Below, in pieces: positions 1 through 64,000 of a DNA stretch of 64,000 bases; position 1 is the stretch's first letter, and every line of letters starts with the position of its first letter. The DNA comes from Dryococelus australis (taxonomy: Eukaryota; Arthropoda; Insecta; Phasmatodea; Phasmatidae), in the NCBI GenBank assembly GCA_029891345.1, contig CM057009.1, positions 289,922,966 to 289,986,965 on the forward strand, given 5' to 3'. The notes under the pieces were generated by a model that was given only the letters and a program-made list of their open reading frames with translations, was not told the DNA's origin and ran no database searches. Position numbers and translations under genes: made by a program.

Positions 1-600
1 AGCCGGGTGGCTCCGGCTCCAATTTCCGTGTATCTATTTGGGATACCCTATGCTTATAAAACCAATAAGGCTGCCACTGCTCTGTCCTCGAAAATAATCT
101 CATCAAATCCTTCTGAATTGGCTGATTAGCGGTTAGAGGGGACATTTTTTGTAACTGGTCGCCTTCTGCGTTTTGAAGGGGAGAAAATAAAATTGCCACG
201 GCGGGGGGGGGGGGGGGGAGAGAAATTTTGAGGGATAAATGGAAATTCAAGATTACGGCAGCCGGCTCCGTTGCCCTATTGCCCTACTCCCTTACGCCAA
301 ACTTCCCCAAATCCTACTACTGCCGCAATTTCGAAAAGCGATGCATGACTCCACTTAAGTCATGTAACTTTATTACATGGCCTTCTGTAGCACTGGTATT
401 GGGCAAACTTTGGTGGATATTAGTTGAATTGCTCCGGAAATATGGCAAAATGTTCTGTTTTCTCACTTGGAATTCTATTCGAAAATAACTGAAAGAGATC
501 GCTGCATGCTTTAAGTTTGGTCAAATATTGTTGAATTGTTTAATAGATATGTGATTCAAAACAATATAGTAATATTAAATGTATTAAAAAACGGCCTGTC
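1..600. other. no gene seen; G-run and small hairpin
   Basis: I see no gene here. The first 18 bases can pair as a short hairpin (AGCCGG against CCGGCT). A run of G lies near 205-218. The short open frame around 228-488 has no recognisable domain and no codon bias that I can see. Confidence 0.5.
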
Positions 601-1057
601 TGTGTTAGTTTACACGACCTACTCTAGTACTACTTGCGTGAAATATTTGGTGGGATTAGGTTTATTTGTCCTGGAGATATTGCATTAAACCTCCATTTTT
701 TTTTCAATTGAACTTCATAAATGGAGGACATAATGTATATGTATTTGGCCCATTCAATGATTGTCGTAGATACTGCCAGTATAGAAAGATAAGTAAAAAT
801 CGGTTAGGACCTAGGTCTACAAGTTTCGTAAATATTAGTAGTCTAAGCTAAAATGTTTTTAGAGCCGCTATTATAAAAAAATGGTCTTCCACAAATAAAA
901 CATACAAATTAACACGGCCTGCCACAGAAATATTTCTTCGCCAAGTTTGTAAGAAATCGGCTGATATATCCTGAAATATGACCCAAAAACTTTATTTTTC
1001 ATGCGGGTATATCTTACAAAATTGTGGTGAAATGAGGCTCTGTATAAACAAATTATG

Positions 1058-1101
<44 letters not shown>

Positions 1102-1310
1102 TGCCAATAAACAAAGTTAAGCTGAAATTATTATTTTTTTCTTAGATAGAGCACACTGAGCTAAACTTTTTATCTGGCTGCCAATTTGAAAATATATTAT
1201 GTCTGACCAACTCAAAGAATATCAGTTTACATGGCCTGCCATAGTACTACTTAATTGCCGAATCTGGTAGAAATCAGTTTCATTTTATCCGGAGTTATGT
1301 CATTTTAATG
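600..1310. repeat. degenerate ~310-bp tandem repeat with (TA)n
   Basis: Three related blocks begin near 605, 908 and 1225. Each starts with a version of TTTACACGGCCTGCCATAG and about 50 bases later has a version of GAAATCGGTTTATATATCC. Spacing is about 300-320 bp, so this is either an old tandem array or a larger repeat with internal duplication. A pure TA microsatellite sits inside at about 1058-1100. Similarity between blocks is partial, so boundaries are approximate. Confidence 0.45.
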
Positions 1311-2045
1311 TGTCACGTGATATTATTTTACAGAAATGATATTGATAAATTAGTATGTTTACTTTGGCAATATGCACCTAAAACAGGTGCCGCATCTTTC
1401 TGCTATATATAATGTCCTCAATATGCAATATGCCAAGCAATTTTAAAGAGACTATTAATTTAGAATTTTAAAAAATTATTTCCTACACCTGAAAAAATAT
1501 AATGATTTCGATAAAATAGTGTTATATCGTTGATACACTATCGTCATTTCGGTATGTCGATATTTTTTCTTCGTCTTTACCTCGGAATGACTTCACACGT
1601 CATCCAAGGCCGCAGAATAGGCAATCAGTCAGAAGCGGAACGTCGAGGGCGGTTCCTTTTGCGTGAATCAGTCTCCCCAACTTTTCTGAAACTGTTTGAC
1701 TATTCAGGCCTTTCCTCCCCCTCGTGCAAACAAAGATTAATTAACCAAGCCTATAAAATTACCCTAAAGCTACAATGCACCACCATTTTGCGCAATCATT
1801 TTAATAATAGTTTGCATGAGAATTTATTTATTACTAGGCATTAAAAAACACATATAATTTCTCTCTTTTTTCGTATTAATTTTAATGATTTTTTTTTTAA
1901 ACTTATGAGTAACATAAAAATAAAAGATCTTTAATGCATAAAACACCTGATTCCGGTCTATCGGCAATCGATATTTTTCTTTCGGTATGTCATTTCGTAT
2001 AAGGATACTTATATAAGCAACCAATACAATCAGTGTCGATAATAT
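1310..2045. other. AT-rich, nothing recognised
   Basis: AT-rich sequence without a convincing coding frame or structured RNA. The frame at about 1530-1844 shows no domain. Confidence 0.4.
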
Positions 2046-2413
2046 TTTCCGATATCAACAACCGTATTGCGAGGCGCGAGTAGGCGTGCGAGAGGGAACA
2101 GGGAGGTCAACGCGCCGCCCACGAGGCGTGTAAAGGTCACCGTGCAGCGATGGGTCAAGCACGCGACCACACGCGGCTGGCTGCCCGTGAAGAGAATGCA
2201 GGGCGGCTCGCGGGCGCGCATCCCTGCACGAACCGCACTATCGCGCACGGCACGCTGTTCCGTTTCTCTCAGCGAGCCCTCGCGCCCGCTCCGTTCGGAG
2301 TCGATAAGATGTCGTCTTCGAACCCCGTGTCTGCCATAATGTATGTGGAGGATTTTGGATGTAATTTAATAGACTTAGATGGCTTAGTGGGCGGCGAAGT
2401 TTTAATGGTGTAA
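2046..2413 (+). promoter_or_regulatory. CpG-rich island with possible first exon
   Basis: A sharp GC- and CpG-rich block in AT-rich surroundings. At its 3' edge an ATG at 2309 opens a 34-codon frame starting MSSSNPVSAI, and within it ATAATGTATGTGG offers a possible splice donor (GTATGT at about 2340). The layout of CpG-rich leader, ATG near the end of the island and a donor soon after is what many animal first exons look like. No downstream exon could be matched in the window, so this is a candidate for a host gene start running to the right, or the GC-rich remnant of a repeat. No protein family is recognised. Confidence 0.3.
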
Positions 2414-2419
2414 CGTTAA

Positions 2420-3098
2420 TTTTTCTATATAATGCACGCAAAATCTTACTTTTTAAAACGATATTTGAAAAGAGTTTTTAAAGAAACAAATTAAAAACCA
2501 TTTTAATACAATTTATAATTACGACAAGAGCAATACGAACAATAGTAATATGAAGCCTAATGAAATAATAACATAATTTCAATATAACCCATATTTTTCG
2601 AAAGCAAAAATATGTAACGTTAATTCTCTACAAAAATTATAATAATATAAATCGAATTTTAGAGGCAGTTTTTTTTTGTATGCGTTTTGTATCGGTTGTC
2701 CTGTGTCTTCGGATACCATGTCTCAATGAGTATAAGCATAACTCTACGAAACATTTTATTTGTCAAACGAATTATATATCAGTTATAATTATTCGTCTCA
2801 ATAATGCCAATAGTAAAAATTATACTTATTTTAACAAACTGGATTGACATCGCAACTGATTTTCCGTTTCATTAAATATTTCCGCTTATATCACTGAGTT
2901 TTAGTTTGGGTCTGGTGGCATAGCCGGTTAATACAAATGTGTATTGTGTACGTTGCTAAGCACAGCCTTCGTGTGCAATTTTGTAAACTACGATGGCTTC
3001 AATCAGACGGGACAGAAATTTAAGACGGTGGGTGCCCTTACTGAGGGAAAAGGTACTACGCGAGGAATTATATATGTCCTATTCACTCGTCATATCAA
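2420..3098. other. AT-rich spacer, nothing recognised
   Basis: No gene or structured element seen. TGGTGGCATAGCCGGTTAAT near 2914 faintly resembles a tRNA A box, but no B box follows at the right distance. Confidence 0.4.
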
Positions 3099-3099
3099 A

Positions 3100-3366
3100 C
3101 CGAGATACTGACGGGTCCGCAGTGGTGCAGTGGTTAGACTACTCGCCACACACCAAGGCGAATCAGGTTCGATTCCCAGCGGCGTCGATCCCGGACTTTC
3201 GCGCATAGGAACCGTGTCGGGAGATGCCGCTGGTCGGCGGGTTTTCTCGGGGATCTCCTTTTACGCCGCCCCTAGCACTTCGGCGCTGCTTCATTCGTCG
3301 ATTCACCCTAATAGGATCGATCAATATCTTCACTTTTCCATTCACTCCGAAATACTGACAAGTCCG
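3100..3366 (+). mobile_element. tRNA-derived SINE (family 1), 5' part, with target duplication
   Basis: A Pol III A box (TGGTGCAGTGGTTAGACT, about 3123-3140) is followed by a perfect B box (GGTTCGATTCC, 3166-3176), the signature of a tRNA-derived head. The body then runs through GAACCGTGTCGGGAGATGCC and GGGTTTTCTCGGGGATCTCC, shared with the copy at 6.45-6.72 kb. A 20-base near-repeat flanks the element (CCGAGATACTGACGGGTCCG at 3100 and CCGAAATACTGACAAGTCCG at 3347), best explained as the target-site duplication. The copy lacks the 3' tail seen in the other copies. Confidence 0.8.
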
Positions 3367-3369
3367 TGG

Positions 3370-4075
3370 TATGTTCCACCCCTGCAGAAAACAAGCGAGA
3401 TTTTTTTTTACGTGCAAATTAGCAAAGAAGCTGAAAAATGCAAAAACTGGGTATTTCGGCAAACAAGCTTAAATCGGGCCTACGAAATCGACATTCAAGT
3501 ATAAAAATTTACGCGTAGTATTTAAACGAGATAATGTCTTTTTTATGGGGTGGTGTGTTTGATGTATCGATTGTTAGATATATTTAATTTCCCTTATTCC
3601 CCACCAACCCATAATGCACTGCAAGTAAGTATGTCAAGGCAGAGTGTGTAGTATTATCATATTATGATGCTTCCACCTTGCTGGTTGCGTGTAACGGTTT
3701 TCTTCAGAATCCCCAAGTACCCTCTTTTACTTTTTCTTGTATTCACGAATTTGCTATTTTAATGCCATTGGCCATATTTCTTTCCCTCCCTCATAGAATA
3801 GTTTTCTTTAGCAGTTATTTCTTACGCGAATGTTTTTGTAACGTTTTAGTTTTGTCAATTTTGTGGCTTTTTTCAGTTTCCCCATCTGCTTACAGAACTT
3901 TTTTTCCTTTGTTAGAGTCATTAGTGATGTCCTCTTTGTTAGAGTCATTAGTGATGTCCTCTTTGTCTTCGGCCTGGCCACTTCCATAACGACAGACGAG
4001 CCTGTAATTCTGGCTGGTGTGTTGCATATGATGCTAACAGTGAAGTTATATGTCAATGCATGTGCATATCCTGTC
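3370..4075. other. unassigned stretch with coding-like minus frame
   Basis: No assigned gene. On the minus strand a frame runs through about 4060-3810 with ALTYNFTVSIICNTPA followed by a basic Lys/Arg/Thr segment. It ends against the MITE pair that starts at 4076. It vaguely recalls transposase-linked frames of insects, but I cannot name a family. Confidence 0.25.
3908..3961. repeat. 27-bp perfect tandem duplication
   Basis: TTTGTTAGAGTCATTAGTGA plus seven more bases occurs twice back to back without a mismatch. The unit is a multiple of three, so the open frames through it are kept. Perfect identity implies a recent duplication. Confidence 0.85.
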
Positions 4076-4420
4076 AGAGACTGTTCACGGTAAACTGCGC
4101 GGTTTTGTAATCCCTGCTTAATCTCTTCGTGTATGCACATTGTGTATTGTTCTGCGTTACGTGATATTAACACTTTATTCATGCAACGGTCAAGTGAAAT
4201 TGCAAAATTATTAGAAATGTAAATATTTGAAAAATCTGCTAATTTTTACACATGGATGCATTTAAAAAAGCTGAAAGCTAAGAAACTAATTTAAGTTATC
4301 ACAAATGGTAGCCTAACACTTTTAATTCGACGTTAAGACATGGAACTACTTTCCTCCCTTCGTTACCAACTTTACTGGCCACATTTCACTCAGTGCGCCC
4401 GTTGAAAAATATGCAGGCAA
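4076..4420 (-). mobile_element. MITE, long form, minus orientation, truncated at 4420
   Basis: Starts with GACTGTTCACGGTAAACTG, a version of the family end, and follows the reverse complement of the long copy at 54.6-55.0 kb (shared blocks include CTTTACTGGCCACATTTCAC and GCACTTAGTGCGCCC-like sequence). It stops where the next, oppositely oriented copy begins, so one end is missing. Confidence 0.7.
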
Positions 4421-4800
4421 AGGCTGTTCACAGTAAAGTGAGCACTTTTGAAACCAACCTTTGAAAAATGTCACTGCCCATACCTGCATATATTTTATCG
4501 GACACATTGACTGTCGCGCGCCCAGTAAAGTTGGCAACGACGTAGAGAAGTAGTTCCGTGGGTCGACGTTGAATGACATGTGTTAAACAGTTGTGAATAG
4601 TCAAATGTTTTATTTAATTTTGGTGTATTTTAATACCTGTGTGTGCAAGAATAAAAAACCTTTTGTGAAATACATAAAATATCACGAGTATTCTTGGTAA
4701 CGTTAAGTGTATGTATATGGTGTAATAATACACAATGTGTATACAAGTAGATCATAAGCACGGCTTTCGAAAGTGCTCATTTGACCGTGAACAGACTATA
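4421..4800 (+). mobile_element. MITE, long form, head-to-head with the previous copy
   Basis: Begins AGGCTGTTCACAGTAAAGTG and ends CCGTGAACAGACTATA, so both terminal inverted repeats are visible. The interior matches the other long copies (CCCAGTAAAGTTGGCAACGA; ACAAGTAGATCATAAGCACG). With 4076-4420 it makes a palindrome with arms of roughly 340 bp. Confidence 0.75.
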
Positions 4801-4879
4801 GGAGAAGTGATTTTTTTTTTCCCCCTAACATCGATTCCAAATGTGCTGACTTCAGCGTGAAGAGCCTTTAATAAGCAAA

Positions 4880-5340
4880 GTTATAATTCAAATCAACTCG
4901 GAGGAGGATAACGTAACAGACGAGTGTTGTCTGTTATTGCCGTCACGTGGAACGTGAGCGTGGGCCAACGACAGGCGCTGCTCGGGGTGTGCCGCGGGGG
5001 TCGGTGTGTTGCCCCCGCAGTGACCTACCCCCGGGTGTCCCGGGACAGCTTCGCTGCCACTGATCGATCCCCCCCCCCCCATCACTGCGTCAGTTCTATC
5101 CCTTTCGCCCTTCGCCCAACCCTCCCGCCCTAACACTCCTCCTCATCCCCCAAGCTTTCCACCAAAAGACGAGTTTTACGGTCGCCTGCTCCTGAAAAAA
5201 ATACTAAGCCTCTTTGCCTCGGCGACTTTTGAGAGCGAGCTGCTGTATAGTTCATTCGCGGTCACTTCCAACTTAACTGAAGCCCAGCTCTACTTTCAAG
5301 GTATTCCTCCGCCTCACACGAAAAAAGCTAAACCGAGGCT
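4880..5340. other. GC-rich island of unknown nature
   Basis: A CpG-rich, C-run-bearing block between two MITEs (4421-4800 and 5385-5584). It contains the short palindromes GTCACGTGGAACGTGAGC and CCCGGGTGTCCCGGG. No coding family is recognised. It could be a host regulatory island or the GC-rich end of an old element. Confidence 0.25.
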
Positions 5341-5384
5341 AGAATATTACACCTAAGGGACAACCCACCAAATTTGTGCGCACA

Positions 5385-5584
5385 CTGCTGTTGACGTTAA
5401 AGTGAGCACTTTTGAGGCCCTTTTTTTTTTATCCTTAAACCATCTCGTAAAATAAATATTGCCATGTAAGCAATATACACCGCACTCGGAAGTTAACTTC
5501 TAAGGCTAAAATAATATATATTTGTTGACTATTATTCCTAATGAGAGGGCTTTCCAAAGTGATCACGTTACTGTTAATAGCACA
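5385..5584. mobile_element. MITE, short form (~200 bp)
   Basis: Left end GCTGTTGACGTTAAAGTGAG and right end AAGTGATCACGTTACTGTTA are inverted copies of the family end. The interior shares TATTGCCATGTAAGCAATA and CCGCACTCGGAAGTTAAC with the copy at 25.84 kb. Confidence 0.75.
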
Positions 5585-5589
5585 TAATA

Positions 5590-6027
5590 ATATTTAGCAA
5601 AGGAACTATCTGTTACTAGGTATTACCATAACATCTATTTTATCACTGTCTTTATTCATAATGATTAAAAATTAGGCATTATATTTTAAAGATAAAGCAT
5701 GATTTAGAGTTCAATTTTACAAAAAATAAGATAATTTTCGATATATGACATATTTAGAAAACAGCTAAACACGCCTGGGTGGTTATTCAAAGGTTTGATT
5801 CAAAACCTACAGACTTTCCCCAATGCAAGCAACCATAAACGTACTATACGATTCAAACAATGAAGAATTAAGGAGTGACGCATTCAGTCCAGAATTAATT
5901 TCCGAACTCTGGTGCTTCCATCGATTTATTTATTATTTTTTTACGTGCGCCGTAATTTGCGTCCGACGATCAGTGAGCAAACGGGCTGTGCGTTCGGTGA
6001 TTTCTGAATTAACCATCCACAAATTAG
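5590..6027. other. no gene recognised
   Basis: AT-rich sequence leading into the 6028 repeat. A short frame from 5823 has no recognisable domain. Confidence 0.35.
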
Positions 6028-6270
6028 AACAGACCTGAAAAATTCGTGAGCTTAATGACCTGCAGGCTAGACTCTACAGCCTTGTGTATAAATATGTCGA
6101 CGTGAACTGCACACTGGTTGTCTGCTGTCACATTGGAAGACAACAATTGGACAGAGTTTTCCAGGAGGAATCAAACACCGTGTGTATCAATGGCTAAAGT
6201 TATACAAACGAACGTGTTTTGAATTCTAGCTTGTTCTAAAATGAATCCGCAAATCCTTCAGGTCTCTACA
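6028..6270 (+). repeat. copy 1 of a 240-bp coding-like direct repeat
   Basis: Matches 9645-9887 over its full length (shared AATGACCTGCAGG, TTGGTTGTCTGCTGTCACA, TGTTTTGAATTCTAGCTTGT). Both copies read in the same frame as related peptides (KYVDVNCTLVVCCH here, KYADINCALVVCCH there). It may be a fragment of a dispersed element or of a duplicated host exon. The family is not recognised, and this copy looks decayed compared with the second. Confidence 0.6.
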
Positions 6271-6439
6271 AACAACAGATGCAGGAACTTCAGCGAACCA
6301 GATCTCTCTTGAGATGTACGCTTTAAAGGCCGGACGCTGGTTCCTTGCTGTGTACAGTCACGACCATCGACCATATATATCCTTCATGTGAAACATGTTC
6401 TCGATCGTGGACACGGGGAATCAACGAATTAACTCCAAA

Positions 6440-6727
6440 CATATCAATGGAATGAGTGAGTGAGTGAAGAGATTTTGACTGCTCTTAACATCGAGGTCTT
6501 TAGAGCCGATGAGGATGATTGAGGTGAGTATGGAGCAGCGCCGGAATGAAATGGGGGGGGGGGGGAAACGGGAGATCCCTGAGAAAACCCGTCGACCAAC
6601 GGCATCGTCCCGACACGATTCCCACGTGCGAATATCCGGAGTGACACGGCCGGGGATTGAAGCCGGATCGCCTTGGTGGGAGGCGAGCAGACTGACTGCT
6701 CAGCCACCGTGGCACCATATCATTTGA
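6440..6727 (-). mobile_element. tRNA-derived SINE (family 1), near full length
   Basis: Read on the minus strand it has an A box (GGTGGCTGAGCAGTCAG, 6691-6713 region) and a B box (GGCTTCAATCCCC, about 6652-6664). Next come the body shared with the 3.1-kb copy, a C/G-run polymorphic spot, and the 3' tail CCTCATCGGCTCTAAAGACC followed by a TCAC-repeat tail. Flanks CATATCAATGGA (6440) and CATATCATTTGA (6716) fit a target-site duplication. Similar tails at 41.0, 47.9 and 60.9 kb define the family. Confidence 0.85.
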
Positions 6728-6729
6728 AG

Positions 6730-7889
6730 TCAATAGGTTTTTTGGAACTCAAAATGGAAAAAAATAGAATATATATAAGGTCAATTCTAGATTACTGTTT
6801 TCGACAATCTATTATTTTTCAATACAGATGAATTCATTTTGCATAATATCTTGCTCCATTACAACATATGAAAATTTACGTCAGAAATATGTGGGAAGAA
6901 GTGCATCTCTCTGCACTGAGGATAAGTTCATATTAATTGTTTGGACAGAGGCAATGAAATATTTTATTGCTGTAACCAAACTATTTGGGTTTTCTTATTT
7001 TCTTGCCCCAAACAAGCACTTGGTTGGTTCAGCCAAAGGTTTATTGAGTTCTAATTACATTAAAGACTTACAATTTTTATATAAACAAATTAAAACCCGA
7101 CCGAGATTAGAACGTAGGCGTTTCGCGCCGGAAAAAACTTCAGCTAAAGTGACTTCAGAGGAAATTGGAATGTTTTTAAATACACACATTTCAAATACTG
7201 GACCACCTGAGCCAATAAATATTTCAAGTTTTACAGCTTCACTTCCTACTTTCCTGTTGAAATTGTTTTATTAGGATTTTTATACAAATATTAAGCACCA
7301 ATAAATGCACCAAAAACACTGGTACTATGCTAATTATTACACAAATGGAATCAAACTCTCTAGCTGTATTTTCCAAAGGAGGCAATCAAACGTGTGACCA
7401 AGCAAATATACATAAAGTTAATTGAATAAAATATTTTGCTGGAAGTCTGATTTCCTTGAAAACAACCCAGACGTTTTGCTAATTTTAGATTGTATTTTGT
7501 TAGATGAACAATTTTTTTTCTTTTCAGAGCCTTGACTTTCGTCTCTGAACAACGAATGATAATTATGCAACCAGTATGCAATCGAGGAGATGATATGTTA
7601 TACCTTTCAGTCCCTGTTTTGGCCCTTGCGAGCCAGTTGCAAAAAAAAAAAAACAAAAGTGAAGCTGCACACAACGAAGATCAGAGGCGAATTTATGAAG
7701 ATATTTTTTCCCCTGTGGGCAGTGCGATTGGTGGACGGTGTTACAGCTCTGATCCTTGAATGGTACACACCGACTGCTGTCATGGAACAAGGGCTGTGTT
7801 GAACGGACCAAGAAATTATAGCAAATAAAATGTTGTAACTTGCAACAAGGGAATGTTACGCGGCGCAACCCACTTTAATTACTGCCCTT
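6730..7889. other. no gene supported
   Basis: A frame of 148 codons (6828-7274, plus) and overlapping minus frames near 7360-7868 exist, but none shows a domain, a splice context or a repeated partner in the window. I leave them uncalled. Confidence 0.35.
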
Positions 7890-8175
7890 GTAGCGTTCTA
7901 AAATTTCGCCCTGCTTCTCTTCATCAGCGGGGTTTCATATTCGCCGTAGCGTTCTAAAATTCCGCCCTGCTTCTCTTCATCAGCGGGGTTTCATATTCGC
8001 CGTAGCGTTCTAAAATTTCGCCCTGCTTCTCTTCATCAGCGGGGTTTCATATTCGCCGTAGCGTTCTAAAATTTCGCCCTGCTTCTCTTCATCAGCGGGG
8101 TTTCATATTCGCCGTAGCGTTCTAAAATTCCGCCCTGCTTCTCTTCATCAGCGGGGTTTCATATTCGCCGTAGCG
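7890..8175. repeat. 56-bp tandem array, five units
   Basis: The unit GTAGCGTTCTAAAATTTCGC...CATATTCGCC begins at 7890, 7946, 8002, 8058 and 8114, with a sixth partial start at 8170. Units differ at only one position by eye (TTTCGCC versus TTCCGCC), so the array is young. The period is not a multiple of three. On the minus strand a frame reaches 8122 from 8457 and ends in the array (RRRYGEYETPLMKRSRAEF). The array may therefore have grown from the 3' end of a transcribed sequence. Confidence 0.9.
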
Positions 8176-9500
8176 ACGGCGTCCGTTTCCAAAGATGGAA
8201 AAGGAATTCCGCATATTTACTTTTGCGTTACTGCGAATTTCGTCTGCGTACTTCGCTTCTCGAGTGTCGTAATATTCCATGCTCCAAGCGGAGGACAATA
8301 TGCGACCCGACCAGTTGTACTTAATACTTAGGAGGCACTGGGGGTAAATTCCTACCCTGAAAGTCCTGGCAAGTGGAAGAGTTGGGGGGAGCCGTTTCCT
8401 CGAAATTTCGCCCAGCTTCAATACCGAGAATTTCGCTGCTGCTAAAATATTATACACTGGGGCTCCGTGGAAAGAGGCTTTTCGATTGATTCACTGATGC
8501 TCGTTCAGTCATTGTTGACTAATCTCCGGCTTGCTACCTCGCACCTCTCAGAACCAAATCTCTAGTGTACGAAGTGGGGCTGTAAAATACGGATAAACGA
8601 AAACTGACGTTATTTCAGTCTTCCGTTTGCTTTACAAGTTTAAGTGTTTAAATAAATATGATGTGTTACGCTATGAACTTTTGTATGCTAAACCTTTTGT
8701 AATATGTTTTAAAAAGCGTGCCTTCATGAGCAAGTTTGAAAAAAGAATTGACGTATTGCAATGTAACAGTATTATTTGCATTAACATAAATTCTACATTA
8801 AGGAAATAACCGTGATATTATCTGGAAAAAAAATATTAGTCTGTTGAATTTTAATTTAAGGAATTTTGTCAATCAGTCAAGTAACAAAATTAACTCACCG
8901 CTATATTCCGCAATTACATATAATATAATACTGGATGGGAATCACAATGAAACTCGTACGGTTTTCAGAAAAGATTGTCATGTGCCGGTGGAAAATGTTG
9001 CAAATAATATCTGTCTGTTTGCGGTATAGCTGGACTAGTGGATGTTCTGAGAAACCAGAATATCCAGTCTGACCAAACGGAACTTTTGTGTCCAAAACAC
9101 TTCTCCGGAATCAAAATGAAAGAATAATAAACATTTCTGCAATCAGATATATTTACAAGGTAATAAAAGTTGAGGACGACAGTTCAGGAATAATACCGAC
9201 ATAGAATAGTAAGTTATACAAATTTATAACAGGAAAATACTTAGTAATATTCAACTATATAGTTGGCGTTAAGCGAGACAGGAACCCTTTATGCAACGTA
9301 GGTTTATAAACAACCAAATTACATGACCACAGTGCGGAAGTTTTCTAAAGATGGCTTAGAAGATTATAATATGTTCAGTATAAATTGATATATTTAAAGA
9401 TCCGAGTGGTAACATAAATTAATAGACATTGGGAGGAAATTTAATTGCGTTAAATGCCGATTTTCAATTGGCCTAAACTTCTTACTGAATGTTTTCCTTC
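8176..9500. other. no gene recognised
   Basis: The first 280 bases carry the minus-strand frame that leads into the 56-bp array. It has no known domain. The remainder is AT-rich with short random frames only. Confidence 0.35.
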
Positions 9501-9514
9501 CAGAGACAGTTTGC

Positions 9515-9585
9515 ATAGATCGCCAATCAGCGTTTTTTGCAACTTGCTTGCAAGCAGCCAGCCCAGCCAATAGGGCATCATCCGC
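9515..9585. repeat. paired-CCAAT repeat, copy 1
   Basis: CGCCAATCAGCG and, about 40 bases later, CCCAGCCAATAG. The same pair with the same spacing recurs at 49.2 kb. It may act as a double NF-Y-type CCAAT module or simply mark a dispersed repeat. Confidence 0.45.
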
Positions 9586-9644
9586 AGTAGGCAGTAGTCA
9601 ACCAGACGCAAAGCCGGTTACAGAGCCTCGCGCAGCCTGTCACT

Positions 9645-9887
9645 AGAGAACTGAAAAATTCGCGAGTTCAATGACCTGCAGGTTGAACTCCACAGTCTTA
9701 TGTACAAATATGCCGATATCAACTGCGCATTGGTTGTCTGCTGTCACAGTGGAAGGCGACTATTGGACAACGTTCTCCAGGAGGTGTCAAACACCGTGTG
9801 GATCAATGGCTTAAGTTATATAAATGCACGTGTTTTGAATTCTAGCTTGTCCCAAAATGAATCCGCGAATGATTCAGGTCTCTACAT
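9645..9887 (+). repeat. copy 2 of the 240-bp coding-like direct repeat
   Basis: Partner of 6028-6270, 3.6 kb away in the same orientation. Here the frame stays open for 78 codons from 9700 (KYADINCALVVCCHSGRRLL, then LNSSLSQNESANDSGLYI). No family is recognised. The paired-CCAAT repeat lies just upstream, but not upstream of copy 1. Confidence 0.6.
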
Positions 9888-10379
9888 ATCAGTGAGTTTT
9901 GTACGCCCAATTAAAATGAACCGCCACGCCATTTAACTTTTGTATACTTACCAATTACGCGGCACGGTCATGCACAGAAATGGCAAATGCGACCAAGAAG
10001 ACTCCTCATAAAATGATAACCACATAACCGATTTTGGTCAAACAACTTTATGGAAACATGGATTGTACACAAGCTCTACACGACAAGAATATACAAATTC
10101 CAGTTGTACCAATTGGTTTATTAAATCTATGTTCATATCTCATCACTTAGCTCAAAATTCATCTTCTTACAAGAGAACAAAAGATGTGATGAATAAATAC
10201 TAATTACAGCAGTCTGTTTAATAACACCTTCATGTACTGGCACCGTCTTCCAACAAATAGCATCCCGGAAGCCACTTCAGCTAAACTGGTAAACATCGGG
10301 TTTCCAGAAATATGACGTTCACGAAAAAAACAACTCCGAAAGTCCACTTCCTGCTTGAACAGTTATGCCTTGAAGACTA

Positions 10380-10702
10380 AATTTATATAAATAACTCAAC
10401 AAAAGACTATAACCATCTTCTAAGCTAGCTACTTTTCGACACCGAGTATCATCATCCTCATCTACATCATAATTTACATTTAGTATATTATTAATTTTCC
10501 GAGGATATTATCTTTTATTTGATTAGGGCAACTTCCAAAATGGTACGAAGACGATATCGCTTCAGAAGATATTATCCTCTGAAAGATCATCGAAATATCC
10601 GTAGTGTAAATTATGATGCAGACAAGGATGATGACACGTGGTGTCGCGAAGTAATTAGTGTAGGAGAGAATTATATTCTTTTGTGTAATTTATATAGATA
10701 GA
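10380..10702. repeat. imperfect palindrome with ~140-bp arms
   Basis: The left arm (about 10380-10520) is the reverse complement of the right (about 10565-10702). For example CGACACCGAGTATCATCATC on the left answers CGACACCACGTGTCATCATC on the reversed right arm, and GAGGATATTATCTT answers GAGGATAATATCTT. Read outward, both arms encode related peptides: VNYDADKDDDTWCREV on plus and NVNYDVDEDDDTRCRKV on minus. It could be a fold-back element, an inverted duplication of an exon-like piece or a long hairpin RNA source. The centre is near 10542. Confidence 0.75.
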
Positions 10703-10704
10703 CC

Positions 10705-12480
10705 TACAAGAACCATCGGCAATGCCATCCCCTCGGCCAAAGAACAGGAAAGAATACAAAAGTGGAAAGGCTTGTTGGGTCCTTCTACGTGGGCGTACGC
10801 ATCCGCTGCTTGGCAGCGCGAGAATAGTACAGTCCCGAAAACATTTTTTTTTTTATTTCAACGCTTTAAACGATATGTTTATCTGTAAGTGTTAAGAATC
10901 GATTCCATGTCCTCTCCGAATGCGATTCTGGCATGCTACAGCATTGTCTTACACGCTCAGCTAGTTGATAAAATATTATTTACTTCCCCTGATATTTTTT
11001 TCCGGCCCACTCTTCAAAATGGTTTATTCACAATCACCTTATCAACTGCCATAAATTCGTATGGCTTAAGCGGTCAGAAAGTATGCATATCCACTAGGCA
11101 GTGTTTCGCATCAATAATTGTTTACGTGCTTCGTAATTCAGTGCCCAAAATACTAACTAAATAGTTTTAGCAGCAGCCCCACTCTACTGTTCGTTTATAA
11201 CCACCTCACCTCCTGAAAGATATGATATTATTTAATAAATATCTGAGCGATTACACAGTTGTAGAATATGGTTTAGAACGAACTTGATAAAACGTCAATA
11301 TCTTTTTTTTTTACGTTGAATCAACCAGGTCTGCATGTTAACTGACATCGCGTTCATTCACATGAATAAAAAAATAAAAACAAAAGTGAAAAAACAGTGA
11401 TTGAAAATGAACCATGAACCACAAATCACGTCATGTTTTTGGACTGACAGTGGTTATAAGAAGGGAAAAAACTATTCTTTAACAACCGTCTAAAGGTGTA
11501 ACTGCTAAGTTAGTTTCGTGGGCCCACATATGTACTTTTATTTTCGAAGTCTCCAACGAGTGTACCAGCATAACACGTAAGTGAGTCTCATTTGGTAGAG
11601 ATTTTGAAGTCAAATTCAACGAGCTTCCGATTTTAGAAATCGGCCAAATGGTTCGCAATAATTATGTTTGGAATTTGAGGCCTCCTGCAAATTCCCAAGT
11701 GCTTCTAACGCCAATTTTATTTTTATTTTCTGCGATGCTTAGAAACGGAAAGTGAAACATGTAATGGTTTTAGCAGGTTGTCGATCGACTGAAACACGCC
11801 TCGTAATTGTGGTACCTTTTTCATTGTTATAAGTGAAATTTTAATCTTCGAGATGGAATTGTAGCGCCATATTTTGCATAATCTGAAATACTCAAGATTG
11901 GTTTCGGTTAAAATTTTAATTGGAATTCAAATCACGATCGAAATCGGTCAAATGAAATTTGCTTTAGAATTCGAGGCCTTCTACTGAGCGCCCTGTACTT
12001 TAAATGGGATTATTTCCTTTCTTAATTTCCAGGTGTGGTAATAAAAAGACGCAATTCGGAATATTGGGACTCTAAACCTTCTCGGACAAAGATCCTAGAC
12101 TGCTCAATTGAGAGGATATTTGCATTTATAGCCACAGTTACTCGCTTTTTATAACCCCTGGCCATACAGTTATACCGACATTATCTTTGAGTTCGTGCCT
12201 CGCTGATTCAGTTTGTAAAAACAATTTTATTTTCGTGAATGTACGCCAGATTGTGATGGTGCTCTCCATATTGAAAAACCTCCAACAATATATTCAAGTT
12301 ATCCGCTCAGCACCGCCTTTATTTCAGGTTTTTAAACTCTTTATATTGCTGAGTTAGTTCTGTATTGGTTCTCGAATACAGGGTTGCGCTGAGTTCTTTT
12401 CTAGCATAGTAACTGGCCGTCACTACCATCTTTTAAGTAAGGAAGTAATCAAAGGTAATATACAGTGCATAATACGAATA
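10705..12480. other. no gene recognised
   Basis: AT-rich sequence. I see no domain, long open frame or clear repeat, apart from short homopolymer runs. Confidence 0.4.
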
Positions 12481-12484
12481 GATT

Positions 12485-14560
12485 AGTAGTGAGAGCTGAA
12501 TGGTCCTGGCTCATATTCGCCCTTATTGACAACGGGTGTATTTGATTAACCTGGTAATGGTCTCAGTCAGGATAGGAAAAACTGCTGCATCGCCCTTATT
12601 GATATTGGGTGCATTTGCTTAACCTGGGAGAGGATCCCGGAGGCGAGGACCTCTGAGTGCCTGCCCCATAACCACACCACCCCCCTGGAATAGGGGGAGC
12701 AAGGCAGTTCTAAAACAGGAATTGCCCAAAGGGTTAATCTGGAGCCCAGTGTTGATCACATCCGGTGTAAGTGTGCCAAAAGGTTAGAAAGTGTTAAATA
12801 TTGCCAAAAAGCTAAACTATTGCTAAATAAGGGTTAAATTTAGGTAAAAAAGGGTTTAATTTTATTGAAAGAGTTAAATTGATTTAAAGGTTTAAATTGA
12901 TATGAAGGATTAAATGTGTTGAAAGGGTTAAGTGTCCAAAGGGTAGATGTTGCCACTTTGGAGTATTTTGGACGACTGAGCTCTGAGAGATGGGAGCAGC
13001 AGTATATATGGGTTTACCCCTCCTTGGAGCAAGAATGCCACAAGAAGCATTTTCGATGTTGACAGTTCGGTGTCTGGCGATGGAATGAGCTCTGAGCATG
13101 TTTGAGGCGAGGGGGAGAGGTACGCCCTATTCGGAGTCTGACGAGGTAATGGGCTGTAATGGTGGGTGAGGACAGGAGGTGGAGAAAGCAACAGGGTATG
13201 TTGATCCTGGTCGCTGGCTGATGATGTTATGAGCCTGGAGGGTGGATGAGAGGAAGGGGGTGTTGGCATCGGCAGATATCGGTCGGTGTTGGGAGCGGCA
13301 GAGATCGGTCCTGGTCATTGGCTGGCAAGGGAATGAGCTGTGATGGTTGGGTGGGGAGGGAGAGGGAGAGAACAGCAGGTTAAGTCTGTCCTGGTCGCTG
13401 ACCAGCGAGGGAATGAGCTATGAGAGATTCGATACATCGCCTTTGCTGTCCGCCGTAGGACTGAGCATGGAAACGACGATTCCAGGCTGAAGGGTACTGA
13501 GCAACTGAGTTTGGAATGGTACAGCTAGAGAATTTTAATAATCCAGTGTTTGAAAAATAACGAATTTTGATCGAAACTAACATTGCATTTGAATCGAAAC
13601 GAATTGAATAATTGCTAGTTGAACAAATTACAAGCACCAAAAATTAAATATATTCTAAGAAACTAAACAGCAATGAAACATTAAATATAATTTGACAAAT
13701 CAGTCACACACACCAACAATTAACAATGAAAAATTAATTATAATCACACAAATCAATATCAAACAGTAAGACATTAAATATATTCAGAAAAGTTATCATT
13801 AAATCAAGCACTGAGACATTTAAACAATTTTTAAGTATGTTAAACGAAAAATAAATTCCCAATGAAAATTAAATATAGTTATTTAACAAATTAATCACAA
13901 ACACCGAGACATCAATTAAATATTTACTGAAACATTAAATAAACTGTAACATTCTATATCCTTTCAATAAATCTCAGAATTTGTCCATGAAGCATTTCCC
14001 ACATTAGTATTTCTTTAGTATTTGAATTTCTTAGAAAGCCAATTTTACTAATTAAAAAATTAAATCTGTCATAATACATTTTTATACAAATGCACCAGTC
14101 AATTGCATATCTTAACAAGTAAAACCAAATATGGGACAATTTTAATAATGAAAACACTATTAAATCACTTCTATATTATTAATTTGAAAAATTGATCAGA
14201 AAATGTACTCACACACGCAATGCTATTTAGTTATAACTTCATGTCTTTCCCACCTCATATTGCTATTTCCCACCTTGTGTAATTGATTCACAGCACTGTT
14301 AAAGTTACATAAATCTACATACATTATAGTACTCGTGTTGAAGTGGAGGCCATTCCTCCTTGTGACACTGTTTTTATAGGTATGTCAGTCATCCAGCAGC
14401 AGCACACATATCTAACATGCTAGTTCCATCACAGCTGTTGAAAACATATTATCTAATAGTGTATAGTGGTTTTTCATTTGATTGTACAACTTTTGATGAA
14501 AATATGTGGTTTGATAGAATATATTTTTTAATTGTCATATGTTTTTTAAAGAACTTAGTG
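12485..14560 (-). repeat. left long inverted arm (probable Polinton TIR)
   Basis: The reverse complement matches the right arm in order. The parts are a conserved outer end, a block of TTTAACCCTTT-like units, a CT-rich minisatellite (about 13080-13400), an A/T minisatellite of ATATTTAATGTTTCATTG units (about 13640-13960), and an inner unique block. Aligned blocks agree at roughly four bases in five by eye. A short frame beginning VLVICSTSNYSIR (13380-13640) has a counterpart in the other arm. Confidence 0.75.
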
Positions 14561-14564
14561 CGTG

Positions 14565-15270
14565 ACTAAATACCACTGTCATGTCCTGCCCTGTTAATCA
14601 TATACACTTAATTCAAGTCAGAAAACATTAGTTGAAGTAATAATTATGCTCAAACATGTTCACTATTCTATAGTTATTATCTTTAATTCTAGTTAAAATG
14701 TGTATATGTTTAGCACAGTGGTTGGGCTATTGTTATGTGTATTCCCCTGTTGTATTTTCACAAACTTAACTAGGCATTTGTACACTGTAATGGCATTGAG
14801 AATTAAAATAAAAACACACACACTGATTGATTTAACATCTTTTATTTTCTTACTTTTTTTGGTAATATCCAACACACTATGTACACCAATAAACAAAAAC
14901 CCTTTTAAAATTTTTCGGATCACAACTATTCTTTCGAAGGTCTTTTGGTATTATGAATATTAATCACTTTAAGATTTAAAAAAATTTTATAAAACATTAT
15001 TTACAGTTGACACTAATAATTTCATTATTTATAGTTATTTTCTCAAATTCGGGTAATTATTTCAATCTTATCTATATACACTTATTTTCTCATATTCGGG
15101 TGATCACTTCAGTCTTCTCAATTTACACTTAACTTGTCATAATCGGGCGGTTTCCAAAACACACAGCTGTAGAAGTGGAACAGAGGAGACGAAACAGGCT
15201 GGAACTTTGCGAAACTGTCTTTGTCCTGGAGTAGCAGATAAATGTTGTTTACAAAGTAATAGGCAATAAC
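14565..15270. other. AT-rich inner flank of the left arm
   Basis: Lies between the left arm and the minisatellite downstream of the polymerase. No coding family is recognised. It belongs to the Polinton span if the arms are its ends. Confidence 0.35.
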
Positions 15271-15399
15271 ACCCCTAGCAGGCAGGTGGGAGGTGGACCA
15301 CCCCTGAAAGACAGGCAAATGGACATGCTCGCCGCTCAAGCATATAGAGATGCGGTGGTGTGGATAGTGAGTTGACTTCAGATGGAGACAGGTCCTCAG

Positions 15400-15475
15400 T
15401 TCGATTGGCGACTAGCGATTCTGCTGTGCCCTCGCAGCAGTTGTAACAGATGTTGGTAAATTCTGGCCTCGCAGT
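15400..15475 (-). repeat. short inverted partner of 26380-26445
   Basis: On the minus strand CTGTTACAACTGCTGCGAGG and GAATCGCTAGTC match CTGTTACGAGGGC and GATTCGCTAGTC near 26390-26437 on the plus strand. The inverted symmetry of the element may thus reach further inward than the main arms. Confidence 0.4.
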
Positions 15476-15559
15476 GAGGCAGGTGTTTGGTTCGATTCTG
15501 TCCACTGGCTATTCCACTAGAAAACTGTTACAGCACTTGTAACAGATGATGTAGATATA

Positions 15560-15725
15560 CACTCGGAAAAGCTATTCATGAAGGCAGTCAGTTGTTGTGG
15601 CAGTTGGCATTCTGGTGTTGGTACAGATGATGAATGCAGACGGTTTTGGCAGTTGACTCGCTGGTGTTGGTGCAGATGATGAAGGCAAACAGTTGTTGTG
15701 GCAGTTAACTCGCTGATTATAACAG
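15560..15725 (-). repeat. ~57-bp minisatellite just past the polymerase end
   Basis: About three units of AGTTAACTGCCACAACAACT...TTCATCATCTGCACCAACACC on the minus strand, directly downstream of the polymerase C-terminal block. It is probably part of the element. Confidence 0.65.
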
Positions 15726-15777
15726 GCATGCTGGTTTTGTTGCATTGAGTAAGGGGTTTGAAAAAATTTAGGTTGTG

Positions 15778-18700
15778 ATGTGGTAGTGCCCCCAAGGCAA
15801 CATGCCATCTAGCTCAATTAAATGTTTGTCACCGAAGCTTGACAAAGCCACCTTTGTCACACATTCGGTGTAGACTTCGTGGACACGTGAATAAAACTGA
15901 AATTGGGCTTCCAGTAGACTTTAACTGTTCTCGAGGCATTTCTGATAATCCTTGTAATTGAGCGACTGCAACACACTAGGCTTTACACCTTTTGCTTTGC
16001 GTATACACTGTCGATTTGCAACAATGCATGCTTAAAGTTTGGGATGTAGGCCTACAAAATGTGTGGTAATGCAGCCGGCACATTCATCCTTCATCACTCC
16101 CGCTCACCTTTATTCACTATTTTGATTCCTTGCAGATTATCGGGCACATATATGAAAGTATTAAACTGCACTTTCAAATCTGAGGATTCATCTTTATATA
16201 TGTCATGGCAGGCTATTTCATACAGGAGGGAATTGGTATCGCAGTACAGAAGGTGTAAAACTGGCCAAGGAAACTTTTTACGCATATAGTTATAGTGTAT
16301 CTATTACAGGGTTAATTTTGAGAAGTTCAAAATAGCAACACTGGTTTACAAAGGCTTGTTAAATGCAATAGATCTCTTTGACATCTCGATCGGGACTAGA
16401 GTTTTATCGATGTTACTCCTTGCCTTGAAAGTCGGATGTCCAATCAATTCTGCTGCCCTGTAAATCTTGTCATACCGCAATATGACTCCAATGTCCCTTT
16501 ACTGGTGGACATTCTGCAAAGTTTTTCATGTATTGAATTATTCATCAATTTAAAAAAAACATTTCTCAAAGTTTTTCACAGCCTGGGCATGTTTCTCAAT
16601 GTTAAAATATATGTACAGATCTATCCACGCATATTGTTCAAAGCACAAAATACAATTAACAGCATCGAGTTTGGCTCCATACTTCAAATAGTGCCGCAGT
16701 GTTCCCTCGTGTATAACAAAAATTTTCCGTGGCATGAGTGTAAAAATTAATTTCATTTCTCATGCAATCTGTTCGAAGGTATGCTAAACACTGCGGTAAT
16801 AGGAAGCTCTGCTAGCAAGTCGTTATTTTCATTTGGAGAAGACATATAAATTTTCACGAAAAAAACAAGTGTCCACATAATTCTCCATGTTCCCGAAATC
16901 CCATGACGAAAACACGTCTGGCTCAAACCACTTGAAATTGCCAATGGGAACCTTGCAGTTCATGGTATGACTGTACAGCCAACTTACATCAAAGTAAAAA
17001 GTATATTTTCTGCCACACTGGGGTCCTACTCTTCGCCCATGTAAATATTGATAGCTTCCGCACTCCTTTTAGATACCTGGGTAATCCACCCCTAACCCCC
17101 CCCCCCTAATTCTACAAAAAGGTGCATTTCTGGGTCAATCAACAGCTTTAGCTGCGCACATATATTTACAAATAAAGCATCATACGAAAGGGACCGAGCT
17201 GTGATGTAGATGGCGCCGTAATGACCTTAACTTACAAACATACGTTCCTGAAATTTTCAAAAATGTCTGCCAACAAACACATGTCCATGCATAAATAATG
17301 ACTGGCGTACTGCAGTAAGTTTATGCAGTTCAACACATTTCATGTGGTTTGGGCATGAGCATAGTTCTCATCGCTAATGCCTTTGCCTTTCATGAAAATA
17401 TGAAATGTGTAATTTGGTGGGAGTGACATACACATCAGACTACTTAAAGACTTAACAAACTCATAAGGAAATATTCCCTTCCTTTGTGAAAGTTCAAACT
17501 GGGTATCATCTTAAAACAGTGAGCAGGTTATTCTCAGATATGCAGGAATCAAATTACCTGCCAAAGTCTCTAGAGATGCGCTCATGAACTGAAAAGAGTC
17601 AATGAAATACAATTGCATGACTTGTGTATGTCCTTGCAAGTCAGTCCCATTGGGAATGTGTTTGGTAATGGATTTATATTCTTCCAAGGTCAATCCAAGA
17701 ACTGAAATATTACCCCGATTTTTGATTTCCACGGTTCTGTTGGGTTGTGTGATATGTCGTGAAGCCAAAGGCTTTATGAGAAAGTGGGTATCATAATTTT
17801 TTAGGTTATTTACTATAGCCACAATTGTTTTTTGGTACTCTGAATTTTAAATTGCATTTACTGTGTGCAAGGCCTCTGATTTCTCCTGTAAGATGGTCGT
17901 GGTCAACCACAGAATCTGTGCTGAGCTCTTCCTTACAAATATGACAACTTGTTTGAGCCACCAACCTAGCTTCGTCAGTTGTGGTTTTTGGCTTCATCGG
18001 AACAGTCATGCTGTATATTCCTGCAACCCACTATATTAGATGAACTCATTTATTCACCAATTGGTACATATGATCCTCGCCCACAGACTCTAGATATTGA
18101 GATAAAGCTGGCTTTTATGAACACACCAGCAGAAGGTTGCAAGCATATGGAACATGTTGGTTCATAGTGGTTGTGTTACTTGTTTCATTATTGGGTAGGC
18201 AAGTGGACAAAGGTTTCAAATAGCACTCAGTGTCGCAATAAGCAAGGAAACCCAATCTCTGCTGTTTGGCACAATCACTGAATTCATGGTACTTTTCGTC
18301 CCCAGTGGTGAAAGTACAGCGAACAGCTACATGTTGCTGCCAGAGGATTGTGTGTGGTTTGAAATCTTCTCCTCAGTTCTGAAATACCGAAGACAAGTAG
18401 TCGTGACATGTTCTGTATCGTAACAAAATGCAAATGTGCGGTATTAATACTGGCACGAATGGCCAACACTTTTACATGGCGAGCATGTTGTACTGGAGCA
18501 ATAGGAATCGGTACGACTAACCCTTCCTATGCATAATTAAAAGTTTCGTCAAAAACTTTTTAATTTTTTGTCTACTGTACAGTAGACATTGATAGAAATA
18601 GAATAACTGTTCTCCTCGAAACTTTTAATGTCTCTCATTACCACAAGAGTCGACAATCGTCTAGTATTCAGAACCTGATACTGTTTTAGCTAAAAAGAGG

Positions 18701-19185
18701 ATCTATAGGCATTCTTTGCATCAGGAAATAAACCCACTAATATTGAGTAATGAAAGTGCATATCTTCTGGACACTGCACATTAATGCAGGCTTTCCTATT
18801 TGCAATAAACTTTGCCAATTCAGTGTGCATGGCACCAATGATAAATGGCTTATATTGTTAAATGTTGACATCCATACACAATATAAGTTGCATTGCCCAG
18901 CCAATTCCCCTGGCACTGAACTCACCAATTCTATTTGTGAGGTAAGTGACGATGTTATTGTCATACAATTCGCCAACATCGGACAAATGCAGGATGGGAA
19001 GAGCTTTATTCTGAAAGTATAATGTATCCCTAACACCTTCATCAGTGGACTTATTCTTTACAAAATATGAAGTCAAATCAGTTTACGACCCGCTCATATC
19101 GGTAGTAGTAGTAGAAGTCTCTGTGTCTGACATATCTGATTCAGAGGAAGAGCTGTTATTACTAATATTACTACTACTTTCCGAC
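15778..19185 (-). pseudogene. Polinton protein-primed DNA polymerase B, fossil
   Basis: The polymerase copies the element's DNA from a protein primer. Family blocks appear in the right order from 19.19 kb leftwards. First is a Ser/Thr/Asp-rich leader, then an N-terminal block (FQNKALPILHLSDVGELYDN; FSARGIGWAMQLILCMDVNI; a KKA-INV-like segment). A region with the exonuclease-type D-x-E context and HVPYACNLLLVC follows near 18.2-18.3 kb. Next is the Cys/His nuclease-like insert CHICKEELSTDSVVDHDHLT with GEIRGLAHSKCNLKFR (17.8-18.0 kb). Then come NNLKNYDTHFLIKPL and YFIDSFQFMSASLETLAGNL (17.5-17.8 kb), IFVIHEGTLRHYLKYGAKLD and the palm block ending SLLYEI (16.1-16.8 kb), and a C-terminal LPWGHYHI near 15.79 kb. 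The 3.4-kb extent is close to the family's full length. It is a multiply broken fossil with no coding capacity as a whole. Confidence 0.92.
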
Positions 19186-19254
19186 CTTAAATAAACACGT
19201 CGATGCTAAGGACTTGTTGGGAATGACATAACGCACCTAATCATTCCCTCCACT

Positions 19255-19395
19255 TACTCACCGATAACTAGGATTTGAAACAAAAGAGGAGAGCGAATGG
19301 CGGATCAATTGATGAGCGGAGATATCTGCACAGCTGGGAGGTCGGAAGACGAATGACAAAAGAACCGGAAGTCGCACCCCTTTTATAGTCAGCAA
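19255..19395 (-). promoter_or_regulatory. probable fossil promoter and leader of the polymerase
   Basis: On the minus strand CTATAAAAGGGG (about 19377-19388) is a good TATA box. It lies about 200 bases upstream of the polymerase leader. Downstream TCGGTGAGTAAGTGG (near 19260) looks like a splice donor, and TTTATTTAAG near 19190 like an acceptor, so the leader may have been spliced. This is inference from motifs only. Confidence 0.45.
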
Positions 19396-19483
19396 CTGGA
19401 CCCGTAGGTAATTCTAGGGGTTGCAAACGAGTGTAAAAGCACAATATGAACCCATTTGAATATGTTATTCGTTTTAAACACAA

Positions 19484-19970
19484 TTAAAATGTTTTCATTA
19501 TTTCACAAATTGTGTTTTGAAATTCTACAATAACTTTGCGACAGATAAAAACAGTCCACATTTGAATGACTCCTAAAACTATCATGTTGATGAATTTCCC
19601 CCTTCGGCACACTCCAAACATTCCCGAAAATAAATACTGAATTGGGTAATGCTTCATTCGGAGGCACGATTTAGTTTTATTACTGAAAGCAAAATATTGC
19701 ATTCCCTCCCTTAACGACAAAATGTTTGCTAAATGTTTATAATTGTCTTTATGTATTGCTTTAGAAAACACATACACATTTTCAAACTTTAAGCCATATG
19801 GTTTTTCCAACATCGACATAATAACTAAAGTTTTTCCACATGAAGAAGGACCACTTATTATACACTGTAAAATTGGTGTTAAAAGTATACCATGTTTCTG
19901 TTTAATTATGTTTCCTTTCGTAGATACAATTACCGTAAAATGCACACTTTGTTTTACAACCTTCATTGTT
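19484..19970 (-). pseudogene. Polinton packaging ATPase (FtsK/HerA-A32 type), fossil
   Basis: The N-terminal part carries a clear Walker A motif, GPSSCGKT, after the strand CIISG. Then come MLEKPYGLKFENVYVFSKAI and NYKHLANIL, which fit the genome-packaging ATPases of Polintons, poxviruses and other double-jelly-roll viruses. In such viruses this enzyme drives DNA into the capsid. The recognisable part is about 160 residues, shorter than the usual 220-280. It lies upstream of the polymerase on the same strand, and its 5' edge faces the divergent plus-strand block across about 80 bases. It is a fossil and broken; the family call rests on the Walker A context and neighbourhood. Confidence 0.82.
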
Positions 19971-19984
19971 TTTAACGTACTGAA

Positions 19985-20035
19985 GTAAAAACTATAAATG
20001 GTAACCTATATAAAGGAGCGCATTCAGTCGAAAAC
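19985..20035. promoter_or_regulatory. divergent promoter between ATPase and plus-strand block
   Basis: Plus strand: TATATAAA at 20007-20014 followed by TTCAGTC at 20023-20029, a TATA box plus arthropod initiator (TCAGT). The spacing of about 17-20 bases is a little short. Minus strand: a weaker TTTATAGT lies near 19990. The two gene blocks diverge here. Confidence 0.5.
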
Positions 20036-20039
20036 AAAT

Positions 20040-20550
20040 GTCGCGGAGTATTGAATACATTGATTTATAAATCACGATTTGAATTGCATTTACCAAAATA
20101 CAATTACTGTGGTCCAGGGAAAAAAAAAATTGCAAAACGTCTAGAATGCAACAATCAAGGAATAAATGCTTTGGATAAAACGTGTAAATTGCACGATATA
20201 GTTTATGCTCAAACATAGCAGATACGATTCTAGCCGATAATACAGCGACTATAAGGAAGAATCCATCCACATCGACAGGTGAAAAGCTCGGCGCTTGGGA
20301 CGCAGACAAAGTAATGTGAGCAGAATTCAAAAGAGGTATGAGGGTAAAATACAAGACAAAGAGAGAAATCAAGAGAGGTTGGATATTGCCATTAATTTCC
20401 CCACTTTATCAACCCTTGGAGAGCTAATGGGTGGAGTTTCAGCCCTTAGTAGAGCAGTTAAATCAAGTGAGAAATTAATGTATCTTAAACTATACAAAGT
20501 TGGAAAAAGACGAAAAATCTCCAAACGTGGGAAGACGCACAGAAAGTCTT
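20040..20550 (+). pseudogene. phospholipase-A2-like virion protein, fossil
   Basis: Begins with RGVLNTLIYKSRFELHLPKY followed by NYCGPG, the calcium-loop style motif (YxGPG) of parvovirus-type phospholipase A2 domains. Then come a K/R/C segment, a CKLHDIVYA-like segment matching the catalytic HD block of that family, and AD-ILADN-like helices. A basic, Lys-rich C-terminus resembles minor capsid proteins. In parvoviruses this domain breaches the endosomal membrane during entry. Here it lies first in the plus-strand block, directly before the protease. It is broken; identification rests on motif order and position. Confidence 0.65.
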
Positions 20551-20559
20551 AAAGAAACT

Positions 20560-20935
20560 TAAAAATGTGCGCTCATAAACAGAGAGATTCTTGTATTTGT
20601 AAAGAAACTGAATATTCCATATTTCCGAGGTGTACATATGAAAAATGATTTACCGAAGAAACCAAACCTTCATAAATGTATGATTGTTAGCTTAGATTCT
20701 AAACAAAATAAAGGAACACGTTGGGTTGCAATAATTAAAAATGAACATAGTGCAGTTTATTACGATATTTTTGGGGATTTACATCCTCCAATTGAAATAC
20801 CCAACTATTTAAAGAACACACAAATCAAATACAATTATGGAACAGAACAATTACCAAATACCTTCAGTTGTGGACATTTATGTTTAAGATTACTGACTAT
20901 AAATAGAATATGCATATACGCATCTGTGTAGTAGT
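20560..20935 (+). pseudogene. Polinton adenovirus-type cysteine protease, fossil
   Basis: The protease cleaves capsid precursors during particle maturation. Visible blocks are LNIPYFRGVHMKNDLPKKP, then CMIVSLDS, the catalytic His context GTRWVAIIKN, the YYDIFGD block with the conserved acidic residue, and the catalytic Cys context SCGHLCLRLL near the C-terminus. Order and spacing match the Polinton and adenovirus maturation protease family, and the length of about 120 residues seen is near the compact Polinton form. It follows the phospholipase-like frame closely on the same strand. It is a fossil that sits in a heavily decayed element. Confidence 0.87.
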
Positions 20936-21106
20936 CGTTTAGAAAAATGGCAATTGTGTTGATTGTAAGTGCTAACTCGTCACATCTGCACCCAGTTTAT
21001 TTCCCGATTCGATACATAGATTGAGATTCAGAACGAGTATGTAGGTTGACTCAGATATATTTTTTACATATATATGTTATGCAGAAGGTCATTTGTTGAC
21101 ATTAAC

Positions 21107-21349
21107 TATAGGCCGTTCACGGTGAAGTGAGTACTTTTTAAGGCCCTTATAAATTTTTCCTTTCATCCAATTTCCATCTTCCTGCTACTTTTTTAATATA
21201 AATATTGCAATGTGACGAATAAACACAGTGTATACATTTCACCACCATCAAAATTTAGTGCCTGAGGCTGCAATAAGATATATTTATTAGCGGTTAATGC
21301 CTGTTGGAAGGGCCTTAAAAAGTGCTCACTTTATCGTGAACAGCATATA
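21107..21349. mobile_element. MITE, short form, inserted in the Polinton
   Basis: Ends TATAGGCCGTTCACGGTGAA and (inverted) TATGCTGTTCACGATAAAGT, with a TA at each edge. The interior has the family's ATAAATATTGCAATGTGACG and AAGATATATTTATTAGCGG. It lies between the protease and the zinc-finger frame, so it arrived after the Polinton. Confidence 0.88.
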
Positions 21350-21473
21350 TACTCTTTAGCGTTAAAAGAATCACATTTATACAGAAATATTGTTACTTGA
21401 CAGCATGAGGTGAACATCGATTAGCAAGTGAATATTATACCAAATATTATTCAAACGACTGACAGTGGTGAGA

Positions 21474-21731
21474 ATGGAGATGGAGTCATCATCGAATCGC
21501 CATCAGTGTAGATATTGCGACAAAGTATGTGCATTCGACTACAATGCACGACATCATGAGACGAGCGAAGGTTCGGAGAATTCATCTCGGGTGATATTTA
21601 GCTGTAAAAACTGTGATAGACAGTTCGCAAGAGGTGATAACTTAAATAGACATTCCAAAGTCTGTAAATATTTTATTCCTGTCGAGAAACAACGTGTAAC
21701 GAATTTTCATTTTGACAATATGCTCGCATAA
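21474..21731 (+). pseudogene. C2H2-type zinc-finger frame inside the Polinton
   Basis: An ATG at 21474 opens MEMESSSNRHQC. One finger-like unit (CRYCDKVCAFDYNARHHE) is followed by a clearer one, FSCKNCDRQFARGDNLNRHS with a final KVC. Zinc-finger frames occur as cargo or accessory genes in insect Polintons, and its position in the plus-strand block supports that. It could instead be a host fragment carried along. Role unknown, perhaps DNA binding. Coding-like sequence continues rightwards to about 22140 without a recognised domain. Confidence 0.5.
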
Positions 21732-21734
21732 GGC

Positions 21735-23330
21735 GAGGGAACTCTCTTGAATACAAACAACTAGCAGTATAACATACAAACGATCAATATGAAATATGCA
21801 CTTTCTAAACTGTCGCGTGAACCTACGGATCTTTGAAAAAAATATTGTAGCACTAGTAGTTGCGAAGACAAATGTCGCCAACAATATCCTGCCTTCAAAG
21901 GAAAGTAAACTTGTTATTTATTACGACGCAGGAAGTGAAGACCAAATTGATGATGGCAGTAATAATGTCGAAGACTATGATGCTATGCTAAAAAAAAAGG
22001 TGGTGTAATTAATGCAGAAGATGACAAGATCGTGCACTACATCTGTCCTGAAATCCCCAATGAACTTATTGTTAGGCCTAGACATTTAATCGGCCTGCAT
22101 AGTAAGGAGATATTTTCAATTATTAGTGTGCTTAAAGAATGGGTCTCTATCGAATGAAACAATTGAAGTATTATCTGCAAACACCAGAGAAACATAAAAC
22201 CTGTATATATGGAAAAAGTGGAACAGCAAAATTATGTTGTTTTAATTTAGTGAACTATACCTTACTGAATTTCTGAAACAGTAATTATTTCAGAGGTATA
22301 TAAAATGGAATGTAAGGATCTATTTTAGGTAAACAAAAAATGCATAAGAGCGTGAACGAGGGGGACTATAGTTCAGTCGGAAGTGTTAGGTCTCTCTCTG
22401 ATTGTTTAAGTCGGCTGAGTTTGGAGTGACAAACATCCGAACTGAGGGATGCGGAATAAGGATTGAAGAATAAGGGATGTTTTTCTATGATATGTAGAGT
22501 AGTAATTTCATACAGGCGCGTGTCATTGCATAAGGTTTGTCGCAAAAGTGAATACCGATAATGGATTATATAGCTCTCGCTTCTAATCCTCGGAAAACCA
22601 ACAAACACTATACATGAATTCTAATTTACAAATGCTCACTAAGTATTTTCACTGGATTTAGAATTATTTTTTAATGAATCAGCCTTTGTTAGTGTAAATG
22701 CAGTGTGTCTTTGTAAATGAAACTCAATGTCATGGTAAGCTCACATGGTGTAACGATCAAAACAAAAGTAATAAATTGGATTACAGTTTTCCATTTATTT
22801 GAGGCAGAACAACAAATAATAACTTTTCTTGTGAAAATAACGTCATACGAACAAGTATTACAAACACTGTGAGGTTGCAAACCTGCACTCATTGTTAGGG
22901 AAACATGCAGAAGTCAATAAAACACTGAAATAGTTTCAATTTATTTATTGTATACTAAACATTACGATACATTTTGATTACGTGTACAGACATACACTAA
23001 CATAACACTTTAAGAGACTAAATGACATACACAAGTCACTTGTGTCAATTAAACCATGTACATGATGCACCACAAGTTAATACTACACAAAATTTCCAAA
23101 GAGTGTATCAAAATTAAATATTACACAATGATATAACAATCAAACATTGAAGTGGAAATATACTACAACTGTCATTTCAAAAAGCTACGTCATGTGAATG
23201 GCTGTATATCACCTTTCTTCTCAGCATGTGAAACTAATGTTGAGATGGTCGTTGATGAGACAGGTGAAGAGGAAGTTTCAATTGACAACGTAATACTTCA
23301 CTGCTTACTACTGCTTGTGGTGAGGGAACC
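21735..23330. other. decayed inner Polinton sequence
   Basis: Position implies Polinton origin. The first 400 bases look coding-like but match nothing I know. The rest is AT-rich. This is where an integrase or capsid gene might be expected, and I could not recognise either. Confidence 0.35.
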
Positions 23331-23339
23331 TGCGGTATA

Positions 23340-23700
23340 AATAGAGGAGGTGATTCGCAAGATAAACTCACTTGCGATGGAGAAGCTTATCCCAGAAGTT
23401 GACTACGAAGTGCTGCAAGTAGGATATAAACAAGTTTATTTCAAACCACATGGAGGAGACTTACAAGTACAAAAATGTAATGGTTTTGAGCATTGGTGAT
23501 GTACCTTTGATTCAAACCAAGAACCTAAGTTCGAGGAAACGATAGTTCGCAAAAATAGTGCATTGCGATTCCTGAAACCTTACATTGAATTACCATGTTC
23601 GCTAGAGGACTTATGTACAGCTAGTCATAGCGAATTGATCGTGGAATTACGCAGTAAGGGAGAAATAACCTATAAAATGAACAGTCCAAACTGTGAGAAC
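23340..23700 (+). pseudogene. unidentified coding-like remnant
   Basis: A frame with protein-like composition: EKLIPEVDYEVLQVGYKQVY, FKPHGGDLQVQKCNGFEHW, and after that SALRFLKPYIELPCSLEDLC. No family recognised. It lies inside the Polinton span, so it is probably one of its accessory or capsid-related genes, now broken. A captured host fragment is possible. Confidence 0.4.
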
Positions 23701-23704
23701 ACCA

Positions 23705-25700
23705 TTCGCTAGAGAGAAGCTTGTAACGGTATTAAGCATGGGTTTAGTAGTCGCCAGGGGATGGCATAGTTTCCCTCTGTGTGTAATTGATGGGGGTGTA
23801 TCGTTGTCAGAGCTCACCCCTACTTCATCGACATCTAAGTGCAACACATTTTTCAAGATTATATTCAATGAATAATCTATGATGAAAAGTATTTGACTAT
23901 AATGTATTGCTACAAGTTTAAAACTCGGTATTCCTTTCAGTATATAGATAACTGTTTTGCATGAAGTTTGAAAAAAATGGGAGAAGATAATAAAGTAACT
24001 TGTTCATATATTCAAGGAGTAAATCAGATATTAGCAAAATGTTTACACTCTGGAGTAAACCGTTTAGAGCTTGTCTGGGAAAGAAATTGTCTCGTTATAA
24101 ATTTGGCTTTTATACTGCAAACATTACATTCTTGAAACGTATGCATTTTTAAACTTTGCAAGGAGAGGACGTGAAGAAATGTCCTCAAACAATATTTACT
24201 GTCTTGACAATCACCCTGTAATATTTAATTGTTATTGTGTAATGTACTCTGTAATCAAAATGTATGTCATGTGCTCTCAATGTTTAATGTCTGATGTGTA
24301 TTAGCTTTTGTGATGTCAAAAATGTAAACTTATCTGCGAATGTTTGAAAGCATTAATAAAATGAAATTTCTCAAAAAATTACTCTGCGTTTCTCTGATTT
24401 TCTATGCAGTGTGAAAACCACTTTTTTTTACAGTGTTTGAAACTACGTTTTTAACACTACTATAGTTAATTAAAAATGATATTGAAACTATAATTTCGTT
24501 TAAAGAGGAATTCATTTAAAAGAAAGTGTGTGAATTTATTTTTAAAAAAAATTATTGAAATCACTATAAAGTTTCACCAAATACTAGAACTCCCGAGACC
24601 ATTAAAATTATATGTCTCATTTAAACACTAAAGTTTTTCTCACGTAGAAAATGTATTTTTATCAATTAAAATTACTTGCATGTTGTAAACGTGTAATTTA
24701 ACATGAAACGAAAAGTATGAATTATGATACTAACAATTAAGTTACAAAAACTACTTGATTGAAATTAATTATAATAAAAGCTGGAATTCTATATTGTGAC
24801 AAGTCATGCGTGGGTCCCTCCATTATAGCTGCTGAAATCTACAATACTACTAACTGTTACGATCACACCATATTATAGTTTATGAGAGAGTGGAAAATTT
24901 TGTTCATACAAATCGGTATAACTAAAAGGCCGTTTTTTAGTGAGTCAATGCAATGATTGTGTAGTGGGAGATCTTCGAGAAACTTTAATGGAATCGAAAA
25001 TCTGGAGTGAGCTAATCGAAGATTGAGCAGTCCAACAACTCACCCACCATGGCCCCCTAGTTTCTGACAACAAAGTGAATTTAACAAAATTAAGAGTTTC
25101 AAGCTAAGTCGGGACAAATCTACACGCAATGACGGAGCCCTGATTTCCACATAAATATGTTACCCGGCAGTTTATGCACGCCGTTGTTAACCTAGACGGG
25201 ACTTAAATTCACGTGTAAAATATTATTACTGTAAATTGACTATTTTTTAACCTTAGTAACAAATGTTAAACACATGCCCTAAAGAAACTGGTCTACAAAT
25301 GCAATTAACGAAACTATTTACTAACATTACATTAAAACCCGTGTATGTAAATTGTAAATCATTTGAATTGTTTCACGTGTAATGTACCGCAGGAATATTT
25401 CTAACTTAAGTGATACGCAACAACTGTTTCATGGGATATTATAATTTAATAGTACATAAAAATTGCGATTCGTGAACGACACGTAATTCACTCGTCACAT
25501 ATTTGATTTCAAGTTGAAAAAAATATTTTCTTTTGCATACAATAACTAGCACTATGAATTGCCTGGTTGTTAGTCATATTGAACGTATTGTGTTTGTATC
25601 AACTCCCACGGCACAAATTATTTACACTGCATTGTAAGAAATTATCATTTAATTTTTTGAACTAACTATGTGGATTCAGAAACGTGTTCGAGCCAAGGTA
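23705..25700. other. AT-rich, mostly featureless
   Basis: No coding family seen. A SINE head lies at 24945-25060 and is listed separately. Confidence 0.35.
24945..25060 (-). mobile_element. tRNA-like SINE head, decayed
   Basis: On the minus strand CATGGTGGGTGAGTTGTTGG (A-box-like) is followed about 50 bases later by TTTTCGATTCC (B-box-like). The order and spacing fit a tRNA-derived SINE, with a short body running to about 24945. It resembles family 1 in the A box (GGTGGCTGAG). Insertion lies within the Polinton span. Confidence 0.45.
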
Positions 25701-25841
25701 AAGGTTTCGGAGTAGCCAGGCCTTGGTTCCCGGCTGCTGCTGCAGGGTGCTGGCAGGTCTGCTCATTCACTATCGTTCGCCGAGCGTACCCTCAACGCTC
25801 TGCTCCGAGAGCTGCCACGCCCTTCCAGGGCGGCTTCGTGG
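25690..25841. other. GC-rich fragment abutting a MITE
   Basis: A 150-base GC-rich block (GCTGCTGCTGCAGGGTGCTG, CCTTCCAGGGCGGC) in AT-rich surroundings, cut off exactly where the MITE begins. Origin unknown. Confidence 0.3.
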
Positions 25842-26080
25842 TATAGGCTGTTCACGGTAAAGTGAGCACTTTTGAAGTCCTAGTTACTTTTTCTTTCGGC
25901 CATTTTTTATCCCTTAACTACTATTTAAATAAATATTGCCATGTAAGTAATAAACCCAGCATGTATATTCCACCGCACTCGGAAGTTAACGTACAAAACT
26001 ACAATAAAATATATTTATTGACTATTATTCCAAATCAGAAAGGCATTCAAAAGTGCTCACATTTCCGTGAATAGCCTATA
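25842..26080. mobile_element. MITE, short form, intact ends
   Basis: Best-preserved copy: TATAGGCTGTTCACGGTAAA at the left and, inverted at the right, TATAGGCTATTCACGGAAAT, both continuing to GTGAGCACTTTTGAA. Terminal inverted repeats are about 33 bp, with TA at each edge, consistent with a TA target duplication (Tc1/mariner-like ends). No coding capacity. Confidence 0.92.
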
Positions 26081-26089
26081 ATGGTTTTT

Positions 26090-28645
26090 CGTGGATATTG
26101 CCTTTCAGCTGTCATGGTGGATAGATGTGTTCCGGGCTTCGGGGTCTACTCATCAAACCGTCAATGCTCATTCACCTTTCACCGATCAGATGTGCTGGCG
26201 ATAAATTTTTTCTTCCGTTTACTCGCCACAACACAATCGCTAACTGAGTTCTACACCTGCTTCAATAACATCACTAGCTGCCTCCATCGACTGTTACGAG
26301 GGCGTCTCATCACTCTACCAGAATCTGCTTGTCATCTGCCAACAACATCTACTGTAATGAACTCGACGTCAACTGCCACACCAACAACTGTTACGAGGGC
26401 ATATCGTCAGTCTGCAAGATTCGCTAGTCTGCTTTCCCCTGCTTTGAACCACGGCCTCCACTCGCCTGTCTATCTGCGACTTCAACTCCAACAAAGTGAA
26501 ACACCGAGATAAGTTAAAGTGCTTCATCATCATCATCATCATTATCAAGTACAGTGAGACGTCCATCAAAGTGTAGACGAAGTGAAACACTTATTATGAC
26601 AAGTGCGCATATTCCCAGATGTGTCCCAAATTGTGTGCGTGTGTGTGTGTGTATATATATATACACTCATTCTTGATATTTTGCGTCGATGTACGAAGGC
26701 TTGGTCATGGAAACGGGATTGTTTGTTTTGTAAAAAAACAAATTGATTAGTAACATAGTATTGAGAAGGTGAATTCCGAAAATATCTTGTCCTGGTGTAA
26801 ATTCTGGTACACGTCGAGTCACTAATATCTTTGCTGTGATTACCAAGTTCCACCTTGTCGAGCAAGCGGTCGACTAGCGTGCTATTGGGATTGAAGTGAA
26901 CGTATTGGAAACTTTTCATGATGGAAGTATATATATATAAGGATATATATATGTGTGTGTGTGCTATTTGTATATATTAATAGTGTTAAATATTAGTACC
27001 ATTATCAGTGTGAGTGGAGAAACGCCGATCAACTGAAAATATGAATGAATTCGTGTACATATTTTGTTCGTGAAATAATTCCAATACACTTCCCTATTTA
27101 TTTTTGTAAGTAAATAGTTTTTGATTTGGATAAAGCCGAAAAATGATACGTAAGTGATAAATTTAGGAATGTATTGAATTTGTGTTTGGTTGTTTTTATT
27201 TATTTAAAGCTACCACTATATACAAAGTGTGTGTACTCAGTGGTTAAATTACGTACCTTGTAACACAACCGAGATCGAAACTGCCCAATGCTTAGTATTA
27301 ATTTTTCTTTTGTTTAAAAATGTAGAATACAGGTATGTGATTATATGTGTTAACAGCATTTTAAAATATCAGCAAGCTTATAAGAGGTGTACATTTGTAT
27401 TTTGCCTCCTATATGGCCTACAGTTTGTAGCTGGCTCTGTTAATTTAAATTTGAAGAATACAATTTGATAGATAGGCGTAATGTGCTTCAAATAAACTCA
27501 ACCATGATTAATTTTAAATATTACGAAGATGTTCTGTAGCAAAATTACCATTCGTCGCATTGGCTCCAGAAAATAGGGACTAATAAATTCTGCATTATTT
27601 GATAATTTTAAAACTAAGTGAAAAGCTAAAATTATTACCAATAATACATTCAAAATCTACATACCTAAATATGCTTCATCTGTGGTAAAAATGGAGGGAA
27701 GGATATTAAATTCACACTAAATTCATTACGTGTGGGGTAAGAGGTTAGCAATACTGTTATAATTTATCAACCAAAGATGAATAATAAAATTGTATGTTGC
27801 CAGTAATTTAGTTAATGTTACTTATTTTATATATATTCAAAATTATCACCTTCCATGGCTCTACGGAACACTTCGGCAGACGCCAAGTGTTAGATGTTTA
27901 GGTAAATTTCTTTGTTATTCAGGACAGTTTTAAGTGAAATCTATGGAAATCTGATAACTTTCCTTCACTTAGCGTTGGTCAAATATTTTCTTTCCCACGT
28001 ACAGAAATTGTTTGCTAAACACCCGGGTCACGTTCGTAACACATAAACGTATATACCTCACAAAAGGAAAAATAAATAAATACCGTTCAACATGTCTTAC
28101 TATTCGTGTCTTGAAGGAATGTTTTTTCAACAGATTTGTGGAATCTTAAAACGAGTAATTGTAGTAATATTTTCTTGTTACGTTGTCGACCGTGTGCAGA
28201 GACACAAATGCTCGTCTAGCTTGGAGTAGGTAAAGCTGGTTTGCAGAAGATGTTCGAATGCATCTCCCCCCCCCCCCCCCCCCTTTTCTGTAATCAACCC
28301 ATAACTCTGAATATCGTTTTGAATCACACGAATATTTTTGTCGGCTGCGAAAGACACAGTTCATGAAGGTGTTGACGGTTACCGAGGAAACCTAGGAAAA
28401 GCATCCAAGTTAGTAAAAATCACTGCGATTTTCTTTGAATATGTATTAGTGAACTTACTACTCACTTACAATATTTCAACTAAGACACATCGGGAATAAC
28501 ACAGTTAAAATGTTTGGGTGTGATGCGACAGGGAGAATATAATTTTTCTTGGTTCACGCATCGAACCTTATTTTACATAAACAAAAGATTTTTCCTAAAG
28601 AAACTAAATAATGATCACGTAAAATGTGAATAAATTTGTGGGATT
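26090..28645. other. inner right part of Polinton span, no gene recognised
   Basis: Near 26380-26445 is the inverted partner of 15400-15475. Microsatellites (ATC)n at about 26524-26545 and (GT)n(AT)n at about 26634-26662 and 26928-26963 follow, and a C-run lies near 28265-28284. The frame from 26081 is Ser/Thr/Ala-rich and runs through the shared repeat; no domain is seen. Confidence 0.35.
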
Positions 28646-28649
28646 GAAA

Positions 28650-31600
28650 ACTTGTGAAAAAAAAAAACACTCAGCTTACGAATGATATTAAAGTAACACA
28701 TTCTTACATTATATATATAACAACTATACACCGATTAGATAATATGCTTTCTACAGCTGTGATGGAACGAGCCAGTGAGATCTCCATGCTGCTGCTCTGT
28801 GCCTGGCAGACCAATCAAAACTCTGTGTCTCACGGAGATATAGTTTGCGCTACAACACGAGTATTGTAATGCACATTTACTGACAAAAAGATTGATCAGT
28901 GGTGCGAGTCATTTACACAAGGTGGTAAATAGTAATATGAGGCGGGAAAGACATGAAATTATAACTAAATAGAATTGTGTGTGTGTGTGTGTGTACTTTA
29001 CTGATCAATTTTTCATGCTAATAATTCAGAAGTGATTTATAAGTGTTTTCATTGATATAGTTGTCACATATTTAGTTTTGCTTGTAAACTTTCGCAATTG
29101 GCTGGTAAGTTTGTATTGAAACTGATTATTACAGATTGCATTTTTTAATTAGTAAAATTGGCCTTCTAAGAAATTCAAATACTAAGGAAATAGGAATGTG
29201 GGAAATGCTTCCTGGACAAATTCTGGGATTTCTTGACAGGATATAGAGTCTTGCAATTTGAAACAGATGTCGTGTACTTATGCCTTGATCTGAATTCTGG
29301 TATTTACGGTTAACATTGAGCGGCGTCGGTTGCGAACCTAAGTTGAGTGGAATCAGACTATCAAATGTTTGGCTAACCTGTCGGGGTTGATGTACGCGTA
29401 ATTATATTTGAGTGATATTTAAACAATAAATAGTGATGAGACCATGAGTTTGCATAAAATGAATATATGGGCTTATAACACTAAACATTGTTTTAACACA
29501 GTTGTGTAAAGCGAACAGCTTTGCATACGATCATGGATGGAGGCTTCGTGTGTGTGTGGGGGGGAAGTGAAAGAGGAGAGAGATGGCTAGTAGAGCTCTC
29601 TGCCGCCGGAGGCATGAACTTCTCAGTTCTAGTGCTTTGCCCTGTGGGAGCTGGAGCGCGATGCAAGAGGGTGAATGAAAGGCGTGAATTCTCCTATATT
29701 ACACACTTCTCAAATCCTGTCGAGTTAAAGTCTTTTGTTAATTCTGAGCAAGTGGGAAACATCGAATACATGAAGGAGCATATCAGACAGTCCGTTTCAT
29801 TAAATTTTTTTAATAATATATTACGAAATCACATAGAATGAATCTTACCCTAAAAAATAGTTTACTGTGATAGTATTGCACGAGCTGATGGAATTAAAGT
29901 CATACGATAAATCGTTTACTGGTCTATTGATACACAAATAAACACTAAGACAATTTGGAGTTTTTGTATGTTAGAATATTTTTCGTCAAACAAAGGACAT
30001 GTTGGTTGTAATACACGTGTGAAAATGAAGTAGTAGGTTCGTTAAAAATATGGAAGAACCATGTAATTAAATTAATAGATGGTTTTGTGCATTACGTAGC
30101 GAGCGAAGCTTGGCATAGGGCGGACTGGAGCTTGAGAGCCGATGAGGTGTGTAGTGTATGGCATTCAGCAAACTTCGCACGATGCACGAGGGCGGCGGGA
30201 TACAGGCGTGATCAGCCGTTCTGCGCTACATGATTAGTATATTAGTTTACATGATTGAACAGTCTTTATTCAAATTTACAGTTTACTGAAAGAATATGTT
30301 AAACACATTTACTAAATTGAAATGATGGGAAAACAGTCTTATGGAAGAGTATGTAACAGTTATATGGATGACAAATATTATAAGACACTTTACTGAAACA
30401 GACTTTGTATAAAATAAAATGTAAAATAACTCGTACTTCAAAAAGCGAAATATATACGATGGAACATAGGAGGCTCTCGCACGAAGTGGTGTACACATTT
30501 ACTAAATATTCATTCACAGTATTTATTAATTAAAATAATAAGTGTTAGGGTCTTTGGCCTGGGGATATGATTAATGATAAATTCAAATATGTGTTCAGTT
30601 ATGAGCAGACAGTGTAGGGTGTAGGTAATTAGCCTCTTGTTTTGCATACTTAGTAATTGCTTAATTAATGTTTTGGTAATTTTTAATTAATATCTCAGTG
30701 TCTGTGATTAATTTGATAATAATATTTAATATTTCATTGGTAATTAAATTTTCTTTGCTCATACCTAGTAATTGTTTAATTGTCTCAGCGCTTTTTTTAA
30801 TTATATTTTTCGGAATATATTTAATGTCTTGCTGTTTGTGATTTATTAGTTTTAATTGTGTTGGTGGTTATGATTGATTTGTTTGATTATATTTAATGTT
30901 TCATTGCTACTAGTTTCTCAGTATATATTTAATTTTTGGTGCTAGTAATTTGCTCAATTTGTAATTATTCAATTCGATATTATTCAAATGCAATATTAGT
31001 TTCAGTCAAAAATTTTTATTTTTCAAACTCTGGGTTATTACAATTCTGTATTTCCACAATTCCGACCTTAGTTCCTTGGAGCCCTTCAGCACGGCATCTC
31101 CGCTCCCGCGCTCAGTCGTGCAGCGGACAGCAAAGAAGCAGCATTGAATCTCCCTCAGAGTTCTTTCCCTCGCCGGCCAGTGACCAGGATGGACCTTCTC
31201 TGCTGCTCTACCCTCTCCCTTCCCTCACCTAACATCACAGCTTATTCCCTTGCTAGGAACGACCAGGACAGGCCCCTACCACTCACGACACTGCCTTTCC
31301 ACTCAACCACCACTCCTAGTCATTCCAACATCAGCCAGCTCTGTTGCTCTGTCCCCCTCCCTTCCTCTACCAACTACAGAGCTATTTCCTCATCAGACTT
31401 TAAACAGAATGGACCTCCCCCTCTCCTCACCCTGCCACAGAGTTCATTCCATCGTTTATCTCCGATCAGGGCAGACCTCTGCCGCTCCCCTCCCCTCATC
31501 AATTCTCAGAGCTCATTCCCTGGTCAGACTCCGACCATGGCAGATCTCTCCCCCTCCCCTCGCCCACCATTACAGCTCCTTTCATCGCCAGACACAGAAT

Positions 31601-32153
31601 TGTCAACTTCATAAATGGTCCTTATGACATTCTCGCTCCAAGGAGGGGTTAACCCAAATGTGCTGCTGCTCCCGCCTCTTAGTGCTCAGTCGTCTAACTG
31701 ACTCCAAAGAGGCAACATCTAACCTTTGGACACTTAACCCTATCAATACATTTAACCCTTTCAATCAATTTAAATCTTTAAATAAAATTAAAACCTTTTT
31801 ACCCCAATTTATCCCTTTTTAAGAATATTTAACCCTTTCTTGCAATATTTAAACCATTTTTGCATGCTTACACTGGATATGTTTAACCCTTTGTGCATCA
31901 GGTTAACCCTTTGGGCACTTCCTGTTTCAGAACCGCCCCGCTCCCACTACTTCAGAAGGGTTGGGAGGTGATGGGGCAGGCACTCAGAGGGATGTCATCC
32001 GGGATCCCCTCCCAGGTTAAACATATGCACCCATTGTAAATAAGAGCGAAGCAGTAGTTTTTCCTATCCTGACTGAGACCCCTTCCAAATTAATCAAATA
32101 CACCTGATGTTAATAAGGGCAAAAATGAGCTAGAACCATCCATCTCCCACTAA
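28650..32153 (+). repeat. right long inverted arm (probable Polinton TIR), with extra 1.3 kb
   Basis: Runs in the same block order as the left arm. The inner block begins near TTAGATAATATG (28735) with CAGCTGTGATGGAAC shared, then TACACAAGGTGG, then AAGAAATTCAAATACTAAGG. After an extra 1.3 kb the A/T minisatellite follows (30600-30940), then a conserved frame (VLVICSICNYSIR, from 30936), the CT-rich minisatellite (31140-31600), the TTTAACCCTTT units (31735-31930) and the outer end. The order and orientation make it a mirror of 12485-14560. Confidence 0.75.
29245..30560. mobile_element. ~1.3-kb extra segment in the right arm
   Basis: The left arm passes directly from AAGGATATAGAATGTTAC to the A/T minisatellite. 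The right arm has about 1.3 kb more between the same points. The segment has a GC-rich patch (30095-30235) with a short match to the family-1 SINE tail (TTGAGAGCCGATGAGG) and a frame at 29521-29841 without a known domain. It is either an insertion here or a deletion in the left arm. Confidence 0.45.
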
Positions 32154-32227
32154 TAACATTTAATTAAGTTGGCAGCACTTGCCGTTAGTGAACTGACAGA
32201 ATGGCGTCTGTGTGCATGTTTAAATTC

Positions 32228-32580
32228 TATAGGTTGTTCACTATAAAACGAGCACTTTTTAAAGCCCTGCTTGAGATATACTTGTATGCACGTTGTGTAA
32301 CCTATTATATTGCCTTATTTAAAATTAACGGTGCCATGGGCCTCATTCCTTTTTTCATGCGTTGGTTCAAGTGAAACTGTGAGATTATTAAAAACGTATA
32401 TATTTTACTAATCTGCTCATTTTTACTCTGTGGTGCATTAAAAAACACAAAGCAAAATAATTTATTTCAGTTGTCACCAACTGTTACCTGACTATTGTTT
32501 TTCGGCGTTGAGATAAGGAACTAATTTACACCCATCGTCACTAACTGTTCTGGGCGCACGTCGCTCAGTGAGCTAAAGTG
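32228..32580 (-). mobile_element. MITE, long form, one end missing
   Basis: Begins TATAGGTTGTTCACTATAAA and follows the reverse-oriented long form (CTTGTATGCACGTTGTGTA, GGTTCAAGTGAAACTGTGAG, CTGGGCGCACGTCGCTCAGT). It fades before the second inverted repeat. It lies 75 bases outside the Polinton's right edge. Confidence 0.75.
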
Positions 32581-32584
32581 TTAT

Positions 32585-35035
32585 AAAGTACAACTGGTCG
32601 TGAAATCTTTTCGTGGAAATGCGGGTTCCCCTAGGTATAAGTAACGCAAATTTGAGATTAATAAGACATAAATGATTTAAGACATTCAAGGTTCGTATTT
32701 TAGATGCACAGTGCTATGACGGTTTGATGTAAGAAACACGTGTTAACGCTATTAGAGAGCAAGTACCGATTTGTTTTCGATTTTTAACGACATATTGAAT
32801 TGTGAAAGAATTATTCTCTGACAGCGGCAGAGCTGAATCTTAGCATATGTATGTGTGTACGTTGGATATATTAATATTCTTAATGCAATAAGGTAGCTAA
32901 TTATTTTCTACCAAACTTTACATAGTCAGAAACTAATGAGACAATTTAAATCATTCTTTAGTTAACATTGTATCTCCTGTCTGAATAAATTAAGCTTTTA
33001 TAGGATATTTCAGAAAGTTTTCATAATAGTCCTACCGTATTCGGTATACAAAAGTATTGTGAAATACGGTGGCTATAGTAATAATTTTATGTAGACGAAA
33101 AATTTTCAAAATTGTTTCCTTGCTTTTGTTTTTTGTTATACCATTAATGTAAACCGTAGTAGTGATTTTAATAAGTCGTGTTATAGGTAACTACATTATG
33201 AATGATTTCTACAAATAATAATTTCTTTACCGTCTAGGGAGATTATGTTGCCTGAGAAATGTAGTATATATATTATTTCGCAGGATCTATTGAGCAGGTT
33301 AGCTCCACATTGGGTAGACGAGTACTTCAATGGAGCACAAGTAAGTTTTGCTAATGAACCTAATACTGTGAAATTAAGAAGTCTTAAAAATTTTTGGAGT
33401 CATATAGAACCTATATATTGGATACCTTTGAGCGGAGTTCAAATAAATTTATTTAGTTTAAGAGTACGGAGTCAGTGAATTGAGTTATAATCACATAATG
33501 TTTGTGTGTGTTTGTATATTCTACGAACTTAGCTATCGCTTAACTAATTTTGATAATAATTTACACTATAAGAATTTTACAAAAAGGTAAATGCACTTTT
33601 TCATCTGGCTAGGACATGTAAAAAAAAAAATCACTTGGGTGATATATATATGTATATATGTGCTGGATTTAGAGAAATTTCTAGGTAATGGCTTACGGCC
33701 CCATAAATATAAATATTGCAGCTGTCCAATGGCCAGCAATCTATGGCGAAGGCCACCTGGGTGAGTGCGGAGTGCAAAGTTATGTGTGGGCGACGACAGG
33801 TGAGGTATTCGTGGTGTGTATGGACGAGAGGGCGTGAAACTCGGCGAGTGAAGACTACTGTGTGTGAGGGCGCTCGGAGGACTCTAGAACATTGCGGACT
33901 GGCGGGACATGGACTAAACTGAGGTGGGACTGAGTGAACATATAATACGGATTTTATTGTAAATATTGGAACTCAAATATTGACTGATTTTTTTAATTAT
34001 TTAATTGTGGTAATATCTTTGAGGTAATTGTAAATTGCTCTATTGATTAAAGTCATTAATTACAAACAGCTAGTAATAATGTAATTATGATATTTTGATT
34101 CGAGGGATTTGTGTTTATTGTAAATAAAATTAGGAAATTATAATTGACTTATTTATTTAATTAAGACCTCCTTTTCTTAACGAACTTTGTTTAGCCCACT
34201 GACTATGAGAGAGAAATTGTAAAAATACAGACTTTTGCAAAGAGAAATATAAAAAATAGCGTAATTAATGTAACTTTGATAAGGGTTATGAGTAGATTTT
34301 AAACGATTTTTTAAATCTTTTGGAATATTTTATAGTATTTTATAATAATATATTTTATTGATAAGTAATAGACTTACACAATTTATATGTTTTATAAACA
34401 TTTATTTTTTGTTTGAATATTGAATATATTAATATAATGTTTACATGTTATTTGATATGTTCTCGCTTTATATCAGAAGGTTAACCGGTTGAGAGTTTTC
34501 ATATTATACTGCCCTTGAAATTTAACATTTTAACCGACATCCGCTTCCATGGCTTACGCGAAATGCGAACAGGTACCCTCGTGACTTCACATATGGAGAC
34601 CGCCTGAAAATAACTTTCTACAAAACTTTTTCCTTAGCTACCTTTCATTGCCGGCAATACTTCCCAGTAAAATCGCAATCATTGGCATCGTGTAAACAAG
34701 TGTAAATCGTGTAATTTGCTTTCACTTCACATTTGCCCGTTCATTTGATGGGAATTTTATTGCAAGGAAACTTCTACAAAATTCTGTCGTAATACACGGA
34801 CCAAAACGAAGTGTTTACCGCAAAGTATGACGTCCAACTTAAAAAGGCAAATAGAGGCAGTACCACTAGTCATTTTGGAATTTATCTTTATATAGCTTTA
34901 TTTCATATTCCTAAATATAAAAGCTTGGAAAAAAATAAGTTTGTGTGAATAGACATATCGCACTCAAGTTTGCGATTAATAGTTCACATGCTGCGCATAC
35001 AGCATGTGAAGTACGCATTGTTAACATTTGAATGA
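32585..35035. other. AT-rich, with one GC-richer patch at 33.7-33.93 kb
   Basis: No gene is supported except the weak exon candidate at 33.24-33.34 kb. The 33716-33930 patch is GC-richer and has a 68-codon frame with no domain. Confidence 0.35.
33238..33340 (+). CDS. weak candidate internal exon
   Basis: An open stretch is framed by TTTCTTTACCGTCTAG (acceptor-like, ends 33237) and a consensus donor CAA|GTAAGT (33341). A second acceptor-like TTATTTCGCAG ends at 33283, which would give a clean 19-codon exon. The reading is DLLSRLAPHWVDEYFNGAQ, protein-like but unrecognised. Splice motifs occur by chance in AT-rich DNA, and no partner exon was found. Confidence 0.2.
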
Positions 35036-35089
35036 CAAGTTTCCATGAGGGAGAAAGTTAGTACATGTAAACTAGGGGAACTTACGCCG

Positions 35090-35665
35090 CCGTGATAGAG
35101 AGTGGGTGAGTTTTTGGTTGGCTAGGGGAGGGACGCATGATCATGAGAGAGTTGGTCACCGGAGGTGGCGCTGAGGCAACTTCACTGGCGGCCGCGCTCG
35201 TAAACGTGCGAGCTGCGTGCGCGCGCAGCATATACTGCCTCACTTACTCCACGCATGCTGCCGCCAGCCCAGCCGCGGCGCGACTGAAGTTCGCTTCATT
35301 CATCCGAGAGACGCTCAATTCCCCTCCCGCGATCGAACATCGTGCACTTCCCCTCCGGCGGCAGCACTAACAGCTGGCACTTCCCCTCCGGCGGCAGCAC
35401 TACGAGCTGGCACTTCCCCTCCGACGGCCTTCCAAACCAACCACCCATCCCTTCCCCTACTTCGCTCTTCACTCCAGACTCCCTTTCACTCTCGTTGCAC
35501 AACTTGCGCGGCGTCCTTGTCTGACTGTCTCGTTTCCGCCCTCCGTCCTTTTCCACCCCTTCATTTTATCGTACGCCCTTCTTCAACCGTACGCCCACCC
35601 GCGCGTGACGCCCGAGCCACGTCCGGGAATCCCGGAGCTCGCGTTTAAGAGAACCTATCCCCCGC
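35090..35665. promoter_or_regulatory. CpG-rich island, possible host promoter
   Basis: The strongest CpG-rich block of the window, about 550 bases, with GCGGCCGCGC, CGTGCGCGCGCAGC and a CT-rich second half. No TATA box. Several frames are open through it, as expected from its composition, but none has a domain. It looks like an unmethylated promoter or 5' untranslated exon; the strand is undetermined. Confidence 0.4.
35344..35430. repeat. 33-bp tandem repeat, ~2.7 units, in the CpG island
   Basis: GCACTTCCCCTCCGGCGGCA starts at 35344, 35377 and 35410. The 33-bp period keeps frame (LPLRRQH in one plus frame, LPPEGKCQ on minus). The third unit is partial. Confidence 0.85.
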
Positions 35666-35669
35666 CATA

Positions 35670-37225
35670 TCGGATTCTTGTTTTTTATCTTGTTTATATT
35701 CTTAAAAAAGACATATTTCGAAAGTATACCTATATAGTATATTCCACGGAGGTAGGAGTATACAGGAGTTGGAATGTTGTGACGTAGTAGAAGCCACTGG
35801 ACATAGGCGGTTTTACTATGGACGCTCCAGCCGCCATATTGACTGTAGCCCAAATCATTGTGTTTACGTTGTATGACGTGAGGAAGGTTACTTTCGTAGT
35901 ATTTGGTGTTGAATAAAAGGATGGTTACAATTCAGGCGTTAAGTTTCACTAGTTTATTATTGGCTTGCGTTAGTTGTGTAATCAAATAATGTTCCCATAA
36001 AGCTACCGATCGTCAGATCACACATGCCCAGTATTCGGTTATGGGCGACAATAAGCTCTTGTTTTAGATATAGCATAACAAGCGTGCTACCGCTACCGTG
36101 TGGTAGAATATCGTTTACACCCATTTTTAATTATTATTATCTTCCTAAAATATACCTACGGTACTTGCTGGTATGTTGGCGACGTCACACATTTTGATGT
36201 TGACAACTAAGTTACAACTAAATTACGACGTGAGAAAGGATATATTTCTTGAGAGTGTTCAAATTTACAAAAATATGGCATTGTAGTTGATTTTCGTGAG
36301 GCAGTAGGCAAATGTTATAGGTATATGAGACGCAGGTTGCTTATCACTAATGAGAACAACAAAACAGCGACCAGCAGCCTAGAAGAGTTTTGGATGGCAA
36401 AGTTCACATGTTCTTGGGCCACGAATAAATAGTTATTTGGTGGCCTTTCTATTTTAATTCCCTAACACTGACAATCACTTGAGAGTTTTGTTTCCAATAT
36501 GACTTCATCTCCTGTATACATATTTGATGTCATTATGGTATATGGTTTCTGGTAGATATTTGAACTCCGATTTTAGTTATTCCCTCTCTTTTTATTACAT
36601 TATATATGTGTTCTGATTTTAGTTTTATATTTAACTATCCCTGATTGTAAGGTACAGTTTAATTTATTGCTTCTGCAATATTGCACAGGGCTAAATTACC
36701 CGTGGTACATAACTAAAACTCTGAAATTAGAATTTTTACTGCATTGCCTGCACTGGACAATCATGTATTTTAACAACGTTTCAGAAGAAAAATGAGGGGG
36801 GGGGGCGATACATATCTGGGTAATTTTATTTCCTATATCTACAAATATTGCGTTTATCTTTCTCCAAAAGTGTAATTTAGTTCCAAGGGCTTAGTCAGTC
36901 ATTTACCACGATTTTAATTCAGCCTAACATGCTAAAAATTTTCACATTGTGAGTTACAACACTTTTCCTTTTATTTGAAACAATTGAATTTGTTACAATG
37001 GGATATAATTTCTATAAATACAATTTTAGAGATAATACAGCAACCGCCCTATTATCATGGTTAGGGTAAAACGTGTGAATACCTATTCACCAACATTTTA
37101 CGTTACTTTAGCAGTTTGATTAGATTAGGATACACTGTTGAACTACAATGGGTGAAATATGCATTCATCACAATGGTGTCGATAACAAGTGCACATGTAG
37201 CCTACTAACCACTGCCAAAGTGGTC

Positions 37226-37257
<32 letters not shown>

Positions 37258-37850
37258 TTACAAAATGTATTTGTTGTTACCTACCAACTCGTACAATTGT
37301 TATTTTTAGTGTGAAATTCTCCTCTAGATACATTAAAAAATATACATTTTCCATATCTCAGAGCCACGTAGCAGAAACTTGGCAAACAGACACCCCTCTA
37401 AGAAAAAGCATTGTCGCTAGAAGCAGTTTATTTAGCTGAACCTGCAATGCTGCTTGCAGCAGTAACGGCCAGTGCTACGGCAGCGCTTTGTGGCCACACA
37501 TATTGTTTAGTGAAAATGATATTTGATTTACAAATAACTCTTAATTAAAATTATGAAGTTTAGCTGCATTTATGAAAATTGGAAGAAAAATCGGATCATT
37601 GCATTATTCAGCTCCAAAGACAACGCTGTCACTGGTATTTTCTGTCGTCTGAACAAACAAAAAATAATTTGAGTGGTGTATATTTAATATCATATGAGAC
37701 GAGATGTAAATTCAATTTAATATGAAACTTGCTTTATGTATTCATTCAGAGAACATCAAATTTTAAAAAAAATTAACATATTCTTTTAACTATTTTTTTT
37801 TTAAGTCAAAATGATAGTGTAAGATTTGGGAGTCACTTAACAATTGAGAA
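35670..37850. other. AT-rich, no gene recognised
   Basis: Contains a (CA)n microsatellite at about 37228-37253 and a G-run near 36795. No coding family is seen. Confidence 0.4.
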
Positions 37851-37854
37851 TTTC

Positions 37855-38015
37855 AGAGTTGATGAGGGTGAAGTGATATGGATATGGAGCAGCAATGAAA
37901 GGTTATGATGGGGGAAACCACAGCAACCTGAGAAAACCAACCAGCTTGTGGCAACATCCGTTATGTTCCCCACATACGAACATCGAGGGCAACCTCACCA
38001 GGAATTAAATGGTTT
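37855..38015 (-). mobile_element. diverged family-1 SINE fragment
   Basis: Follows the minus-strand SINE at 6.5 kb: GGATATGGAGCAGCAATGAA, CCTGAGAAAACCAACCAGC, CCCACATACGAACATC. It is clearly older than the 6.45-kb copy and lacks the tRNA head. Confidence 0.6.
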
Positions 38016-38019
38016 TCAT

Positions 38020-39800
38020 GGAAAAACAACCATGCAATATTTAACAACCCTTAATCTAGGTGAAATAAAAAGTACGCAGTTTAAATGCACTGTTACGAAC
38101 TACCTGTGTGTACACACACATGCAGATATATAAATGAACGCATACATATAGTTGCAGAACAATATGATATTGTCCTGGAGGTATATAAACAAACACTGCT
38201 ACGTAATTAATAATGTGCTAAAAAATACAGTACTCAGATTGAAAATGTTTAAACCTCTAATGCAACTGTATGTCAAATCCAGCTGTTGTGAACACTGCAC
38301 TAGTTAGTACAACAGGGGCAAACTCCTCGCTTCAACCTGTAGATTGAAACGAAGGACATGAGTAGCACGGGCGTGATGGTCCTAGATTCAAAGGATGCTG
38401 CCTTTTGATTAATATGATTATCGATTTGATATCAAATTAATTGAAAGGGCTATTCAAGAAAGGGTTCATACTTATCCGATTTTAATCCGATCAAAAAATT
38501 CTTAATTTGATCTAAATCCGATTAAAATTTTCTTAATCCGATTAAAAATGGTAAGGGTCAATTTTTACTTGGCTTTCTTTCTTTCTTTTTGGGTGGGGGG
38601 GAATGGGGTTGTAGGAGCTCTGTACAATGTTGACGATGTGGTGTCCTGGAGGCCACTGAGCAGAGTGGTGGGTTGCAATGTCTTATATAGGTGTAGAGTT
38701 TAGTGCAATAGTGTGATAAGGCTATTTTTTTCTAATTTTTCTAATTTTGAGATATTTGTAGGGATGATGGTGGTAGATAGTCGATTTTTACGAATATACT
38801 TAACCCACGAGAGAAATTCAGCATGTTTAAGCGATTTCTATGTGTGGCCTAAAAGTAAATTTTATGTTTTTTTGGTGGTTATTGCTTGTAGATGGTAGAT
38901 AGACGACTTAGAAAGATGCGATTTTTGTGTTAAACGATCTGTTTTCGGAATGCAGTTAAACATTTGAGAATTTCAGAGTGTTCTACTTATGAATAAGTTA
39001 CACGCATCGAATCAGAAATTTCAAATAACTACGTGAATAATAAGTGGAATTGTGTGAGTCATGATGGTAAAAAAAGTTTCGAGCATAGAAATATAATTTA
39101 CACAAGAGATAATTTTAACTATGTGAATAACATCTGATGTCAACAAGTGTAAACTCACTAAACGAAAACCAGCTAGTCAGTATGAATAAATAGAGATTTC
39201 CAACCTTGCATTTAAATTATACGATTTAAATTTTGAACAGACACAATAGCATTATAGAAATACATGTACACTACTTAATGCCTCTTGCACATATATTGAG
39301 TATTTTTTAAAACATGTCCATTTGATGTTGAGTCTGATGTATTAATGAGTCCAATGTAGAATTATGTCCTCTTGTCCTCTTATAAGCTGTGTTTGTGTGG
39401 AGAGCCTGATTATATATGTGAAGCAAATCCGGCGTTTTGAAGGCAAATAAGTTGAAATATATGAGAAAAATCTGCATTCGTCCTACAACAGACAACGAAA
39501 CAATAATTTTTTAACTAAAGTCTCACTATTTTCAGAATTATTCACTTTCAATATTAATTATTTCGGTAAAATTGTAGGTACGCTCTGATGATATGAAGAA
39601 GTACATAAGCCCATGAAGCATAATTGTGCAACACTTTATACAGACGTACTACAAATTTCCATAAAGTGTGTGTCATATTTGTTAACACAAACGGTAATTT
39701 CGTCTACCAAACACAGAAATTGAAAATCTTATCGCAATAATGACTAAACACGTGGAAAACGTTTCCCGATAAAATAGTTTGTATTTTAAAATGTTAATCG
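38020..39800. other. no gene recognised
   Basis: Has a local run of AATCCGATTAAAA-like units at about 38475-38550 (short degenerate tandem repeat) and otherwise AT-rich sequence with short frames. Confidence 0.35.
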
Positions 39801-39829
39801 CGGGTAACACTATAGAGATGAAGGTAGGT

Positions 39830-40745
39830 GCGATGGCCGCCAGTGCGTAGTTTGAGCTGCCCCCCGAGGGTGGCCTCATTGGCCACCAAGTGTCTAGAGG
39901 TGTGGTGTTTAGCTGGTTCAGAGGAGTTGACGAGTAGCATTTCTGTCTCACACAAGTGCTGATGAGCGACTGCAATGGTGTCCACTGGGATAGCTGAGGT
40001 CACTTCGCTCCAGAACTCCCTACACCCCATTTCCCCTCCCCACCAAACCACATCTGCAGGACCCTGAGGTCAAGAAACTAGCTTGCAACCCATTTCCCCT
40101 CCCCACTTCTCGACAGTGAGCGCTGCCCAAAGCTGCCTGCAATCATCAAATGTTTTTGGTAATTTCTCAAGATGGCATCAACTGCCTCCTTGTGTTCACA
40201 TTGGGAGGACCCAGCCTGCACCCCCTCCCAAACCTACCCTCCACCCCTCAGAGCCAGTCCGACTCCTCGATGCCAACTACCCCTACACCACCTACCACCC
40301 CTCGTCTGAGTGTGTGGTTCTGGAGGTCATCCACCCGGGCTGCGTGCGATTGTCATTTTTTTCCACACTGAGTTAAGATGGCGGCAACTGCTTAGTTGCG
40401 TGCAGATCGGGAACAGGCTGCTCGTAACCAGCTTACCCTTTACCCCTCGCCCTCAGAACCGGCCCGAGTTCAGAGGAACGTGCCTCCTACCACCCCTACT
40501 CCCAAAGGCGACTTTTTCTGAAGACCTCCAGTATCAATCCATCCTGGTGCTCGCAAAAACCAGTTTTACATACCCCAGTCCTGAGGATGCTTTTTCGTAT
40601 TTTTTCGTGAGTTGTCGCTCCTGCAGTATCTGTTTCAAGACAACATACCCTCCCTGTTGGAGTATTCAGAACACTTTTTCTAGTGTTGGCTCCCCTGCTT
40701 CATATTGCCGACCCTCTGAATGCATACTCCTAGAGATTTAGCCTC
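39830..40745. repeat. degenerate ~200-340-bp repeat units with ATGGCGGCAACTGC motif
   Basis: Related starts at about 39833 (GATGGCCGCCAGTGCGTAG), 40172 (AAGATGGCATCAACTGCCTC) and 40377 (AAGATGGCGGCAACTGCTTA). After the second and third comes a CCC-rich segment with CCCTCAGAGCCAGTCCGACT or CCCTCAGAACCGGCCCGAG. The C-rich strand gives several proline-rich frames that I take as by-products. It may be an old tandem array of an unknown element. Confidence 0.5.
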
Positions 40746-40749
40746 ACTT

Positions 40750-42200
40750 GCTGTGGTTTTAACCTTATGCAACAGGTTGACTATATGAAGAGTGAAAAAA
40801 AAAATTACAAGTCCCTGAAATCAAGTTCCCAATATAAGCCACAGATTTAGAATTCAAACAACAACGAATGTATATTTGAATCAAGCAAACTATGATTTGT
40901 ATAATCACATAGAAATACAAGACAAATTTCTTCACTTGTTAAGAAATGTTTTCTACAAGTATTCGCTCGTTATTAAATTTGTTTACTATCAATTCGACGT
41001 ACAGAAGAGAAAAAATATTGGGAGAGATTTACGCAGCTCTTAACATCGATGTCTTGAGAGCCAATGAGTGTGAAGCGAGGCAAGAAGTCGTGCACGAGAT
41101 AGTAGGGGAAATGAGAGAGATTTCCGATAAAACACACAGACCAATGTCTATCACGACTCTACACATTGCGAAAAAATTTGTTTTTATGTCGTGACCTGCC
41201 CAGGGAGGCAAGCATGGTAACCAACACGTTCCCTTTCTTTACGTCTAACCAAAACATTTCCAACAGCAAAAATGTATTCCATGTAACATAAAATGTATAT
41301 ATTTCAATTTATTTAATATTTTAACAGTTTAAGATATACGTTTAACAAAATAGTATGAATACATGCGGAAATCATGTTCCTCAGAGTTTAAAAATAGCTA
41401 TTTCAACATTATTCTTACTTTCTTACTAAAAGATCCAAATTCTCGCAAATTTACAGAAAATATACTGCTATTTTTACATAACTTGAGTTGAATTATTTTA
41501 TTAAAATAAAGTTCAAATATATTATGTTTATCTTCTTCTCTGGACATCATCGTATTGTATCTTGAACAGGAACTCGTGTAATTTGTGTGCTTGTATGTAA
41601 AATTAAATATTTAAAATGTTTGCTGGAGTCTGTTCGCTGGTTTCTGGTGGATGCAGTCGTAGATCGAAGCCAAGGAGGGACAGACGTCATTGCTACCTGT
41701 CTCTGCAAAAGGTATGTGGGAATGCTCGCTTTCAATATATTCCCCTGGGGTGTTACAAATGTTGGTCAGCACAGCGTTGTGTCCTACTCCAAGTTGAGCA
41801 GACCAAGGTTTTCTCAAGATACTAACATGTTGCCTCATTCCTTTGCAAACCTTAATTCATTCATTCAGCTATGTTTGATTTTCTCCATTATTTTTTGTTA
41901 CTTTCCCTCATCCCTTCAAAGTTAGTTATTAAGTCAATAAAATTAAATTTTCTTTGTGAAAGCAAGCACAGTTATCCTGAATTTTTTTAATACAAGTCAT
42001 CAGCTCACCATTACTGATAGACACCTACTCATTTCTCTTCACTACCAATAAACCATCATTCATTAAACATAAGCTATTATGGAAAAAAGTTAGTCATCTG
42101 TGGAATTAAAAAATAATAATAAGCCTTACTATTTGTTTTAACACGAAAGAAAATGTTTTATTAAAAAAATTTCCTAATCACATTCAAGGCAGAATAAATT
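40750..42200. other. AT-rich, with one SINE tail, no gene recognised
   Basis: The SINE tail at 41030-41075 is listed separately. Frames at 41587-41925 have no domain. Confidence 0.35.
41030..41075 (-). mobile_element. family-1 SINE 3' tail fragment
   Basis: CAGCTCTTAACATCGATGTC followed by TTGAGAGCCAATGAGTGTGA is the reversed family-1 tail. Confidence 0.6.
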
Positions 42201-42204
42201 ATAC

Positions 42205-42735
42205 ATCATGGCATTAAACGTATTACATCACAAATTATAATGAAATACAATAATTTTTCTTACCATTACCTTCTGAAAAACATCACAACTTAAAATCATT
42301 ACTTCATGTTACATCACAACCTTAAATGAAATACAAACATTGTTTAGCACTGACTTCTGAAAAACAGTACACACCGAAAGCGTTAATGTATATTACATCA
42401 AAAATTATGAAATAAATACAATCTTTTTTTTTTTTATCATGTTAAAATTTACATGTTCAAGACAGACAGGCTTTTTTTTTAACCAAAAACTCCATCTTAC
42501 GTCACTAAAACTGTAAAAAAAAAATAAACCCATAATAACCTGATACAACTTCAAAAATATTCAATTACTCTATAATTTACATGTACAAGCCAAATAGGGT
42601 TTTTTTAAAACCAAAAACTCAATCTTACGTCACTAAAACTGTAAAAAAATAATCGCACCATAACATGATACAATTTCAAAAATATTCAATTACTCTATAG
42701 TTTACATGTACAAGCCAAACAGGCTTCTTAACCAT
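42205..42735. repeat. two adjacent AT-rich tandem arrays (~87 bp and ~126 bp)
   Basis: From about 42205 three units carry TTACATCACAAATTATAATG then CTTCTGAAAAACA, with a period near 85-90. From 42448 about 2.2 units begin TTTACATGTACAAGCCAAA and continue with CTTACGTCACTAAAACTGTA, with starts at 42448, 42576 and 42701 (period 125-128). Confidence 0.8.
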
Positions 42736-42834
42736 TAAAAAACACCCCTGTTCACCATTACGATGTCAAAATGTGTTTAGAGTGAAAAATTTAAATAATG
42801 ATATCATTGAAATAATAATAAAGTTTCTTAATAA

Positions 42835-43120
42835 GCTTTCTTAGCATCTTTCAAACTTTTTAAAATTTGTTAATACTTGAAAGAAATTTTTATCAGATTT
42901 AATGATTCGTCTTTGGAATCGTCAAACATTTTAATGAATTTTTTTAACTTTTATCGAAATTGTTTGACCTTAATGATTTCTCTGTAAAATTGTTTAAACT
43001 GAATGAATTTTTTTTAATCCTTTTCAAATTATTGAAATTTCTTTAAGACTCGTTACTAATGAATAATTTTGCTTTCAAATCGTTAGACCTGAATGAATTT
43101 TATTTATATTTTTGATCATT
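42835..43120. repeat. degenerate ~60-bp AT-rich array
   Basis: Units resembling TCAAATCGTTAGACCTGAATGA followed by ATTTTT recur near 42860, 42920, 42965, 43030 and 43080. They differ from each other more than the units of the neighbouring arrays. Confidence 0.55.
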
Positions 43121-43238
43121 AAACTGTAAAAAATTTTCAACCTATTACAAGTAAAAAATCATTACAATGTATTAATAATGAAAAAATTTGTGAAATTAGA
43201 CTACGGGAGGAATCATTCATAACTGAAAATGTGAATTT

Positions 43239-43502
43239 TCAATACAATTTATATCTAGGGTTAAGACCTAAGCTTAATTTGCGTTTCTTAACTGGAATAA
43301 CAAGTATTGGTGAAGGAGGTGGAGGAGGTAAGGAGATTGGGCTATAAATTATTTCATGCGATGATGGATTTAGTATAGGCGGAGGTGGAGAAATAAATTT
43401 ATATCGCGGTGTTTCAGGTGACAATCTTTCAATAGATGACTGACTTGGAGCAGGTGGTACAACGAAATTAAAATTTAAAAATTCGTCTAATTCCTGCAGC
43501 AA
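43239..43502 (-). CDS. proline-rich frame with nuclear-localisation-like motif, unidentified
   Basis: Minus strand, 86 codons without an ATG start, so it is a 3' exon or the end of a longer gene if real. It reads LQELDEFLNFNFVVPPAPSQ at the N-terminal side, then a Pro-rich stretch (FISPPPPILN; LPPPPPSPILV), and a basic motif PVKKRKLSL near the C-terminus, similar to a monopartite nuclear localisation signal. TTTGCTGCAG just before it could be a splice acceptor. It is downstream, on the same strand, of the minisatellite frame and the MSQSYEDYF frame. No family is recognised. Composition, acidic start and basic motif recall a small transcription-factor-like protein, but that is only an impression. 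Confidence 0.35.
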   Translation of the reverse strand: MLQELDEFLNFNFVVPPAPSQSSIERLSPETPRYKFISPPPPILNPSSHEIIYSPISLPPPPPSPILVIPVKKRKLSLGLNPRYKLY

Positions 43503-43557
43503 ATTACTATTGGTAAATACAGCTTTCGGAGAGATGTTTGGAGAGGAAACGTTATAT

Positions 43558-44316
43558 CTAACGGTCTACAACACGAGCAAATGTTGGGTGTCGGCAGTCG
43601 TTGCTCACCCGTTTTCTTCTCCTTAAGTCTAACGCTCCAAACATTGTAGGTGGGAGCACCGTGCCGGACGGTGCTGCATTCTTGGAAGATGTGGACGCAT
43701 TGGCTGACGAGGTTGTGGACACTCTCATAGACATGGGCACCGCGGCAGATAGTGCTGCACACTTGGAAGATGTGGACGCGGTATCTAATGGTGCTGAGGA
43801 CATGCTCATACACATGGGCAGCGTGCCGGACGGTGCTGCATTCTTGGAAGATGTGGACGCATTGGCTGACGAGGTTGTGGACACTCTCATAGACATGGGC
43901 ACCGCGGCAGATAGTGCTGCACACTTGGAAGATGTGGACGCGGTATCTAATGGTGCTGAGGACATGCTCATACACATGGGCAGCGTGCCGGACGGTGCTG
44001 CATTCTTGGAAGATGTGGACGCATTGGCTGACGAGGTTGTGGACACTCTCATAGACATGGGCACCGCGGCAGATAGTGCTGCACACTTGGAAGATGTGGA
44101 CGCATTGGCTGGCGAGCTTGTGGACACTCTCATAGACATGGGCACCGCGGCAGATAGTGCTGCACACTTGGAAGATGTGGACGCGGTATCTAATGGTGCT
44201 GAGGACATGCTCATACACATGGGCAGCGTGGCGGACAGTGCTGCAAACTTGGAAGATGTGGACGCAGTAGCTGATTGTGCTGTGGACACTCTCGTAGATG
44301 GTGATAATGACGCCAT
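43558..44316 (-). CDS. Ser/Ala/Thr-rich minisatellite frame, unidentified
   Basis: An ATG at 44316 in a fair start context (GGTGATGG) opens about 252 codons on the minus strand: MASLSPSTRVSTAQSATAST, then eight 27-residue units with ASTSSKCAALSAAVPMSMRV and ASTSSKNAAPSGTLPMCMSM, ending in a basic segment RRRKRVSND. Two other long frames cross the same DNA: a minus one (YEHVLSTIRYRVHIFQ units) and a plus one (FLEDVDALADEVVDTLIDMG units). The plus frame is the most protein-like but has no ATG before its first unit. Because the unit is 81 bp, any frame open in one unit stays open in all. Only the minus frame starting at 44316 has a proper ATG. Whether any is translated is unknown. Confidence 0.3.
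   Translation of the reverse strand: MASLSPSTRVSTAQSATASTSSKFAALSATLPMCMSMSSAPLDTASTSSKCAALSAAVPMSMRVSTSSPANASTSSKCAALSAAVPMSMRVSTTSSANASTSSKNAAPSGTLPMCMSMSSAPLDTASTSSKCAALSAAVPMSMRVSTTSSANASTSSKNAAPSGTLPMCMSMSSAPLDTASTSSKCAALSAAVPMSMRVSTTSSANASTSSKNAAPSGTVLPPTMFGALDLRRRKRVSNDCRHPTFARVVDR
43660..44305. repeat. 81-bp minisatellite, eight units of two types
   Basis: Units alternate between type A (CGGACGGTGCTGCATTCTTG) and type B (CAGATAGTGCTGCACACTTG). The order is A B A B A, a hybrid, B and a diverged last unit, so an A-B pair of 162 bp was itself duplicated. Copies of the same type are almost identical, so growth was recent. Differences between A and B fall at all codon positions in the plus frame, with no obvious synonymous bias. 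Confidence 0.92.
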
Positions 44317-44480
44317 CACCGGTTTCTTAACTCCTCTAAAGGAGTTAAGAAACCGGTTACTAAATCATCCGAATCGTTTATTAGTCTATTGAAATACTCC
44401 CAATCAAAATCATTAAGCTCTTTGTTAAAATCTTGCGTAGGTAAGCCAAGAAAGTAGTCTTCATACGACTGCGACATCGC
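44316..44480 (-). CDS. small acidic frame MSQSYEDYF..., unidentified
   Basis: An ATG at 44480 (context GCGATGT) opens 54 codons: MSQSYEDYFLGLPTQDFNKE, then LNDFDWEYFNRLINDSDDLV and TGFLTPLEELRNR. The stop overlaps the ATG of the minisatellite frame (TGATGG). It is strongly acidic and aromatic. Its last 13 residues are encoded by the hairpin at 44318-44357, whose other strand encodes TGFLTPLKELRNR. Taken with the two minus-strand frames downstream it may be a first exon. No family is recognised. Confidence 0.35.
   Translation of the reverse strand, partial: AMSQSYEDYFLGLPTQDFNKELNDFDWEYFNRLINDSDDLVTGFLTPLEELRNR
44318..44357. repeat. perfect 18-bp hairpin with 4-base loop
   Basis: ACCGGTTTCTTAACTCCT, loop CTAA, then AGGAGTTAAGAAACCGGT. 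Every base of the arms pairs. It lies exactly at the edge of the 81-bp minisatellite. Confidence 0.97.
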
Positions 44481-44539
44481 AAAGCGAACCGAACTAACAA
44501 ACTGGAAAAAGTGGAAGGGGCATATAGGCTGAAGCCCTA

Positions 44540-44745
44540 TTGATAAAATTTTCAAATACCCAGGTCAAACATTCGGGAAGCCTGATTTCTCCCCTTCAAC
44601 CAGAAGTCAGAAGTTCAAACACCCATTCCCCTCTGTCCACGCACCAGCAACTTTCAAATATCTTTAAACCAGCACCTCCAGCATTGGAGATAAACTTCTC
44701 TGCTAAGTTTCTTGCTCGAAGAAATAAATGACATTTATTTATCAG
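44540..44745 (+). CDS. small plus-strand frame ending near poly(A) signals, doubtful
   Basis: An open stretch of about 63 codons (SLISPLQPEVRSSNTHSPLS, then QQLSNIFKPAPPALEINFSA, KFLARRNK, stop) on the plus strand. It is divergent to the MSQSYEDYF frame and has AATAAA-type sequences soon after (about 44767). It has no convincing ATG or homology. It could be a 3' exon. Confidence 0.2.
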
Positions 44746-44749
44746 TAAA

Positions 44750-45484
44750 ATAACTTCTGATTCATAATAAATAAAGTTTATTTAATAATCCATTAAAAAC
44801 GATTAGGAATGTAATAGAGATCAACGTATTTAATAAAACTATATATAATTTATAGAAAAAAGTAATATTATTCATAAAAAAAGATGTTATAGTCCCTTTT
44901 AAGCTTATCTAAGTTTACTTTAATCTTTTCAAGGAAATGCTTTTTTTTTCTTATTCACATTATATCTTATCTAAATCTTTAGACATGATATGATCTAATT
45001 TCATTAAATATGTTCCCATTTTCTTAATCAGTATATCGATAATCATATTTACGTTAAACATGTACTCACTACGCCGGTTAAAGCCGGTATTACACGATAC
45101 CTGCTGTCGTAATTAATTTTTCACGATCTTCTATAAGGCTTGATGCGCGAGCCGGTATATCAGTCTCTACGCGAGCCACCCCCTTTTAAAAGTGCTATAC
45201 AGAGACTTGTGTAGGCCTATTAAATAAACATCATATCTTAATACTGCTTTATTATTGCTGGCTGTTCGAACTATTTGATACTTGCAATATTATTTACTTT
45301 AAACATTTAAAAATAATATTGTGAAGTGACAAAAGCATAGGCCTAATTATTATTAACATTTTGTGTAATGTAGTTATTGATTAACGTAATTTGTGATCCA
45401 TATATAATAGTGTAAAAAAAAGCGTTCACCGGAATTTCGATCTCACGCTCAATATAACACTACTACATAGAACAACGACAAAAA
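44750..45484. other. AT-rich, no gene recognised
   Basis: Contains several AATAAA-like signals and short T-runs. No structured element is seen. Confidence 0.4.
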
Positions 45485-46309
45485 ATGCTCAGCTAACACG
45501 GAAAATACGCGACGGAATCGGGCCGGTAAAAGTTAGCCGACAAACTCCGGCCTCCCGATACTGGCCCGCTGTCTTATGCCGGAAGCGGCCCGATGGAAAT
45601 ATGGACTGGCTGCTACCTGTTGGCCGGCGGTGTCGGGCCTGCGATGACTGGATGTCGCTACGATGCCGGACATGCTGCTGTATTCTGTAACTCGTTGGCT
45701 GTCTTAATGACGATGGGTAACGACTGTTAACGAGAAAAATCGTTGATGTCATTGAAGAGCGATTCTGTAACTTCTTTTTACCCACAGATGTCGGTACGTT
45801 AACGAAAATCCTCGTCAACTAAACTGTGGAGAACCGAGAAATCTCGTTATAGTAGCGAGGGGTACGAGACCCCTCGGTAACCTTACCGACTCGATTCGTA
45901 CTGCTGAAGTCCGTAAATAAGCAGTAGTATGTTGGACAACTCTCCCACACGCTTAACAAAAACTAGAGTAAAGTGGCCCAAATTAGTGAAACCAGTGAAA
46001 TAAGCTTCATTTAAAACAGTCGTAGTCGACGATAGCCGTTGTGTGCGCTTCGTGTGTATAACTTTGCAAAATGGCGGGTAAATGTGATCAGCTTTAACCT
46101 CGTAGGCCGAAAACCCTCGAATTATATTTCAAAGCACAAAAGCGATTCCGTTTGTAACTTAAGCTAGCTCTTACACCTTGTTAAGCAATTTTATGTACAC
46201 AGAAAGTTAATTTAATTCCCAAACACGAAATATTTTGACTTGGAGATACGTTTACACATAACGTTACGAAACATATAACTATGACTACTAAACACGCCTA
46301 ATTAATTGT

Positions 46310-46400
46310 TGTGGTGGTGTAGTGGTAAGCGTCAAAGCTTGACTTGTGCATGGCCTAGTACAGTTTCAGGTTCTCGAGTACAATCCAACCTACTTATAAA
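46310..46400 (+). mobile_element. tRNA-like SINE head inside the 45.5-kb element
   Basis: TGGTGTAGTGGTAAGCG (46314-46330) fits an A box and GGTTCTCGAGTACAATCC (46369-46386) an altered B box with extra bases. Not a working tRNA: no acceptor stem pairs. Confidence 0.4.
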
Positions 46401-47273
46401 ATATTTTTATACAGTTTTTATTTTACTGATATTGTAACATAACATTCTGATTAATATATTTGAATACAATAATAAATATTAATAATGCGACTAAAACCAC
46501 AATTGTTATACTAAACTTATGCACATATATCAGCCAGGTTAAACAAATATAATTATACCTAAGTATGTAAATTATATTCCGCTATGTTATTATAAGAGAC
46601 GAAATTATAGGTATGCTAGTAGTTGTGTTTAACACATAGGTCCTATTTGAATGATAACCGTAATTGCTGCAAAGGAAAATACGCATTCTCCCAAAACTAG
46701 CTGCCATTTCGTGCCAAACTTTACTGAGTTATTTTAATACTTTGTAAGAAAATTAGTAAAATATATAATTTTTATAAGATGCATGTTTTAAATATATAAA
46801 AACATTATTTCATAAAACTGTGAGCAGCTGAGATTTGAACGTGAAACAATAATAGCCTCACTGTACGACGATTTTTTTTCTTTAACACAATGCCGTAACC
46901 AACTTCACTATTACGACAACATAATACCCGTCTTTATATTGTAATTTAAAATGTATGACGCATTAAAAAGATTTCTTAATACTTTGTATATATGGCGCAA
47001 TCAAACCGCCTTCCTTTCTCGCGTCACTGATACATTTGTGTATTCCGGTGAATAATGTTTGGATTTGCCATGGTGACAGAAAATTCTAAGGCGTACAGCA
47101 GAACATTATAGAGTATTTTAGACGTTCTGCGCGTGTATTTTGTTTTCTTTCCAATCATAAATAAGTCCAAAAATATATGCTCGTTAATGTAACATTTACA
47201 GTATGTGTTTATGTGTAGCTGTCTCTCTTCCAGTGCTCTCTTGTTCACGTCTCGTCGACGATTGTTGGCCGGT

Positions 47274-47660
47274 TAAGGAATACAGTGGGCCGTTGTCTCT
47301 TTTCTAACGGCAAACTTTCCGTCTCAAAAAGACATCATGCCGTTAACAGCGAGCTAACATCTTCCAAAAGTTTGTCGGCAAAAAGACATCATATTTATAT
47401 CCTTATTGTGATAAAGGGCCTTGTCTCGAAAATGTTACTGGGCCATAATAAATAAGAAAATTGCCAACTTACCGTCAAGACAAAGATACTGTATGGGAAT
47501 CGGCCCAGAAACATTTTTAAGATGCTTGCAACATGTTTGCTCTGCAATACCATGCCGACATATTTTCGGTGATGTCCACCTGTTATCCTAAAAAATACAG
47601 CGGGCCATTGTCTTTTTTCTAACGGCAAACGTTCTGTCTCAAAAAAGACTTCACGCCGTT
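47274..47660. repeat. direct 70-bp duplication 315 bp apart
   Basis: TACAGTGGGCCGTTGTCTCT...CGGCAAACTTTCCGTCTCAA at 47281 recurs at 47596 as TACAGCGGGCCATTGTCTTT...CGGCAAACGTTCTGTCTCAA. It is an internal subterminal repeat of the surrounding element. Confidence 0.75.
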
Positions 47661-47769
47661 GTCAGATGGTTATCGGCTTGCATTGAAATGACATTTGCCG
47701 ACAGAACAGGTATCGGGCCGACAATTTTCCGTCGCTTTGCCGACAGGTTGTGTTTGCTGGGTGAGGTAT

Positions 47770-49195
47770 AAATAAGTGCGTGTATATACATTTTGTAATT
47801 ATATTAAAAATTGCCCATATTAAGTTTTTAACGTATTGGTGATATTTAAAATTTTAGTTGTCTTTCTAACAGTAGTTAAAATTTGTCACCGTCAATATCG
47901 TTTGCTTTTTCATTTTCGAAAGCTATTTAAGTTTGAACCTCATGGATGCTCACCTCAATCATCCTCATCAGCTCTCAAGACCTCGCAGTTAAGAGTCGCC
48001 CAAATCTGTTCAGTTCACTCACTCACAGGCATTGCGTCGATCCCTTCTGTGATGTTGGCTAATGTATGGACAGAAATTGTATATCGACTAGATGTAATAT
48101 GTGTTACGTAGGGTATTCACGTGGAGACTTACATATGTATTGCCCTGTTGCAACAGAAAATTGGTTAGTTTGCCAACACTTCGGCACCAGTTTCACATCT
48201 CTGTCTTACATATAGAGGATATAAATAAAGTCTGTAATCAGGTGAAGACTTTTCGGACATCCTGCATGGCTAGCTTGTGCCTGGCCTGAATAAGCAGAGT
48301 CCATCTGATTATAGTGGATATTGAAACATTTGTCTGCTCACAAGAAGGCTTTACATCATGTTTATAAGCCTTGCTATGGTGCTAGGTGCTACTCATCGCC
48401 AGTAAAGCATCCGATTAAGCAAGAGTTTTACCGTAGTGACCAAAAATAAGGAAAGTTTCTCTAGACTGTCATTTAAAATACATAACTATTATAACTTAAC
48501 AAGAGTGTTACGAAGAACCGAAAATATTACATTCACATATACAGCACCTGTAACAATACCAAAAATGTCGGTTTTGCTAAGACGTTGGCCAATGACAACA
48601 AATGTGCTGTGGTTAAGTACTAATCAACCAAGATATTTCCGGAATTATTATTGTGCTCTAAACACATAATCGTCTGTTTAGTAAATGCGTAGTGCTCCAT
48701 CGAAATTACGCACAGGTTGATTTCAAATTGTACCTTACCAATACTAGAATATTAAATTTATGCGAGCTCAAATAATGATCTCTGTAGCCTGTCGCAATTT
48801 TCACCCTTCCGTAGCACAATCAGAGAGTGCTTAACCCTTTCATATCCACTTTAATTTATTGTTACAGATGTTGCAAAAAATAATTTAAGATGCGTGCTGT
48901 AATTAAGTCGACACAACACTTTTTTCGTTGTCACAGCCAATGACCTGTAGGGTTTATGTTCGGCTACAGTAATATGAATCGATTAGACCAATAAGAGGGT
49001 TTGCGAATTATTTACCCACAGGTAAGATCATTGGTCATTAAGTTTCGCAGTTTGAAGTACAAATTAGAAATTACCTACACGTGCGTAATGCACACATTTG
49101 TGTACCCTGGGTCTGAATGAGTTAAGAATACTGAGTTGAAACAGCCGCTCAAACTGCCATCTCCAGTTGCACACACCACAAATATGTTGTAACGC
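47770..49195. other. no gene recognised
   Basis: Apart from the SINE tail at 47943-48031 nothing is supported. Short frames at 48101-48669 have no domain. Confidence 0.35.
47943..48031 (+). mobile_element. family-1 SINE 3' part
   Basis: CTCACCTCAATCATCCTCAT, then CAGCTCTCAAGACCTCGCAG and the TTCACTCACTCACA tail match the 3' third of the 6.45-kb copy. The tRNA head is absent. Confidence 0.8.
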
Positions 49196-49197
49196 CG

Positions 49198-49260
49198 TTC
49201 GCCAATCAGCGCTTAGTAACCTACTCACCAGTACACTGCCCAGCCAATAGTTAACCTTTC
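49198..49260. repeat. paired-CCAAT repeat, copy 2
   Basis: TTCGCCAATCAGCG and CCCAGCCAATAG spaced as at 9.52 kb. A third related block lies at 49545-49600 (GGCCAATAGGGCACAAGG; CCCAGCCAATCAG). Confidence 0.45.
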
Positions 49261-49619
49261 GCACACTGTAAAATAACTCCTGTTAAACTTCCAAAACTGT
49301 AGTGGAAATTTTTAACCTATACAGTGTATGGAAAAAATACCATATTTCAGACTGCAGGTGTTGGAACGTTTAGTGTGTTTACATTACCAGATTGGGGACT
49401 TCCCTACGCATTTGACTGTTTTGGGAGCGAATGTAGAAACGGTACTATGGATGCATGGGAAAATAGTTTACCATTTGCAATTTCTCAATATTCATATACA
49501 TTGGTATAGTAATTTTACGAATAATTTCTTGGAGTCCAGCATTCAATGGCCAATAGGGCACAAGGCGTGTATCCAGAGACTCACCCAGCCAATCAGATAA
49601 TGGGTACGTTCACATCGAA

Positions 49620-52035
49620 GTAACTGCCACATAATTTTGCTTCTGTGCAGTTATATAATCTGTGGTACATGAGACATGGCAAGATTCAGGACTATGGGGT
49701 TGGAAGGGGAAGGGAGGAATCAAAAAGATGTTCGGAGGACCCCTCTCCAATAATTGTTGACACTGGAGGAACGAGCCAAAAAGGAGAAGTAAAATATAGT
49801 ATTCAAATAGTTAATGCTACTGTAAAAACACAGGAAAAAAATATTTTGCATCAACCGCAATTGTTTTGCAAATATTCACTTTGCCAAATAATTTGTGTGG
49901 TGAACTCAGAATTATTTACTTGTCACCACTAAAGTTTTTTGCCCAGTAATAAACTATTTTGTAATAACTACAAAATTATTTGCCAAAATGGTCTCTCTAG
50001 AAAATATTTTTCTCCGTGAAGGCGTACAATTGGAATAGTAAAAAGAGGGAGTCAGGAAAATGAGTTAAAAGCGGGATCAGCCATGCCACTCACTACCTTA
50101 GACTACCTGGAGATAGATCAGAGAGCAACAAATAAAATAATTAAATAAATAAATAAAAGGGGGTAGGTATAACGGTCCCCCATGGAGACGATAGGAATGC
50201 TAAAGAAAAGAAAATAAAAATTATAATAGCCTGCTTGTAAGCAGGCAAAATAAAGTTACGTCGCCCCAACAGCAAGTCAAAGGCCAAATGAATTAGATGA
50301 GAGCGAAGAGAATCGCTTGTGCCTCGCATTACCCAGATAAGGCCCAGGTGCGGGTGTGATACGCAAGCGTGAATGTTTTTCGCCTGGCCACGCAAAAAAT
50401 TATACATATTTAGTATATACAGTATATCGACTCCATTACTTAACCAACGATATTGTCTGAAGACGTGCGCTGCTACCGTATCGCCTACTCTATTTGTAAC
50501 CTACACGACTCTCCGCGCGTGCGGTTGTCTATTCATATTCTCTGAACGATGCATTTCCGATGACGTAAGCTAAAGTTCAACGCTTATATTCCTGGAAATG
50601 GGTTATTTAATAAAATATTCTTGAATGATTTCCTTACACTGCCTACATGGTTTATTTATTTACACGGAGATGTCCTTAAAAATGTTCGAAACAAACGCAT
50701 TAAAAACAAAAATTATACGACGCTCTCAAACCGACTAGCGCACTTAGATACGGCAGTTTTTTTTTTTTAAGTGTTCCAGGAGTGTTAGGGTAAGGAAAGG
50801 CACCATTTAATTCTTGAACTGTCAGAAGCGTCTATAAATGCCAACGGATATTGGAGTTTGAAAGGGGGATGACCGTGCCCACCAAACTGCTGGATAATTC
50901 CAGTACACTCTAAACCCGAGTCAGAGAAGCCAGCCAGTGAAATTATATTTACTGAAAGTCAATTGAGAGGCGGCTACAGACTGGCCAACCAGTCGAATTA
51001 ACTGGGAATCAGTGTCACGTCATCGTCTGAATTTTCGTGTGGGGGGGGGGGGGGGATGCGACGTATCACGTACCTTTATTTTTGTCGATTACTTGCTCTT
51101 GAAATGGATACCTCCATATTTTTTACACCATAAACTACATGAGAATTATGTTTGTCTAAACTATAACGTTTAATTGAATATAACAACTAATAAAGAATTG
51201 TGGAGGTGGGTGGGATCGTACTACGACCCGAAGCTTGTGGTACATTATGCTTTTGCAAGGCAACTATTCTTGGTACTCAATACTCTGAAAGAACACGTGA
51301 TACTGGATTGTAAAAATGCAGTGCCGAACGTGCAGCAATACTTTGCACGTGAGAAATTTACGCAAAATTTTAAATATAACATGTTCAGAGAAACGCAAAT
51401 TTTACAACACCATGAAGTGACCTTACCTTTCATCAGTAAGGGACACCCGCCGTAATATTAAGTCGTAACTAAGTTGGGTAGAGTGGTTTTCTCAGGTTGT
51501 TACAGCTTCGACTCCATGTTCACTAATTTAGGTTTAGAGTGTACGTTGATTGTGCGGACGTTCGCCATTCCTTTATGCAATGTACCACATGCATGAGGAT
51601 CGGGAATAGGCATACCTCGTTGAAGGCATTACAGAAGAAGATAAACTATGTTAAATGATCGTGACCAGTGGAGCCGAATCGTCCATGCTAACAAATAAGC
51701 CACACTGTCTGAAACCTCACTCACATTCGTGGCAGGAGCTTCCGGAATGGTGTGGCCATTGAGTTCACCCGACATGAGCTCAATCGAACCTTTATAGAGG
51801 CGTGCTGTAGACGTTCGTACAAGCACAAGGTCATGTGATCTAATACATCAGGAATCTGTGAAAAGCTTTCAATACGACATGACAGAATACCTCTACACAA
51901 GTTTTTCGTCCGCTGGAGCAATCGATGCCCTGTCGAATTACTAATTCACGGGGATAGAAGTTATCCTATGCGTCACCAGGCAGCTGATACATTCCGTTTG
52001 TCACCTCAGTGTATATATCAGCTGTGAGCCTGAGT
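49620..52035. other. no gene recognised
   Basis: Contains a perfect 18-base palindrome GCCTGCTTGTAAGCAGGC at 50229-50246, AAATAAATAAAT runs near 50130-50155, and a G-run at 51042-51055. Near 51475-51530 a TGGGTAGAGTGGTTTTC plus GCTTCGACTCC pair hints at a further SINE head. The frame at 51174-51455 has no known domain. Confidence 0.35.
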
Positions 52036-52038
52036 TAA

Positions 52039-52282
52039 ATTTCGGTAGGGCTTAACGTCTTGTCGACAGTGAGGACATCAGAGAAGAGGCAAGTAGCTCA
52101 GAGTAGCAGGAATGGGCAAGGAATCGGCCATGGACCACGGTAAGGAACCAGCCCAGTATTTGCCCAGAGTGAATTCGAGAAACTTAGGGCAACCGCAACT
52201 AAGACGACCGGACAGGTAATCGAACCCAGGTCCTCACGAACGCGAGTCCGAATGCTTGCCATTGTGCAACCTCGCTTGGTAA
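52039..52282 (-). mobile_element. tRNA-derived SINE, family 2
   Basis: On the minus strand GAGGTTGCACAATGGCAAGC (A box region, about 52254-52275) and GGTTCGATTACC (B box, about 52217-52228) form the head. The body runs through GCCCTAAGTTTCTCGAATTC and ends with TCCTCACTGTCGACAAGACG and TTAAGCCCTACC. Body and tail differ from family 1. A tail fragment recurs at 55.7 kb. Confidence 0.8.
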
Positions 52283-52289
52283 CTTGAGT

Positions 52290-53930
52290 TACAATTTGTT
52301 CGAATGGCGGATGGTTGGTCCCTTGGTTCGACATCTGTGCCGGTCATAATCGTATTTTCGTCGCGGATTGCTGGACAGTTTGTCTAATTGGTGATGACGT
52401 ATCTTGGTTAAGCTGCTTCTTATGTACCTTTGGTTTGGCGTCATCAGCGCTGTCAAATTTATTGTTTCAAGCCTATATAGATAGATTTTTACTGGCTACT
52501 TTGATGAAGATAGGCGGATCTTTATAAACACCTGTATTTCATTATACGCAAATAGTTTTATCAGAATTTAAGAACGATGGGTTGGGAATTGGGAAATGTT
52601 TAACTCATGCCTAGCTGGTCCATGAACAGCAGTTCAGTATGTCTGAAAATTCCTTTCTCATTCGTAGCGACGTAACGTATCCACAGTGAATTAACCTACG
52701 AAAATCAGCTCACTGGCTGGTACTTTCAAGACTTGCTTATTAGAGCACATTGGACAGTCCAACACATTGAAAAAAAAATTGCTTTTGCAGAAATTGGATT
52801 ATGTTGGGGTATACTGGCTGTATATCCGTATTCGAAATTAGAGTTTATAACGGCAGTGTACTTTGTTGAGCGTAGTCTTAGCTTAGTCCTTTGAGAACTA
52901 ATTTAACTTTTGGGTTCAGGCGTTGCAATCAAGAAATATTTTCATTCGTGTAATACTTTAGCAGACAGAGCACTTAAATGAATCTATGATCGTGTGAGAC
53001 TACAGTAGTACGAGCCATTCACAACATAGGCCAATATCACGATTTACAAATCAGGCGCTGACGAGAAAAATATCATTGGGCATTGAGGCTCAAAGTGAAC
53101 AAACGTTACCTGCCAAAGATAAGATTATTGTGCGTTATGTACACTGATTTTGAATAGGTCAAAGTTCCATAGTAGTACGTTGTACACCATCTCGGTGTCG
53201 TGCTCATAAAGGTGACATTGCATTAAATGCACCAGGGGACATCGACCTTATGAGCTCCATCGATTTTGTGCCTCGCGTGCACAGACACGCCTACTACGGG
53301 GCTGCACTGGCATTTCCACGGGGAAAGTGCATGGGAAATTGCAATGGGAAAAATTCACACTGTTCAAAATTTGCTTATATTGACGGAAACTTTTTACTGA
53401 TATATACAATTTAAATACGGAAAATGCGCTTCGTTATGACATAACAAGGGACCGTGGCTCCACAAATACAAAATACGGAACTTCTCGGTGTATATTTCCC
53501 ATAGCTTCGGATTTCGAGCACGCACAATGTCGAGGTTAAATGAAGCTTTCTCGGCAGTAGGGCATTCGTTCCACTTATACCGAAGCTTTAGGGCATCAGA
53601 AGGTAGGAGGAGCCACCTGCAAAGCAATTGGAAATATCGCAAACTCTGAAATATTACTAGACACTGGAAAAAGTGTTTCGTACTTCACTTTTATGAAATT
53701 ACATGTTAACACTGCCTGCGAACAACGCGGTGTGATAGAAGCTGGTTAATAGTCAAGGGTGCAGACGTTTTTCTGACTCGTGTTTAAACACCGCTCCAAG
53801 ACAAGATATTTGAAATTTTTAAAATACTCTTTTATTCACCGGTAAACATCAACATAATTTAAACGAAATACTTTTTTTTTTTTTTGTTTTTAGAATTTTC
53901 ATCATAAACTGTAAATACACAAAAATGCAG
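52290..53930. other. no gene recognised
   Basis: The minus frame at 53394-53642 (LWEIYTEKFRILYLWSHGPL) has a protein-like look but no domain or splice context that I trust. Confidence 0.3.
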
Positions 53931-53932
53931 TA

Positions 53933-54327
53933 TTCGCTGTTCACAGAAAATTGAGAACTTTGGAAACTCTGCTAAAGATCAACTTGTATACTTGATAAGT
54001 ATTCTTCCGCCATATGGGCCTGGTCGCTTTATTCATGCATAGGTCAAGTGAAGTTATTAAAAAATTTTCAGAAATTTGCTAATTCTTGCACTTAAATGCA
54101 TTAAAAATTTTAAAGGAAAATAAGTAATTTTGGTATTCACAAAACATGTTTACCTAACTCTATTAATTCAACGGTAATAGAATGGAACTATTTTCGCTCC
54201 GTCGTTACCAACCTAACTGTGTGCGCATGCCAGTTAGTGTGTCCTTTAAAATATATGCAGGTGGGGTAAGTAATATTTTCAAAAAGTTGATTTCAGAAGT
54301 GCTTAAATTGTCGTAAACAGTATATAG
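53933..54327 (-). mobile_element. MITE, long form, minus orientation
   Basis: Ends CGCTGTTCACAGAAAATTGA and AATTGTCGTAAACAGTATATA are a decayed inverted pair. The interior matches the reversed long form (CAACTTGTATACTTGATAAG, TATTCTTCCGCCATATGGGC, CCGTCGTTACCAACC). It is the oldest-looking copy of the cluster. Confidence 0.75.
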
Positions 54328-54596
54328 CGTATTTACTTAGAGGTCACGTGAATTCACAGAGAGTTTTGTAAATATGCGGAAAGTCCGTTATTTAAGAAAA
54401 CGAAGCATCTTTAATTATCCGAAGATTGCAGGATATAACTTACTAGTACCTTTCCGTAATATCGCGGAAATATATTATTTTGAACATTGCTCACGATAGG
54501 TATCAAACAGGTATCGACCCGTCAAAGTCGACGGATACAGGCCAGGAGCGCAACCGCACGAGAGGAGCTTTGCAGAACTACCGGCAACGCTCTGTT

Positions 54597-55025
54597 AAAC
54601 GTTATTCACAATAAAGTGAGTAATTTGAAATTAACCTTAGAAAAAAGTCACTACTACAACCTGCATATTTTATAACGGGCGCACTGAGTGCCATGAGCCA
54701 AGTAAAGTTGGTAACGATGGACGGAAAGTAGTTCCGTGTGTTAACTTCGAATAAAATGTGTTAGTGGACCATTTGTGGTAATTTAAATAATTTCTTTCGC
54801 TTTATGTTTTTTTTTTTTAATGCAGCTAAGTGTAAAAATTAACGGCTGTGTATAATATTTACTATTCTAATAATTTCACCGTTTTACTTGACCGACGCGT
54901 GAATCAAGTCATGAGGCCCACGGCAATGTTAATTTTACATAAGGTGGAAGAATACGCAACGTGCATACAAGTAGATCTTAAGCAGGGCTTTCAAAAGTGC
55001 TGAGTTTACCGTGAACGCCTTATAG
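54597..55025 (+). mobile_element. MITE, long form, reference copy
   Basis: Starts GTTATTCACAATAAAGTGAG and ends TTTACCGTGAACGCCTTATAG. It contains CCAAGTAAAGTTGGTAACGA, TTTTACTTGACCGACGCGTG and ACAAGTAGATCTTAAGCAGG. Length is about 430 bp. It is oriented opposite to the copy 270 bp to its left. Confidence 0.85.
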
Positions 55026-55029
55026 AAAT

Positions 55030-55868
55030 ATGGAATTCACAAGCCTCTGTGCAGTCGAATTGGTTTCGTTAGTTAACCGAATCCTTCCCCGAGGCGGACC
55101 CAGGCACAGAACATTATAGAATGCAGAATCAAAACAGCGGCGCATGGCGCGAACTTCGTCCCTGCACACCAGCAAAATGGCCTTTCTGGCCAGCAACAAG
55201 ACGGGGCGTCGTTTGACATACCGTAGTTCTTTCGCGAAATCCACATTCGTGGAGTAAAAACTACACAGGAAAAATTTATGTGCAAGTACGCATCGAATTT
55301 TCCGTTTCAATTCCTTTCCTCTCTGATCTTTAGTAACCTAAAGCAAAACCATAATTTTGTCAGAATGTGTTACTTTCAAAATGACATATTTATTCATTTA
55401 ATCTTGAAGTTACGGATCTAATTCATTTATAAAATTATAATTGCGTTCACATATTCACACACGTACAATTTTTAAAAATTTTAAATGCTGAACTTACAAT
55501 GAACAGAAATCTACCAGTGCTTCTAATACTTTTAGAAAAAACAATAAAGAACTCATTATTAACGTCTGAACGAAATTCCAAATCCGCTCACGAAGTGTAA
55601 AGTACTGTTAGGAACTTTCACATTAGAAATGCTTTTCTCGTTCCTCAGCTACATTCAGTGATTATTAAGAAAACGGTAAATTTTTCATTTTAACCCTTTT
55701 TTTCTTTGTTACTTGGTTGGAGGGTTTAACGTCTCGTCTACAGTGAGGTCGTTTGTACGGGCACCTGATTTTGCGAAAAGATTTCCGAGCGGTCTAGTCT
55801 TCAATATTCTACGTCCACGCCAGGAAACTATCTGAGTTTATTAGTGGTGTTTCTTTGTAAGAACATAT
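55030..55868. other. no gene recognised; SINE-2 tail at 55.71-55.76 kb
   Basis: GGTTGGAGGGTTTAACGTCT followed by CGTCTACAGTGAGG at 55723-55757 is the reversed tail of the family-2 SINE. Just after it GCGAAAAGATTTCCGAGCGG and CAATATTCTACGTCCAC recur at 59580 as GCGAAAAGATTTACGGGGAT and CAATATTCTATGTGCAC, an unnamed dispersed repeat. Confidence 0.45.
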
Positions 55869-55872
55869 TTTG

Positions 55873-56302
55873 GTAGGGCCTTTTACGATAAAGTGAGCAC
55901 TTCTAAAATCAAACTTAGAAAAAAAAAAGTCACTGCTCCTACCTGCGTGTATTTTAACGGGCGCACTAAATGACATGCGCCCAGTAAAGTTGGTAACGAT
56001 GAATTGGGATGTAGTCCCCTATATCAACGTCGAAAAAAGTGTTAGGTAACCATTTGTGATTAAATTAAATTATTTCTTCCGCTTCGGGTTTTTTTTTAAT
56101 CCGTCGATGTGTAAAAATGAGCAGGTTTATAAAATGTTAACTTTTCTAATAATTTCAGCGTTTCACTTGACCGACGCATGAATGAAGTGATGAAGCCCAC
56201 GGCAGTGTTAATTTTACATAACGCGGAATAATACACAACGTGCACACGAGTAGATCTAAATCAAGGCTCAAAAGTGATCATTTTAGCGTGAACAGCCTCT
56301 AT
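55873..56302 (+). mobile_element. MITE, long form, third of cluster
   Basis: Starts GTAGGGCCTTTTACGATAAA and ends TTTTAGCGTGAACAGCCTCTA. The interior has GCGCCCAGTAAAGTTGGTAA and CACGAGTAGATCTAAATCAA. Same orientation as the 54.6-kb copy. Confidence 0.85.
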
Positions 56303-56329
56303 ACCTCCAGACTATTCCTCTGCCTAATA

Positions 56330-56580
56330 CACTCTAAAAAAATTTGTAAATTTTACAAAGAATTTTTTTGTACATTTACAATCTCTTGTAGTAGTACAAA
56401 GTTTTTCCTTGTAAAATCATTTGTTTGTAAAGTTGAAAGGCCATTGTTTGTAACAATACAAAGTAATTTATTGTAAAAGACAGGCAGTCCCAGCAGGTAG
56501 CAACGGGAGCACTTCGCGAAGGAATACAAACCTTGCAAACCTGATTTTCGCAAAGGTAAATTAACATTTAAAATTTAGGT
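56330..56580. repeat. TTGTAAA/TTTACAA-rich short element
   Basis: ATTTGTAAATTTTACAAAG and many further TTGTAAA, TACAAAG and TTTACAA words occur within 220 bases, making several short inverted pairs. It resembles the small palindrome-rich MITEs common in invertebrates. Boundaries are unclear. Confidence 0.35.
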
Positions 56581-56729
56581 AAATGATAAAATTACTGCAA
56601 GCAAAGAAACAATATGTATCACCTCGTTAATTTTGTATTCCGCAATTGGTTTTGTTTCCTACTTGAATAAAAAGGGGATTTGTTATTTCAAAACTTTTGT
56701 TTCGTATGCCTTGAGGTTGGTATTCTTCC

Positions 56730-57230
56730 AAATGTACCTCCGTTTTCCGTTTCCATCTTAGTGTTTCTGTTTATTTTGCACGTGACTGTCATTGTATAAA
56801 ATGGCAGGTAAGTACAACACTTATTGTTTTAATTCTTTACGTTCACTCTGTGCAAATTGTAAATATTTGTTTAAGTTATGTGTTTTTGTTGTGCCATGAG
56901 TTTCAAATGTTCACAAATTCTGCTCTGTTAATGTATATACTGACTCAAGTTGGTAAAAACACTGTGCTAGTCTTTAACACAATTAAACAAGCACGCACAA
57001 TGCTGATATTTGCTGCGCTCTTTCATGAAACCTGATCATGCTCTGTTTTCATTTGCGCCTTTTTTTAAACATTTCGCTAAGTCGTTTCAGTCATCTAAAC
57101 ACCACAAGTTAGCATTTGTTGAAATAACCCCACTCAAACACTGTTTCAGGGGATTCAAATGCATTCTATAGGTACTATAATAGAACTGTTGTATATATGT
57201 ATTACTGTAAATAAATATGTAAAAAGTCTT
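56730..57230 (+). CDS. candidate 5' exons of a host gene (MAG|DSNAFYRYYNR...)
   Basis: A pyrimidine tract CCTCCGTTTTCCGTTTCC (56737-56754) resembles the start of housekeeping transcripts. It is followed by the E-box CACGTGAC (56779-56786) and AAAATGGCAG|GTAAGT: an ATG at 56801, seven coding bases, then a consensus donor at 56808. An acceptor CACTGTTTCAG ends at 57149. Joining the two gives an open frame MAGDSNAFYRYYNRTVVYMY with a stop after 23 codons, so any real exon 2 must end earlier, for example at CTATAG|GTACTA. No family is recognised. ATG followed almost at once by a donor is typical of some short first exons, but chance is not excluded. Confidence 0.25.
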
Positions 57231-57234
57231 TTAG

Positions 57235-60200
57235 CAGTATGGGGTGACTATAAAAAACAACAGGGTTATAAACTCGGGGCTAAGGCAGCTTTTCAATTGG
57301 TTTTGGTAGTATTTTGCAATAAAAAGATCCGAAGCCCCGTGTAATTTTGTGCGCTATTTTTATCCCTTTTTTTTTTTTTTGCTCTGGTGTGTTGTGCAAC
57401 GTAACAGACTAACTACGCCGGTTTTTTTAATCTTTTAATCAAACTTATTGCTATTGATAATGTAAAAAGAAATCAATTCCGTGAAACAGTTTTATATAGC
57501 TGCAAAAAAAAACATAATTTACGTAAGTTATAATTAATAATAGCACACATTACAAAGATTGGCTGTTGTGTGTCAACTTTGCTATATTCTCGTTTTACGT
57601 TTCTAAGAAAATATGAAAACAACCGCCATAGAAAAAAAAACCTTCAGTGCATAATTTACTTCTTTCATATACTATACTTAAATGGTGCTTGGGTTTATAA
57701 GAATACATAGCCATTTAATGGACATAACTTTACCTTCCACCTCCAATAAGTTCTGAATAATATTCGTTCAATAGATTATATACGAAATGTGTATTACGAC
57801 CGCTGAATTGCAGCTATTCAGAGGCCTATCTGCAGAAAAGCCTATTCGGCTCTCTGACCTACCAATACCTCTTTATTCAGCTGATAAACTGCTGGAAAAC
57901 GTAGCATCAAGGAGGCTGAGAATTGATAGCAATTCTGGTCATGAATGACATGATTTGGTGGTCAAGAATTAGAAATTAGAAATCAATCAAATAATTTTGA
58001 AGGTTGGAGTAAGGATTCATTTTTTTTATCAATTTACTTATCACTGAATAATTTAGGACTCTTAATGTGCTTTACATTTTAAAGTGTTGTATGTTGAACA
58101 TTGTGCATATATAGTGTATAAAAAAACAAGATTTTAATTGAATACAATGAGGTTAAATATAGATTTTCAAGTATGCCGTTTATGTCGGACAAGAAATCGT
58201 GTTTCGAATCACAGTTTACATTCATCCTGGCAAGGTTAAATGCAGAGTTTCGTAAATAAAAGGTCATCAACCAAATACATGCTTCACATAATTTAACTCT
58301 TCTTTAGGGCAAGAATCGTTGTATAAAATGATTTTAAAATCTTTAAATGTGTTGCCCTTCCGTAATATTTTATAGTTAAGTGCTCTCTGTTGGTGTATTT
58401 TTAATTGCATTTTTCTACTACAAGTGCTTAGAGCATTAAGTTAGGATTCGCAATACCGTATTTGCTATTACTTCAATATGTGTTGATGATTCACTTAGCT
58501 GTACTAATTAGTTATGTGAAATAGTGAAAATCATGGATGTCGGCTAAGTTCGCTCTTTCAGCGCACCTAAAATTTCAGCTTTGCTCAACATTTTGACGTG
58601 CACGTAGAAAAAACACCACAATATGGTAAAACAATTTGATGCCCTTGTTGACGCATTTAGTTAATGAAGTGGCCACGGAGCGCACTGCTACAGAGGTAAT
58701 GCTGTTTTAGCACTGCTGGTATAGGGATAATACCAATTTTTTCTCGTTTAATGTTTATTGAATACATTTGATGTCATAAAGTTTAATGTAAATGGAAAAG
58801 ATTATTACTTCAGCTTAGATAAGTGGGAAACTGCATCAAGTTTATAATTATCTTAATAAATATATTGAATCACACTATCGTTATCTTCTAGGTTATGGAG
58901 ATATTTAAGTTTACTGCATGTTGTATTTTATATAAGTTAAATATATAGCATTGAATGAGCATTAACCAATAAGTATGTCCATTGTAAATCCTTTATGTGG
59001 AGTTTATGATGCTGAGTTAGATAATTTGGATTTTAATTTCTTTGATGCATGAACAGTAATAGCGATACATTAGCAGGTACAGTAACGAAATTTTGAATGT
59101 AGTTCGGAGTACCCTGCTGTCAATGATCACAGCGTCAGAGACAACCATCTATACAACATTTTGTCTAATCGCACTACTTTGGTTGCAGCGCTCTGCAGAT
59201 GGGTACATGAAGTATGCGTCACTAAGTATGCGTCGCTAACATTGTTAACATAGGTAACCTGTCGTCTACGTCCATGGTAAACACTCTCATTCTTGTATCC
59301 AACCGCACAAAGCTTATGTTTACCAAAAGGTCACGGAGTTAACTAGTAGGCTATTTCACTGCCACTCTATTGAATATCTGGCTAATATCGTATCCAGAGG
59401 TCGTAAGACACAATGGCTCGATGTAGAAAACAGATAGCCCATCAGATGATAGCTATCGGCCAGTTTTATTCTGAGGTGGTAATATGGACCCTTTGAAACG
59501 TAAAAAGAAAATATAGCGAAGTTAAGACACAGTAACCAGTTCATGTACTATCCATTTTTGTATTATTAATTATAGTTTTCGCGAAAAGATTTACGGGGAT
59601 CCTCTAATTCAATATTCTATGTGCACACTTGCAGACTGCCTTTGGCTGTTATCCACTTATCTTTGTGTGAAGAGAGTATTTTACATGAGTGACCCAGTCA
59701 GAATTAAATTTGTCTGATACTGCCCGTTCGTGATTTGTGGGTAGATAGGTAAGATGCGTAGAAATTCAAATGATGCAATCGCAAAAGTGGTTTAGTTCTA
59801 TCGTCTGTTATTACTTGTTTACTTTGGGATTCTGCAGGATTAGTTCGGAGTTGGAGTATTTGGATCGGATATACTTGATTTTTTTGAACGCTGATTAACC
59901 CTGAAAGGAGTGATTTTTAGAATGGACAGAGTCAACTCTACTCAGGTTTGGCCGAATAACTTTTTATAATGTGAAATATTATCTGTTTTGAAGAACCAGT
60001 TGTTCCTCTTATGGATCGGAAGTTTTAAAAAAATATATTTTAGCATCATTATTAAAAACAAATAATGTTACATTTTAAATTAAAGCTATTTTTTTTAAGT
60101 TCCCACATGTTTCACAACTATTATGTACTAATTTTATAACTGTAGTATGCACTTGTTTATTTATAAACACTTTTTTCATTTATTTATTGAATATTCATAA

Positions 60201-60450
60201 AGAAACGTGTCTGTAATTTGTTGATTTTTATTTGGTAATTCGTCAGCTTCCAAGCAGACAGTACACAAATTACCAAAATATATCACCAATTTTAATGAAG
60301 AAATTGGGGTTGCGTGAACATATTGTTAAAAACATGTGCCAATTTGAACACTGGCCAAGTTTTTGTATTTGATGTTGGGTTTACCTTCACATTGGGTAAC
60401 TTTATTCCTCCAAATGTTAGACAGGTACATGATGGTTGGTAATTTTGCAG

Positions 60451-60482
<32 letters not shown>

Positions 60483-60858
60483 TACCTGGTGGAAATAGTT
60501 CATTAAAGGGCCTAGTGCAAAGGTAAGGTAAATGTTTGCTGTCCCTAAAAGTTTACTCATAAGGTTCAAAGTTGTTTGCAAGTAATATGAATATTGTATG
60601 ATAATGTTTTTGCACACAAACTCATCTCAAAATTCACACTCAGAAATGTTTGATTAAAATGTTAGTTTCGTGGGTAGGAAAGAATTTTCTCTACTTTTAT
60701 ACACCTTTGTTTTCGTCATGAAGGGGTACCTAGCCTTAGATTTATTGGCCGAGTTACACAAAAGTCTTCTACTCAGTTGCCCGAACAATTCTGAAAGTTC
60801 ATTCGCGAAATTTCGGAAACACTTTTCGTTGGGCCTTTATATTTATATTCAGACACAA
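57235..60858. other. AT-rich, no gene recognised
   Basis: Contains a small duplication AAGTATGCGTCACT/AAGTATGCGTCGCT near 59210, the repeat at 59578-59625 shared with 55.77 kb, and a poly(T) run at 60451-60478. No coding family is seen; it could be an intron of the 56.8-kb candidate. Confidence 0.4.
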
Positions 60859-60927
60859 TGCAAGTGAGTGAGTAAATGAGTGAAGAGATTTGAGCGGCTC
60901 TTAACATCGAGGTCTTTTGAGAGCCGA
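60859..60927 (-). mobile_element. family-1 SINE 3' tail
   Basis: GAGTGAGTAAATGAGTGAAG, then GCGGCTCTTAACATCGAGGT and CTTTTGAGAGCCGA: reversed tail of family 1, cut before the body. Confidence 0.75.
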
Positions 60928-60929
60928 CA

Positions 60930-63900
60930 TAATGCTAGTAAAATATATGCAATCGTCCTTCATTCCCTATGTTTACATGCTAAGTGCAAGTGAAAAGTAA
61001 TTAAACATGTCGATTTGTGTTTATGCCTAGTAAATTCTTATCCGTTAATTTCATGGTGACATAATGTACCTATGAGGAATACATAGCCCCAATCTGCACT
61101 GGTAACATATATGTTATTTTAATATGCGCTTACTGCTAGGATTATCTTAGGGTAGGTAATTGCAGTGGTACCATTCCAATGTCATTATACCTATAACAGG
61201 GCTAAGAAAGAAAGAAATATCATCTTGACATGTCATGATTGTAGTTAGCTAACCAAACTTAACCTAAGCAGGTAAGTGCATATTAACGTTACCTAAAGCA
61301 ATGGCGAACAAATGGGACTCATTTTAAACTAACTCAAAATCCAAGTTCTAAAGTGATTTCTATGCACAACTGTATCAATACAATTAGTTACATAATCCAT
61401 CCAGTTATGCGTAAGGTTTTAGCTTCAATGCACCTTAGACTAATATGAAAACATTGGAATTAAAAATACGTTTTCATATTTATTAGCATACATTTGTGTC
61501 CAATGTGTAAAAATAGTTTTGAACATTAAAAAATGTGTTTCCAAATAAAAAACTATTTTCAGAATTAATCAATATCCTTGAGGACTTCATCAGAGCTGTA
61601 TTTGTGATTTTCCGGCTGCAATGTATCGTAATGATTGTGAAAACATTACCCCGACAAACATAAATAACATTTGGGCCCTTCGACAGATTCATTCCACATT
61701 ACTCAAGCGCTATACCGTAAAGATAGTGAAAAAGAAGTCTACACTACACAGAGACAAAACACCTTGCGCCCATACAAACTTAATATTTAAATTCAAAATA
61801 TCTCTAATAACAAATTTTAAGATGCAAATATTAGCTACTTTGAACTTTGTAAGTAACTTCCTTAGGCGTATATGAAAAGCCACTTTTGTTAACCCTCACT
61901 AAAGGTAAGACTGTGAGTATAGGTTCTAAGATGTTAAGGAGAATGGTGTGTAAATACTGATTCAGTGTATTTTTTAATTTAAACTCAAGCCAACCTTACT
62001 AGCATTTGCCTAAAACATTAAACACAAGTTATGGGCCGCATTCGCAATAGTATACAAATAGCAAAAATGCATGGAGGTTGGCTCGATGAAAACTTCAAGA
62101 TACATACAGCATACACACTGAAAAATAGCACATGCATGGCACACAACAAGTTAACCAACTTTTAACTTTCATGCTCCGTGTGCATGTTGTGTTTTGTGCG
62201 CAGCCAATCACTAAACTCTGTTTAAAAGGACAGAACATGTGGTTTATGACCAGTTTAGTTGGCTACAATTTTTTAAATCGCTTTAGTATGAAATAGGATA
62301 TGAAGATATATTTTACATTTAGTCAATAGCATGAGTAAAAATGGAACAGAGGTTTATGAAATATCGCAAACAATTCTCGTGGACTAACCTGACCCATTCA
62401 ACTTAAACTTTTTATGCAGAAGTTTTTAAAACAGATTATTGTGTAAAGAGAATCAGAGCAATGTGTTTTTCTGTGAATGTACACAAGAAACTCATGATGG
62501 TAACCAATTTTATATCAAGAATATTTTTACTTGAGACTGGAAACAGACCAGATAACTTAAAAAGGCATAATTTTCTATAAGTTGGACAACTGATAAATTG
62601 GTTAAAATATGTTCTTGGAAACGTGTGTTTTGAAGAATGCCTACATTTCAAACCCAAAAGAGAAAATTTATGGCATACAATCAATACGAAATATCTATTT
62701 AAAATTTCCAACATTTAATAATCATATGGCAGGCTAAAAATGAGAGTATAAAAGGTCTGCAAACACAATGCCTGAATATTTAGTAGGCTATTAAAAACAA
62801 ACCCACTATAACAGTCTCAAAAATTCTTTTGGGTATTCACATTGTATGTTATTTCAAGTGGGAATAATTTTCCCTTATTAACAACTTTCACCTCGATATT
62901 TAATACTGACAAGGCTATCTTTATGCATTTTAATTGCACAAAAGCTTAAAGAATTTCCGTTAATTAAGAAAATGATACACACGTTAATAAAATATTTTAC
63001 ATAATAGTTGCACATATATATTTTTTGCAAATTTTTACATAAATTAGTCAATATTGTCAACTTCATTTACTCAAAACTTTAAACATTAATGCATTAACAT
63101 AATGCTTTTGCTTAGTTTCTTTTTCTTGATACAGGATCATTTTAATATTGAGATAACAACATTTTATCTTGGATTTTACATTGAGTAATTTTTTTGTGTT
63201 CTTAAATAACTTAGATGTCACCAGGAAACTCCAAAGTGTCTACCAAATTTACAGGGTTACAACACCAATTTCTACAGAAATCTGGCCTTATGGCCCTAAA
63301 GTTTATTACTTATCTCATTATCTGAAGTGCTGACTGGTCACCCTCAACGGTCAGGTCTCTCTGCCAGACCAGCCCGCTGGAGGGACTATTTATAGTCAAA
63401 AAATTAACAGGGGAAAACTTTCCCACCAAATTTCTTATTGGCTTAACCTGTCCTCCAATCTATTGGCTTAACCTGTCCTCCAATCAAATATAATTTCTGA
63501 CGAAACTAGCGCCACCTTTATCAAAAGTACCACTCAAGACTAGTCTTTACAAGTATAGAATCTTCTGGTGATCACATATTTTCTGGCACAGTAGCTCTCT
63601 CTTTATGGCTGTTGCCCACAACTGCCGGCCGTTCAGATCTCCTAGCGCACCACACGGGCAGGTCAGTAAACACACAGGCAAAGAGCACCGGCCATTTTCC
63701 GTCCTGCACAAGTGCGCGAGCCAAGTGGTCGCATGCCTATGCATCGGGAAATGTCACTGCAGCAACACGAATTTTTCACGTTCTGTGCAACACACATCGT
63801 TTTTTTCAAAAGGTAGAATGTCTTCAAGTATAATTAATTAATTAACATGTCATATTAGGAAGTATTAAGTGTAGATGCATGTGTAATATTGATGAACAAA

Positions 63901-64000
63901 GCTGATATGGTGATCAGCCCACCAAACAGGCAAAAGCGTAGTGGGCAGGAAAGTTGACGGCAAAATTGGAGTGGCAAGCAGGTGGAAAATTCTAAGTCAT
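60930..64000. other. AT-rich; GC-richer block at the right end, no gene recognised
   Basis: A 25-bp tandem duplication ATTGGCTTAACCTGTCCTCC lies near 63438-63487. A GC-richer patch (63600-63770) has frames without domains. Line-like or LTR sequence is not recognisable. The window ends within unassigned sequence. Confidence 0.4.

Follow-up and report, generated by a model that had tools for sequence, protein, structure and literature searches.

Structure and gene content of the element

The analysed window, a stretch of 64,000 nucleotides from Dryococelus australis, contains a fossil element of 19,670 bp end to end, in which Polinton-type remains lie between two inverted arms (Table 1). A first-pass annotation had placed polymerase B, ATPase, phospholipase and protease remains between such arms at 12485-32153; the arms and remains resembling all four gene types were recovered and the left end stands, whereas the right end was one base short. 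Letters A to G designate other copies in the genome: A to F have an interior that was read directly and arms on both sides, G on one side only.

Table 1. Features of the fossil element and of its immediate flanks (TIR, terminal inverted repeat)
Feature	Position	Strand	Remarks
Left target duplication, TAGATT	12479..12484	+	4 of 6 bases match the right one
Whole fossil element	12485..32154	.	Inverted arms, terminal motif, flank conservation drop
Left TIR, with ~1.4 kb missing inside it near 13941	12485..14471	+	
Polymerase B remains (DNA_pol_B_2), split into stop-free pieces	16094..17846	-	Homologous pieces in copies A-F
Endonuclease VII domain adjoining the polymerase	17806..18030	-	PF02945 (Endonuclease_7), 5.3e-9
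Conserved pieces upstream of the polymerase, same gene direction	18115..19082	-	Conserved in B, C, E, F
ATPase-like piece, P-loop GPSSCGKT	19484..20005	-	
Phospholipase A2-like piece	19976..20218	+	PF08398 (Phospholip_A2_4), 5.3e-9
Adenain-like protease piece	20563..20931	+	
Later ~240-bp small transposon, between protease and finger gene	21108..21348	.	Absent here in B, C, E, F
C2H2 zinc-finger gene piece	21432..21731	+	PF00096, 4.3e-5
Conserved reading-frame pieces	21793..22157	+	No Pfam match
Conserved reading-frame pieces	23137..23712	+	No Pfam match
Second ~240-bp small transposon insert, related to the 21108..21348 copy	25842..26079	.	Copy B without matching stretch here
Remnant of a longer TIR, related to 14803-14892	27100..27200	-	Visible via copies B, C, F
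Dispersed repeat, right-arm side	27230..28700	+	Also in copies B and E, but not in C and F
Right TIR, complete (3.44 kb)	28718..32154	-	Inner edge common to 8 arm copies
Right target duplication, AACATT	32155..32160	+	

The two arms align in three inverted HSPs with a best E-value of 1e-154, namely 12483-13155/32156-31510 (77.7%), 13286-13942/31291-30661 (76.7%) and 13941-14471/29259-28719 (79.2%), and their overall identity is 81% over 1,797 aligned bases. The right arm measures 3,437 bp and the left one 1,987 bp, because the equivalent of 29260-30660 (~1.4 kb), which is present in the arms of other copies, is gone from the left arm. The right arms of B and E run past the inner edge into what is interior sequence in the window, and the remnant of a longer TIR is without match inside the window itself. 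The dispersed repeat next to the right arm is a weaker candidate for a right end specific to the element, as it has about 1,011 first-look places in the genome.

The polymerase is represented by six pieces, whose order is the same in other copies; its DNA_pol_B_2 matches are weak (Pfam 0.006 and 0.07, under the curated cut-off). The element carries a family B polymerase of the protein-primed type, the priming itself being predicted. The pieces upstream of it, for which a Pfam scan gave no match, would, given their position, encode the N-terminal portion of the polymerase. Their dN/dS is 0.42-0.48, vs. 0.55-0.97 for the C-terminal polymerase pieces, values without confidence limits that mix changes made before and after insertion and serve as a hint only. 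Concerning the ATPase-like piece, only a weak Pfam match was obtained (ATPase_2, 0.0086), the search of solved structures gave no significant match, and relatives in the genome matched at 150 of 150 scored places. The protease piece has no Pfam match and its best solved-structure match is adenain (E 0.079, alone not significant); its relatives also matched at all 150 scored places, the best 150 of 16,221 first-look places. For both proteins the best-scoring matches favour other copies, the arm-bearing B, C, E and F not being among the matches listed.

Termini and target duplications

The alignment of outer edges, proposed in the first-pass annotation, fixed the terminus with 32 ends and revealed a 6-bp target duplication in relatives. 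Conservation drops abruptly at 12485, where AGTAGT starts: the information is at most 0.25 bit at the 14 flanking positions vs. 1.26-2.0 bit at positions 1-7, the drop outside the terminus being the telling part, since the ends had been picked by their likeness to that of the window. AGTAGT is exact in 22 of 33 ends, including the left end of the window, whose right end reads ATTAGT.

Six elements (the window and five relatives) have both ends readable. At a duplication length of 6 bp, 27 of 36 bases match, whereas lengths of 4, 5, 7 and 8 bp gave 4/24, 7/30, 10/42 and 12/48, respectively, which is chance level. By element, the 6-bp matches are 6/6, 6/6, 5/6, 4/6 (window), 3/6 and 3/6, the weakest being those of L051 and L052. 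Gene-bounding TIRs, an (AGT)2-type end motif and a 6-bp target duplication, features of Polinton/Maverick membership, are thus all present.

Distribution of the arms in the genome

Arm copies elsewhere in the genome were surveyed, as had also been suggested. Both arms were found at 11 loci, in all cases in plus then minus order and facing each other, and all 11 enclose interior, junction or ATPase matches of Polinton type (junction matches only at C4:259587419). Together with the common terminus and the 6-bp duplications in relatives, this supports the earlier view that the arms are the element's own TIRs. Gene pieces are present in the five two-armed loci read in detail besides the window, and gene order is shared among copies. 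Over all arm loci, at least 27 of 52 have interior or junction sequence, always on the inner side, a floor set by scoring the best 40 places per list for three interior DNA lists; the other 25 have no interior match among the matches listed.

In the arm tree, from which copy D was left out as its slice is doubtful, the left and right arms pair up within copies A, C, E and F. The two window arms stand apart, and those of B were paired in one method only, at 42.

Origin of the inverted arms

Long arms could also be made from one original end, through an inverted duplication of host DNA after insertion. Copy A does show such an event: its arms reach 5.1 kb and its inverted repeat continues ~450 bp past the ends into flanking DNA, so that part of this locus goes back to an inverted duplication of host DNA. 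In the window, the repeat ends with the element itself, eight arm copies have the same inner edge (28717-28719), and the interior on the left is unlike that on the right. The duplication is therefore largely refuted for the window, where it is extremely improbable, and is retained for copy A only. It is also very unlikely that the arms belong to a separate transposon of foldback type which by chance flanks or has captured a Polinton. In its favour, the outer ~150 bp is also found as small palindromes without genes, two of which have perfect duplications, and 22 clusters have terminal matches alone, with no interior match within 30 kb among the matches listed. The first-pass annotation would have given up its reading if arms occurred mostly away from Polinton genes; this does not apply to the long arms, given the counts above, but partly does to these palindromes. 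Against a foldback element, which should have non-Polinton ends and target duplication, the (AGT)2 ends and 6-bp duplications found here are of Maverick type (PMC8097293, excerpt), and the outer and inner portions of the arms remain associated, both mutually and with the junction on the polymerase side.

The element is real and old, and belongs to a Polinton lineage with long TIRs. With high probability, it is a dead Polinton (Maverick) preserved over its full span, in whose lineage the TIRs measure about 3.4-3.9 kb. Polintons replicate as linear DNA in a protein-primed manner and have a retroviral-type integrase which gives 6-bp duplications. By analogy with the group, this element would have replicated as linear DNA through protein-primed strand displacement, its long arms may have annealed as a panhandle, keeping both ends alike, and a retroviral-type integrase would have produced its 6-bp duplications.

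Capsid and integrase genes

The earlier description of the element as whole-length holds from end to end and has to be qualified for its content: the left arm has an internal deletion, and neither an integrase nor a capsid gene could be recognised. The window pieces scanned with Pfam gave no integrase match, and neither integrase nor jelly-roll capsid was matched in 143 stop-free right-half pieces from five copies, which are decayed. Given that the family shows no recognisable gene for either, other Polintons of the same genome may have supplied the integrase, and any capsid.

The spacing between protease and finger gene suggests a real absence of the capsid gene. Copies B, C, E and F have a gap of 256-291 bp here and the window has one of 501 bp, to which the later insert contributes ~240 bp, vs. 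2.9 kb in L071, where a double-jelly-roll piece (1.5e-15) lies between the two; this is one comparator, with a short finger match (24 aa, 7e-5). A capsid-less lineage, in which virion formation was given up, the replication gene stayed partly constrained, the TIRs grew to 3.4-3.9 kb, integration was helped by capsid-bearing Polintons and the small palindromes arose from the end folding back during strand-displacement replication, is nonetheless rather unlikely. Its odds are lowered, and those of plain decay raised, by the C-terminal polymerase dN/dS and by a weak capsid-like tblastn match (40 aa, E 4e-4) beside copy E (L044:4760-4879), close to the point where the right end of that copy is expected or a little beyond it. 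The alternative of a once ordinary, autonomous Polinton, with capsid and integrase genes that became unrecognisable through decay or disappeared from individual copies one at a time, has a probability not far below one half and is compatible with the dead long-TIR Polinton. Every copy read is old and the Pfam matches of the retained genes are weak too; the short protease-finger gap and the blank right-half scan argue the other way. A literature search on lost capsids (cockroach) and on adenovirus snapback molecules found no paper. If the absence of the capsid is real, a virus-like element would have returned to a life entirely within the cell and yet have retained its polymerase.

Comparison with known elements

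Vertebrate Mavericks, in the excerpt of the survey, have (AGT)2 as end motif, TIRs of 46-1,447 bp (mean 402) and a size range of 12.7-24.6 kb (PMC8097293, excerpt). The present element resembles them by its (AGT)2 ends, its target duplications of 6 bp and its size, which lies within that range, and also in that polymerase B shares a strand with the ATPase-like piece, the protease-like piece being on the other; it differs by its 3.4-kb TIR and by having no recognised capsid or integrase gene (PMC8097293, excerpt). Cryptophyte Polinton-like viruses have TIRs of hundreds to thousands of base pairs, a range reached here, but they have algal hosts and were found via their capsid gene (PMC12220804, excerpt), a gene not recognised in the present element. 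The arms, which had been called unusually long, are so next to vertebrate Mavericks (PMC8097293, excerpt), not next to these viruses (PMC12220804, excerpt). A Polinton family is thus added whose TIRs exceed twice the longest of the vertebrate survey (PMC8097293, excerpt), and its series of copies allows TIR growth, interruption and loss to be compared. Galileo, a foldback-like element of Drosophila, likewise has long and variable TIRs with internal repeats, into which inner sequence has been recruited, as well as TIR-only derivatives, but belongs to the P-superfamily, with TIRs up to about 1.26 kb and 7-bp target sequences (PMC3573991, excerpt).

Contents and setting of the Polinton

The genome comprises 3.415 Gb in 646 contigs, and the window (C17, positions 289922966-289986965) has a G+C content of 32-41% in 2-kb steps, with no tRNA gene found in it. 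Between the inverted arms, stop-free pieces match endonuclease VII, polymerase B, a phospholipase A2-like protein and a C2H2 finger, alongside a P-loop piece resembling an ATPase and a protease piece resembling adenain. They belong to a fossil Polinton from a family with long terminal inverted repeats (TIRs), and this family is possibly capsid-less. The arms are 77-79% identical per block, gaps included (three blocks), and 81.1% identical over 1,797 gap-free positions (K2P 0.218); if insects substitute at about 3e-9 per site per year, as assumed here, the divergence would give, as an order of magnitude only, an age of some tens of millions of years.

Positions of the Polinton arms and of repeats in the window
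Feature	Positions	Basis or remarks
Inverted arms (TIRs)	12485-14471 and 28718-32154	three aligned blocks
Arm segment missing from the left arm	29260-30660	found in arms of other copies
Dispersed repeat	27230-28700	~1,011 first-look places in the genome
Small palindromic transposon family (~240 bp), two copies within the fossil	21108-21348 and 25842-26079	
Related pieces elsewhere in the window	5387-5585, 54923-55025 and 32227-32268	
Array of an 81-bp unit	43656-44298	~7.8 copies; three frames stay open (268-279 codons), 81 being divisible by three
Tandem 56-bp unit	7890-8175	5.1 copies; little decayed, given 98% matches

Distribution of arms and interior in the genome

The genome was searched with the outer 716 bp of the arm (46 rows, best 40 of 1,007 first-look places), its terminal 276 bp (45 rows, best 40 of 201) and its inner 581 bp (41 rows, best 40 of 77), as well as with two interior queries, 22590-24189 (best 40 of 297 places) and 17471-19063 (best 40 of 4,049), and the arm-side junction 14480-15480 (best 40 of 67). 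A 50-kb clustering rule reduced the 80 arm places of the outer 716-bp and inner 581-bp searches to 52 loci. Both arms are present in 11 of these, always in the order + then -, and all 11 flank interior or junction matches (junction only at C4:259587419). As a whole, at least 27 of the 52 loci, window counted, have an interior, junction or ATPase match within 25 kb, a lower bound since the interior matches are the best 40 of longer lists; among these loci, none has such a match on the outer side of the arm. Together with the terminus alignment below, this survey bears out the first-pass annotation, which took the arms for the Polinton's own TIRs. Concerning the protein searches (ATPase, best 150 of 14,830 first-look places; protease, best 150 of 16,221), only the window and C1:259545925 adjoin an arm, by eye, among the matches listed; copies B, C, E and F do not appear there although all four carry arms, so these matches give no count of Polintons with other ends.

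Seven loci (A-G) were read out for comparison: B, C and E match the window in arms and colinear interior, A, D and F are rearranged or interrupted, and a single arm was found in G. Another arm-polymerase-junction-like piece lies ~20 kb left of the window (C17:289902343-289903103). C17, which makes up 9.6% of the genome, carries 15 of the 52 arm loci (binomial p 7e-5) and is also enriched in interior matches (12/39, 11/40 and 12/41), which may be ascertainment, the matches being ordered by similarity to a copy on C17.

Termini and target duplications

The terminus was examined in 33 ends, 31 from the loci read out and both of the window's, with 12485 as the anchor. Of these, 22 carry a perfect AGTAGT; (AGT)2//(ACT)2 are the commonest ends of vertebrate Mavericks (PMC8097293). 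Information content is 1.26-2.0 bit at positions 1-7 vs. 0.01-0.25 bit at 14 flanking positions (32 ends, the poorly anchored L070 end being excluded); as the ends were chosen by likeness to the window's own, this sharp drop outside position 1 is the evidence that fixes the terminus. The expected 6-bp target duplications appear over the six elements with both ends, at 27/36 bases (L053 and L054 6/6, L055 5/6, the window 4/6, L051 and L052 3/6 each) vs. 4/24 for 4 bp, 7/30 for 5 bp, 10/42 for 7 bp and 12/48 for 8 bp. This count leaves out copy A (L031/L032, C17:68396577-68410755), whose flanks also form an inverted repeat: the copy sits inside a larger one that reaches ~450 bp past both Polinton ends.

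Anatomy and length of the TIRs

The window's right arm is the complete form. Its inner edge is fixed at 28717-28719: eight arm copies share this edge, and in B and E the right arm runs on into the window's interior sequence. In C and F, the TIR extends to about 14876-14886, and the counterpart of 27100-27200 in B is related to 14805-14892; judged from these sequences, the older TIR was ~3.85 kb long. In the window, B and E this longer TIR is interrupted by the dispersed repeat. Insertion of this repeat into the right arm of an ancestor, followed by inheritance, is favoured, a TIR remnant persisting beyond the break; growth of the TIR in C and F would also explain it. Both arms of one copy cluster for A, C, E and F in FastTree (support 0.88-1.0) and IQ-TREE (C 100, F 90, E 63, and 97 on the split leaving the A arms together), and for B in IQ-TREE only (42). 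The window's two arms, the left one represented by ~530 bp in the tree, do not pair up.

The arms had also been called unusually long. At 3.4 kb vs. 46-1,447 bp (mean 402) in vertebrate Mavericks (PMC8097293), this holds among the animal elements compared, but not in the wider group, since the TIRs of cryptophyte Polinton-like viruses run from hundreds to thousands of bp (PMC12220804); those of the Oxyrrhis Polinton-like viruses measure 232-858 bp (PMC12721341).

Capsid, integrase and constraint

The protease-to-finger gap is 256-291 bp in B, C, E and F, and 501 bp in the window, ~240 bp of which is a later insert. In the comparator L071 it reaches 2.9 kb and holds a double-jelly-roll piece (PF21738, 1.5e-15), the finger match being short. 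The right halves of the window, B, C, E and F yielded 143 stop-free pieces, in which no jelly-roll or integrase match was found at 0.01; of the eight families listed, two are presumably matches by chance and the others fingers. For the left half, the scan for gene families covered the window alone. Likewise, no jelly-roll match lies, by eye, within 25 kb of an arm locus among the best 126 of 18,148 places, where old relics could be missed because scored matches are the best-kept copies. Against true absence, a 40-aa stretch at L044:4760-4879 is matched by one of the L071 capsid pieces (E 4e-4); it lies close to where copy E should end on the right, or slightly beyond. With a single comparator and decayed copies, the evidence that these genes are missing from the family is suggestive only.

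Between the window and copies B-F, dN/dS is 0.31-0.48 for the endonuclease, the presumed polymerase N-terminal pieces, the phospholipase, the finger and the pieces that follow; it is 0.77 for the ATPase and 0.87 for the protease. These values give a weak hint of relaxed constraint on virion genes, weak since the C-terminal polymerase pieces and 17340-17510 also reach 0.55-0.97.

Gene-free palindromes

At five places, nothing but the outer ~130-190 bp of the arm is present, facing itself (294-413 bp, all of differing length). The outer end alone can be said to be enough for insertion, given the target duplications of L053, L054 and L055. Such palindromes would arise as a fold-back product of strand-displacement replication; as an alternative, they may be ordinary internal deletions. 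The two ends of one palindrome cluster in L053 (99), L052 (76) and L054 (56); L051 and L055, in which they stay apart, support internal deletion. In the parts of the open-licence literature searched, no account of gene-free palindromic Polinton derivatives was found. There are two further candidate palindromes, at C8:18770372 and, 1.3 kb long, at C17:268591224.
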